From: Dysidea avara
Lineage: Eukaryota > Porifera > Demospongiae > Dictyoceratida > Dysideidae
Direction of reading: 5' to 3'
DNA: 64,000 nucleotides
NCBI RefSeq assembly: GCF_963678975.1
Contig: NC_089285.1
Coordinates: forward strand, 6,000,694 to 6,064,693
A program made the position numbers and the translations under genes. Of the stretch, positions 1-64,000 are shown one piece after another (within the stretch, counting starts at the first letter, position 1; each line of letters opens with the position of its first letter). The notes beneath the pieces are model-generated. The model was not told the DNA's origin. It was given only the letters and a program-made list of their open reading frames with translations, and ran no database searches.

Positions 1-1933
1 AAGCATCCATTCTATGGCTATGCGATTTACATTATTCTACTTGTGATGGAACAAGGATTAAAATGATACCTAGAGTTTTACCCTAATGTTACATGGTGAG
101 GCCATGAAAATAACTTTCTGGTAGGGAACATGCAAACTTTTTATTACATACCTCTATAAAATGGTCGATGACTCGATGGTAGTTGCTCCTATCACCTTGC
201 AGTGACTTCCATTGGACTTGTCGTGAATTTTTGTATCAGGCAATATATGATTTACATGAGTAATCCCACAATCAAAAGTAAGCATGTGGCAAGAATTATG
301 AAACACGGAGACTTGACTTGTCGATATTCATCACTTCATAATAAGTAAGCCACTGTAGTCACAGTGCTCCTCCAAGTAGCCCAGTGGACTCACTTTTTAA
401 ATCTATGTGTGTTTGTAGGCTGTAAGAATTAAGTTATCTCACCTAGTGTCACCATGCGAGTCCATATTGTGTAAACATGCATTTTCGAAAAGCAGATTTA
501 AGGGTTAACCTTGAAAAGAAATATTTAGGCTATACCTAGTAGTAATACCCCCACCTTTGATGTTGGCCATGAAAAACAAATTTATAAGGTGTCTGTATAA
601 GGAATGAGGCGTCTGCTCTAGTACATTGCCTGCCTTATGATCTCAGGGTGGTTGACGATCCACAAAAGTTGGATTTCTTACCAAGAGTATACCTTGACCC
701 TTGACTTCTACATACAGCAAAAACTTAAATGAAAATTTCAATTTGTTTGGATAAAAGCAACTATTAAACTTTCGTGCTGTAAAGTTTCCCACCCAAAGCT
801 TCTTTTTCCTAGGAGCTTCAGTGATTATATCAGACCATGTATGGAATTATTGGTAAACACCACTTGCCACCCTTAATCACTCACAAACCTTAATGCACTA
901 GTTTGTAATGTACCGGACAGTAAACCAGCCACGTCTCAGGATATTAAACTAAAATTTTAACACAAGATAGATAAGCACCCAATACCTCATTTAAGCTATT
1001 AAACAGAAAATAAACCAAAAAGGTAGGTTTCCAAGATCACGTTACAATTATTGAATGTAAAAGTGCTACTTGAAATGATGCTTGTACTGTCCTATGCCAA
1101 AAATCCCTTGTTTAAAGGATGAAGATCGTACAATACAGGATACATTAGAGTGACACCTCCTTGACAGTAGGTAGTATAGGCATGCTGTCTACTTCTAATA
1201 ACGATACAGTCGAGTCCTTTGTGGAGACTTAAACCCATATGCATGCCATACAATGGTGATGGGATAAGGTAGAGGTTTAACCAGTTTGTATACAATGCAT
1301 TTATTGCTCTTTCTACTCCACAACCCACATTTTTAAAAAAGCTGGTAGCCAATACTACTGGATTTATTTTTTGTGCGATTTTTTTTTTGAAATATAACAA
1401 GTAAATAAACAAGAAACAGCAATTGAAGTACATGTGATGGAAGCATGCACCTGACCCTCACACATTGCAAGGTCAAGTGCTGCGATAGTAACTGGATTGG
1501 CAGGGTTACAGTAAAGAAAAACTGGTGGAGCATCTAATCCAGGACACTACACTACTGGTCTTTCTAAGCAGCAGGCAGAAATGCTAACGTCTTGTAAGCA
1601 ATACTAGCCGCACCTCCCATTCCCCCAAAAAGTAGGGAATACCAATGGGGTGAAGGAGCCCAATTCAACATCACTCAGTATAATATAGCTAAGATCAGAC
1701 CGACTTTCTTCTTTTGTGTGTGGGTGGGGAATAAGTGATCTAGTACACTTCCCATAGAATTTCTGTGTAACGTTTCACCAGCTCTATGGTGAGTGCTGAT
1801 TGGCCACTTATTCCGCACTCACACACTAAGAAACAATTCTGTCTGGTCTACGCAAGACTACCATAGCCATGCCAACTGGTGCATTTTATTTAGAGAAAGT
1901 AGTCTGGTACCACACTAGCCTTTCAAAACAATA

Positions 1934-2655
1934 TGTGACTGTCTCTGGGAAAACCGGTCTTATCGCCCATTTAAAAGTATCGAGAAACGTCGGTTTTAAA
2001 CATTCAGTGTGTTGTAGCTGGCCAATGGTGGTAGGTACGCATACAAAATTTTCACACGTTTCACAGCAATTTCTTACCTTCCTGATCATCCACTGAAGAA
2101 GTAATCAGCAGCTAAGTTTCCCGCCATTTTAGATAGTTTTTAAACCGAGGTTGTCTGTATCAGGCGAGATCCAGAAGGGTGGGAGGCGGGGGCCCTGGAA
2201 GGCAGGCGAGATCCAGAAGGGTGGGAGGCGGGGGCCCTGGAAGGCGGGCGAGATCCAGAAGGGTGGGAGGCGGGGGCCCTGGAAGGCGGGCAAGATGGTG
2301 TTCAAAAATTGAAAAGAAACGTGCTGGGATGAACTGGGCCAAGTTATAGGCCACTCAGGGCTCAGAACTGGCTAAAATGAAAGGAAATTTACAGCACAAG
2401 TCATTGTCCAACACCACGGAGCTGTACAGCCACACACAGCCATCACCTGGTTGGCCAGGGCTCCATCAAGACCCCAGATCACTCGTACGGCTCGCCACTG
2501 TGCTCTGAAAAAGCAGCCAGCAAAAGCAGACCACTTCACTCTGGTCGACTGTGGCAGTGAAACTTGATAGTGCATTCATTAAGCTTTGTGTTTGTGTGAA
2601 AAAATCAAACTTCCTGTCTTGGGCGATAAGAACGGTTTTCGTAGATCCAGTCACA
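1934..2655. mobile_element. 722-bp TA-inserting miniature element inside E1
   Basis: Absent from both E2 arms, where the flanks join directly (29622 region). The ends are inverted and imperfect over about 35 bp: TGTGACTGTCTCTGGGAAAA at the left, and the right end reversed reads TGTGACTGGATCTACGAAAA. TA dinucleotides at 1932-1933 and 2656-2657 are the target duplication, since the empty site in E2 has a single TA. This fits a non-autonomous Tc1/mariner-type element (inference from the TA target). A related decayed end is at about 5738-5765. Confidence 0.85.
2161..2290. repeat. Tandem repeat, 3 x 42 bp, GC-rich
   Basis: Three near-identical 42-bp units starting at 2161, 2203 and 2245, each containing GGGAGGCGGGGGCCCTGGAA, inside the TA-inserted element. 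The proline/leucine-rich peptide readable on the minus strand follows from the tandem repeat. Confidence 0.9.
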
Positions 2656-2950
2656 TATAATCTCAACGTGTGTATCTACTTATCCTACTTACCTTTAGTC
2701 CGTTTGAGCAGTTTTCTCTGTGTGCTGACCATTCCTTGGGGGTAGACTTGAGTTCTGGACAGAGCCTGGTACCACTACATCACGTGCGTACTGAATGAAC
2801 GCAAAATTTTTAATTATTTGCCATGTCAGGAACAGAGGAAATTAACGCCTCGACGTGTTAACAAACCAGGTCAGCAGTGTTTATAAATTCTTAAACTTTG
2901 AGCATTGAAACTTAAGCAATTGGAATTTATTGCCTAATGTCCTAGTGACC

Positions 2951-3015
2951 AAACGGTAAAGTAAATAGGCGCTTCGCGCGCGCAGCGCGCGAAGCGCCTA
3001 TTTACTTTACCGTTT
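2951..3015. repeat. Terminal hairpin of E1
   Basis: Perfect or near-perfect 31-bp stem with a ~3-nt loop. The stem runs from AAACGGTAAAGTAAATAGG into a CG-rich apex (GCGCTTCGCGCGC). The same hairpin stands at 13338-13402 and 29925-29989, and a diverged form at about 43945-44010. Confidence 0.93.
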
Positions 3016-3474
3016 GTAATATTAGACTTATAATTGGCCCCAAAATACACGGATCTGAGAGACTGTGAGAATTCATTTAAGAGCCGTGTTTAATTTAAAT
3101 GGCTACAGGGTCATGGTATTTCAATTAAGGCTACACCAAACTTTTCATCGTAAATCTTTTTTGCACCGTGTTATACTTAGTATTGCTGTATGTTGTCACT
3201 CCTGCAAGAAAGAACGGTTCAAGCTGATTGCATGGAATTTAAACAGTAAATCAAATAAATCCTATACAGATAGATGTTCAAGTTATAATGAAAAATAGCC
3301 TAACGTCCTCACAGCTAATTGAATTATGAATCAACTTTGCATGGCTCCAAGACATTACCGCTTCATTAAAGCATTTCTGCACCTTGCAACTTTTCCATCA
3401 ACAATGTATGACATGGCCAATCCCCTCACCCACCAATGAAATTGCAATTGGGCTGAATATCATTTGATCATAAC

Positions 3475-3575
<101 letters not shown>

Positions 3576-3691
3576 AATTTTAAAGCAATAATGGTGTGGA
3601 ATTCTATGTTCAAAACATCAATGAGAATAGAACAATAAAAATCTGTTATTACAGGATGTACTAAACTTGTAATATCCTATTATACAGTTGA

Positions 3692-4290
3692 TTACTCCTT
3701 TCCTTCCAGTTCAGAAATTTCATCTTGTAATATGTTTGTCACTCTTAATATTCTCTCAGTATCAGGACCACCAATTTGGCCCAGTGCAGTCTTTGCAGCA
3801 TCCCTCACCACTGAGATGAAGTCATTACGCCTACACCAATTACTAACACAGTGGCACATGTATTTGAAGTATTTGTATGCACACATGGTTGGGTTAGCGT
3901 GGAACCTCATTTGTATAAACACCAGTGAGACCTTGGGATTCGTGTGATTGAGGGTCCATATGTGTACAAGACATCCATGATGCAAATATAAACTAATTCA
4001 ACTATCACCATGAAGTACTAGGGCTGTCCCTTACCAAAGGTAGCTGATTTTAGCAACCACCTCTTCAGCCTTAATATGTATGGCCAAGGCTGAGACAGGC
4101 ACTTTGTCGACATATTCAATCCTTATCATCCAAGAGGACCATTAGACGATTAATGACCATCTTCTCTTTTGTGCCAGTACGACCTAGTGAAATGGTAGCT
4201 ACAGCTCTGATGTTGGGCTCTTACAGTTTTAACAGAGCATCCATCACAGCTGGTGTCAGGAACTTGCCTATGAAATGATCACACCAGATA
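3692..4290 (-). pseudogene. 3' end of a HEAT-repeat protein gene, decayed
   Basis: The last exon (3830 down to 3692) encodes VVRDAAKTALGQIGG followed by a charged tail and a stop, which reads like a terminal HEAT helix pair. The preceding exon (about 4290 down to 4035) encodes RAVATISLGRTG, then VINRLMVLLDD, then RQSACLSLGH and AEEVVAKISYLW, the typical alternation of HEAT helices. A GT donor at 4034-4033 and an AG acceptor just above 3830 join the exons in phase (YLW/RND). The upstream exon carries in-frame stops (after DALLKL and after DDKD) and a one-base shift after SLGH, so the piece is broken or badly sequenced. I cannot name the family member. The more 5' exons are not recognisable. 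Confidence 0.55.
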
Positions 4291-5132
4291 ATTTTTTTGC
4301 TTAAACAGCTGTCGAGTGTTCTTTATATTCAACTAGTGGCTGTTCCACAATACCCTCCATAAATTAATTTAAAAACTGGAGTTGGCCACTTTCAACAGTG
4401 CACACTCCTTAATTTATGATGTACAACATTTTTGTCATCTGTCTTTAATGATGATGTAGAGATTTGCTACTCAGTTATTTTCTTAACACTACACGATGGC
4501 AGTAGCACAAAATACAGCTAATCTAGCTGAATACATATAATAACTATACAATATGAAAATAACTTAGTACAGTGACAATTGCATATTACAAAGTATAAGT
4601 CAGTTAAGGTGTGTGTGCAATGAGTTCATTAATGAATTATAAGAGGTTTCCTCCTTATATGTGGCTTCCATTGATAGTTAATGGCTTTTGTTGGCAAATG
4701 ATGGTTTCCCCATCTTTCCAGTCTTTACAACCTAACAGATGTGCATGGGATTCCCTGGATGTGGCTGTAACAGTCTACAAAGGTTTCTCTAATAATCAAC
4801 CGACCCCTAATGAAAACACAAAAGACGTGATGTTTAAAGTACAGTTTGATTCGAATTAAGAGAAAATTCCGCAGGCCATGTGGCTCCTTGTGCAGGCACT
4901 TGCCTAGACTGTGAATTGTCTGTGAATCAAGTCACCACCTGCATGGTTTGGAATTTTTTCTGCATTCAACAGGTTTTTAGTAACATACATGTGTCTGACT
5001 CCTGCTACACAGGCTTTCAGTAGCTTTCTTGCAGGTCCCTAATAGGATAGTGACTATAATAACGACTAAATATATTAATACAGATCTAGAAGTCAGGACT
5101 GCATGCATATCATATGCAGCCAACCAGTGTTT

Positions 5133-5530
5133 ACTCTAGGGCTGTTAGGGGGAACTCCCCCACCTAATATTTTAGACTCCCCCTAAAATTGTGAGTGACA
5201 ATTGCACCAAAAATGCCTTCAGATTCAATCTCAGACAATTTATTATGAAATATTTTCTCAGGTTCAAAACGGTATATGCAACCTTAAAAATACTCTCAAA
5301 ACATTGAGTCTCAGATGGCCTAATTTAAAATAATTTCCCAGCTTGATACATATACAACTGGCTATTCAATATCCAAGAGCCAAAGTACGTACGTAGCTAT
5401 ATATACAGCCAAAGACATTACGTAGTATAGCTATAATATCTATGTACATGTATACCCAGTATATCTTAAATTAAGCTTAATTGTTTTCAAAATAGTACGC
5501 TCAACTCTCAAAAATGTCCTTAAATTCAAT
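5133..5530. repeat. Dispersed repeat with ~130-bp internal subrepeats (copy 1)
   Basis: Shares with 32330-32960 (opposite orientation) a C/G-run end and repeated blocks of the type TTCAGATTCAATCTCAGA at roughly 130-bp spacing, together with CCCCCTAAAATTGTGAGTGA. Class unknown. 5530-5870 is AT-rich and holds a decayed end of the TA-inserting family at 5738-5765. Confidence 0.6.
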
Positions 5531-6060
5531 CTCAGAAAGTGTAGTTTTAAAAATTGCTTAGGCCAGTTTGCTTTCAAATAGCTATGATTCACAACTATTA
5601 AATAGAGATAGCTAGCTTCGGATTTAGTTAATCTCAGAAAGCTATAACATACAAGGCTAAAACTTGGCCAGCATACACTTGGCTAAGTAGATTATAAATA
5701 TTCAATAAAGAATTTGAAAAATGCGCCATTAGCTAAGTCGGGTTTTCGCAGATCCGGTCACTGACTTTTACAACTAGCCAAATACCATTTACAACTAGCT
5801 AAAAGTCATTTAGCTACAACTAGATTTTTGGCCACAACTAGCCCCCTTTTTTAGCCCCTGCCCAGACTTATGGAAATTATTATTATTATTATTATTAACA
5901 CTTTACAGTGACCAATGATCTACATTGTCTCCGGGTTGGTGAGGTGAGACCTGAAAAAAAAAAAAGGTCACAGCCAGCTGAGAATAGCTGCCCACCTCAC
6001 CAGCTACGCATTTATAGCTGATAAACTACATAAAATCCTTACATAGCTCGCTACACACTG

Positions 6061-6270
6061 TGACTGCTTTATTAGAGTGACTGCTCTATTAGAGTATCTC
6101 GATCTTTATCGCGGTTTTCAGCCCTCGTTTCAGCCCTACTCCAAGAAGGATAATTTTGGCGTGATATCATTCTGAGGGGGGCTGGCCCCCTCAGCAGACC
6201 GAGGAGGGAGGCTTCAGCCCCCTAGCCCCCCCCCCCCCCACTTCTCCAGCCCTTTCCTCCGCCTATGAGG
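6061..6270 (+). repeat. Dispersed repeat with 'GACTGCTCTATTAGAGTAT' motif
   Basis: Two tandem copies of GACTGCTCTATTAGAGTAT-like sequence are followed about 70 bp later by CCCCTCAGCAGACCGAGG and a poly-C run. The same order (motif, then CCCCCTCAGCAGACCGAGGG) recurs at 44136-44290, so this is a family of about 200 bp or more. Confidence 0.65.
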
Positions 6271-6713
6271 TTTAGTAGCTGCTCTCATTTTTGTATAGCT
6301 ATAGCTAAAGATGGTGTAACTAAACGCCAAATCTACGTGGATAGCCTATAGTCCCAACTGCCCTGGCTGACTTAGGTAATCCTAAGGCTGCAGCACATGT
6401 TGCTGTCAGACCTTCAGTGCTGGTCACTGTAAAGCGCTAATAATAATAATAATGACTCCGCTAACGGCGCTAACGTGGATATGCATGGAATTCCCCCGGA
6501 TATAGCTGTAAACGGCTTCTCTCGTATGCATGACTAAATACGGACTCGAAGTCAAGACCGCATAATTTATTGCCAGCTGTGCAGTCAGCCGTGGCACTCT
6601 CATCCATTTATAACTGTATAGCTAGCTATATAGGTGACCTTAGCTAAGGTTTACGCATTCGTATAACACTAAACGAAAATTTTGTATGGAAGGCCGTGCA
6701 TAGCTAGTCTAAA

Positions 6714-7765
6714 ATGGACGCTGAAGAATTGCTAAAACAGGTGACTCTTACGAAAGTAGAAGTCGATGGCAGAGAACTAGGACGTGGTGCTTACGCGAAG
6801 GTTTTTACAGTGAAATATGATGGACATGTTTACGCGGCGAAAGAAATTCACTCAATCCTGGTGGAAGAAGTCGGAGAAGAGCAAAAACAGGCGATAAAGA
6901 AAAGTTTTCTACGTGAATGCTATCAATGCAGTGTCCTGGAACACCCAAATATTGTGCAGTTTATGGGAATCTGCTATCTAGACAGGAATTCTTATCTTCC
7001 AGTTATCGTTATGGAGTTGATGGATCAAAGTCTGACGTCTTTTCTCAGGGACAAGCCAAATGTTGAGATCAAAGCAAAGCACTCCATTTTGCTTGACATA
7101 TCACATGGATTGGCTTACTTACACACACGTGATCCTCCAATAATCCACCGCGATCTTTCTCCCAATAATGTGATGTTGACTGACAAACTGGTAGCTAAAA
7201 TTGGAGACTTGGGTGTGGCTAAAATGATCCAAGCTGACAAGAATACAAGCAGACGTAGCACACTAACAACAGCTCCAGGAACTGCTGACTTTATGCCACC
7301 AGAGTCCCTCATTGACAAGCCAGTGTATGATACTTCACTAGATATTTTCTCATTCGGTGGAGTCACACTATTTGTGATCAATGAAGAATGGCCTACTCCA
7401 ACAGCAATAGCAGAATTTGATCCCAGGACACGTTGTGTGAGAGGATTTACTGAAACTGAACGTCGTCAGCGTCATATAGATATGATGGTTGGGGAAGCTG
7501 ATGAGTTAAGGTCACTGGTACAAAGGTGTCTGGACAACGATCCAGCAGTACGTCCCAATATAAACATCTTGTCAGAATCATTAAAGGTAAATCATAACAC
7601 ATGTACACCTGTATACAAAGCTGAAAAGCTGTCTAACTGACCACCTAAATTCTTGTTTCTCGCCAGCTGATGCAGGCACATATCAAAGCGACTTGCACCA
7701 AACAAAGCGCTCATCATAAGTCTTGCTGCTGTGGTACCTTTTGGCAACCTCTTTTTCTACTCTGA
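6714..7765 (+). CDS. Protein kinase, TKL/TK-like, two exons
   Basis: Predicted soluble protein kinase of 323 residues. Exon 1 is 6714-7586 (291 codons), then a 80-base intron (GTAAAT donor at 7587, CGCCAG acceptor ending 7666), then exon 2 at 7667-7765 (32 codons and TGA); both joins are phase 0. The single-exon reading to 7640 simply runs into the intron. Kinase features: glycine loop ELGRGAYAKV (21-30), lysine in AAKEI (K43), catalytic loop HRDLSPNN (145-152), metal site DLG in place of DFG (165-167), activation-segment end PPE in place of APE (195-197), DIFSFGG (210-216) and a late Arg in the AVRPN motif. All catalytic residues are present, so it should be active. There is no signal peptide or membrane segment. 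The tail contains a CCC cluster and a hydrophobic end. HRDLSPNN places it in the TKL/TK-like group expanded in sponges (family knowledge). The substrate is unknown. Confidence 0.88.
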
Positions 7766-7872
7766 GCCTTTTTAGTACAACCTTTTTTAATGTGTATACC
7801 TCTTAGTGTTTTGTACTTGTAATCCATAACACTGAATGTACTCACTCACAACCCTGAGCATATCAGAATAGA

Positions 7873-8102
7873 AAACAAGCTTATTCAACATGACTGGAAA
7901 GAACAAGGACTGATATCAAGTTGCAGCCAAGTGAATGCAGTATTTCCCATTCTCTTTGTAGTTAGATATAGCTATAATAAAACTAGAGCAAATACACATG
8001 CAACTAGCTATAGCTACAAAGAGAATGGGTACTACTGCATTCACTTGGCCGCAACTTGATATCAGTTCTTGTTCTTACCAGGCTTGTTGAATAAGCTTGT
8101 TC
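7873..8102. mobile_element. Foldback element downstream of kinase gene
   Basis: Long inverted repeat: AACAAGCTTATTCAACA at the left is mirrored by TGTTGAATAAGCTTGTT at the right, with arms of about 85 bp (including CTGATATCAAGTTGC) around a short AT-rich centre. It lies where the kinase 3' UTR would be and may supply or disrupt polyadenylation signals (an AATAAA is near 7975). Confidence 0.85.
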
Positions 8103-8784
8103 AATTGTTCAATTGATCCTACTTTGCTTGGCAGCACCCTATATTTACAGCTGTTTGTATAACTTACAGTAAGTTACTTTTGAAGAAACCATAATCTGTT
8201 ACTAGCAATTTAAAATTATTATGTAATGAAGTAATATTATTATGGTAACATTCTATAAGTTAGTAATACAGAGCTAAAGGTGAAGAAAGCCCCACAATAC
8301 ATGGCAATGAGACTTTTACTGTAGTTAGTTGGCTATAGTGACCTGACTCAACTGTAAGAAAAAATTAGAAATTCAGTCACTGATATGATAATAACACTGT
8401 CAGCTCTTCCGCAAGCTTTGACAAAGGAGAATCTCAACTTGAAATCTAGGCCAGCCACCCCCCACCCCCCTAGAGTTTCTTTCTATCATCTAGCTTGTAT
8501 ACTGTGCAAGTAAAACATACATAATAATAATGTTTCTCACATAATAACTACGCTTGTATATAGCACTGTTCTGAAGAATAATTTTGGTGAAGATCAAGAT
8601 AGTCATGAAATATAAACTCTAATTCAGAAATCCCTTTTTCAAAATTCCTGAGTACACCCCTGATATGCTCTTATGCACCTATCATTTGTAACCCCAGTAC
8701 AAGGTGATCGTGGGTTGAATTGGGTTTTTGACACCGGTGGTTAAAATAAACAAAATAATATGTATCTCTTTGCTAGGGTTCTTA

Positions 8785-10610
8785 TTTTTTTGATTTATTT
8801 TTGATTTATATTTTAACCTCCGAGCAATCGGCTACAGCCGTTCTTCCTTGCCCGGAGGGACACATACAATACATAGATAATACACACAACTAAACAAAGT
8901 AAGGTATAACCGATACAAAGACAACCAAACTAAACAACTTACAACACACACACACAAAAACAAAAAACATGCATATAGTTACAATCATATTAATGTTATC
9001 AAAGGAGTGAGTCACAGTGCTGCTTAAGGACATCCACATACTCATAAAATGGAGAATTAATACAGTCAGTTACAGATGATGGTAATACATTCCACCATTG
9101 AATGGTTTCATAATGAAAAAAATGTTGAGTAAAGCATAAGCGGAACATAGGTATATGTTTGCAAAATATACTGGTGTCCTTGTACTATAAGAAGTAGTTC
9201 CACCAAAAACAATTGGTGGTTCGAGTGGGATACATTTAACTTGGTGGTACTGGTGGTACATTAAACACAGTGATTTAAACTGAATAAAATAAGGCAGTGG
9301 CAATCATTGCAATCTATGATAAAATTCAGACACATGATCATATTTCCTTAGGTCATAACACAACCTTACTGCACGGTTCTGCATCCTTGCAGTAGAGTGC
9401 TTCCCAGTGATGGTCCCAAACTGTTACACGGTAAGACAAATGAGACAATACCAGGGATTCCAATAACATCTTCATCAAACTATTGTCAATAACATGTCGA
9501 TGAGACCTAAGCAAACATAGATAGTACGACATTTTACGGCACACATTAGCAACGTGATGGGTCCAAGACATAGTAGAGTCAAAAATAAGTTCTAAATACT
9601 TCTGTTTCTCAGTAACTTGTAGAACAACACCACCAACAGATATAGGAGGATGTGTAAACTTTGTGGAAAGAATGGAGGTTTTAAACCACATAACGGAAGA
9701 TTTTTTAAAGTTAATTTCCATTCTACTCTGTAAAATCCACTGCTGCATTAATGAGAGTTGAGAGCACATATAGTATTTTGTACAGTAGCTGGGGTGGCAC
9801 CAGTGCAAATAATAGTTGCATACTGTAAAAGTAGACCATTGGCCAACTGTGTTGGAAGAGAATTCATATAAATTAAAAACAACAATGGCCCAAGGTCACT
9901 CCCCTGGGGTATGCCACCCTTCATAAGTCTCCATGATGAAAATGTAACAGATGACTTAATTCTGTGATAACGGTTAGACGGATAATCTTTAAACCATTCC
10001 GCTGCTGTACTGTGAACACCAAGTTCAGAAATTCTTTGTAATAGCAGGCAGTGATCAAGTGAGTCAAACGCCTTCCTCAAGTCAATAAATGCAGCACAAA
10101 CTACACTGCCTCTATCCAATGATGTAGCAATATGATCGACTGCCAATAACAAATTATCTTCAGTAGATTTACCACAACGATACGCACCCTGGTGTGGATG
10201 CAACAAATTATTCTGTTTAAGGTACTGGCCGAGTTGTGTAGAGACAATTTTCTCCAAAACATTCATGACCACAGGGACGACAGCAATAGGACGATAATTA
10301 GAGGGGTCATCAGGGGCGCCACCCTTATGTACAGGCGTAATGTGAGACCTCTTCCAAGCTGATGGCACAACTTTTTGCTGTAATGAATAATTAAACAAAC
10401 TAGTCAATGGTTCAGCAATCTCATTAGCAACTTCCTTTAAAAATCTAGAAGATAAATCATCTGGCCAGTGGATTTTCTCACATCAAGAGATGACAGGTGG
10501 GCAAAAACAGTAGAACTATCGATCTGGTTAAACATAAATTGATCACTGATATTCTCACTTGAAGAGGCATTGTAATGCTCAGCAGGAAGATGCTGAGCAC
10601 TAATTTCCAC
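8785..10610 (-). pseudogene. Non-LTR retrotransposon reverse transcriptase, dead, 5'-truncated
   Basis: Runs from about 10610 down to a 3' end near 8785. Reverse-transcriptase landmarks in order: SAWKRSHITPVHKGG, NYRPIAVVPVVMNVLEKIV, HQGAYRCGKSTEDNLL, FIDLRKAFDSLDH (catalytic Asp of motif A), GIPQGSDLGPLLFLIYMNSL, then QYA-TIICTG. Downstream come INFKKSSVMWFKT, KYLELIFDSTMSW and, after frameshifts, MQNRAVRLCYDL, the usual C-terminal part of CR1/Jockey-type elements. At the active site the two Asp codons of YADD are missing (junction 9816/9817), an in-frame 6-base loss. At least three further frameshifts (near 10470, 9760 and 9390) and 5' truncation confirm that it is dead. The 3' end (plus strand 8785-8860) has a hairpin CCTCCGAGCAATCGGC...CCGGAGG and an A-rich tail. 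Family assignment beyond CR1/Jockey-like is not possible by eye. Confidence 0.85.
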
Positions 10611-10652
10611 TGACATCTCTTGATGTCAGTGGCAATTAGTGCTCAGCATCTT
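10587..10652. repeat. Hairpin at the 5' break of the retrotransposon
   Basis: A 31-bp stem (AAGATGCTGAGCACTAATT mirrored by AATTAGTGCTCAGCATCTT, one mismatch) sits exactly where recognisable retrotransposon coding sequence stops. It looks like a copy of the 5' border turned back on itself, as expected of an aberrant target-primed insertion or template switch. Confidence 0.75.
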
Positions 10653-11690
10653 ACAGTGACGAAAAAAGGCAAGTGTTGTAAATGATATGGCTGGGGGTGG
10701 GCTTAGATGGAAAATCTTGTAACCCAGTAATAAGGCCAGTTTTGGGAGTACAGCTAGGGTGCTCCTGAGATTGAATGGAAGTAATTTTAATAGAAAGTAA
10801 TACAGTTGAAAAATACAGCTCTTGCTGCCTGTAAGTGAAAATCTTATAATGATGCTACAACTCATTTGATAAGTATATATAAAGATGCTGGTATAATAGG
10901 TGAGATATATAACAAGAAGGGATAATTCTATGACATGATTGTCAATAGTATATGCCTGTGTATATAACACCTGTACAATGTGTACTTGAGTGCATACCAC
11001 ACATTCCTCTGCTGTATGTGATATGTAGGAGATGCTCCATTGAATAACCAAATGTGAACTATCATTCCCACTAAACATATGTCACCTTAAAAGGTTATTA
11101 GAGCTAATTTATAATTATATGTAAAATATGTAGCATGATGATTTGCTGGCAATTACGCCAAAAGTGTATATAGTAGTTGGGCAGCTTAATGGCTTATTTT
11201 GAATGGATGTGGACATTCCGGCAGGGCCGGCTCACTTTTTTAACATTGGGTGGGCTAAACTGATATATATTTGACAGGAATAAGTCACTGCACACTGTGC
11301 TTGTAAAATGCAAAGCATTTTTCCCTCTAGGGGGATCTGGGGGCATGCCCTCCAAGGAAACTTTTTGAAATTTAGATGCTTGAGAATGAAAATTATGATA
11401 ATTTGGACAGAAAATTTAATCAGTAGTCTTATAGCTAGCTAGTATCCAGCTTAAAAATTTTGCCAGTCCATCTTTCCATTTGTTGAAAGTTGCTGGCAAT
11501 GCAATGTTGATAAATCAACCAGTTAATATTAAACTTACAAAAGCTTGTTGTATAAGCTATGTATTTTCTTCTCCCTGTTGCAAGTGTGGCAAAACACTTC
11601 TTTATCATCATAATGAAAAAAACTAAACTCAGTAAACCATGAATCTTGTCCCGGTCAATGACAACACATGTTGTCACGTATGTTGAGGCC
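10653..11690. other. Gene-free stretch, nothing assigned
   Basis: AT-rich sequence without convincing exons. 11221-11400 begins with GCAGGGCCGGCTCAC and resembles one end of an old DNA transposon, but I could not find its partner. Confidence 0.4.
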
Positions 11691-11696
11691 CTAAAC

Positions 11697-12081
11697 CAGT
11701 GGCATAGCTAAGGTGGGTACTGGTAGGGCACAGGCCCAACCAATCAGTTCCAGTGCCCCACCAACTCAGGTACTCACCGTACGCAGCTAGCTATAGCTAA
11801 ATTGTACGATACGAGGTGCAATATGAAGCATCCTACAACTACGTAACTAATAATAATAATTATGCAAACAAAACGTACATACAGCTAGTGCCCTACTAGA
11901 GATGATAAATTTTAACTGTAAAATGCCACCAAATTGAATCTTAGCACGTCTCAGCATGTAATTTTCAAAAATTTTCCTGGGAGCATGCAATCCTAGGCCC
12001 TAGCTGCACACATCATGGTTGCTGCAGCTTAGTGGCATACAATGGTGCCCAACCAATCCTTCTGGGCTAGCTACGCCACTG
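11697..12081. mobile_element. hAT-type miniature element, 385 bp, perfect 8-bp target duplication
   Basis: Ends CAGTGGCATAGCTA (left) and, reversed, CAGTGGCGTAGCTAGC (right). Flanked by identical 8-mers CCCTAAAC at 11689-11696 and 12082-12089. The 8-bp duplication and CAGTG-type end are hallmarks of the hAT superfamily; there is no transposase inside. Confidence 0.93.
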
Positions 12082-12688
12082 CCCTAAACACCTAAATAAA
12101 TACCATAAACGCCTGTCCTAAATAAAGGCCAAGGGCGTTACTTTACTAGGTCCATGGTGTGAGATAACAATCGTGAATGGCCTCCTACAACAACTACAAC
12201 TGTGACAAATAATGTCACTGCAGCTGTTACAAGGAGAAACAAGGCCAGCCACTTCAGTGACAATTGGAAACCAGGCATCAGAATAATTAAACTGGTTTGC
12301 TCAGTTAAAATATTTAGGCAGGAATTATTGGGTGTACCATGGCCCACCTGGCCAACCTTGCTGAACTGGCCTTGTCTGGACAAAAGCACCAAACTTTCTC
12401 CAAATGTTGTCTACTTCCTTTCAATTTTTGATAGGAACCAGATTACATTTTATGGCTTCCCAATTATTTGTGCATTTGACATACTTAAACCAAGTGAACA
12501 TGAAGTCATACATGTGGTTCCCATGTGTTTTCTCGTCATAGCATCAATATTATATTACATAATGGCAAAGATCAGTTGTAGTAAAGCAGGTTGTCATTGA
12601 CAACACATATGGTTACCATTGACAACTACCTTTTACTAGTGGGATTTAGATTTTGAATACTTTCTAAGGTAAATAGCCTATCTGTATG

Positions 12689-12888
12689 NNNNNNNNNNNN
12701 NNNNNNNNNNNNNNNNNNNNNNNNNNNNNNNNNNNNNNNNNNNNNNNNNNNNNNNNNNNNNNNNNNNNNNNNNNNNNNNNNNNNNNNNNNNNNNNNNNNN
12801 NNNNNNNNNNNNNNNNNNNNNNNNNNNNNNNNNNNNNNNNNNNNNNNNNNNNNNNNNNNNNNNNNNNNNNNNNNNNNNNNNNNNNNNN
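12689..12888. other. Assembly gap of 200 N
   Basis: Exactly 200 N, probably a placeholder; the real distance is unknown. Reading frames drawn across it are meaningless. Confidence 0.99.
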
Positions 12889-13337
12889 ACTTTTAGTACC
12901 TCTCGGGAATAGTTCATATGCCAGTCATTTTTAGCATCTGCCCTATCAAACACAATTAATATTGGGATAGCAAATTAATTAAACCTTGTAAAAGTATCTC
13001 TTTATCAATAATAACACTTGTCTGTTCAACTTCACCCATATATGAAGCAGTATAATATTTCTTGCTGATCACATCACTCTTATCCCTTTTACTTGGTTAA
13101 TCCTGTTCTGTCACATTTAAATTTACAGGTAACTTCCTCTTTTAAGCTTTACCAATTTTTTAATCTTTCTGCTTCACTTCTAAATGCCAATCTGTAAGGT
13201 ATCTCCAGGTCGAGTTCCTTGTTCTAGGTCAGATGATTAATGCTTAGAACCAGTAATTGTACAGCTAATAATTATTTCTGCCTACTAGAGACTTTTCGAT
13301 GCGTGTATTTTGGGGCCAATTATAAGTCTAATATTAC

Positions 13338-13402
13338 AAACGGTAAAGTAAATAGGCGCTTCGCGCGCTGCGCGCGCGAAGCGCCTATTTACTTTACCGT
13401 TT
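13338..13402. repeat. Outer terminal hairpin, left end of E2
   Basis: 31-bp stem with CG-rich apex, about 35 bp inside the end. Same sequence as at 2951-3015 and 29925-29989. Confidence 0.93.
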
Positions 13403-13420
13403 GGTCACTAGGACATTAGG

Positions 13421-13446
13421 CAATTGGAATTCGCAAATTCCAATTG
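13421..13446. repeat. Inner terminal hairpin, left end of E2
   Basis: CAATTGGAATT-CGCA-AATTCCAATTG, 18 bp inside the outer hairpin. Its mirror copy is at 29881-29906, with equivalents at about 39655, 40224 and 43895. Confidence 0.9.
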
Positions 13447-15759
13447 CATAAGTTTCAATGCTCAAAGTTTAAGAATTTATAAACACTGCTGACCTGGTTT
13501 GTTAACACGTCGAGGCGTTAATTTCCTCTGTTCCTGACATGGCAAATAATTAAAATTTTAGCGTTCATTCAGTACGCACGTGGTGTAGTGGTACCAGGCT
13601 CTGTCCAGAACTCAAGTCTACCCCCAAGGAGTGGTCAGCACACAGAGAAAACTGCTCAAACGGACTAAAGGTAAGTAGAATAAGTAGATACACACGTTGA
13701 GATTATATTGTTTTGAAAGGCTAGTGTGGTACCAGACTACTTTCTCTAAATAAAATGCACCAGTTGGCGTGGCTATGGTAATCTTGCATAGACCAGACAG
13801 AATTTTTTCTTAGTGTGTGAGTGCGGAATAAGTGGCCAATCAGCACCCACCATAGAGCTGGTGAAACGTTACACAGAAATTCTGTGGGAAGTGTACTAGA
13901 TCACTTATTCCCCACCCACACACAAAAGAAGAAAGTCGGTCTGATCTTAGCTATATTATAGTGAGTGATGTTGAAATGGGCTCCTTCACCCCATTGGTAT
14001 TCCCTACTTTTTGGGGGAATGGGAGGTGCGGCTAGTATTGCTTACAAGAGGTTAGCATTTCTGCCTGCTGCTTAGAAAGACCAGTAGTGTAGTGTCCTGG
14101 ATTAGATGCTCCACCAGTTTTTCTTTACTGTAACCCTGCCAGTCCAGTTACTATCGCAGCACTTGACCTTGCAATGTGTGAGGGTCAGGTGCATGCTTCC
14201 ATCACATGTACTTCAATTGCTGTTTCTTGTTTATTTACTTGTTATATTTCAAAAAAAAAAAAAATCGCGCAAAAAAAAAATCCAGTAGTATTGGCTACCA
14301 GCTTTTTTTAAAATGTGGGTTGTGGAGTAGAAAGAGCAATAAATGCATTGTATACAAACTGGTTAAACCTCTACCTTATCCCATCACCATTGTATGGCAT
14401 GCATATGGGTTTAAGTCTCCACAAAGGACTCGACTGTATCGTTATTAGAAGTAGACAGCATGTCTATACTACCTACTGTCAAGGAGGTGTCACTCTAATG
14501 TATCCTGTATTGTACGATCTTCATCCTTTAAACAAGGGATTTTGGCATAGGACAGTACAAGCATCATTTCAAGTAGCACTTTTACATTCAATAATTGTAA
14601 CGTGATCTTGGAAACCTACCTTTTTGGTTTATTTTCTGTTTAATAGGTTAAATGAGGTATTGGGTGCTTATCTATCTTGTGTTAAAATTTTAGTTTAATA
14701 TCCTGAGACGTGGCTGGTTTACTGTCCGGTACATTACAAACTAGTGCATTAAGGTTTGTGAGTGATTAAGGGTGACAAGTGGTGTTTACCAATAATTCCA
14801 TACATGGTCTGATATAATCACCGAAGCTCCTAGGAAAAAGAAGCTTTGGGTGGGAAACTTTACAGCACGAAAGTTTAATAGTTGCTTTTATCAAAACAAA
14901 TTGTTGAAATTTTCATTTAAGTTTTTGCTGTATGTAGAAGTCAAGGGTTAAGGTACACTCTTGGTAAGAAATCCAACTTTTGTGGATCGTCAACCACCCT
15001 GAGATCATAAGGCAGGCAATGTACTAGAGCAGACGCCTTATTCCTTATACAGACACCTTATAAATTTGTTTTTCATGGCCAACATCAAAGGTGGGGGTAT
15101 TACTACTAGGTATAGCCTAAATATTTCTTTTCAAGGTTAACCCTTAAATCTGCTTTTCGAAAATGCATGTTTACACAATATGGACTCGCATGGTGACACT
15201 AGGTGAGATAACTTAATTCTTACAGCCTTACAAACACACATAGATTTAAAAAGTGTGTCCACTGGGCTACTTGGAGGAGCACTGTGACTACAGTGGCTTA
15301 CTTATTATGAAGTGATGAACATCGACATGTCAAGTCTCCGTGTTTCATAATTCTTGCCACATGCTTACTTTTGATTGTGGGATTACTCACGTAAATCATA
15401 TATTGCCTGATACAAAAATTCACGACAAGTCCTATGGAAGTCACTGCAAGGTGATAGGAGCAACTACCATCGAGTCATCGACCATTTTATAGAGGTATGT
15501 AATAAAAAGTTTGCATGTTCCCTACCAAAAAGTTATTTTCATGGCCTCACCATGTAACATTAGGGTAAAACTCTAGGTATCATTTTAATCCTTGTTCCAT
15601 CACAAGTAGAATAATGTAAATCGCATAGCCATAGAATGGATGCTTCGAAAGTTACAGCGCTCTATGCAAGGCATGTGTATTTATTAAGTTTAAATCCAGT
15701 TTTCTTGATTATGCAGGTTTAAGGGTTAAGTGTTGCTAAAGGTAAAATTTTCACAAATA

Positions 15760-16330
15760 CAGTGGAACCTGTCTATAATGGTCACCTTGGGACCAGATAT
15801 ATCTGGCCTTTATATACAGGTGGCTGTTATAGAGAAAACCTGCATAAGGTGGTCAGCAACATTTTAGTGGCTATGACTGTTATAAATGAGTAATTATTAT
15901 AAAGAGGCTCGCGCCAACCACAATGTAGTAATATTTTAGTACAGAAACAGCAAGGTGAGCCTGTTATGGATGTTGGTTATAGCTATTGAATACGATTAAG
16001 CAATGAAGACTGATAGATTATATAGTATTTATTGAAAGGTAGGAAGTGGGATAATTGCCCGGCGCATTAATTGAAATGATGCCGTGGTGCCAGGAAATTT
16101 GCTTAACAAGCCACCATAAAAGGTAGCGACCGCTATACGAAGAAGAAAGTTATGTATACAGTGATTCATGGGCAAATTCTTGGTTGGCCGTTATACGCGT
16201 TAGACAGGTGACCGCTTAATGCAGACCACAATGCATACATTTGTATTGGAAAATACTTGGGACCTCGTGACCATGGCCGTTATACAAAGGTGACCGCTTA
16301 ATCCAGGTGACCGTAACACAGGTTCCACTG
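15760..16330. mobile_element. TA-flanked miniature element nested in left arm
   Basis: Ends CAGTGGAACCTGTCTATAAT and its inverse, flanked by TA (15758-15759 and 16331-16332). Contains several short repeats of the type GCGGTCACC/GGCCGTTATA. The end motif and TA target suggest a pogo/Tc1-mariner-type non-autonomous element (inference). The related copy at 55103-55835 is more diverged. Confidence 0.88.
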
Positions 16331-17679
16331 TACTACCCAAATGTATTACTCTCTATGGGAGGTCTAAATATTTCAAGGATAAAATTTTGCTGATACCCCC
16401 CCCCCCCCCCCCCCCCCCCAACACTGCACAATCAGCAAAAAAAAGTTTCCCCTTAAAATATTTAGGCTATACGGTATATGCAGTGTAATGCACTTGATTT
16501 ATTTTTTTGTAGCCAGATGATAGAGCGCTGGTATCACATACCCGAGGAAAATTCTAAGTGTAAGTTTAACTGTTAAATGAAAGTATGAATATACTCATTT
16601 GATAGTTGTTCTCCACACTACATAATGCCCTTGACTTCTCTACTACTCTAGATCTTTTGTGTCACAATTTCTATTTGTATATTGTATCATTGTCAAGTTT
16701 CATGGTAGTGAATTATTCTTCCCTAAGATTGGCCATGCATTGTGACATGTTTAGTGCATGCTTGTAAGTTTAAAGTTCACTCTCAGTGTGCTCCAGTACA
16801 AGTCTGTCCCGTCCAGTTATTTAATGAGCTTTATCCACAATTACATCATAGCACAAAAATGGCAATAAGAGTGGGGATTGTTTGTACAGATAGCCATTAG
16901 AAGGGATAACTTTTGAGATTTTCCTCGTTAAGAAAGTGAGAGAAATCTCTGGTAAGACTTGTTTGTTAACTATCTTTCTATGTAGAAGCATGCACAGTTG
17001 CTCTTCTCGAACACTCCAGATCTGGTTTTGAAAATAAAACCAGAGCTAGGTAAGTATCTAAAAGTGTGAAAATGCATTCCCCAACAGAATTTTCTCCTGC
17101 TGTCTTCATGGCAAACATCTCAAAAGCTTATCCCTTCCAATGGCTCTGTACAAAGTACCCCCACTTGTAATTGTGAATGAAACTCTTTTGGGACCTTTGA
17201 AATGTAGCCCACCTAACTGTGCTAGTGATGACGTGGTATAACAGGAAGAGTAAAATTAATGCTAGATGGCATGTTATGCACAGAAGTATCTTCTAAACTG
17301 TTTTATAGTTTAACTATCATGTTTTTCTCGCCAATCCTCTCAACAAAGCCTCAAAGCTGCTCTTCATTTTCATTCACGTTCGTAAGGGACATACACACTT
17401 TCAACTCAAAGGGATAAGCTATTCCTGGAAGTCTACAAGGCCTGTACCAATGTTTTTCAGTTATTAAATGCCTGTAAAACTTGAAGAGAAAGTAAATCAA
17501 AAAGTATAAGGAGAGTCGTGTCACCCATGTTTCAGCCTGCCAGAAAGAAATCACAAAGTTTACTCGTAACTGTTTATTACAAACTTCATTTCGCTTTTCT
17601 TACGTACAAGCTGCTTTTATCATTTAACGATTTTGCTCACGTAAGTGCGTATGGACCAGCATAGATAAGTAGATAGGCA

Positions 17680-17769
17680 TGCACACGCACACGCACACAC
17701 ACAGTGACCTACACACACTGCACACACACACACTGCACTACACACACACGCACACACACACACTGCACT

Positions 17770-17846
<77 letters not shown>

Positions 17847-18096
17847 ACACACTCATGCACACTACACACACACATACACATGCTACACACTACACAGACA
17901 CACAGACACACACACAGACACACACACACACACACACACTAATACACACATACTGCACTACACACAGAAACACACACACACACAAATACACACGTACTAC
18001 ACAAATACACACTACACCACACACGTTCTACACACTACACACAAATGCTACGCACTACAAAGAGACACACAGACACACACTGCACTACATACAGGT

Positions 18097-18183
<87 letters not shown>

Positions 18184-18420
18184 TCACCACACACATACTA
18201 CACACACACGTACACTGCACACACACACACACTCTACACACATACCTTACACACAGACTTTCTACATACTACACAGAGACACACACGCGCACACTACACT
18301 AAGGCATGCACACGAACACTACACGCACACTACACACATACCACACACTACACACACACATTACACACATACCCTACACATACATGCTACACACACACAC
18401 TACACACGCACACACCACAT
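17680..18420 (+). repeat. CA-rich block, left arm
   Basis: Long (CA)n tracts interspersed with repeats of CACTACACA type. The long His/Thr-rich frames it yields are repeat products, not genes. Confidence 0.95.
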
Positions 18421-19929
18421 ACGCTATAGTAGTGTCATGTAGTTTAGCAACAGTAGACACATGTAGTTATAATGTAATGCTGCTACATGTGTCTCTGTGT
18501 ATGTGATACATGGATACACGTGTCTCTCACTACATGTTTCTCTGTGTAGTGTCATGTACTATAGTAGTGTCTATAGTTTGCATACTGCAGTTTCACACCC
18601 ATCCCAGAGTCTAATTTTCATTAAATCTCTTTTTTACAGACATGCTACTGGACACCCAAGAATTACATGTTACTGCTGGTGAGTGTACTTATATGCTATA
18701 CACATTTATTGGGTTTGACAAATCCGACATGAAGCAAGGCCATTTGGTCTTTAGCAGCTTTTTGGTCTCATTCGAAACTCTGTGGAAGTGAAACAATATG
18801 CAGTCACTGTAACGGATTGCATTTTAAAATGTATATCCTACAGTATGATAATACTGTATAGTTCTGCAACCTCTCTCCATGAGACTTGGACAGTTCTCCT
18901 GTGGTTTATTGAAGCTCAAGCTCCTGAGTAGTGCACAGGCATCCCAGCTCTGGTTTACTGGGTGGCAAGCATTGTAGCTGTGCTTCACATGGCTCTGCTT
19001 TTTTTTTGCTTTGTTAGTGTGTGCATGTGCGTGTGTGCGTGTTGGATAATGTAGTCCAAAAGTATGTGTGTGCATGTGCTTTCTCCATTTTCCGTTTTGT
19101 TATATCATGTTCAACTCTAACTTTGTAGGTGTGCTATAAGAATCTGGAGAAGTATGTGTTATAGAGAAGACACCAAGGAACAAGATGGTCGATTCGAACC
19201 ATGCTAGACACAGCGTAGTGTTTCTCAATGTAAGCTACATTCTGTTCTGTGTTGCTGCTTATTATCATGTGTACTGCAGGTCATCAATACTCTTGAGAAC
19301 TGTTTCCTAATACTGTTAAAGGATATTGTGACAAACTTGACTTTTCACGTGTAATGTGTGCTATGAAATAGTGTTGTATAGTTCATTCAGAGCTTTGTTA
19401 AGAATTCCAATTTATACTTATGGTTTGTTACTGGGGTTTTGCATAATACGGAGCTACACCGTTCAAACTCTTGATAATGTATCCAATGATGACACTACTA
19501 CCTAAGATGACACTACTAGCTACTGTACACCATGTAGGGTGATATAAGGGTGTTGGAGTAGGTGGGACACCACTTTTGGCTGAATTATGCAAAAACAAAT
19601 TGCAAACTCAATCTTGATGAAACAAAAGGTAGAAACATGCGACTTGGTGTTTATTTATAATGGCAATTCAGGTTAACTTTCTCCGTATTGAGTGCCTCTA
19701 AATAATCATTGTTGTGTTTAGCTTTGTTTATGTGTCTCTGTAGCTACCTTGGAAACAGTCTTAAACTGTATTATGAAGGTGCTTATTGATCAGTGTATTA
19801 GGTCCCTATTACCTCTGAGATAGGATAACCTCCTTGTAACAGTAAAATATCAACAAACTTGCAATTGGTTGGTCCCAAAGTGTCTGTTAAATTAATATAA
19901 TATTAATTATATAGAGGTTATACTGTAAT

Positions 19930-22900
19930 GTCACTATTGCTGCCAAACATGACACCACTAGGACACACTGTAGAATGATAATGTCACTATATAGTTAGAC
20001 AACATGACACTATTATAGTTGCACACTGTAGTGTGATAATGTCACTATAACAATAGTTACCTAACATGACACTACTAGCTATGCACTGTTTGGTAATAAT
20101 GTCACTACATGACACTACTACTTACACACTGTAGGGTGATAATGTCACTACAAGACACTACTAGTTACACACTGTACCATAACACTACTAGTTACACACT
20201 GTAGGGTGATAATGTCACTACATGACACTACTAGTTACACACTGTAGCATAACACTACTAGTTACACACTGTAGCATAACACTACTAGCTACACACTGTA
20301 GCATAACACTACTAGTTACACACTGTAGGGTGATAATGTCACTACAAGACACTACTAGCTACACACTGTAGCATGATCGATGACACTACTAGTTACACAC
20401 TGTAGGGTGATAATGTCACTACAAGACACTACTAGCTACACACTGTAGCATAACACTACTAGTTACACACTGTAGGGTGATAATGTCACTACAAGACACT
20501 ACTAGCTACACACTGTAGCATGACACTACTAGTTACACACTGTAGGATGATGATGTCACTACATGACACTACTAGTTACAAACTGTAGGGTGATGATGTC
20601 ACTACAAGACACTACTAGCTACACACTGTAGCATAACACTACTAGTCACACACTGTAGGGTGATGATGTCACTACATGACACTACTAGTTACACACTGTA
20701 GGGTGATGATGTCACTACATGACACTACTAGTTACACACTGTAGGGAGATGATATCACTACAAGACAGTACTAGCTACACACTGTAGCATAACACTACTA
20801 GTTACACACTGTAGGTTGATGATGTCACTACAAGACACTACTAGTTACACACTGTAGCATGACACTACTAGTTACACACTGTAGGGTGATGATGCCACTA
20901 CATGACATTACTAGTTACACATTGTAGGGTGATGATGCCACTACATGACACTACTAGTTACACTATGTAGGGTGATAGTGTCACTACATGACACTACTAC
21001 TTACACACTGTATTGTAGGGTGATGATGTCACTACAAGACACAACTAGCTACACACTGTAGGGTGATGATGCCACTACATGACATTACTAGTTACACATT
21101 GTAGGGTGATGATGCCACTACATGACACTACTAGTTACACTATGTAGGGTGATAGTGTCACTACATGACACTACTACTTACACACTGTATTGTAGGGTGA
21201 TGATGTCACTACAAGACACAACTAGCTACGCACTGTGGCATGACACTACTAGTTACACACTGTAGGGTGACGATGTCACTACATGACACTAATAGTTACA
21301 CACTGTAGGGTGATGATGTCACCACAACACACTACTTGCTACACACTGTAGGGTGATGATGTCACTATATAGTTACGTATTCAACATATATGACACTAGT
21401 TATTGTGGCATGTTGGGCCATTACATCACCATACAGTGTGTAACTAGTATTAGCTGTATTGCCATGCTGTGAGATTATCACCCTACATTGTGTAGCTAGT
21501 AGTGTCATGTTGGGTAACTATAGTATAGTGACATCGTCACTCTACAGTGTGTAACTAGAGTGTTGTGTAGTTACATCATCACCCTATAGTTTGTAACTAG
21601 TAGTGTCATGTAGTGACATTATCACTCTACAGTGTGTAACTAGTAGTGTCATGTAGTGACATCATCGCACTACAGTGTGTAACTACTGAGTAGCGTCATG
21701 TAGTGACATCATCACCCTACAGTATGTAGCTAGTAGTATCAAATGGTGACATCATCACCCTACAGTGTGTAACTAGTAGTTTCATGTAGTAACATCATCA
21801 CCCTACAGTGTGTATAATAACTAGTAGTGTCATGTTGGGTAACTATTGTTATAGTGACATCATCACCCTACAGTGTGTAGCTAGTAGTGCCATGTATTGA
21901 CATCATCACTCTACAGCGTGTAGCTAGTAGTGTCATGTTGGGTAACTATAGTATAGTGAAATGATCACCCTACAGTGTGTAATTATTAGTGTCATGTAGT
22001 GACATCATCACCCTACAGTTTGTAACTAGTAGTGTCATGTAGTGACATCATCACCCTACAGTGTGTAACTAGTAGTGTTATGCTATAGTGTGTAGCTAGT
22101 AGTGTCATGTAGTGACATCATCACCCTACAGTGTGTAACTAGTAGTGTTATGCTACAGTGTGTAGCTAGTAGTGTCTTGTAGTGACATTATTATCCTACA
22201 GTGTGTAACTAGTAGTGTCATGCTACAGTGTGTAGCTAGTAGTGTCTTGTAGTGACATTATCACCCTACAGTGTGTAACTAGTAGTGTCATATATGCTAC
22301 AGTGTGTAGCTAGTAGTGTCTTGTAGTGACATTATCACCCTACAGTGTGTAACTAGTAGTGTCATGCTACAGTGTGTAGCTAGTAGTGTCTTGTAGTGAC
22401 ATCATCACCCTTCAGTGTGTAGGTAGTAGTGTCATGTAGTGACATTATCACCCTACAGTGTGTAACTAGTAGTGTTATGCTACAGTGTGTAACTAGTAGT
22501 GTCTTGTAGTGACATCATCACCCTACAGTGTGTAACTAGTAGTGTTATGCTACAGTGTGTAACTAGTAGTGTCTTGTAGTGACATTATCATCCTACAGTG
22601 TGTAAGTAGTAGTGTCATGTAGTGACATCATCACCCTACAGTGTGTAACTAGTAGTGTTATGCTACAGTGTGTAGCTAGTAGTGTCTTGTAGTGACATCA
22701 TCACCCTACAGTTTGTAACTAGTAGTGTCATGTAGTGACATCATCATCCTACAGTGTGTAACTAGTAGTGTCATGCTACAGTGTGTAGCTAGTAGTGTCT
22801 TGTAGTGACATTATCACCCTACAGTGTGTAACTAGTAGTGTTATGCTACAGTGTGTAGCTAGTAGTGTCTTGTAGTGACATTATCACCCTACAGTGTGTA

Positions 22901-23430
22901 ACTAGTAGTGTCATGCTACAGTATGTAGCTAGTAGTGTCTTGTAGTGACATCATCACCCTTCAGTGTGTAGGTAGTAGTGTCATGTAGTGACATTATATA
23001 TATCACCCTACAGTGTGTAACTAGTAGTGTTATGCTACAGTGTGTAACTAGTAGTGTCTTGTAGTGACATTATCACCCTACAGTGTGTAGCTAGTAGTGT
23101 CATGTAGTGACATTATTACCCTACAGTGTGTAAGTAGTAGTGTCATGTAGTGACATTATCACCCTACAGTGTGTAACTAGTAGTGTTATGGTACAGTGTG
23201 TAACTAGTAGTGTCTTGTAGTGACATTATCACCCTACAGTGTGTAAGTAGTAGTGTCATGTAGTGACATTATTACCAAACAGTACATAGCTAGTAGTGTC
23301 ATGTTAGGTAACTATTGTTATAGTGACATTATCACACTACAGTGTGCAACTATAATAGTGTCATGTTGGCTAACTATATAGTGACATTATCATTCTACAG
23401 TGTGTCCTAGTGGTGTCATGTTTGGCAGCA
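19930..23430. repeat. Central minisatellite of E2, orientation switch near 21420
   Basis: Built from two interleaved units: a long one of 43 bp (ACTAGTTACACACTGTAGGG, then TGATAATGTCACTACATGAC) and a short one of 27 bp (GTTACACACTGTAGCATAAC). From 19930 to about 21415 they read in this sense; from about 21430 to 23430 they read as the reverse complement. The left half is about 1.5 kb and the right half about 2.0 kb, so the halves have changed copy number independently. Every unit carries the palindrome ACTAGT or AGCT-containing variant. Confidence 0.95.
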
Positions 23431-24959
23431 ATAGTGACATTACAGTATAACCTCTATATAATTAATATTATATTAATTTAACAGACACTTTGGGACCAAC
23501 CAATTGCAGGTTTGTTGATATTTTACTGTTACAAGGAGGTTATCCTATCTCAGAGGTAATAGGGACCTAATACACTGATCAATAAGCACCTTCATAATAC
23601 AGTTTAAGACTGTTTCCAAGGTAGCTACAGAGACACATAAACAAAGCTAAACACAACAATGATTATTTAGAGGCACTCAATACGGAAAAAGTTAACCTGA
23701 ATTGCCATTATAAATAAACACCAAGTCGCATGTTTCTACCTTTTGTTTCATCAAGATTGAGTTTGCAATTTGTTTTTGCATAATTCAGCCAAAAGTGGTG
23801 TCCCACCTACTCCAACACCCTTATATCACCCTACATGGTGTACAGTAGCTAGTAGTGTCATCTTAGGTAGTAGTGTCATCATTGGGTACATTATCAAGAG
23901 TTTGAACGGTGTAGCTCCGTATTATGCAAAACCCCAGTAACAAACCATAAGTATAAATTGGAATTCTTAACAAAGCTCTGAATGAACTATACAACACTAT
24001 TTCATAGCACACATTACACGTGAAAAGTCAAGTTTGTCACAATATCCTTTAACAGTATTAGGAAACAGTTCTCAAGAGTATTGATGACCTGCAGTACACA
24101 TGATAATAAGCAGCAACACAGAACAGAATGTAGCTTACATTGAGAAACACTACGCTGTGTCTAGCATGGTTCGAATCGACCATCTTGTTCCTTGGTGTCT
24201 TCTCTATAACACATACTTCTCCAGATTCTTATAGCACACCTACAAAGTTAGAGTTGAACATGATATAACAAAACGGAAAATGGAGAAAGCACATGCACAA
24301 ACATACTTTTGGACTACATTATCCAACACGCACACACGCACATGCACACACTAACAAAGCAAAAAAAAAGCAGAGCCATGTGAAGCACAGCTACAATGCT
24401 TGCCACCCAGTAAACCAGAGCTGGGATGCCTGTGCACTACTCAGGAGCTTGAGCTTCAATAAACCACAGGAGAACTGTCCAAGTCTCATGGAGAGAGGTT
24501 GCAGAACTATACAGTATTATCATACTGTAGGATATACATTTTAAAATGCAATCCGTTACAGTGACTGTATATTGTTTCACTTCCACAGAGTTTCGAATGA
24601 GACCAAAAAGCTGCTAAAGACCAAATGGCCTTGCTTCATGTCGGATTTGTCAAACCCAATAAATGTGTATAGCATATAAGTACACTCACCAGCAGTAACA
24701 TGTAATTCTTGGGTGTCCAGTAGCATGTCTGTAAAAAAGAGATGTAATGAAAATTAGACTCTGGGATGGGTGTGAAACTGCAGTATGCAAACTATAGACA
24801 CTACTATAGTACATGACACTACACAGAGAAACATGTAGTGAGAGACACGTGTATCCATGTATCACATACACAGAGACACATGTAGCAGCATTACATTATG
24901 ACTACATGTGTCTCTGTGTACATGTGTCTACTGTTGCTAAACTACATGACACTACTATA

Positions 24960-25193
24960 GCGTGTGTGGTGTGTGCGTGTGTAGTGTGTGTGTGCAGCAT
25001 GTATGTGTAGGGTATGTGTGTAGTGTGTGGTATGTGTGTAGTGTGCGTGTGTGTGTAGTGTTCGTGTGCATGCCTTAGTGTAGTGTGCGCGTGTGTGTCT
25101 CTGTGTAGTATGTAGAAAGTCTGTGTGTAAGGTATGTGTGTAGAGTGTGTGTGTGTGTGCAGTGTACGTGTGTGTGTAGTATGTGTGTGGTGA

Positions 25194-25234
<41 letters not shown>

Positions 25235-25462
25235 TGTGTGCACCTGTATGTAGTGCAGTGTGTGTCTGTGTGTCTCTTTGTAGTGCGTAGCATTTGTGTG
25301 TAGTGTGTAGAGCGTGTGTGGTGTAGTGTGTATTTGTGTAGTATGTGTGTATGTGTGTATTTGTGTATGCAGTGTGTGTGTGTTTCTGTGTGTAGTGCAG
25401 TATGTGTGTGTGTGTGTGTGTGTCTGTGCTTGTGTGTGTCTGTGTAGTGTGTAGCATGTGTA

Positions 25463-25560
<98 letters not shown>

Positions 25561-25665
25561 TGTAGTGCAGTGTGTGTGTGTGTGCGTGTGTGTGTAGTGC
25601 AGTGTGTGTGTGTGCAGTGTGTGTGGGTCACTGTGTGTGTGCGTGTGTGTGTGTATGCCTATCTA
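24960..25665 (-). repeat. TG-rich block, right arm
   Basis: Mirror of 17680-18420 with different lengths of individual (TG)n tracts. Confidence 0.95.
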
Positions 25666-26997
25666 CTTATCTATGTTGGTCCATACGCACTTACGTAAGC
25701 AAAATCGTTAAATGATAAAAGCAGCTTGTACGTAAGAAAAGCGAAATGAAGTTTGTAATAAACAGTTACGAGTAAACTTTGTGATTTCTTTCTGGCAGGC
25801 TGAAACATGGGTGACACGACTCTTCTTAGACTTTTTGATTTACTTTCTCTTCAAGTTTTACAGGCATTTAATAACTGAAAAACATTGGTACAGGCCTTGT
25901 AGACTTCCAGGAATAGCTTATCCCTTTGAGTTGAAAGTGGGTATGTCCCTTACGAACGTGAATGAAAATGAAGAGCAGCTTTGAGGCTTTGTTGAGAGGA
26001 TTGGCGAGAAAAAACATGATAGTTAAACTATAAAACAGTTTAGAAGATACTTCTGTGCATAACATGCCATCTAGCATTAATTTTACTCTTACTGTTATAC
26101 CACGTCATCACTAGCACAGTTAGGTGGGCTACATTTCAAAGGTCCCAAAAGAGTTTCATTCACAATTACAAGTGGGGGTACTTTGTACAGAGCCATTGGA
26201 AGGGATAAGCTTTTGAGATGTTTGCCATGAAGACAGCAGGAGAAAATTCTGTTGGGGAATGCATTTTCACACTTTTAGATACTTACCTAGCTCTGGTTTT
26301 ATTTTTAAAACCAGATCTGGAGTGTTCGAGAAGAGCAACTGTGCATGCTTCTACATAGAAAGATAGTTAACAAACAAGTCTTACCAGAGATTTCTCTCAC
26401 TTTCTTAACGAGGAAAATCTCAAAAGTTATCCCTTTTAATGGCTATCTGTACAAACAATCCCCACTCTTATTGCCATTTTTGTGCTATGATGTAATTGTG
26501 GATAAAGCTCATTAAATAACTGGACGGGACAGACTTGTACTGGAGCACACTGAGAGTGAACTTTAAACTTACAAGCATGCACTAAACATGTCACAATGCA
26601 TGGCCAATCTTAGGGAAGAATAATTCACTACCATGAAACTTGACAATGATACAATATACAAATAGAAATTGTGACACAAAAGATCTAGAGTAGTAGAGAA
26701 GTCAAGGGCATTATGTAGTGTGGAGAACAACTATCAAATGAGTATATTCATACTTTCATTTAACAGTTAAACTTACACTTAGAATTTTCCTCGGGTATGT
26801 GATACCAGCGCTCTATCATCTGGCTACAAAAAAATAAATCAAGTGCATTACACTGCATATACCGTATAGCCTAAATATTTTAAGGGGAAACTTTTTTTTG
26901 CTGATTGTGCAGTGTTGGGGGGGGGGGGGGGGTATCAGCAAAATTTTATCCTTGAAATATTTAGACCTCCCATAGAGAGTAATACATTTGGGTAGTA

Positions 26998-27568
26998 CAG
27001 TGGAACCTGTGTTACGGTCACCTGGATTAAGCGGTCACCTTTGTATAACGGCCATGGTCACGAGGTCCCAAATATTTTCCAATACAAATGTATGCATTGT
27101 GGTCTGCATTAAGCGGTCACCTGTCTAACGCGTATAACGGCCAACCAAGAATTTGCCCATGAATCACTGTATACATAACTTTCTTCTTCGTATAGCGGTC
27201 GCTACCTTTTATGGTGGCTTGTTAAGCAAATTTCCTGGCACCACGGCATCATTTCAATTAATGCGCCGGGCAATTATCCCACTTCCTACCTTTCAATAAA
27301 TACTATATAATCTATCAGTCTTCATTGCTTAATCGTATTCAATAGCTATAACCAACATCCATAACAGGCTCACCTTGCTGTTTCTGTACTAAAATATTAC
27401 TACATTGTGGTTGGCGCGAGCCTCTTTATAATAATTACTCATTTATAACAGTCATAGCCACTAAAATGTTGCTGACCACCTTATGCAGGTTTTCTCTATA
27501 ACAGCCACCTGTATATAAAGGCCAGATATATCTGGTCCCAAGGTGACCATTATAGACAGGTTCCACTG
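26998..27568. mobile_element. TA-flanked miniature element nested in right arm
   Basis: Mirror copy of 15760-16330, with the same ends and TA flanks (26996-26997 and 27569-27570). Its presence at the same site in both arms means that the insertion predates the palindrome or was copied between arms. Confidence 0.88.
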
Positions 27569-29880
27569 TATTTGTGAAAATTTTACCTTTAGCAACACTT
27601 AACCCTTAAACCTGCATAATCAAGAAAACTGGATTTAAACTTAATAAATACACATGCCTTGCATAGAGCGCTGTAACTTTCGAAGCATCCATTCTATGGC
27701 TATGCGATTTACATTATTCTACTTGTGATGGAACAAGGATTAAAATGATACCTAGAGTTTTACCCTAATGTTACATGGTGAGGCCATGAAAATAACTTTT
27801 TGGTAGGGAACATGCAAACTTTTTATTACATACCTCTATAAAATGGTCGATGACTCGATGGTAGTTGCTCCTATCACCTTGCAGTGACTTCCATAGGACT
27901 TGTCGTGAATTTTTGTATCAGGCAATATATGATTTACGTGAGTAATCCCACAATCAAAAGTAAGCATGTGGCAAGAATTATGAAACACGGAGACTTGACA
28001 TGTCGATGTTCATCACTTCATAATAAGTAAGCCACTGTAGTCACAGTGCTCCTCCAAGTAGCCCAGTGGACACACTTTTTAAATCTATGTGTGTTTGTAA
28101 GGCTGTAAGAATTAAGTTATCTCACCTAGTGTCACCATGCGAGTCCATATTGTGTAAACATGCATTTTCGAAAAGCAGATTTAAGGGTTAACCTTGAAAA
28201 GAAATATTTAGGCTATACCTAGTAGTAATACCCCCACCTTTGATGTTGGCCATGAAAAACAAATTTATAAGGTGTCTGTATAAGGAATAAGGCGTCTGCT
28301 CTAGTACATTGCCTGCCTTATGATCTCAGGGTGGTTGACGATCCACAAAAGTTGGATTTCTTACCAAGAGTGTACCTTAACCCTTGACTTCTACATACAG
28401 CAAAAACTTAAATGAAAATTTCAACAATTTGTTTTGATAAAAGCAACTATTAAACTTTCGTGCTGTAAAGTTTCCCACCCAAAGCTTCTTTTTCCTAGGA
28501 GCTTCGGTGATTATATCAGACCATGTATGGAATTATTGGTAAACACCACTTGTCACCCTTAATCACTCACAAACCTTAATGCACTAGTTTGTAATGTACC
28601 GGACAGTAAACCAGCCACGTCTCAGGATATTAAACTAAAATTTTAACACAAGATAGATAAGCACCCAATACCTCATTTAACCTATTAAACAGAAAATAAA
28701 CCAAAAAGGTAGGTTTCCAAGATCACGTTACAATTATTGAATGTAAAAGTGCTACTTGAAATGATGCTTGTACTGTCCTATGCCAAAATCCCTTGTTTAA
28801 AGGATGAAGATCGTACAATACAGGATACATTAGAGTGACACCTCCTTGACAGTAGGTAGTATAGGCATGCTGTCTACTTCTAATAACGATACAGTCGAGT
28901 CCTTTGTGGAGACTTAAACCCATATGCATGCCATACAATGGTGATGGGATAAGGTAGAGGTTTAACCAGTTTGTATACAATGCATTTATTGCTCTTTCTA
29001 CTCCACAACCCACATTTTAAAATAAAAGCTGGTAGCCAATACTACTGGATTTTTTTTTTGCGCGATTTTTTTTTTTTTTGAAATATAATAAGTAAATAAA
29101 CAAGAAACAGCAATTGAAGTACATGCGATGGAAGCATGCACCTGACCCTCACACATTGCAAGGTCAAGTGCTGCGATAGTAACTGGACTGGCAGGGTTAC
29201 AGTAAAGAAAAACTGGTGGAGCATCTAATCCAGGACACTACACTGGTCTTTCTAAGCAGCAGGCAGAAATGCTAACCTCTTGTAAGCAATACTAGCCGCA
29301 CCTCCCATTCCCCCAAAAAGTAGGGAATACCAATGGGGTGAAGGAGCCCATTTCAACATCACTCACTATAATATAGCTAAGATCAGACCGACTTTCTTCT
29401 TTTGTGTGTGGGTGGGGAATAAGTGATCTAGTACACTTCCCACAGAATTTCTGTGTAACGTTTCACCAGCTCTATGGTGGGTGCTGATTGGCCACTTATT
29501 CCGCACTCACACACTAAGAAAAAATTCTGTCTGGTCTATGCAAGATTACCATAGCCACGCCAACTGGTGCATTTTATTTAGAGAAAGTAGTCTGGTACCA
29601 CACTAGCCTTTCAAAACAATATAATCTCAACGTGTGTATCTACTTATTCTACTTACCTTTAGTCCGTTTGAGCAGTTTTCTCTGTGTGCTGACCACTCCT
29701 TGGGGGTAGACTTGAGTTCTGGACAGAGCCTGGTACCACTACACCACGTGCGTACTGAATGAACGCTAAAATTTTAATTATTTGCCATGTCAGGAACAGA
29801 GGAAATTAACGCCTCGACGTGTTAACAAACCAGGTCAGCAGTGTTTATAAATTCTTAAACTTTGAGCATTGAAACTTATG

Positions 29881-29906
29881 CAATTGGAATTTGCGAATTC
29901 CAATTG
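29881..29906. repeat. Inner terminal hairpin, right end of E2
   Basis: CAATTGGAATT-TGCG-AATTCCAATTG. In E1 the corresponding site is deleted to one arm. Confidence 0.9.
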
Positions 29907-29924
29907 CCTAATGTCCTAGTGACC

Positions 29925-29989
29925 AAACGGTAAAGTAAATAGGCGCTTCGCGCGCGCAGCGCGCGAAGCGCCTATTTACTTTACCGTTT
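29925..29989. repeat. Outer terminal hairpin, right end of E2
   Basis: Same 31-bp stem as at the left end. Followed by 39 bp that end in AAAATACACGGATC. Confidence 0.93.
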
Positions 29990-30029
29990 GTAATATTAGA
30001 CTTATAATTGGCCCCAAAATACACGGATC

Positions 30030-30238
30030 GTATAATGCTGCAATAAAAAGTACTGAAACAAGCTGGATCGGATAGTACGTAATGTCCAAATACTGTAAAA
30101 CAATAAGAAGTGAATATCCCTACTGTGCTACACTCAATGCACAGTAGGGGTATTCACTTCTTATTGTTTTACAGTATTTGGACATTACGTACTACTCCGA
30201 TCCAGCTTGTTTCAGTACTTTTTATTGCAGCATTATAC
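30030..30238. mobile_element. Foldback element abutting the right end of E2
   Basis: Arms of about 98 bp (GTATAATGCTGCAATAAAAA mirrored at 30219-30238) around an ~10-bp loop, almost perfectly paired. It begins within 2 bp of the E2 end. A relative sharing AATAAAAAGTACTGAAACAA-type arms is at 35759-35976. Confidence 0.92.
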
Positions 30239-30421
30239 ACTGTCCGTAATCTAATTTAAAATTCCAAATTGTTTCTTATGCTTGTTTGTGAAGTCTTTTT
30301 GCAAGCTCATGCATGACCACTAAATATCTGCTGAGTTACTCACAGCACTATTATATATATGCTAGATTATGACACATACAATAACAACTTTTTTGTGTGT
30401 GTGTGTTTGAATAATTAAAAA

Positions 30422-30680
30422 AATAATAATAAAAATCAGTGGGCGTGGCTCTACATAAGCCTGCAGACAATAATGGACGTGGATTCGTGCATACCTACAG
30501 ACTGATAAATGGACGCGGCTACCATATGTCTACAGACTGTAATTTACGTAAGTGGGCGTGGCTCACAAAAGAAGCAGAACTACGCTATGACACGTAGTAA
30601 CACGTCCACATTTAATTTAGCACGTGGGGTCAGACCCGAATAATCTTTAAAGCAGGACCTGGATGACCCGACTCGTTGTT
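30422..30680 (+). repeat. Dispersed repeat with degenerate 'GTGGGCGTGGCT' units (copy 1)
   Basis: Three or four degenerate ~50-bp units containing GGGCGTGGCT and CCTACAGAC, then a tail with CTTTAAAGCAG and CAGACC. The same order occurs at 53390-53570. Class unknown; no tRNA-like promoter boxes seen. Confidence 0.65.
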
Positions 30681-31019
30681 ACTAACAAAGACTTACACAT
30701 TGCTATATAGTTTGCCGTGAGTTGCTCTCTCTGATAGCGATTCCGGAATTCCGTAAATTTTGCATAAAATTTTCTCCGTGAATCTTCCATTGGAGAGTTG
30801 GCACAATCATTTCGCTGCCATACGAGTGACTGATCTAACAATTGGATCGTTTCTAGGGTTTCTGGGGGCAATGAATATGATGGTGCAGTTAGTTTCCCGC
30901 TACAAATATGTTTGTGTGGAGTTTTATGCTAATTATAAGACTATTTTGCAATATAGCCACCACAATGTTATGTTCTTTTTGCAAGAAACGACCCAGCACA
31001 TGTTAGTTACACCAAGGTG

Positions 31020-31770
31020 AGCATTTTTGTCCATGTAGTTTTCAATATTACCATGCTAAAAGTCAGCAAATTTGCACCACAAATGGCTCATCTCTTTGAT
31101 GCACCATTTTGGTAGCTGTCAAAGAGCTGTACATTAAGAGACAAAACAATCATATAACCAGCTATAAATCAACAGTACAACTCCTTGCTTTGCATGCACA
31201 TTGTATTTTTGAGTGGAGATGACTGGAACAGAGTGGTTGCACTTCACCATGTGTGTGTTGTCTTGCCATCCGCAAGATGCTAAATGCTTGCAACTATTTA
31301 GTGGCTTTCTATGGAGGTGACCTTTATTCAGAGGGTCTTACAAGTAAGGTTACACTGTGGTCCATGTAATAAGGTATTTATAACAGAAAACAGAATTTCA
31401 AAATGTTATTGCAAAGCTCGGTTATAAGCATTTGTTCAATTGTGCCATTTTTGGGCCTTTTTGCAATGGAAAGATATGGAGAAAATTTTGCCTATTTTAA
31501 AGGACAAAATTGCTTATAACTCTACCATCCTATAATGGATTTTTAAAATCTAAGTGTTTATGAGATCCTCAGGGAGTACTACTCAAGGCTATGCTAAATA
31601 AAAATTATTTCCATTAATTTTAAAATTCTCCCGGAATCGCTATCTCTGATCGATATCAACAGCGAGTCACGTACGCGTGTTTTTGGTGCAACCGGCGCCG
31701 GACCACATTTATTCGAATAGTCAGTTTTGTTAGGCGCAATCTGTGAATTTGTGCAGTTTATAAATTGCGC
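31020..31770. other. No gene recognised
   Basis: AT-rich. 31715-31770 (GGCGCAATCTGTGAATTT, TTTATAAATTGCGC) is repeated in inverse at 35205-35265. Confidence 0.4.
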
Positions 31771-32227
31771 TAGGGACCCGCCGATTATGCTGGCATAATT
31801 TTGAGCATAATAGGTACCTAAAAGCATTGAGCATAATGCCAGCATAATAGGTTAAATATTTGTACGATAGTGTAAATTCTTGCTGGAAAAATGACAATTG
31901 CAAAATAAGATCGATATACTCTAATAGAGCAGTCAGTAACTCTAATAGAACAATCATCAAACTGACTGTTCTATTAGAGTATATTGATCTTTTCTCTTAC
32001 ATGCAAGCATGCAGCAAGAATTTATTATTTGTGCTCCAGCCACTCATTTTTTTCTTTCTATACAGTGTTAAACTAGTAGCAAAGCATATGAACTAAAGCA
32101 TGAACATTGAGCATAATCGAGCATAATAGGTAAATATTGAGCATTAATTTAAGCATAATAGGTGAATTTTTGAGTAGTGAAGCATAGCATAATAGGTAAA
32201 ATTATGAGCATAATCGGCGGGTCCCTA
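31771..32227. mobile_element. Miniature element with TAGGGACCCGCCGATTATGC ends
   Basis: Inverted ends of at least 21 bp (TAGGGACCCGCCGATTATGC at both ends). The interior is full of short GAGCATAATAGG repeats. It carries an internal palindrome at 31905-31992 made of two inverted copies of the TCTAATAGAGCAGTC motif, probably a nested insertion. No perfect target duplication seen. Confidence 0.85.
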
Positions 32228-32329
32228 TTTCTCTCTCAGTTTTGCCCTCTGCGTACTCAGCATTTGTGGTAGCTAGCAGGTTCATCTCGTTTCAATCAGC
32301 TGATATTGATGGGCACATGTACAGTCAGT

Positions 32330-32960
32330 GTTTTTCTAGGATTTCTCTTTTGGAGGGGAATCAGGAATTTGGGGGTGACCAGGTGAAAGTCTGTGTATAG
32401 TTGTCCAAGTTCACAATTATGTAAAACGCTTGAATAGTTGCCAAACTGGTTAGTAATTTAAGGCTGTGTCATGAGTGTTGATTTTTTTTTTGATTGGGTG
32501 AAGCCATGCAGATTGTATGATCAGGCTTTCTGAGATTAAATCCAAGGGGTATTTGTGACAGCTGTGCATGCCATTTTTGTAATTAGAAAATTTTACAAAT
32601 CACACATAATTTAAAGACAATTTTGAGAGTTAGGAAAAATCTGGGTAGACTTGGGCTCTCAGATATTGAATAGCCATCACTATATGCATGAAATTTTGTT
32701 AGTCAACATAACAGGTTAATTGATCTGATACTGAATCTGAGAGCATTTTAAGGTTGCATTTGCAATTTTTAACCTGGGAAAATTTTACATATTAACCACT
32801 CTGAGATTGAATCTGAGAGCATTTTTGGTGTGCCATTTTATTAAGAACAAGCTTGACCTAAGTATAGTGTAGTAGTCACTCACAATTTTAGGGGGTGAGT
32901 CTGAGATTTTAGGGGGGGGGGGGGGGGGGGAAGTTTTCTAGCAGTTGTCCAGCACAAACA
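32330..32960. repeat. Dispersed repeat with internal subrepeats (copy 2)
   Basis: Reverse-oriented relative of 5133-5530. Internal blocks containing CTGAGATTGAATCTGAGAGC recur at about 32530, 32740 and 32800. A pure G run of 17-18 bases sits at about 32913-32930. Confidence 0.6.
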
Positions 32961-33884
32961 AACACTGCACATGCATGCTCCACCAGTAATGAAATGTATA
33001 TCAGCACAGAAGGTTTGGTGCATTGTAACTCGTGTCCCAACATTATGTCTTTAATGTCCAGTTTAATGGTACACGTATTTATAGTTTCACTCTCAAATTA
33101 TCCCATGCATGCAGATGTAACACAACACGCAGTTACATAATGTCACCTCATACAGCTGTTAGTACAAACATATAGTGTTTGGAATCAGTTATGCTGTGTT
33201 ACACATGTAGCTAAGTACACTCCAATACATGAGTTACAAAGGCACAGCTCCATTTGATCAATTTTGATGAACAGCAAGACCTAGAATAGTTATATCCACT
33301 TTCATCTTGCCCGGCTGTAACCACATATCTTCCTAGACGTCGTTCATGGTACCGTACATACCCATGATGAGCAACTATTGCACCTGACCTATGGAATCCA
33401 CACATAAACACAAAATTTGTTTGCATAACTAGACCTCACCATGTCAGTCATATCATCATCCAAGCTACACAAGAATGATAATAGTCATCAAGTGATTCTA
33501 AATAAACAAACATTATCTGTTAATAATGCATGTGACACATCATAACTCATCGGTATATACAACAGACTATGAAAAGAAATTCACTGATTCACCAAGAAAT
33601 CCAACTATTCACAAAGAAGGTTAGAACAATATAGATACAAACATGTATATGTTTACCAAATGAGTACACAGAATGTGATGATGTATTTTGAACTGTTTGC
33701 TGAAGCAATTAATAGGTGCATAATTATAATAATTTTAGTGGCATAGTCTAACTTATTTCAATACATTTCATTTTAAACAAAGGATAGTTGAGTTAGTGGG
33801 TAGTCTGCACAAACAGAGTAAAGTCAAATAGTTAACTGAAAACAGGTGCCAGATTTCATGTATTCATCTGAACGTGCCCCCAAC

Positions 33885-34210
33885 AATAATTAGGCCACTA
33901 CACTTTGCTTTCAGTCATGTTCAGCCAGTTACACAGCATTGCATGGGAAGCTCCTCTGGAACCATTCCAGTCACTACAGTAACATAAAATACAGATAACT
34001 TCTGTTACATGTGTAGGGAAGCCATTATGTGAAGCTAGCTACCACAAATCAACATCTTCCACTGTCAGCATAAAAGAAGACTCAAGTAGGTCCATGATGT
34101 TCGCATTATAAGTACTGCAGTACGCCAAATTAAGATACCAAGTGACGTTGAACAGTGAAGAAATCAGGGGGTCTGTTCCAGGTAGTTGTAAAGCTAAGTA
34201 CCATGTGAAA
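33885..34210 (+). repeat. Dispersed repeat family R (copy 1)
   Basis: Shares an ordered series of blocks (CAGCCAGTTACACAGCATT, GGGAAGCCAT, AAATC.ACA.CTTCCACTGTCAGC, GAACAGTGAAGAAATCA) with 36125-36600 and 56535-57010, all in the same orientation. Class unknown. Confidence 0.7.
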
Positions 34211-34564
34211 ATACACACATAGCTATATAGGGGGTCTGGAGACATGCCCTACAGATTTCATTTACTGACTGCTCTATTAGAACAAATGACTGTTCTATCA
34301 ATCTTTTTCCATCAGAAAGTTGATAGGTGGGCTCCATAAATTGACTGCTGGTTGCAAGGTTTGGTCTCTTGCAAAAATATCAGCTAAAGTCCAGCCTGAC
34401 TTGTCCTTCACTACTTCTTGGCATTATTACAAACTTGGGCGGAACTGGACTACTTGTTCAGTATTATAATATTGCTATATAATTAACCACCCATCTCCAC
34501 AATGTCCAGGTCTTATGACTAGTGGCTATAAATTTAGCATACATAATTTACTATACTTCCATAC

Positions 34565-34919
34565 CTCTGTAAGTATTTTCTTGTAGTGCACATGTCCATT
34601 TTCAGTTGAATGCACACACTCTACTACGTCATAAAAATTCTCAACTGTTGCAACTAAACGATGGTGGCCTAAGACAGTTTTTCATTCTCATTCTGTAACT
34701 ATTACAGAATTTTGTGAAGGGCAGGCACAAACAAAGCAGGTTTAGTTTCTTACCCTTTGCTTGGCAGGCAAATATAGAACATCTTCCTGAACTTCACTGC
34801 ATGAGCTCTGGGTAGTTTAACAAAACAAACCAGCTTCTTTGTTTCAGCAATGAAAGGGCTAATTAGAATCATGCACTTCTTTCCACTCCATTCAAAACGT
34901 CTGTTATCTTCTGCACCTT
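34565..34919 (-). CDS. Two exon-like coding blocks, unidentified protein
   Basis: Minus-strand block A (34919 down to 34754) is open for 55 codons and reads NRRFEWSGKKCMILISPF, ETKKLVCFVKLPRAH, KFRKMFYICLPSK, bounded by a TTAG acceptor and a GTAAGA donor. Block B (34668 down to 34565) reads HHRLVATVENFYDVVECVHS, TENGHVHYKKILTE, bounded by a CTTAG acceptor and a GTATGG donor. The splice phases of A and B differ by one base, so they do not join directly as they stand. VVECVHSTENGHVHYKK resembles the His/His zinc-binding entry of transposon or retroviral-type integrases (KRBA2/Ginger-like). That is a guess from one motif. No further exons could be assigned. Confidence 0.35.
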
Positions 34920-35449
34920 CTAATCCGTTAAGTTACTGTTTTGTTGTGATTGGGATCAAGATATTTTCCTCTACAGAAGCTCTCTGTGCGTGACCCTCTT
35001 TCCGACGTATATATCTCTAAACTCACTGATAGTGATTCGAAACTCACACCTTTCATACACTGCCACGAGGAAATCTCGTGATCCAACACTTCGAATGACA
35101 GTAGGTTGGCAAACGATACAACTGTAATGTGTCGCATCTCGCATTGACCTTTGCCATATGTCAGTACGACACCTGCACAATTTATAAATTGTTGCGCATT
35201 TTATGAATTCGCAAAATGCGCAGTGCAATTTATAAATTGCGCAAATTCACAGATTGCGCCTAACAGTTTGATGCAATAAACACTGGTATGGAAGCTGTAC
35301 TGTAGTCTATTAACACTCAGCGGTAGAACCTTGACTGATGGCCATGGTAAAGAAGGATAAAAGATAAGACAATAGCGCAAGCATTGTATGCTTATCAATA
35401 TACCAAAGGTATTTTCTTAAGCGAACTAGAAACGTTTCTGCGAAAAAAT

Positions 35450-35700
35450 TAGGGCTGTAGCTGTAGCCACTTTTCCGCTACGCTTGACTGAAGGCGTCAG
35501 GCAGGCAGGCGGGCGGGCGGGCAGGAAGGCAGGCAGTAGAAAATTCTGTTGAATAATTTTTTTTCAAAATTCTGTAGCAACTTTATGCAAGCATTTCGGG
35601 TCGATCTTAAGACACTTTTGGGCTTGGTTTTACCCAACCAGTACTGTCGTGTCATTGTGAGGCAAAATCGTGGCAGATTTTTGGGTTATATTATATCATG
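35450..35700 (+). repeat. Repeat family R, 3' part with GGCA/GGCG run (copy 2)
   Basis: CGCTTGACTGAAGGCGTCA, then a run of GGCA/GGCG tetranucleotides (35495-35535), then GTAGAAAATTCTGTTGAATA and GGGCTTGGTT. The matching position in the other copies has CAGT/TTAG tetranucleotide runs, so the family carries a hypervariable tetranucleotide site. Confidence 0.7.
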
Positions 35701-35758
35701 GATCGCCCCCACACCTTCGATGTCCCTAATATACAGTTCGATATGATACAAGTACACA

Positions 35759-35976
35759 GAATTTTCAACTAGAGTAGGGACCAAACACATCGATAAAAAG
35801 TACTGAAACAAGTTGAGTAGTGAGTTGAACAATAAAAAGTGTTCTATCATTACTGTGCATTTCTGTATATAACACTTCTAATTGTTTTACTGTGATTTAA
35901 TATTGTTTGCTATATGCTCCAGCTGGTGTCAGTACTTTTATCGATGTGTTATGGTCCCTACTCTAGTTGAAAATTC
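35759..35976. mobile_element. Foldback element
   Basis: Arms about 60 bp: GAATTTTCAACTAGAGTAGG and ACACATCGATAAAAAGTACTG at the left, inverse copies at the right. Related to 30030-30238 in the inner arm (AATAAAAAGTACTGAAACAA) but with a different outer arm. Confidence 0.85.
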
Positions 35977-36039
35977 CACAATTTTTGTGTTCTTGTTTGG
36001 TAACTTTTTTTCTAAAATAAAAACTATTATGACTGGTGT

Positions 36040-36600
36040 ACCGCATCAACAGAAAGCAATGGTGCCGCGTGCCCCAGCTATATCAATTTATTGTCTGAAA
36101 AGTGAAGTATCCATTACACTTCGTTGTCAGCTATGTTCAACCAGTTACATAACATTATGAATCAAGAACTGTTTGAAAAGCACACCTGCAATCAAAGTAG
36201 CCACTATGAAAAATACGGACGATTTTCGTTACAAAGGGAAGCCATCACGTGCTACCGCCAAATCGACACTTTTCACTGTCAGCAAAGATGAATGGGACAC
36301 AAGGAGGATACTGGTAAGTTCATGAAGAATACATTGTATGAACTATGGTATGCCAAAAGGCATCTCTTGGGCCGAAGTGATGTCGAACAGTGAAAAAATC
36401 AAGCCCACAGCCTTAGCCGTTATTGAGTTAAGCTTGTCTGAAGGGATCAGTCAGTCAGTCAGGCAGTAGAAAATTATGTTTTATAAATTTTTAAAAAGAA
36501 CTCATAGCAGCTTGTTGAAAGCATTTTAAGTTGATCTGAAGGCTTGTTTGGGCTTAGTTAACCAATACTGCTTCATTGTCATTGACACTCCCCCTCCCCA
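36040..36600 (+). repeat. Repeat family R (copy 3)
   Basis: Fullest copy before 56500: CAGCTATGTTCAACCAGTTA, AAATCGACACTTTTCACTG, TCGAACAGTGAAAAAATCA, a (CAGT) run near 36450, then GGGCTTAGTTAACCAATAC. Confidence 0.7.
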
Positions 36601-36639
36601 TTATATACTCTTGCTAAAAGTAAAGGCATCTATACAAAC

Positions 36640-39600
36640 AAACACAGCACACAGTTATGTATGCCTCCTATCTAGCTGACTGGGTCACCTGCACACTACT
36701 CAGGTGCTATGATTCAGCGTCTGCAAATTCTATTGGAGGTCAGGACTGGCACCCTACAAGAGGCTGTACTAAATATGACTGCTGAGTGAAGGTGTGGCAC
36801 CCAAAATCTCACCTGAATATCAACTCATTGCTTGGAACATGGGCAGTTGGGATCAGCAATATCCTTATAAATATAGCTGGTGGGCAAGTGGTTCAATTGT
36901 GCGTGCGTGTGTGGGTATGGTATGTAGAAGAATGAAAACATACTACAGTGTCAGAAAGAATCATTTTACAAATGATATAATTGGAATTGCTATTACACAA
37001 GGGGCCTACGAGGAGGCTAAATGTACTGCAACCCAAAGAAGCTACAATCAGATCATGGGATGCTAAGGTTTAAAAGATACCACATTTATGTACATTTACA
37101 GTTACCATTTCAGACATGTGTACCCAAATAAGTGATTCCTTACCAAAGTGATGTTCCTCTGTGATCTGTAGAGCCCACTACAGGTCCTCACAATCCCATG
37201 TGATCCAACTCTGCATGTTATCTTCAGCTAACGTCTGAGCCTGTATAAGAAATACGTGTCAACATGTTAGCACTGCTTTAGTAGGGGTCTAGGGGGTGTG
37301 ACAAGAAATTCCTATTAGGCAGGTCACTTCGTACACAAATGACACATTTAGGGATGCTGATTTAGAACGGTGACCCTACTACACATGTAAGGTACCACAA
37401 TGAGTGTTTCATTGTATGCATTACATAGTATTTACCACTATCCAACACATTACATGGCTTTACTTGTATTGCTAAAGATAAGTGCTAAATTATCTCACTT
37501 TGTTTGATTGACAAAATTGTTCTTGATACGAACACTAGGAAGCCCACACATAAAAAGCAAAGCCTAGAGTTGCTACACACAAGATCATTCCTTGACACTA
37601 GTTGATACCTTGAAAGCATAAATTATATTTAATCCCCTGAGATAGCCAATGCTGGCAAATACTCCTAGGACAGCGATAGTGTCTCATAGGGCAGAAGTCT
37701 AACAGGTGAGGGTGCAGGTACAAAAGGCTTGTGAGACATGAACATTTGGTTCTCAGTTACAGAGCCTGAAATTATGGCCAGACATCTGTCATTTTCTGAC
37801 CATTTCTGGCCAACGCCTGAACACCTTTATGAAATTTTAGTATGTCCGACTAAATAGCAGGACTTGTCAGATCATTTCCAAAACACAACTTCGGGCCCTG
37901 CATTTACATGGGTGGGCTGCTTTTCCAATGTCCAAAATTAAACATAGACATTTTTGCTTGAGCAACCACAACAGCATCAACTGGACATCACTGACACATG
38001 AGAATATGTCACGGTATACTTCCACCCATGTAAGCAAACTATTTTATTGTACAAACAGCCAGAGAGAGTACTCTATAAAACCTGTAGTAAAGTTACAGAC
38101 ACCATGAAGTGACAACAAACCAGACACGGGGCCAAGTACAATTAAGAGTTTTTAAGTAAAGTACTTTTGAATTTTCCAAGTACAAGTACTCCAGCGGCAA
38201 TCAAGAGAGTACTTAAGTACAAGTACATGCTGGAAGTACTTAAGCAAAGTACAAATACATTAAAGTTTTGCTATAGCAATATATATACTGTATTCAGTGT
38301 ATTGTAGTATGTAAGTGTGCCTAGGGGGTTGGTACTTTCAGGTTTTTGCCAACCATTCTCTCTCTTAAACTTGTAAAATGCACTGACTTAATCAGCAGCA
38401 TTGCTTTTGTTTGCCAGAATGCTATGACATCATTAATCATGACTACAAGATAGGGTACAAACTATGTACAATGTTAGCAGTATTTACACCCCTGTACAAG
38501 TACTTAGAAGTATTTTAAGTACTCAAGTCTCAAGTACATACAAGTACTTAGTAAAGTACTCGAGTATAAGTACAAGTACATTGGGGAAACTAAGAAAGTA
38601 TTTAAGTAAAGTACAAGTACTTTAAAATCTGTACTTGAGTATAAGTACTCGTGTACTTGGCCCCATGTCTGCTGAACAAACTACATATGTTTGAGGGGGT
38701 GTTTGGTGCCCCTGAGTAGCCGTACAGTACATCCACAGCACATGATCCTCAGGTAGACTGTACTGGAGCAGTGTGAGTAAACTTTGCTGCTCAGACAAAC
38801 ACATCAACACCAACAACTGGACATCACTGACACGTATGAAAATATGTCACACCACATTGCTAATCTCTGGTATAAATGATTGAATACTAACAATGATACA
38901 ATTTGGCCAGGGGTCAAGGGTATTGTGTAGTACTGTAGCATGGTGAACAGAGCCTATCAAAACTCATAAATTTATGATTGGGGGAATAAGGTATTGTATA
39001 ATACAGCTGTACATTGCATCATGTAACAATTTAGAAATGACGCTTGGCCTTTGCCAAACTGGAAATCCCTTGTTTGTCTCCTTTTTTTGACTGAGGACAA
39101 AAGATTACAGCACATATTGGAGTAACACCTCTGTGACAAGTAAAGATCCCTTGTAGAGTGCCACACTCAGTGATGGGAGAGTTTACATCAATTTAAATGC
39201 TCCTCTTACTACAAATCTAGCCCATGTTGTAAGAAAAAGCTGGTAAGCTAATATCACTGGATATCTCATTACAGGCAGTATAGTGATCCAGCCACGCTTG
39301 CCATACACTACACAAGTGGTGCGTTTTATTTAGAGAAAGTAGTCTAGTATTGTTTTAAAAACAATAATCTCAACTTGTTTACTTTTTGCTACTTACTTTC
39401 AATCCATTTACCTGTGTGTGCTGATCACTTCAGCTCATAGCGAATCGAGCCAGGTGGCCAGGGCCTACACACTGTCATGTGCAATAGTAATCTGCGAAAA
39501 ATTTTAATATTACTGCTGACGGGAAGAACTTGCTCAACGTGGCAACAAACAAGGTCAGCAGTTAAATGTTTCATTGTGCATCCTTTGTTCATTCTATCCA

Positions 39601-39785
39601 GTTAGGGTTGATTCACTCCTCTAGCAAAATCAATCAAACGGCTAGAATTTTGACAATTGGAATTCACCAATTCCAATGTACAAAAACCAAAATGGAAAAG
39701 AATAAGCGCTTGGCATGCTGCACGCGCCAAGCGCTCCGTTTTGATTATTATACATTGGAATGGCCTGAAAGTACACGGACCCGTA
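36640..39785 (+). mobile_element. Older, diverged copy E3 of the E2 right arm
   Basis: Recognisable blocks in right-arm order: CTGCACACTACTCAGG-type sequence (36690, compare 24435), CAATGATACAATTTGG and GTCAAGGGTATTGTGTAGT (38890-38930, compare 26643-26720), TCCCTTGTTTG...GTAACACCTC (39065-39130, compare 28790-28840), TTTTATTTAGAGAAAGTAGT (39325), CAACAAACAAGGTCAGCAG (39541), inner hairpin (39653), outer hairpin with GCGCTTGG apex (39700-39735) and the end GTACACGGACCC (39772-39783). Much shorter than the E2 arm and interrupted by 38121-38671. Confidence 0.65.
38121..38671. mobile_element. Miniature element with CAGACACGGGGCCAAGTAC ends
   Basis: Inverted ends CAGACACGGGGCCAAGTAC (left) and, reversed, CAGACATGGGGCCAAGTAC (right). 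The interior is full of AAGTACTT-type repeats. A target duplication is not clean. A fragment of the same family lies at 40378-40530. Flanked on both sides by an ACTGGACATCACTGACAC repeat (37988 and 38817). Confidence 0.8.
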
Positions 39786-39790
39786 TGCAG

Positions 39791-40290
39791 GCACACAAAT
39801 ACACACACAAAGTAGGCAAATAAGCATTTTGGTTACCATGTAGGTAATGCCTGCCCAGCTCCCACCTGTGCATTGTTTAGGTAGTGCAACAGAAATTCTA
39901 AGTACTGAGAATCCATAAGTGGTGTAGTAAAAATAGCCACTGGTAACATCCTACACAGACCCAGGAGGCATTATTTAGAATATGAATGGCCACACATCTT
40001 ATATTAAACTAGCTTAGGTTACTACTGTGACTATTAACTTACTTAGGCTTGAGAAAGGCAAACAGATACCTCGAGTAACACGATCGGCGGGCATTGTTTA
40101 GAAACGTGAACCAGCTCCGTAAATCTAAAAACTGCCAAACAAATGAACTCACTGCAGTAATAGTTCACCTTGTGAACATTTTTCAACATTGTGTAACAAC
40201 ACAGTTTAACTTCAAAAATACTGCAATTGGAATTCGCGAATTCCAATTACCTTAATCCTAAAAAGATTATGGTTGGCGGGAAAATACACA
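39791..40290 (+). mobile_element. Short element E4 with the same terminal module
   Basis: About 75-80% similar by eye to 43425-44045. It keeps the inner hairpin (CAATTGGAATT-CGCG-AATTCCAATT at 40224) and the end GGGAAAATACACAGACCC (40278-40295), but the outer hairpin is deleted. No recognisable inverse end on the left. Confidence 0.7.
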
Positions 40291-40296
40291 GACCCT

Positions 40297-40372
40297 AGCA
40301 GACTAAGTGTGTATACGTATGGGATATAGTACTGCTGCAGTACTATCCCATGCATAGGCACACTAGTCTGCT
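40297..40372. repeat. Perfect-type palindrome directly after E4
   Basis: Imperfect palindrome from AGCAGACTAAGTGTG to CACACTAGTCTGCT with centre ACTGCTGCAGT. It starts where E4 ends, as the foldback at 30030 starts where E2 ends. Confidence 0.85.
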
Positions 40373-40705
40373 GGGACAAAGTACATTGAAAAGTATTTAA
40401 GTAAAGTACAAGTACTTTTGAGATTTATAAGTACAAATACATATGGCTTTCAAGGCTATGTACTTAAATACAATGCAAGTACTTTTGATAGTGCTTAAGT
40501 ACAAGTACACATTTAAAGAGAATTACTACTCTTACCACCTAGTGTTTGTTTGTGCATGTATGTGAAATTTCTACAAACATCAGCTGTGCAAACCTGGCAT
40601 GTGTGTTGACTGTACTATTGGAGTATTTGACTGACTGCTCTATTAGAGTGTCTCAATCTTGTATGCTTTTTTAAAAATGAGGCACGTGCCCCCTTGGATC
40701 TGCCA

Positions 40706-40708
<3 letters not shown>

Positions 40709-40791
<83 letters not shown>

Positions 40792-40878
40792 CGCACGCAC
40801 ACACACAAACACGCACGCACGCACACACACACACACACACACGCACGCACGCACATACACACACACACACACACACAA
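40709..40878. repeat. (TC)n then (CA)n compound microsatellite
   Basis: (TC)15 at 40709-40738 followed by CA repeats with CG interruptions. Position and flank match the CA-rich part of the E2 arm. Confidence 0.95.
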
Positions 40879-41845
40879 AGCTGTGCAAAACATAGCTACT
40901 GCCTGCCCAGCAAAGCAGCACTGGAATGCCTGTGCATCACTCATGTGATTGAGCCTTGAACAGGCAAAATCTTCCTGGGACAGGGGTTACAAAACAGTCT
41001 ATGATGTCACATCATTAACGAGATAATACGGATTATTGAGATAAAAATTAATGGTTTCACTTATCGAGGGGAATATTAGCAGATATTTGGCAAATCTGGG
41101 AATAAATTTTCACCAGACCAAATTCATCATCATGTCATCATCAAAACTAGTTACTCATTCAAAAGACCAACCATCATAACTTAAATGGGCATCTAGTAGC
41201 ATGATAGTACATTTGTGAATATTATGTGAAGAGTGTTTTAAAGAACCACTTGTCTAGGACATCTGAAAGACTACCAGCTGTATACCGCGTTGTTAAGATT
41301 GGACTTTATGGGTGTGGCATTTCTGACATAACATAACTACGTATCTACACATATGCATTTATTCAAGGTTTAAAGGGTAACCAATTCATCTTTACTCACA
41401 GAATGTGAATACCAATGATTGAGATGCTCTAATATAGCAGTCACTTACTCAAAATAGACCAATCACACAGCATTCATGCTAGCTATGCACATCACTATTC
41501 CACTTGTAAACACGCATGCACCCATGTACACACCCACACACCGGTGAGGTGTGTTCTAAATTCTGCAGTACTACTAGTTCACTGGTGTAATAGTAACAAT
41601 ACCTAAACACTATTAAGCCAGTATACAGTATAGCACAATCTGTTACCTTGACTGGGGACGATGGTAGACCACTCCAAACAAACTCTGCTACCTGTCAATC
41701 ACCTGGAAACACTCCATTGCTCTGTATTCTTTCCCACGTTCAATAAAATCCAACTTGCAAGGTTGTCAGCTCATCAGCACAAATTCACATTTAAGTTATC
41801 CCTAAAATGAAGACACAAGCTGAAAATGTTATTAGGTAGTTTGCC

Positions 41846-43278
41846 CAGAGTTGGGGTCATTACTCTAAAAGTGTAACTCGTTACATATCACTGTGCAATG
41901 TAATGCATTACAGCTACACATTACTCCCAGAAAAAAGTAACTAATAATACTAATAGATTCATTATAAACTATAAACTAAGCCCGACCTTCTAAATACAGG
42001 CTCCCAGCCTACAACTACAGGTGAAAAGAGTGAGACACGCATTTCATGGTGTAGTTCAACCTCAAAAACATATCTTGTTGTAACATCTTGGTCTCTTCAT
42101 ACTCTATCGCTCTTTGTTCTTGTGGCGGATCTGAGGGGGTTTCAGGTTCAGGAAGTTTTCAATAACTGTGATCCCACTTAGCTACAATCTATGGCTATGC
42201 ACTTAGCTATAGTCCAGCTGGGGTTGTTAACTCAGTCTTATAGCTCAGTGGCCAATAGCTACATAGATCTATAGTGAATCATAAAATAATCACTCCAAAA
42301 CATTGTTTCACAGTTGATCCAGGCCTTTGCAGAAAGCTTTGAAGCAAAACAGCACTAAAACGATAATTATTTTAGAGGCGCTTAACAATGTTGGGAGTAA
42401 CGTGTTACGTAATATTATTACTTTTGTGGTAACTAAGTAATATAATGAAATACGCTATAAAAATGGGTAATATAACTTAAGTTACTTTACTTACAAATGT
42501 AACACGTTACCTAAGTAATATAGTTACTGTAACAAGTCTAATATTACTTATTATTATTACTACTACAAGTAACGAAGTTACTAATCTTGTTAGTTATCCT
42601 CTGAGTAACGCCTAGCCACAACGAAGTAACGATGCCTACTGAATGAAGCTTATTCACCAGCTTCTTACTTATAACCAAGATTTGCACATTGTCCAACAAC
42701 GCAATCATGTCATGTGATAAGGTGGTAGTTTCACACGTGACAGCTTAAGGCTGTGGACACAAAGTAATATAATATGTAATATTATTATAGTTACTTTATT
42801 TTATGGGTAATATGTAACTGTAACTAAATAGTTCAGTTGCAAGTCATATGCAATATGTAACTAGTTACATTTAAAAAGTAACTTGCCCAACACTGGTGCT
42901 TAACATGCTTCAACGCCGTAATGCCATTTTTAGTGATTTCAAAGGCAAAAGTATGAACTTTGGCCAGTACAAAGGTCCCAATGTGATATACCATGTATAA
43001 CTGTTGGTGATTTTATAATTCACAGGAATTGTAAATAAATTAGGGGCACGCACAAATTTTCAGAGAGGGTTTCAGCTGAAACCCCTTGTATCCGCCACTG
43101 TGTAGTGCTGGATATAATGTGCATTAAAAAGAAGCAACCCGTTACAATTTCCAGGTGTAATATCCGTCATATATTACTAGTTACTTTTTGTAATGTAATG
43201 CGTTATATTACTTGTTGCTGCAAAAGTAATAATATTACATAACGCATTACATTTGTAACACATTACCCCCCAACTCTG
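41846..43278. mobile_element. hAT-type non-autonomous element (outer)
   Basis: Ends CAGAGTTGGGGTCATTACTC and, reversed, CAGAGTTGGGGGGTAATGTG. Flanking 8-mers AGTTTGCC and GTTGTGCC match at 5 of 8 positions. The interior has many GTAACNNGTTAC-type repeats and no transposase. Confidence 0.8.
42386..42895. mobile_element. hAT-type non-autonomous element nested in the outer one
   Basis: Ends CAATGTTGGGAGTAACGTG and, reversed, CAGTGTTGGGCAAGTTACTT. 8-bp target duplication GCGCTTAA / GTGCTTAA (7 of 8). Same end family as the outer element but a separate insertion. Confidence 0.87.
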
Positions 43279-44135
43279 GTTGTGCCCAGGTAAGTATTAT
43301 GGTTTGAAAAGCTGACAACGCATGCAAATATGCCTGAGAGGAGGGCAGGAAAACAATTTATTTGGAGTGGCCTTAGCAGCTGCACAATACTTACATTGAC
43401 CAAACTGTATTCATTGTAAGCACATATGCAAGCACACACACACACACACAGAGTAGGCAAATAAGCCTCTTGGTTGCCGTGTAGTAAATGCCTGCCTAGC
43501 TCCCACCTGTGTACTGCTTAGGTAGTACAACAGAAGTTGTAAGTACCCAGGATGTAGTAAAAATGTCCACTGATTTCCTACACAGAACCAGGAGGCGTTA
43601 TTTGGAATATGAATGGCTACACATCTTATATTAAACTAACTTAGGTTACTACTGTGACTATTAACTTACTAGGCTTGAGAAAGGCCAACAGAAACCTCAA
43701 GTAACACGATCACAGCGGCTTGTTTGTTTGTTATTGGCGGGCCACCATCTCCGTATTCTCCACGCAAAAATATAACCTGCCAAACAAATCAACTCACTGC
43801 AGTGATAGTTGGCGTTGTAATCATAATTGCTAATTTTCAAACATTTTATACCAGCATAGTTCAACATTTAAATTCTAGATAATAAAAATACTGCAATTGG
43901 GAATTCGTGAATTCCAATTGCCTTAATCCTAAAAATCAAAACTTATAGGTAATAGGCGCTTCGCGCGCTGCGCGCGCGAAGCGCCTGTTACCTTTAAGTT
44001 TTGATTATAAGGGTTACGGTTGGCGAGAAAATACACGGACCCAGGTGTAACACACCAACTCTTAAAGTGAAAGGTCAGTGGTTCAATTCCCACTGTAGGC
44101 AAGTACTTTTAGGAACATATTTTTAGGAAGCGCTT

Positions 44136-44290
44136 TGACTGCTCTATTAGGGTATTTTAGTGTTCTATTAGAATATATCAATCTTTTTTAGCTTCACTCC
44201 AATTTCGGCAAGATATTCTAAGGGTGGCTATATAGACCCCCTCAGCAGACCGAGGGAAAGCTTCAGCCCCCCACCGCCTATGGCTACAGG
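44136..44290 (+). repeat. Dispersed repeat with 'GACTGCTCTATTAG' motif
   Basis: Second copy of the 6061-6270 family: two copies of the motif, then CCCCCTCAGCAGACCGAGGG. Confidence 0.65.
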
Positions 44291-44299
44291 TACTGCAGC

Positions 44300-46320
44300 G
44301 AATCTTCCATGATGAAAATAAGTACCGCGCATTAAACATCATGTAAGTCTGTTCATCTAAGTAGATAATGAGTTACTATATTGTTGAAGCCAAATGAATG
44401 ATTTTGTGATTTCAGTGTGCCAAGCCAGCATACTGAAAATGATGGTTGTTTAGCATAGTATCTTGCCAAATATTCTATAGGGTAAGAGCTTCACCAAGTT
44501 TGTGGATTTAGGATTCAAACAAACATGAAATAGAGAAAAACTGACAGTTTTTAAACATTACATTGTCTGTAAACAACACCAAAGCCCAAAGGTCAAATCT
44601 GAGGTGGTTTGTCATATGCAAACTTTGCCAAGTTTCATGCTTTTATCCAAAAGTACACAAAAAGGTCTATTTAAAATGCTTAGAACCCCGACTATTTGTA
44701 AGTATGGTATCTAACAATCATTCAAATATGTACAAGTTGAGCTGGATCCTGAAAAACACCTAAAAATTAAAAGTAGATTTTTTTCTCTTGAGAGTAAACA
44801 CTTCAGCCAACCAGATGATTAACGGCGACACCAAAGGTGTTTGCAACAAACTAGTATGGTTTGGTTCCATTACAAGTTAGAAAAAGGGCTGTAATGGAGA
44901 TTACACTTTTAAGGCTTACCCATAGGAAATGTATAGTGAAAATGTTGATTGACTGTAAATATTATGTCAGACATTTGAACGAAAAGATTTAAAATATTTT
45001 TAGCAGGTCAAGTAGTACTACAAATGAGCCAAATTTCAACATGGTCTGTAATTGCATCTATGAGTTATTAAATGTTTTTGAGGATTCAGCTCAACAGGTA
45101 CATGCTATACCATAGCTAATACCATAGTAATTATCCCCTATAGTATATTCCATACAATTATTATTATTATAATAAGGCCAGGCAAAGTAGATTGCTAGTT
45201 TCTCATCAGCCACTTCCTCATTTTGATGCAGGCGGGCAGTCATTGAAGCACACAAAATCACAACAACAGTAGGCTAGCCATTTCTGTCACTACAAGGATT
45301 ATCAAGAGTCTTAAAGCTATACATTTTACTACCTTCCCTAAGAAGAAAGAATTAGCTGAAAATGATAGTAATTGTAATATTTACACAGGGAATCCACCCA
45401 GTAAAACTGACTTACATTGGAGCCCTGCACATAGCTGAAAATTATGTATAGTTTGTCAAAATCCTAGCACAGCTGATAATTATAGCAGTAATGGAGGTGG
45501 CAGGGTTGAAGGTGATGCAGGCAAACTATAAATACAGTTTGGTCGCTCCATATTCCAAATATGAGACCAGGACAAATGACTTGCTGTATTAATTTTTTTT
45601 AATTCACAGAGGTTGTGTTATAGATAATATATGTCACGTACAGTATATTATCACCTTGCATTTACTCAAAAGTTTTTAAGGTTTACTGCTTCTCACTGGT
45701 GGAATGCAATACCATCCGACTTCCATCCTACTATCACAGACATCCACTACCAGCAATTCCACCATGATTGTACTTCGGAGGTTCCAGGTACAAGGCACAA
45801 CACTAACTAATGGTATTGCCCTCATGATTTTGTTGCTATAGAAGCCTTTAAAGCAAAAACTATAAATAGAATGACCTCACTTCCTTCCGCTAGTCGCCTG
45901 TTTGAGTTGCGAACAAGAAGTTGTCAAATACACTATATATGTATACAATGTATAGTGTATCAACTCCATGCAGATACACAATGTAATCACAGAGTTGATA
46001 TGAAAGTGGAGGTTATTCCATCCTTGATACCATCGATAAGGCGAACACATGTAGACTCTATGTATTTTTGTAATTTGTGACATGAATTTCTATTTGCTTG
46101 AAATCCACCTGTACTTCGAAATTAAAATCTATGAAATTCAGATTTTACTGTTCCTACAAAAATTTCTGGTTCGAAAATAACCAGCTATATGGTAGTATAT
46201 CAGTTGACAAACAATATAATTGTATCTTTATTGATTCTGGTTGTAATTCTATTTCTCCAGAAGACTGAGTTATAGTGGAGTAATTAACAGCCACTGGCGA
46301 GGCAATCAGCTCGATCAGGG
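44300..46320. other. No gene recognised
   Basis: AT-rich. A 69-codon open frame at 45871-46080 has no recognisable family. An open frame on the opposite strand over the same bases makes coding less likely. Confidence 0.4.
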
Positions 46321-46323
46321 TAT

Positions 46324-46627
<304 letters not shown>

Positions 46628-46639
46628 CAGCATTGATTC

Positions 46640-47700
46640 CCAACAATGGCCATTATGGATAGTTTACTGCACTCACAAATCAAGGGGGAGGCACTATATA
46701 TTCTGTACTCTGATCTTCGTCCTCGGTCAAAACAAAAGTCAAGCAAGAAATTTGCAGTAGGTCAAAAGACAGGCTTCGATTGTAAAAGGTATACCACAAT
46801 TGGTACTTTTAAAGTTACAACATAACTGTATTTTTATGAAAATATGCAAGAATTTGGTCAAGAGTCAAGCATGGATTTTAGCAAAGGGTCAAGGCATTTT
46901 TCTTTTTACTTTGATCCAGGACGAAGATTGGAGTACAGGGTATATGGAGTATCACCCCCTTGCAAGTGTCATTCTGTGATGCTTGTGAGAGCCTAAGTGA
47001 GAGCCTAAGTGAGATGTGATCTGTGTACATGACAAGAGGCGCAAAGTTGCTTGAGTAAATAAAACTTAGCTTCATTAGTTGGTTTGTCAATACCAATTTA
47101 ACACTCCTGGAGCTGGCCTTTATTCCCGGATTTTGGGAGCCTGGAGATCCACCAGATCTTTTTCATGTCAGCTCATGCTGTAGGTACAGTAGATCTGCGA
47201 CTACGGTCAAAGTCTTGACCAGGGAAAATTTCACCTTGACCCTTGACTTGCAGCATTTATTGTCTTTGACCTATGACTTGAGCATTTCTTGTCAAACTTT
47301 TGACCTCCACTTATTTCTCTATTTTCCTATACACACCTGTGCTTGTAACCTAGTATAATATTTTTAGTGCATGCTACCAACAGCCAGGAGAGAAAAAATC
47401 GTTATAATTACGCCTGTTGGAGCTTTAAAACATCTTCATGGAGATCCTTACTTCTTGTGAATTACATATAATTCCGTAAACTTGATAATGCTACGTATAG
47501 TTTTCGATTGTGGGTTTCGAACCTTCCGTATCGTCTTGACCCACTGTAAGAGCTATTTTGTGGCCTTGACCGTTGACTTAGAGTTTGACCGTAGTCGCAG
47601 ATCGACCTACAGCAAGACCCTGAATGACACCCCCTTGCTTTTTCCTCTCCCACACACAAAGCCGTTTGGGTATATACAAGACTACCGATATTACGCTCAT
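46640..47700. other. Degenerate repeats, no gene recognised
   Basis: 46690-46760 (plus) and 46890-46970 (minus) contain ...TACTC.GATCTTCGTCC-type sequence that also occurs in the E2 arms (near 14515), and several GACTTG/TTGACC blocks occur in both orientations (47165-47300, 47520-47600). Probably remains of old arm copies. Confidence 0.4.
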
Positions 47701-48011
47701 AATCACGTACCTCATCTCTGGCACAGATTTTGATAAATTTTTTTCTTTGATATGGCTGCTTCGATTTTCATCCCGAAATCCAATTCCTTCCTTCCTATTT
47801 ATATATATCCTGTACAGGTGCGAAAGAGAAGTACAAGTTAAATATATACATTGTGTTAAGCCCTAACTTGAGGGTGTGCTCTTTAGAGTGCTACTCACTT
47901 CTAGGCATTCTTCGATTTTCACCGAGTGACGATAATATGTATATAAAAAAATCCCCCTGGTTTTCAGTAATTCTTGAAAATCGAAAAGCGAGTGTAAACG
48001 TACATATAAAG

Positions 48012-48064
48012 TAGTCTGGCGCCGCCCGCGTATTTTTTTGCGAAGGGCAGGCGGCGCCAGACTA
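48012..48064. mobile_element. 53-bp miniature element with perfect 9-bp target duplication
   Basis: Ends TAGTCTGGCGCCGCC and its inverse, with only about 20 bp between them. Flanked by CATATAAAG at 48003-48011 and 48065-48073. The 9-bp duplication is typical of the Mutator superfamily (family knowledge). A 287-bp sibling with the same ends is at 52463-52749. Confidence 0.92.
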
Positions 48065-48114
48065 CATATAAAGGTGTGGCATTGGCTGTGTGCAAATATT
48101 AGCTAATCATTAGA

Positions 48115-48930
48115 TCTTTAGTTTTGTAATGTTGTACAATTAATTGCAATATCTGGTAATTTGTTCTACAATTTAATTGCATCTGGGTAAAAGGAATATT
48201 TTAAATGAGATAACTGTGGCCCTAAAATGGTTGCTTGAATCAATTAATGTCCTCGGGTAAGTAAATTATTCCTGATGAGTGAGTTCCCTGTTTCAGTTTC
48301 AACAAGATTAACAATTTTATCCATCCCTGATTCCCTTCTAACTAAAGTGTTGTACAGGCTCAGGTCCCTAGAGGGGTAGTTGCCTAATAAGTTGACCCAG
48401 AAAGAAAAAAAATGAGAAGTCAAGATGTACTGGCAGAATGCAGGGGAAATCCCAGATCCAGGTTGTGTGGCTCCTCAGGCACTTGCAGCTAAGTCACTGC
48501 CTGACCTGGGATTTTTTTCTGTATTCAGCAGTTCTCAATTACAGGTCTCTGACTCCCTACTTCACAGACATACTGTTGAGCTGGGGAATAACAGATTGTC
48601 CACTGCATCCCATTTAACATGTTAGTGACAAATACATTGAAAAATCACTACAATACTGCTTGCTTTCCTTTGTACTTTTTCTAGTTTATCAATATTAGTC
48701 AGAGTATAGGGTGACCAAACTACACAGGCATACTGTAATATGGGTCACACTAAAGAATGATAGAATCTTTCCCTTACACTTGTTGATCACTATCTCAAAT
48801 TGCACTGCAGATATGCTTGGACATTGTTTGTTGTATACAGAAGTAACGTGGAAGTTTCAAGAAAATGTTTCATCAATATAAATTCCCAAGTACTTGGCTT
48901 GTGGATCTTAAATACTTAGCCTTCTCTATA
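48115..48930 (-). pseudogene. Second non-LTR retrotransposon remnant (C-terminal RT region)
   Basis: Reading down the minus strand with several frameshifts and stops: KYLGIYIDETFSWNFHV, VWSPYTLTNIDKLEKVQRKA, RDLSLYNTLVRRESGMDKIV, HLKYSFYPDAIKL(stop)NKLPD. These are the standard thumb/C-terminal signatures (LGxxxD..LSW, W.P.....I..LE.VQRRA, FF..R.I.LWN.LP) of CR1/L2-type elements. About 200 bp of unrelated sequence (48410-48620) with similarity to 4862-5040 separates VQRKA from the rest. No polymerase core remains. Confidence 0.75.
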
Positions 48931-48996
48931 CATTTGATGCAGTTTATAAACAAACGTACACAAGTTCATTACACAATAAACTGACTGAGTACTCAC

Positions 48997-51900
48997 ATTT
49001 TAATGTGTCTATCTCGTCCACCACTAGCCACTTGTTCCCCATTAGTACTCCAGTCAACACTAAACACTTCATCAACATGACCTGGTAGATCCATCAGTAA
49101 CTTCCTGTTCTTAATATCCCACACCTGTAGGGAAGGGTGGGTAATGAGTGGGTGGGGCTGATGGTGCAGGTCACCTTTAGTGTACTATCTGAACTACCAC
49201 TACACATTAACCTGCTGTCTGCTGACCAGGAGATCTGTATGGGACAGTAGCCAAGAGTTATGTGAGATACATGTACATGCACACAAGTTTAGTACACAAC
49301 TTGGAATGGTATAAAATTATATATAGCACATTATCAGTACTTCCAGATGTGGGTGGGAAGGATTTTTCTTTTTTAAAGAGATTGTATCAGTGCCTGTGTG
49401 ACACTCACATGAGTAAGCAAAGCAGAATGCTACGGTAGCTACTTACAGAGAATGTCTTTAACATTAAGGATGTACCAAGTATGGACATTTTAGAATCAAA
49501 AACATTTAGTGTTAATATACTATGTGACTGGATTTTACAAAACCAGGTTTCCACACACATCCAATTCTTTGACGTTAATCACTTGTAACTTGACAACTCA
49601 ATATGCTATTGAGCTACAATTTTCACACAATGCTTTCATTGCATTATACAATAACAGGTCCAAATTTGAAACTGACAGCATTTTTATACATTGAGTTATG
49701 GTCCTTTAAAGTCACAAATCTGGATGTGTGTGGAAGCCTGGATGTGTCAAATCCGGCCACATAATTATGTTGATTGAAGCATTACAAATTCTAAAAGGTG
49801 CACACTGGCATCTGCAGCACCATCCCATAGACACAGTTAGAACTTTTGTAGATAGCTCCTTTGCATGCCAGTTTATATGACAACTGAACTACTAGTGACT
49901 GTCATTGATCCCTACAAATCTTGACCAACGCAGACCACTTAGAAAGCAATATTATTTAGATATTTACCTAAAACTGCTCAAAACTGCGTCAAAAACCTCA
50001 TCCCTGAAGTACCTTGGGAGGCTGTGCCTTCCAGATCAACCTTCTGCTGCTCCAGATGCCCACTTTGCCAAGCCCTGGATCCACCTCTGCTTTTTTAAAG
50101 TTCAATATGACATCTTCAAAATGCACACATAATCACATACACAATACTAGTTCAGCTCACCTGATATACAGCACTGACATGACCCCTCAAACTAGTGATG
50201 TACCTGTATGGTGTGTATACTAGTAACATTACTAGTGTAACTATCTCCTCACTGACTTGCCCGTCCTGCCATCCCATAACTTCACTGACTTGTCAAATGA
50301 AGCACTAGCAATGAGACGAGCATCAGGAGAGAAACTGACTTGATTGATAAGTTGTTGATGACCTAAACAATATCACACTGTAATAGCCTGATGTTACAGG
50401 GTTTGCAATTTCAAGTAAAATGCATAGTGAGGTTACGCATGTGTATTTGCTATACTGTATTTACTCGATTTGTGCCCCAGGGGTACTATTATTTTTCGTC
50501 CAAAAATAAGGATAACACCCATGGAATAGTGCCGCAATATTTGAGGATGCGCTGCTAATATTTTAAACCTGCCACTACTATAGCTATTCTACATTATAGT
50601 TTTATAAAACAATCACAACACGTTGCTACTTACTTTGTCTACACAGAACCTTCTTTCACTCAAGTCCTTGTAGCACAACTATGTCACCCCTCGTGCTATG
50701 TGGTCAATTTATTAACTAATATCCGGAATTTTCAATATGTGACAGCTGTTCAAGTTTTACCAGGACAATGCATTCCTCAAATCTACATTGAGATTAATAC
50801 TAAAGGTATGAGAGCACTAGTAAAGAGTAATTATGAAAGTATAATGTGGCACTATTCGAGGGTGTGGTACAATTTAAAAACTTTTCAGAAACAAGCTTCA
50901 AATAGTACCGCACTACGGTACTATTCGAGGGTGTGGCATAAATCGAGTAAATATGGTATTTGGCTTTTCTTGAAGTGAAATAAGTCATGTTACACCATCC
51001 CTGTTAAAGAGATTTGTCGAGTGTATAGCAGCCTGAGGCACAATATGGACCATTGTGGTACCAGATAAATCGCTTGCAAAAACACGCATGTGTACGCATT
51101 CACACTACACAATTTGTATGAAATTTCAAGTGTTGAAACCCTGTAGTGAATACTCAGAGGCGGTTGGTCACACCATAACATGATCACACACTGCTATGTG
51201 TAATTGTACAACCAAATATGGCAACAAGTGCATGACAATAATTTTATATCTTAGTTGGAAGGTACACAAGAAGGCTTTGTCAGTGCACTCATTACTAATG
51301 GGTATGTATTGTATAATTCTTAGGAAATAGGAAACAGGAAATTTTACATTAGTGTTTACAAGGTTAAATTACGTACACACACAGCACAAGTGCTGAAGGT
51401 CTGTAGGACTCTTGGTCCTACAACTTCAAACAGGCTGTAGGCCTACAGACCTTCAGCACTTGTACTGTGAAGTCTAATAAAATAAATAAATAAAATACAC
51501 TATAGTTGACACGGATGGGTAGAAATACGCATCCACACACTGCCCAAACGATTATGCTATTGATCATTCGTCTCATTTAGTAACTGTCAACTAGTTGAAA
51601 CTTAGCAACTACATTGAGCCAAGATTAACCTGTAAACCCAAACCCATAACTAAACACTCAACGTTGCCCAATATAATGATAGTCATATCTTTGAACTTGT
51701 TGGGCATCAAAGCCATGAACAAACTACATTCCCAGGTAATATCTTGCATGACAATATGCAGGTTAAACTGTAAGCAGTGCCTTTGAACGCCCACACAAAA
51801 GTGGTATACGTATAATAAGGACACTATAAAACCATAGTACATATTTACTATAAGATATGTACTGTATTGTACCTACCCATCATTCAATGGTTTCTTGCCA

Positions 51901-54900
51901 GTGGATGGTTGCCATAGGAACAGTGTGAAGTCATTAGATCCAGACACAAGCAGTTCTTCACTGATCACTTCCTAATATGGTAATAACCAATGTACTATCA
52001 GTACCTATTACTGGTACTCACCTTCACTGGTGGAGGTCACCTGTGTAGAGTAGAGATTCAAATTAGCAACACATTAAATAATGTCATTACGTGAGGGGCT
52101 AGAAAATCAAGAGCCTTCTCCATATACTATACAATACCAAAATGGCTTCTAGAAACTTCACAGATACCGTATAGTGGGAAATTTTCGAAAGGTCAAATTT
52201 TCAAAAACGAGTGCTTGATAGTAAGTTTGAAAAAATATACTTGATACAGTTTCTCTCTGCCATTACCACGTCGCACTGTAGATAAGACAGATTTATGAAC
52301 CTAACTGGAGGAAGCTAACAATTGTTGTATTGATCACGTGTATGTAGCTACAGTAGAATTTGCTGCTTTGATTGCTCAGTATAGACAAAGGCCGTGGTAG
52401 AATCGTGTCTAGCTACTTATTCCTCCTTTGTGGCTTGAACCATATTGTTTGGTAGACTATACTAGTCTGGCGCCGCCCGCCCCTTCGCAAAAAGTAAGGG
52501 TCTGGTGAAATACAAATACCTAATCATTTCAAAAGGAATTCAAATAGACAGCGCACGTAATGCTTGTTACGTAAGATGATTGCACTTCAATTCGAACAAC
52601 AAAAGTATTGTGTTGCCAAGGCGATTTCTGTGTGAACGTCATTGGCATGCACTAATTGGCTATTGCCGAATCTGGGCGCTAGAAATGATTTAGTATCTGT
52701 ATTTCACCCGACCCTTACTTTATGCGAAGGGGCGGGCGGCGCCAGACTAAGACTATACATGGCTTTAATCCACTGAATGGCCTGCAGATTGAGCCATCAC
52801 TAGTTAGCACTATTCATCACTTCCAGATATTCACTATCATTTCACTCAAGCTGGAATAATAATTTTCTCGAGCTCTTAGGCTTCAAGACTCATGGTGACA
52901 CTCATTGTATAGCTTGCATCGTGTTTGCCAGTGGCCTAGTACCTATAGTTAGCTAACTGATAAAGTAGAAAACATGCAGCACTTACCCTTGTTTATAGTT
53001 TGATAGGTGTTTTTCTGGTAAGCAAATTACATAAATATGTTATTGAAAGGCAGTCGTTTTGAATTTTTTGAATATTTAACCTTTCAAAAATTTCCTTTTA
53101 TACAGATATGTATGAGGTCTCTGATACTGTATACCAATTAAATTTGGCGGTGAACTAAATTTGGTGACTTGGTGATTTGTCACTAAACCGCCAAATTAAA
53201 TTTTCTTCAATATTATTTTGATACCTTGGGTCCAAGCTTTTGATACCAGTTGCAGAAGTAGGTTTCAACATCCCAAGCATGACTTCGTGGATACTACTTA
53301 AATACACCTTTAAATTATCACATGCAAATGGGTGTGGATTACAGACTAGACTAGATAATAGATACTAAACAACTCATACTTGAATAGTGGGCATGGCTCC
53401 ACGTAAGCTTGCAGGTAGCAAGACATGAATTCGTGTGCAGCCATTGATAAATGGGTGAGGCTCTACGTATGCCTACAGACAGCAAATGATCATGATAAGT
53501 GGGCGTGACCCATGACTGCAGAAGGGCCTGGATTTTCTTTAAAGCAGATCAGACCCAGACCTGTCCCATGAAAACGACTCTGCCAGACTCATGCATGCAG
53601 TGACTGAATCCATAATATTTCAACACAAAAAGGATTGTACGTTACAGCACGCACCTTACACCACTCGTGTGCACCGCCAATTTTTCAGTGACAGCATTTC
53701 ACCAAATTACATTTTTGCCAACTGCAATTTTATAGCAAATCACCAAATATCAGTTTTGCCAATATTTGTTGTTATACGGTAGGGCATACAACATTACTAG
53801 CCAGAGAACTACTACACAATACCTTCTGGTTTGTCATTAGCTGATTCATATGGTCCAGTCCTTAACACATAGTCAGTGTTGAGACATAGTGTGTTCACCT
53901 GACAGGAGCTCACATGATCCAGTTACTACTACATGTACACCACTAACCCAGTGACCACATCCTGATAGTGTCCTACATAACATAATATTCCTATGGAAGA
54001 TGACGGAATTCTGCTTTGTATCCTATAGTGTGGAGTACATACACTACTATCCTATAGTGTGGAGTACATACACTACTATCCTATAGTGTGGAGTACATAC
54101 ACTACTATCCTATAGTGTGGAGTACATACACTACTATCCTATAGTGTGGAGTACATACACTACTATCCTATAGTGTGGAGTACATACACTACTATCCTAT
54201 AGTGTGGAGTACATACACTACTATCCTATAGTGTGGAGTACATACACTACTATCCTATAGTGTGGAGTACATACACTACTATCCTATAGTGTGGAGTACA
54301 TACACTACCATCCTATAGTGTGGAGTACATACACTACTATCCTATAGTGTGGAGTACATACACTACCATCCTATAGTGTGGAGTACATGCACTACTATCC
54401 TATAGTGTGGAGTACATACACTACTATCCTATAGTGTGGAGTACATACACTACTATCCTATAGTGTGGAGTACATATACAAGATCCCTAACAGGAATTAT
54501 GTACCATAAAATATTATGTAATTATCAATGCAAAATATAGTGTATACAAGCACAGGCTGTTATGATCGCAGTACACAAAGTGTTATAACTACCAACACAA
54601 TTAATGATAAATGTACGCAAGGACCAAAAGTTGAAAGCAAGCACAAAGCTTGTATAGCTTCTAGAAAAAAATGTTACAGTGGTTGTTACATGTAGACCTA
54701 CATGTAGCTAATTGACTATACTTTCCATTGGCATCACAATAAAAGCTAATGGAGGTAAAAGCTAAGTCCACACTGATCATTTCCAACAGTTTGACTTCAC
54801 ATTTACAAGTCCCATACAATTCAGTCTCACAACTATATGCAGAACGTCTATATATGGTCTGCATATGAGCATACTTACTGATGCATTGGTCTCCATGACA

Positions 54901-55983
54901 ACCATGTTATCCACTGTCTGTGGCCAGTTAGGAATTTCCCCAATTGTTTACCAGTTACTGGGTCCCATATACACACCTGTAGATTGTATGATAAACTGAT
55001 AACAATTGTATCGTGGTGTGTAGAAGAGAAATTTTCACAAGTATTGGATATGTCTCACACTGTGTAGTAGGGTATTAACATACTGTGTATAACTGTGTAG
55101 TATAGTGGAACCTCTCTTAATGGTCACCTGAGTTGGGTGGTCACCTCAGCAAAATGGCCATGTGACTGGTCCCGACTGATTCCTAAACAGTTTGTACAGA
55201 AATAGTTTGCATTAAGCAGTCACCTCTATAACACATATAACAGTCAGCTTTTGGAAGCACTTCGTTATACAAAAAAGCCTCTTACAAAGCAGCCACAGCA
55301 AGTCATAACAGTGAGTAAACCAGGTACACTACTTTATACTTCTATAACATTTTATACTCACAGTTGTCTGTATAGATAAACTTATAGCCACTCCATGGCT
55401 TTGTCTCTTCACATGATTCCAATTAAAGCTCACCCCACAATATGCTAATTTTTTGAATTTATCTCGGAATTTACAGTTGTGTAGTTACTAGTTACCAGGT
55501 AACTGTCTTTCCAGTATAAAAACCATAGCCTTTCCTTCACTGGCTTTGTAGCAAGGCAGCCTAGTGATAATGTCTCCATATAGTGGTTTCTCGCTCTTGT
55601 TGGTCATCCTTTCTGGTTTCTGCTACTTTGTTTATGCCTGTTATGTAAGTAATGGATTGAAGAGTAGGCATGTGTGAGGATAGCTATAATCCCAGGAACC
55701 ATTGTATAAAGGTCAAACCTTGGTTTGTGGCCTATGGCTGCTTTATAGAGATATGATAGTGAGTTAGGCAGCCACCTCTCTATAAAGACCAAATATTTCT
55801 GGACTGAAGGTGACCGCTTTAGACAGGTTCCACTGTAGTAGTAGTAAGAGTATTATTAAGGGTGGTAGAGGGAAATGAGGTGGACAACTCCATACATTTC
55901 ACTCACCTTGCCAGCTTTACAACCTGATTCAATCTTCTTCCCATCTGGTGACCAGGCAATACTGAGGATCCAATGGGAGTGAG
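48997..55983 (-). CDS. NLE1: Notchless/NLE1 (Rsa4-type) WD40 protein, partial and possibly broken
   Basis: Exons in transcript order: 55983-55907, 54976-54879, 53972-53948, 53898-53823, 51971-51877, 50362-50257, 50203-50161, 49234-49175, 49124-48997, all with GT/AG borders. Diagnostic peptides: HSHWILSIAWSPDGKK, ICIWDP-like VCIWDPVTGKQLG, CGHWVNTLCLNTDYVLRTG, LLVSGSNDFTLFLWQP, LINQVSFSPDARLIASASFD, YITSLRGHVSAVYQ, ISWSADSRLMCSGSSDSTLK, DLPGHVDEVFSVDWSTNGEQ. This is the order of Notchless, an assembly factor for the 60S ribosomal subunit in the nucleolus (its N-terminal domain binds the Midasin/Rea1 ATPase; family knowledge). Missing: the N-terminal domain and first blades, about two WD blades between exons 2 and 3, the linker before LLVSGSND, and the last few residues. 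The exon 2 to exon 3 phases still match. Exon 5 ends GATGGG, one base out of phase with exon 6. It may be a paralogue, a decaying copy or an assembly-damaged true gene. Confidence 0.8.
50452..50959. mobile_element. Miniature element with ATACTGTATTTACTCGATTT ends
   Basis: Inverted ends (right end reversed: ATACCATATTTACTCGATTT) enclosing repeats of GTACTATTCGAGGGTGTGG type. It sits in the intron between exons 5 and 6 of the Notchless gene. Confidence 0.8.
51381..51468. repeat. Hairpin, 27-bp arms
   Basis: ACAGCACAAGTGCTGAAGG... mirrored by ...CCTTCAGCACTTGTACTGT, in an intron of the Notchless gene. Confidence 0.85.
52164..53108. mobile_element. Miniature element with ATACCGTATAG...GGAAATTTTCGAAAGGT ends
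   Basis: Left end GGGAAATTTTCGAAAGGT; right end reversed AGGAAATTTTTGAAAGGT. Contains the later insertion 52463-52749. Confidence 0.75.
52463..52749. mobile_element. 287-bp Mutator-type miniature element, perfect 9-bp target duplication
   Basis: Inverted ends of about 50 bp starting TAGTCTGGCGCCGCCCGCCC. Flanked by AGACTATAC at 52454-52462 and 52750-52758. No coding sequence. Same family as the 53-bp element at 48012. Confidence 0.93.
53122..53783. mobile_element. Miniature element with TACTGTATACC/TACCGTATAAC ends
   Basis: Left end runs into AATTTGGCGGTGAACTAAAT; the right end (reversed) CTACCGTATAACAACAAAT runs into TTGGTGATTTG blocks. It encloses copy 2 of the GTGGGCGTGGCT repeat (53390-53570). 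Confidence 0.65.
53390..53570 (+). repeat. Dispersed repeat with 'GTGGGCGTGGCT' units (copy 2)
   Basis: Same unit order as 30422-30680, including the final CTTTAAAGCAG.CAGACC block. Confidence 0.65.
54019..54476. repeat. Minisatellite, 29 bp x about 16
   Basis: Near-identical 29-bp units (CTATAGTGTGGAGTACATAC plus ACTACTATC). Only a few units differ, by single changes (ACTACCATC, ACATGCACT). It lies in the intron of the Notchless gene that spans the missing WD blades. Confidence 0.97.
55103..55835. mobile_element. TA-flanked miniature element, relative of 15760-16330
   Basis: Ends TAGTGGAACCTCTCTTAATG and, reversed, CAGTGGAACCTGTCTAAAGC, flanked by TA (55101-55102, 55836-55837). In the intron between exons 1 and 2 of the partial Notchless gene. 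Confidence 0.83.
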
Positions 55984-56172
55984 CTACATGTATGTAGAGC
56001 AAGAGAGAAAGATAAGATACTACATCAACCTTTTAGTATGTACACTACAATAAGGTACCACTCAATTGTGTTAGCTATACAAGCACATTTCAACAACAAT
56101 ATGAACACCTAAAATGATACCTTTAATGTGACCATTGTAGGAATTAATTGTGAACCACAGTGCTTATATTTT

Positions 56173-56335
56173 TAGTGAAACAAGTAAAAGTTGGAAGGTT
56201 GTCTATACCTGTTGATATACTAGTGGACATTAAAGCCCTAAACTTCAGTCTATACCCATGACTTAATTAGGGATTAAATGTCCACTGCAGGTATAGGCAG
56301 CCTTCACCACTTTTAGCTATTCCTTTGTTTCACTA
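56173..56335. mobile_element. Foldback element, about 65-bp arms
   Basis: TAGTGAAACAAGTAAAAG...TTGTCTATACCTG mirrored by CAGGTATAGGCAG...CTTTGTTTCACTA, with inner arms around GTGGACATT/AATGTCCAC. Confidence 0.82.
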
Positions 56336-56499
56336 CTTTTTTGCTTTGATGAGTTTGATCCCTATAAAATTCCTACTACTTGTTTGTTTGTTTATTTTTT
56401 CATAACATAATGAGCCCACGCATACCACATTAAAAGAAAGAATGGCACCATGCACACCAGAATAAAGTAATTTTACATCAGAACAGGTACCCCAACAAA

Positions 56500-57010
56500 C
56501 AATTATGTAACGGAAAGAGAGGTGACCACCACGCTCTGTTTTCAGCTATGCTCCACCCATTACACAGCACTACAAACAAAGAACAGTATGAGAAGCGTCT
56601 CTGCAATCGATCCAGTTACCATGGAAAATATGGCCAATAAGCATAATAGCCAACACAGCCGCATCACACTATCATAAATCAATACCTGCATTGTCAGCGA
56701 AAATAACTAGGACACAAAGGAGGACAAAGGCAAGTCCATGATTCATGTATTGTATGTACTACAGTTGACATGGCAAAAAGACACATCTCGGGATGAAGCA
56801 ATGCCGAACAATGAAGAAATCAAGCCCATAGTCTGTCAAGTTATGCTTGGCTAGAGGCATCAGTTAGTTAGTTAGTTAGTCAGTTGGCATAAAATTATGG
56901 TGAATAGAAGCTTTATTAAAATTCCGTAGAAAAGGGTTTGGGGCTAGTCTGATTACATTTTTGGGCTTAGATGTGACTAACCAATGCTGCCAAGCTGTCA
57001 TGACAGGAAA
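56500..57010 (+). repeat. Repeat family R (copy 4)
   Basis: CAGCTATGCTCCACCCATTA, AATCAATACCTGCATTGTCAG, CGAACAATGAAGAAATCAAG, a GTTA tetranucleotide run (56863-56880), then GGGCTTAGATGTGACTAACC. Confidence 0.7.
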
Positions 57011-58864
57011 GTGAGGCTGGTTTTAGGGTGATATTTTTGGCTGGAAAGAAAATCCCAGTTCTGTATGATCACAATGCCACAAAACTGCTTTATAGTCATG
57101 TGTTTAAAATAAAATAATGAGCTCATTTATGTTGTTTACGTTTGAATGTCATGGACTTCAATATGAATTCAGCAATTACCCATGTTTTTTTGTGATATAG
57201 GAAAGGTCATTCAACAACAGTTGCAGTGATATGGATGAGTTTAATGTATTGCTCTCATCTTATGATTTAGATGGAGCTGCCAAAAGGTGTGTACTTGTTG
57301 AATATTTTCATTTAACTCATTTAAATTTCAATGAGTTTCAAAGTCGCATAATTGATGCTGTCTTAGAAAAAACAGATTAGTTGGTTATTCAACCCACTGG
57401 CAGTGGTAAAAGCCTGTGTTATCAATTTCAAGCTGTTTATACAAAGCAATCGACACTTTTAATTACGCCAACCATTATTCTGATGCAAGATCAGACACAC
57501 GAGTTGGAAAACTTGGGTTGTTTACTTGGGATCAGCTCAAGTAGATCCCAATGCTGAAAAAAAGGTATTCAGTGCTGATTTGAGTGCAGCAGTGGTTTTT
57601 GTGAACCTAGAATGGTTGATTAGTGACAAAGACAACCATGTAAAGGTTCAGGCACTAAATGCAAACAATCAATTGGGTCCAGTAGCCATACACGAAGCAC
57701 ATCTCGTCTATGATTGGCAAGACTTCAGACAAACATACAGAAAATTGAAGACTTACATGCATTTTTTCCCAATGTTCCTCTGGTGGCTCTCTCTGCCACT
57801 GTTGTTCTTCAAGTAGAGGCAAAATTGAGGTCTTTTATGCACGATCCTTTAATTGAGAGAAGCTCAGTGAATCATGCGAACATTTATTTGGCTGCTAGAG
57901 TGTGAAATTCTACAAGGTAAGATGGCTCAAAACAATCTGTTTCATTAGACTCCAGAGATTTCAACAATTTTGTAGATCTCATAACAGATTTGATTAAGGG
58001 GCAATGTAGCATTATTTGCCTGTCACGTAGGACCTATTGTTTTAGCTTTGAGGGAGAGGGATGTGCTGGCTATTGGATATTATGGCAAAATGAAAGAATC
58101 AGAGAAGAGAGAAGCCTACATCAAATGGAAAGGTGGAGATGTCCAGGTGATTGTTGCCACACATGCATTTGGGCTTGGTATAAATAAGAGTAATGTAAGG
58201 TTTGTCACATGGAATGGTTTGCCTCCATGCATGGGCACGGGAGTTTGGAAGAGCAGGAAGGGATGGTAAACAGTCTTATGCGTACATTTTCTATAATGAT
58301 AATGACATACAGCATGTTGGGTACTGGGCTAGAGACATGGCAAGGCAGCATCGTCCTAGTGACATTGATGATGCTGCACAATAAGAAAATTGCTTCTTCA
58401 GTTATTTGGAGAAGAACTGTCTGACATTACTTACCCCAAGTAAGGTTGTGATATCTGTGATCAAACCATAGGTTTGCTCACAGACAGAAAACCAGAATTA
58501 GCCTTACTTATACAAGCTATTGATGAATTGAAAAGCTTAGGTGAGGTGAAAATTACTGCATGGCTGAGGGGTGGAAATGTTGCTTGGATGCAAAATATTA
58601 TCAAGGCAAATCCTTCAGCATATGGGAAGAGTCCTCATGGACTATCTAAGGAATGGTGGAGGTGCTTTATTCATCAGTGTGCTGCAGCAGGATATATTCT
58701 ATGTGCAATTAAATTAGCTATTTTTGGATCTGCAGCTACAACCATTCAAGGAGTATACGCAAAATTAGAACCAACATCTAAAGGAAGAAATGCATTGACC
58801 AGTCAAGAAGCAGTAATGCTTCCACAGTTGAACGTGCCTAATGAAAAATTGCAGACATCTGTAT

Positions 58865-61239
58865 TAGGCCTGAGCGATTATATCGATTCTACGATTAATC
58901 ACGATTGCCACTGAACAATCGCGATGTCGATGTGTATTATAGAATCATCACGATGTTATGATGTCACACGCATGCGTATTGGCGAATTCAAGATGGCGAC
59001 GCATTCTTTCGCGGAAGAAGATTTAGTAACTTTGTTACCGTTAGAGAACTCGACCAGTGTTGTGTGGAAGCATTTCGGCTTCCCCAGCAGAGATGAGAAA
59101 ATGATAGAACCTGATAAGAAGAAACGAAAACGTGTTTTTTGTAAACTGTGCAAACGGGACTACTCTTATGTTGGGAATACAACAAATTTGTGGCAGCACT
59201 TGGAAGAATGTCACGTGGAAACCTATCGAGAAGCGAAAGAAGAAGCCAAACAAGCCAGTGAGAAGGAGTCGTCGAGTAGTACTACTGCTACGAGTGTTTC
59301 CATGGCCAGCAGCGATCAACCGACGATTGATTTAGTGATTGCTCGAAAGCAGCCTTACCCTCGAAACTCCGCGAGGTTGAAAGTTTTGAATGATGCAGTC
59401 TGTTATTTCATTTCGAGAGATATGCACCCGTATCAAACTGTAAATGACACTGGATTTCGAGCCATGTTAGCTGCCTTCGATCCCCGATATGTTCCCATGG
59501 ACCGCAAAACACTAGCTACTAATTATATTCCCAAGCTTTATGACAAAGAAAGGGAACGGATTTGTGGTGAGTTGTGTAGTTCTGAAATAAGTAGCTATGC
59601 ACTTACCACTGATGTTTGGACTTCACGTCACAATGAAGCCTACACTGGTGTGACGGTTCATTTTGTGGCTAAATCTTTCCAGTTAAAAGCTTACCTGCTA
59701 GAAACCGTTGAATTTCCAGTGGCTCACACAGGTGTTAACATCGCTGCAGAGCTACAGCTGGTACTTGATAATTGGAAACTGCCAGAAGACAACTTATCTG
59801 CTGTTACGACAGATAATGGCAGCAACATTGTTGCTGCCTTTGACATCACAAGATGGCTGAGGATGCCATGCTTTAGTCATACTTTGCAGCTCGCTGTTGA
59901 AGTAGTGCTTAAGCTTCCAGAGGTATCACGAGCTTTAGCTAGAAGTAGACAGCTAATTGCCCATTTCAACCGCTCTTCAAAATCTACTTACCTTTTTAAA
60001 CAAAAACAGATTAGCCTTCAGCACAAACAATTAAGTTTAGTTCAGGATGTTAGTACCCGATGGAATTCAGCCTATTACATGGCAGAACGCCTGTTATCCC
60101 AACAACAGCCACTGTGTGCTACCCTGTTAGAGTTACATAGAGGTGACCTGATGCCATCTGATACAGAGTTCAAGACCCTGGAGCTATTTGTAAAGGTAAT
60201 GGAGCCTCTTGTTGAAATAACTGAATCCATTGGTGCACAAAAGTGGGTAACTATCTCTGCAGTACGTCCTGTGCTTTATAAGTTACTTGAAGTATACTTC
60301 AGACCGAAGGAGGGTGAAAGGATTACACAGCTAGAGAAAACAATGAAGACAGTCATGCGTGCAAACCTAGCAGATCGTTACAAAGGTTCAGTGCTGAAAT
60401 TACTAAACAAAGCTGCATTCTTAGATCCGAGATTTAAGGCACTGTCTTTTCTTCCAGATGATGACAGATTAGATGTGATTGCTTCTATTGAAGCAGAGAC
60501 AGTTATGGTGGCACAAAACATTGCATCAAAAGATACAGAATCAGCAGTGAGTTCATCTGCAGAGTCTGCAGAAGCAACTGAAGAATTGGACTTACCTCTT
60601 TCAAAGAGATGCAAAGTAAGCAAAGCAGAAAAACGCCTCCTTTCTTTTGTCGATGACATAGTCAAGTCTAAACATCGGGGTACAAGTCCTGCTGAAAAAG
60701 CAAAAGCTGAAATCCACAAATATGTAGATGAAGAACCAGAGGCTGAATCACCATTGGTTTGGTGGAGGATGAACAGTGCAAGGTATCCTTGTTTGTCATA
60801 TGTTGCCAGAAAGTATCTTGCTATTCCTGCAACGTCAGTACCAGCTGAGAGGGCATTTAGCCTAGCAGGCCATATTGTTAACCAAAAAAGATCAGCCTTG
60901 TTATCTGACAACGTGAATAAACTAGTGTTTTTGGCAGAAAACTTACCGTGATTCATACCAGTTAAACTATACCAGAATACTATACATGATTTTGATAAAG
61001 TGATTGTATTGAACTATAACTGCTTATGGTCTTGTACTTTTTGCATTGAAATGTTGTACGCAAGTTCATATTGTTTTTTCTTTAAAATAATTCATACAAA
61101 TTATGACATACAGTGTACGTACATACAATGTTGCATGTCAATGCATGTGAAGTTATAACATCGTGATGGTTATCATAATCGTGATATGTTGCTTCTTACA
61201 ATCGTGAAAGTAGCAAAATTTCACAATCGCTCAGGCCTA
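58865..61239 (+). mobile_element. Apparently intact hAT transposon, 2375 bp
   Basis: Terminal inverted repeats TAGGCCTGAGCGATT (left) and its complement at the right (61225-61239). Perfect 8-bp target duplication ATCTGTAT at 58857-58864 and 61240-61247. Subterminal regions contain repeated ATCGTGAT/ATCACGAT-type motifs on both sides (58885-58960, 61150-61230), the usual place for transposase binding. It inserted into the RecQ reading frame; removing it and one target copy restores the junction TSV/SKT in frame. Confidence 0.95.
58993..60951 (+). CDS. hAT transposase with BED zinc finger
   Basis: Uninterrupted, intron-less frame of 652 residues from the ATG at 58993 (AAGATGG context; an upstream in-frame ATG at 58924 would add 23 residues lying in the subterminal repeat zone, so 58993 is preferred). 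BED-type zinc finger about 22-75 with C50, C53, H69, H74. RNase H-like core: TTDVWTS (first Asp), VTTDNGSNI (second Asp), CFSHTLQLAVE, QDVSTRWNSAYYMAERLL. The C-terminal dimerisation region has WWRMNSARYPCLSYVARKYL and IPATSVPAERAFSLAG, whose Glu is the third catalytic residue by analogy with Hermes. All key residues are present and the length is normal for ZBED/Ac-like hAT enzymes. It cuts out and reinserts the element, acting on its terminal repeats in the nucleus (family knowledge). Probably active or recently active. Confidence 0.93.
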   Translation: MATHSFAEEDLVTLLPLENSTSVVWKHFGFPSRDEKMIEPDKKKRKRVFCKLCKRDYSYVGNTTNLWQHLEECHVETYREAKEEAKQASEKESSSSTTATSVSMASSDQPTIDLVIARKQPYPRNSARLKVLNDAVCYFISRDMHPYQTVNDTGFRAMLAAFDPRYVPMDRKTLATNYIPKLYDKERERICGELCSSEISSYALTTDVWTSRHNEAYTGVTVHFVAKSFQLKAYLLETVEFPVAHTGVNIAAELQLVLDNWKLPEDNLSAVTTDNGSNIVAAFDITRWLRMPCFSHTLQLAVEVVLKLPEVSRALARSRQLIAHFNRSSKSTYLFKQKQISLQHKQLSLVQDVSTRWNSAYYMAERLLSQQQPLCATLLELHRGDLMPSDTEFKTLELFVKVMEPLVEITESIGAQKWVTISAVRPVLYKLLEVYFRPKEGERITQLEKTMKTVMRANLADRYKGSVLKLLNKAAFLDPRFKALSFLPDDDRLDVIASIEAETVMVAQNIASKDTESAVSSSAESAEATEELDLPLSKRCKVSKAEKRLLSFVDDIVKSKHRGTSPAEKAKAEIHKYVDEEPEAESPLVWWRMNSARYPCLSYVARKYLAIPATSVPAERAFSLAGHIVNQKRSALLSDNVNKLVFLAENLP

Positions 61240-62710
61240 ATCTGTATCTAAGACAGCAGAGCACAAGAACAGGAAAAGGAAAGCATATTCTTCCAATTCT
61301 CAAGCCCCTACCATGTTCCAGTGAAAATTGGGTGCCTTTGCAAACCAAGAAAAAGTACCAATATCCAGGATGGCATGATGAAAACACTGCTGGAAACGTA
61401 CTGTACTTTGCTGAAAACATTGAATCTTTGCCCCATTATAGTGGTCCACATTTTTTGTGGTCAGACATTCAGCTAAGTAAGAGCAGTACAACTAAAAATA
61501 ACTTTACGATGCAGATTAATTTGAAATCAGAACATCTGCACTATTGGCTCTCGTGGTGCAATGGGGTCAGAAGATGTGGTCAATGCAACCATGTTTTGCC
61601 ACGATCATTTATACTGGACTACTGGACTGGAATACTGGAATGGACTACTGGACTGACATTTTTTTTGGTTTTACACATTTTTAAGGTGGGGTTACTGTAC
61701 ATTTGGGTGGCTTGTAACAACATTTCAACACTGAGTGGTGAATATGATACTAAAAAGTAGCTCTGATAAGTCAAATGGGTTCAATTAAATGTATTCTATC
61801 CACTGCTTGACAGTATCCGCTCTACTGTATAGCAGATACTGACATGTAGGTATACCCAGAAATGTTTCTCTCGCTCATAGAGGCACACGTGATTATTGTG
61901 ATACAACTTTCTATAACATATGCATATTGCGAATTGGTGACTAGTCACTGGAGTCCATGATATGTAATTGTGCAATAGGGACACATTAAATTAACCTACG
62001 TACTTTTATAACTTGTATGTACTGTGTGCCGTACTGTATGCCATTGTGCTATGACAATGCAATTTTCTACTCCTATTAACAGCTAAATGACATTGTAATA
62101 CAATTAAGGGGGCAAGCAACTATGTCCTATGGCTTACATCAATAAAATTATGTGTTTTATGTGAAGCTGTAAAAGCAACACAGATACTGTTCTCCACCTG
62201 ATGAGTAACACATGTTGTAGTTGAGACATTGAACTTATGTTTAGTGCAAATCTGACTGAAATCCTCTGAAGTATGTACAAATTATCGCATGGTTACAAAA
62301 CACTGTAATTTTAACACTAAAATTGATTCTCCTCCTACAGCTAATTGTGAAAGTCCCCAAAAATTCTTGCTGTGGCTTGTAATAGCATTATCTTTAAAAG
62401 TATGGAAATAGATTTTTAGGAATGACTACTATGGCTTCAAAAGAGAAGATTACTAAAACTGTGAGACTAGATTCATAATTTGTAGAATTCCCATTCTTTA
62501 GGTCTAAAATACTAAACTGAGTCTTACAGTCAGTACTTCTAACTGGAGATGGTGATTTTTAATTACCATAAACACATCTGATACAAAAGGGAGTGGAAAG
62601 CAAGCATAGATCAATGAAAACCAAGATTTTGCATGTGAAGCCATAGGAATTAGTAGCGTGCCCCATTTACAGAATACAGACATTTCATTCCAGTAATGAA
62701 ATATTATATA

Positions 62711-62823
62711 GTTATACAACGGCCACGAGTGCTCTGCCTGATATAAACGCATGAGCCTGAGGGCCGTTAGGCCCGAAGGCAAGTGCGTTTATACAGGCAG
62801 AGCACGAGTGCACGTTGTATAAC
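62711..62823. repeat. Imperfect palindrome, about 55-bp arms
   Basis: GTTATACAACG...GAGTGCTCTGCCTG-ATATAAACGCA mirrored by TGCGTTTATA-CAGGCAGAGCAC...CGTTGTATAAC, around a GGGCCGTTAGGCCC centre. Confidence 0.85.
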
Positions 62824-63519
62824 TGTTATGTACCACTTACCTAATAGGTGGGGAGAGTCTCACAAGACAGCTGTAACGCTTATAAAGGCCAGGTTTCTAA
62901 CATCGATTGTGGGTAACCAAGCCGGACGTTGCGATGACGTTCCCCCTGCAGTACTGCAGCCACCTGAGATATTGAAAGCTAGTACGCTATGGGTTATATC
63001 ACTAACCTGCATTCGCTGTTCGACTCTCATTATGTAGTGCTCAGCATGCCAGCGTGATCACTCAATCGCCATATAGACTAAGCGCCAGACTAATCGCCAT
63101 AGTGATTCCCTCGAGCGAAAAAAAGTAGCTAAATAGATGTTTTAAGTAAACAAAACCCAACTACTAAACGATACTAGTCTAATTCTTACTATTCACACTG
63201 GCTAAACTCGAATCTGGTGGCATGACAAAACTGGTTACCACAATCGAATGTAAAGGTTAGTATTACTTAGAATATATTTGTTTTATTGAGTCATTCTCGA
63301 AGTGGACTACAGTTTAATATGGGCTAAGATGGCACCAGACTAGTAAGGTGTATAAGTACGTTTATATATATGTAGACTAGAGTTGTGGCCACCCGTGTTG
63401 GCTTCTTCGATCGCCATTGGCTGCTTGTAAACATTATACGTATTGGTGACGTTATGGCCCACAATCGACCTTTACATGTCAGGCTATAAAAGAATTCGAG
63501 TGATCTGTGAAGTGTCCTT

Positions 63520-63790
63520 CCACCTATTAGGTGAGGTGTCGTAGTGGTCTTCGCCACCGGCACTTGTGCTATGCTGCACAAAACCGCAGCCAGTGCAATA
63601 TCTGTATATTGCACTACGGTCGGTGCATTATAACTTATAATGCACTCGTTGTGGTCTACAAAACTGCAACCAGTGCGTTATAAGTTATAATGCACTCGCT
63701 GCAGTCTGCAGCAGTGCAATATACAAATTATGGCACTGGCGGTGCCTTTGAACTGCCCACGCAGAGTGGTACATAACCAGTTATGTGATG
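63520..63790. repeat. Cluster of short palindromes of GTGCATTATAACTTATAATGCAC type
   Basis: Self-complementary 23-mers near 63625 and 63676 plus CAGTGCAATAT/ATATTGCACT pairs. CCACCTATTAGGTGAGG and GTGGTACATAACCAGTTATG mirror 62819-62858 in part, suggesting that 62711-63790 is one nested element. Confidence 0.6.
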
Positions 63791-64000
63791 GGATCTAGTT
63801 TGTGTGTTCACACACACCATTATGTTACTGTATAGCAGATATACTGACATGTGTGTATGCCCAAAAATGTTTCTTTCACTGTTAGACACACGAGATCATT
63901 GTGATACAACTATCTATATCAGTAGATACTGTCAAGCAGTGATTAGAATCGATTTAATTGAATCCATTTGACTTATCACAGCTACACTGTACTTTTTAGT

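Follow-up and report, generated by a model that had tools for sequence, protein, structure and literature searches.

Giant palindromic elements with double-hairpin termini in Dysidea avara: a dispersed family of probable non-autonomous foldback transposons

The locus analysed here raises the question of whether a 16,732-bp palindrome in the genome of the sponge Dysidea avara is a mobile element in its own right, or the product of an inverted duplication or of the assembly. We show that this palindrome (copy A14) is a member of a dispersed family, and we consider it highly likely that the family consists of non-autonomous foldback DNA transposons in which the whole palindrome is the mobile unit. 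Within the window (the whole stretch of 64,000 nucleotides that was analysed) self-BLAST returned one dominant inverted match, 13297–21369 against 30030–21952, bearing out the two mirror-image arms at 13–30 kb that an initial annotation had described. The arm-versus-arm alignment covers 8,189 columns with 95.2% identity and 226 gap positions, identity being 99.4–100% in ten bins and 89.8–98.6% in the bins with the CA tract and the minisatellite. The annotated microsatellite was found in both arms as a CA block, inverted in the right arm, and the arms do join within a minisatellite, the orientation of which flips between about 21370 and 21525 (Table 1). That the outer limits are defined ends also held, with the exact positions shifting from 13304 and 30028 to 13298 and 30029 (6 and 1 base further out). 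As in foldback elements, long inverted repeats make up most of the length of A14 and tandem repeats (the CA block and the 27/43-base minisatellite) lie within its arms; mobility with target-site duplication, a further mark of such elements, is seen in the family, A14 being a copy that has no duplication.

Table 1. Features of the window, with positions counted from its first base
Feature	Position	Strand	Remarks
Right end of second palindromic copy, B14 (E1; C14:5987023-6003748, 16,726 bp)	1..3055	-	No target-site duplication; hairpin 2 damaged
720-bp insertion in one B14 arm	1935..2654	.	Otherwise only in one F3 arm among sequences compared
Assembly gap, 200 bases	12689..12888	.	409 bases from A14 left end
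Palindromic element A14, 16,732 bp	13298..30029	.	GATGCGTGTATTTTGGGGCC left end, GATCCGTGTATTTTGGGGCC (inverted) right end
Left arm of A14	13298..21369	+	Self-BLAST
Left terminus of A14	13298..13337	+	About 20 bases common to compared related families (some changes), then family-specific stretch to hairpin 1
Hairpin 1, left terminus of A14	13338..13402	+	Nearly perfect palindrome
Hairpin 2, left terminus of A14	13420..13447	+	
CA-repeat block, A14 left arm	17682..18424	+	
Minisatellite core of A14	20064..23422	.	27- and 43-base units among others
Right arm of A14	21952..30029	-	Self-BLAST
CA-repeat block, inverted, A14 right arm	24962..25654	-	
Hairpin 1, right terminus of A14	29925..29989	-	
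Terminus and about 500 bases of older arm relative	39284..39781	-	64-65% identity
Terminus-like match, probably older relative	40275..40294	-	GGTCTGTGTATTTTCCCGCC
End of diverged relative, with both hairpins	43892..44041	-	Terminus GGTCCGTGTATTTTCTCGCC; stretch 3.4 kb inside resembles 30-kb elements, 86%

The termini found here read GATC..GATC or GGTC..GACC. Folding of the terminal double hairpin as DNA gave z = -13.0, with none of 200 shuffles equally stable, which confirms the structured terminus of the initial annotation. Within the 16 pairs of the outer stem of hairpin 1, families 1 and 2 differ by six double compensatory changes and no one-sided change. The stem appears to have been maintained in related families by compensatory change while its sequence shifts; templated copying inside a palindrome can, however, produce changes of this kind without selection.

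Searching the 550.8-Mb genome with a 29-base terminal pattern identified 20 forward and 20 reverse ends (control, 0), among which are 13 facing pairs spaced 10.7–22.5 kb apart, and another terminal-pattern search gave 43 matches (control, 0). The proposal that the terminus independently ends another copy is thus borne out many times over by fixed ends genome-wide. The copy on which it was based, E1, does end there, at base 3055 and not 3056, as the right end of the two-armed copy B14. Copies that do not stop at the hairpin module had been named as evidence against a defined element: of the places scored, four have matches falling short of the terminus (C1:4662421, C7:12726831, C4:15765621 and C10:9619221), the first two of which, when read, proved to be broken within or beside hairpin 1. 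The family arms are 7.5–9 kb each, and 20 copies carry the inner-arm probe, 12 of them two-armed and eight one-armed in the assembly. The likeness among copies suggests recent activity of the family. At the right end of C4 about 35 bases are held in common with the family and the interior is different; a paralogous stretch was noted at C14:6.40–6.48 Mb.

Identical 6-bp repeats flank 13 of the 22 end pairs, against none of 462 mismatched pairings, and as these repeats vary between sites, insertion is apparently not site-specific. A perfect duplication was found at seven of the 14 GATSC-family pairs, and at six of the 11 that are long-armed; two-armed copies flanked in this way lie at C8 27.18 Mb, C3 11.08 Mb, C2 7.35 Mb, C6 12.36 Mb and C10 1.70 Mb. 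The GATSC pairs lacking it are A14, B14, C13, I1, K2, C4 and J5. The flanks of J5 match at five of six positions, a score reached by three of the 462 mismatched pairings, and B14, I1, K2, C4 and C11 have no duplication despite equal ends. By eye, the flanks of the C15 short pair (95 bp; a 23rd pair, outside the 22 tested) match at three of six positions. These data bear directly on whether the palindrome could be something that never moved, either a common segmental duplication in inverted orientation or a fold-back created by the assembly. Palindromes are hard to assemble, and such an origin would be in keeping with the eight one-armed copies and with the 10,443 N inside the D12 copy; it is nevertheless extremely improbable given that exact ends are common to dozens of places, that perfect 6-bp duplications occur at more than half of the long-armed pairs, and that an insert confined to one arm (see below) is not expected from read fold-back. 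We reject an ordinary inverted duplication, and likewise an assembly fold-back as the explanation of the entire family, although for A14 itself a fold-back may still apply.

How the palindrome multiplies can be read from B14 and F3, which lie on different contigs. The 720-bp insert is found at the same place in the right arm of B14 and the left arm of F3 only, among the sequences compared. Per kilobase, these two arms are 99.5–99.9% identical and the left arm of B14 and the right arm of F3 are 98.8–99.9% identical, as against 96.9–99.6% between the arms within one copy. Since arm-specific differences and a one-arm insert are common to both copies, we conclude that copying involved the two-armed form in one piece. 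The annotated alternative, a head-to-head joining of two 8.3-kb units, may apply to the first origin of the element, but B14 and F3 show copying of the whole two-armed form. It is also conceivable that the palindrome is formed afresh from one arm at each insertion, by fold-back replication, so that the arms start identical and diverge in the manner of long terminal repeats. This agrees with the nearly identical arms, outside the repeats, of A14, G2 and, so far as its sequence is determined, D12, and with the finding that mates are nearest relatives in six of 12 pairs (D12, G2, H6, I1, J5 and A14); in the other six they are not, and B14 and F3 retained both their arm differences and the one-arm insert through copying. 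Re-formation is therefore not obligatory, and we regard it as unlikely; gene conversion would explain the remaining likeness of the arms.

A14 itself may be a chimera or a mis-join. Its flanks, CTTTTC and GTATAA, match at two of six positions, and its left end reads GATG and its right end GATC; among the 22 pairs only A14 and C13 have ends with a mismatch in their first 14 bases, and neither has a duplication. We see about an even chance that the two ends of A14 stem from two insertion events, brought together by ectopic recombination or by an assembly join within near-identical arms. The 200-base gap just outside the left end would fit such a join, as would the fact that, of the eight one-armed copies, five belong to the sequences most closely related to A14 and C13, and 12 chimeric copies with non-matching flanks are described for Galileo in Drosophila mojavensis (PMC3573991). 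Conversely, A14 contains no N, its left flank has no other full-identity occurrence in the assembly, and its arms are mutually closest (99.8% over the outer 1.36 kb), with C2_28625843 nearly as close (99.6–99.7%).

The palindrome appears to lack coding capacity, in agreement with the initial annotation of no recognisable genes. When the outer 4.4 kb of the arm (13298–17680) was searched in six frames, as stop-to-stop pieces of at least 30 aa joined by X, no Pfam domain was found at E <= 0.1, and all open frames of at least 110 aa within 13298–30029 are translations of the CA block. Between 30030 and 44041, the best Pfam match among 10 of 36 stop-to-stop frames of at least 65 aa had E = 0.07. 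An RNA family was dismissed on an Rfam search of the whole window (no match at the gathering threshold), and a retrotransposon origin because no reverse transcriptase domain is present in 13298–17680 and the ends are inverted and not TG..CA. K2, a 10.7-kb copy with short repeats, was considered as an autonomous form and set aside; its middle of about 4.3 kb is unmatched in other copies, and by eye one frame resembles a BEL/Pao-like gag.

Movement is probably due to an enzyme encoded elsewhere. Ends of this kind also occur in miniatures of 95–143 bp (the C15 miniature being 95 bp) and in six end pairs 28–35 kb apart, five of them with a perfect 6-bp duplication; elements of this larger class lie at C1:31804973-31835661, C8:13317008-13347545 and C8:24096888-24132349. 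A 150-base probe taken from one 28–35-kb element had a single 100% match in each of two others, at equal depth in both (40 of 44 candidates scored), so that three of the six pairs carry it, and those three are non-palindromic at the probed place. By their related ends, this class comprises candidate enzyme sources. A kinase frame at 6708–7637 was discounted as its cargo: no listed match (40 of 79 candidates scored) falls within any of the six intervals of about 30 kb, and the closest of those listed are on C15.

We also considered descent from a Polinton/Maverick-type element, virus-like and protein-primed, the palindrome having arisen by snap-back of the displaced strand. Protein-primed replication is known to yield symmetrical defective genomes through snap-back, and the 6-bp duplications would agree with such descent. 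Polinton termini are AG...TC, however, while those found here are GATC or GGTC, and the Polinton DNA polymerase (DNA polymerase B; PF03175) has genome matches only at C14:1963154 and C14:387553, in none of the paired-end intervals, on which grounds Polinton membership was dropped; such descent seems to us highly unlikely.

Comparison with known systems, for each of which the statements apply to excerpts of the papers cited, places the family near several of them. Tetris/DAIBAM of the Drosophila virilis group is likewise non-coding, with long inverted repeats that hold internal tandem repeats and a miniature that shares its ends; its duplications are of 8–10 bp and not 6 bp, Tetris repeats reach 1,735 bp as against about 8 kb for the present arms, and the abstract and section 10 of PMC4079207 make no mention of a double-hairpin terminus. 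Galileo, of the P superfamily, also has very long inverted repeats, transposase-free two-repeat copies and chimeras with non-matching flanks, but its repeats extend up to 1.26 kb, it has a P-type transposase, and the 7–8-bp duplications that mark that superfamily differ from the 6 bp found here (PMC4168063, PMC3573991). The arms described here are several times longer than those reported in these excerpts for Tetris and Galileo. Tm1 of root-knot nematodes (Mutator/Foldback) resembles the family in its composite inverted repeats of variable length, its miniatures and its separate transposase-bearing group, and differs in the 9-bp duplications typical of Mutator/MULE foldback elements (PMC3169594). 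Eukaryotic superfamilies with 6-bp duplications are, in the excerpt of PMC10045372, Polinton, IS3EU and GingerRoot; IS3EU ends in TA..TA and GingerRoot in TA..TA or TG..CA, neither of which is found at the present termini. A search of open-licence papers for a giant palindromic transposon found none described among those listed, returning Galileo, Tetris, Tm1 and unrelated papers, which does not imply absence from print.

Taken together, the fixed ends, the 6-bp duplications, the lack of a domain in 13298–17680, the miniatures and the 28–35-kb relatives support the initial proposal of a giant foldback or non-autonomous element served by an enzyme in trans. We suggest that the mobile unit comprises two 7.5–9-kb arms joined at the minisatellite, each starting with a fixed terminus of 20 bases, behind which lie the two hairpins. 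A DDE-type transposase, most likely supplied by the 28–35-kb class or a relative, would recognise the terminus, possibly together with the hairpins, cut with a 6-bp stagger and insert the unit almost anywhere. In some lineages the arms may then have been re-equalised, via gene conversion or mismatch repair in a self-folded single strand, and copies whose ends are unequal or which lack a duplication, A14 included, would be due to loss, to joins made in the assembly or to one copy exchanging sequence with another. More speculatively, and with a rather low probability, the double-hairpin module may mark an unrecognised superfamily with 6-bp duplications, made up of non-palindromic 28–35-kb enzyme-encoders, 16-kb palindromes parasitising them and 95–143-bp miniatures, in which the palindrome is kept because it goes through transposition or replication as a folded single strand, a passage that would both need the hairpins and re-equalise the arms.

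Finally, long palindromes are generally held to be unstable, and yet a dispersed family with arms of about 8 kb has moved as complete palindromes. The family offers a natural series in which the copying and homogenisation of 16-kb palindromes, and the tolerance of a genome for them, can be studied. The ends held in common with the 28–35-kb class indicate where the enzyme should be sought. Exchange between palindromic copies may rearrange chromosomes, and the family allows such effects to be tested.

The analyses presented here show that one dominant inverted match (13297–21369 against 30030–21952; 8,189 columns, 95.2%) emerges from self-comparison of the window, confirming the palindrome with mirror-image arms of about 8.3 kb described in the initial annotation. 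This element, A14, starts at 13298 with GATGCGTGTATTTTGGGGCC and ends at 30029, reading GATCCGTGTATTTTGGGGCC when inverted (16,732 bp in total). Each arm carries, in order, the terminus, hairpin 1, hairpin 2, a non-repetitive stretch, a CA block, a further non-repetitive stretch and the minisatellite, which flips orientation at approximately 21370–21525. Arm-against-arm identity in 500-base bins is 99.4–100% outside the CA-block and minisatellite bins and 89.8–98.6% within them. The proposed double-hairpin terminus is borne out by folding: as single-stranded DNA, the left terminus is predicted to form both hairpins (−57.4 kcal/mol, z −13.0), with none of 200 shuffles as stable. The absence of recognisable genes also held over the stretches scanned, with no Pfam match at E ≤ 0.1 in six frames of 13298–17680 (X-joined stop-to-stop pieces of at least 30 aa) and zero Rfam matches over the window; among eleven listed elements, frames of at least 150 aa are CA-block translations, except 151-aa frames in the copies K2, F3, J5 and D12. 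By structure, A14's family is a foldback transposon. Other features of the window are tabulated, among them a frame that is possibly an intact hAT transposase.

Coordinates of features in the window and of long elements elsewhere in the assembly
Feature	Position	Details
Hairpin 1, left terminus of A14	window 13338-13402	
Hairpin 2, left terminus of A14	window 13420-13447	
Open frame, BED finger and hAT dimerisation domain	window 58915-60948	678 aa
Protein kinase frame, stop-free	window 6708-7637	310 aa; 96% DNA match on C15
Reverse transcriptase frame (PF00078)	window 9751-10482	LINE-like by eye
Perfect CAG repeats	window 46326-46625	100 repeats
Tandem repeat, 29-base unit	window 54019-54476	15.8 copies, 98% alike
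28-35-kb element	C1:31804973-31835661	perfect 6-bp duplication, GGTCC terminus
28-35-kb element	C8:13317008-13347545	perfect 6-bp duplication, GGTCC terminus
28-35-kb element	C8:24096888-24132349	perfect 6-bp duplication, GGTCC terminus
28-35-kb element	C6:11944629-11974936	perfect 6-bp duplication, GGTCC terminus
28-35-kb element	C2:23390744-23418681	perfect 6-bp duplication, GGTCC terminus

In the genome assembly (550.8 Mb, 108 contigs), where the window is C14:6000694–6064693, a 29-base terminal pattern matches at 20 forward and 20 reverse sites when up to three mismatches are allowed (reversed control, 0), and the terminal 18 bases with up to one mismatch have 43 (control, 0). Thirteen pairs of ends face each other at 10.7–22.5 kb, and one facing pair spans just 138 bp. 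Ten long-armed copies, A14 and nine others, were read and compared; most of D12 consists of undetermined bases (10,443 N), and I1, G2 and J5 contain 2,500, 200 and 200 N. Copy C10 is palindromic in the part read, most of one half is missing from K2, and the interior adjoining the right end of copy C4 differs from other copies; two further copies, L063 (C1:4662421) and L065 (C7:12726831), end within or beside hairpin 1. The terminus E1, previously read as the end of another copy, is the right end of a two-armed copy, B14. Among 40 scored candidates, an inner-arm probe gave 33 matches of at least 94%, which sort into 12 two-armed copies, eight one-armed copies and C4. Five of these eight rank with the nearest relatives of A14 and copy C13, as would be the case if assembly tends to collapse the youngest palindromes, whose arms are most alike. 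One right end recurs with the same flank at C12:9637648 and 9645160, positions 7.5 kb apart and close to undetermined bases, which is probably an assembly duplication; at C10:1717595 and 1752559 the flanks of two ends are alike over about 13 bases (attagtggtccta) and diverge beyond.

The family is mobile, given that the six flanking bases are identical outside the facing ends in 13 of 22 pairs against 0 of 462 mismatched pairings; the duplicated sequences vary between insertion sites. Such repeats flank 7 of 14 pairs in the GATSC family, to which A14 belongs (6 of its 11 long-armed pairs), and 6 of 8 in the related GGTCC class. The flanks of J5 are alike at five of six bases, a score shared by 3 of the 462 mismatched pairings; a 134-bp GGTCC pair on C3 scored four of six, with CTGGGGG repeated if the ambiguous terminal G is counted as flank; and in a 95-bp miniature on C15, a 23rd pair outside the 22, three of six are alike by eye. 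Matching flanks are lacking in A14, B14, C13, I1, K2, C4 and C11. Within the first 14 terminal bases, only A14 and C13 of the 22 pairs have unequal ends (left GATG, right GATC); B14, I1, K2, C4 and C11 have equal ends, yet no duplication.

At A14, where unequal ends and lack of a duplication coincide, an assembly gap of 200 bases lies 409 bases outside the left end, and the left flank is not found a second time at full identity anywhere in the assembly, where its two other matches reach 69%. When each is read towards the element, the flank at C2:2498595 (GTTATG) is the reverse complement of that at C13:3209582 (CATAAC), and the arms there are identical across the outer 1.36 kb, although they differ at the fourth terminal base; this complementarity weakly hints at a mis-join. 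A biological precedent is offered by Galileo, which has 12 chimeric copies whose flanks do not match (PMC3573991). Judged from terminus-match positions, C14:5923226–6044734 and C14:6399917–6479577 are paralogous stretches with nearly identical left flanks; the latter is shorter by about 41.7 kb where A14 and B14 sit in its paralogue, so it may hold their empty sites.

Comparison of related ends suggests that the terminus predates the palindrome. Family 2 (C7:12706279), whose second hairpin is short, and a diverged end at window 43892–44041 have a similar 20-base start and both hairpins with other stem sequences. Between families 1 and 2, 6 of 16 outer stem pairs differ, all on both sides with pairing intact and none on one side; the window end has five double and two one-sided changes relative to family 1. 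The double changes fit selection for the hairpin, but one palindrome side templating the other could yield the same pattern. A looser pattern, GRTCCGTGTATTTTSNSGCC, matches at 49 + 52 places when up to two mismatches are allowed (control, 3 + 3). A search with the family-2 end gave 1,175 first-look candidates, 40 of them scored, so these site counts may greatly understate how common the terminal module is. In 38 ends the hairpin 1 loop has one orientation in 28, is flipped in two (B14 left, C7:12664903) and is variant in eight, recalling flip/flop forms of terminal hairpins.

By eye, among the matches listed, which include many other ends, some of them unpaired, at least six facing GGTCC-type pairs lie 27.9–35.5 kb apart, five of the six with perfect 6-bp duplications (ATCCTG, CACCCT, GCATGG, AATAAG, ATCCAG). 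A 150-base probe taken 3.0 kb inside the C1 element matched two other such elements at 100%, once each, 2.97–2.99 kb from one end, so the three are alike and non-palindromic there; its matches (40 of 44 candidates scored) did not include the C6, C2 and C11 pairs. The 86% match of this probe at window 40492–40601 suggests an older relative left of 44041, and A14 may be embedded in such old copies. We suggest the 28–35-kb class as a candidate source of the enzyme. Polinton membership was rejected, the Polinton polymerase family not being found in paired-end intervals; Polinton-type DNA polymerase B is present at C14:387553 and C14:1963154, in stop-free frames 2041 and 813 aa long.

A14's family behaves like a foldback transposon, and none of Tetris, Galileo, Tm1, Polinton, IS3EU and GingerRoot agrees with it in every feature tested. 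In Tetris the inverted repeats are non-coding, include tandem repeats and reach 1,735 bp, and a miniature relative shares the ends (PMC4079207); Galileo repeats in D. mojavensis reach at most 1.26 kb (PMC3573991). In contrast to the 6 bp found here, duplications measure 8–10 bp in Tetris (PMC4079207), 7–8 bp in D. willistoni Galileo (PMC4168063) and 9 bp in Tm1 (PMC3169594). Duplications of 6 bp characterise the superfamilies Polinton, IS3EU and GingerRoot, the latter two with TA..TA or TG..CA ends (PMC10045372).

Finally, the left arm of B14 (on C14) matches the right arm of F3 (on C3) at 98.8–99.9% per kb, and its right arm the left arm of F3 at 99.5–99.9%, whereas arms inside either copy are 96.9–99.6% alike. 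A 720-bp insertion (window 1935–2654) occupies the same position in the B14 right and F3 left arms (99.7%) and is absent from the rest of the comparison set of 11 elements and 15 end loci. The insertion is bounded by the inverted termini GTGACTG...CAGTCAC and contains a GC-rich minisatellite with a 42-base unit; by eye it is a small transposon of a different kind. This cross-match, with the insertion in one arm of each, shows that a parent with two unequal arms was copied as a unit, and in inverted orientation, onto another contig. Across the outer 1.36 kb, each mate is the other's closest relative in 6 of 12 pairs (D12, G2, H6, I1, J5, A14) but not in the other six (B14, F3, C13, E8, K2, C10), some of which have arm-specific insertions or deletions; this suggests that arms equalise in some lineages, for which gene conversion would be the simplest cause.
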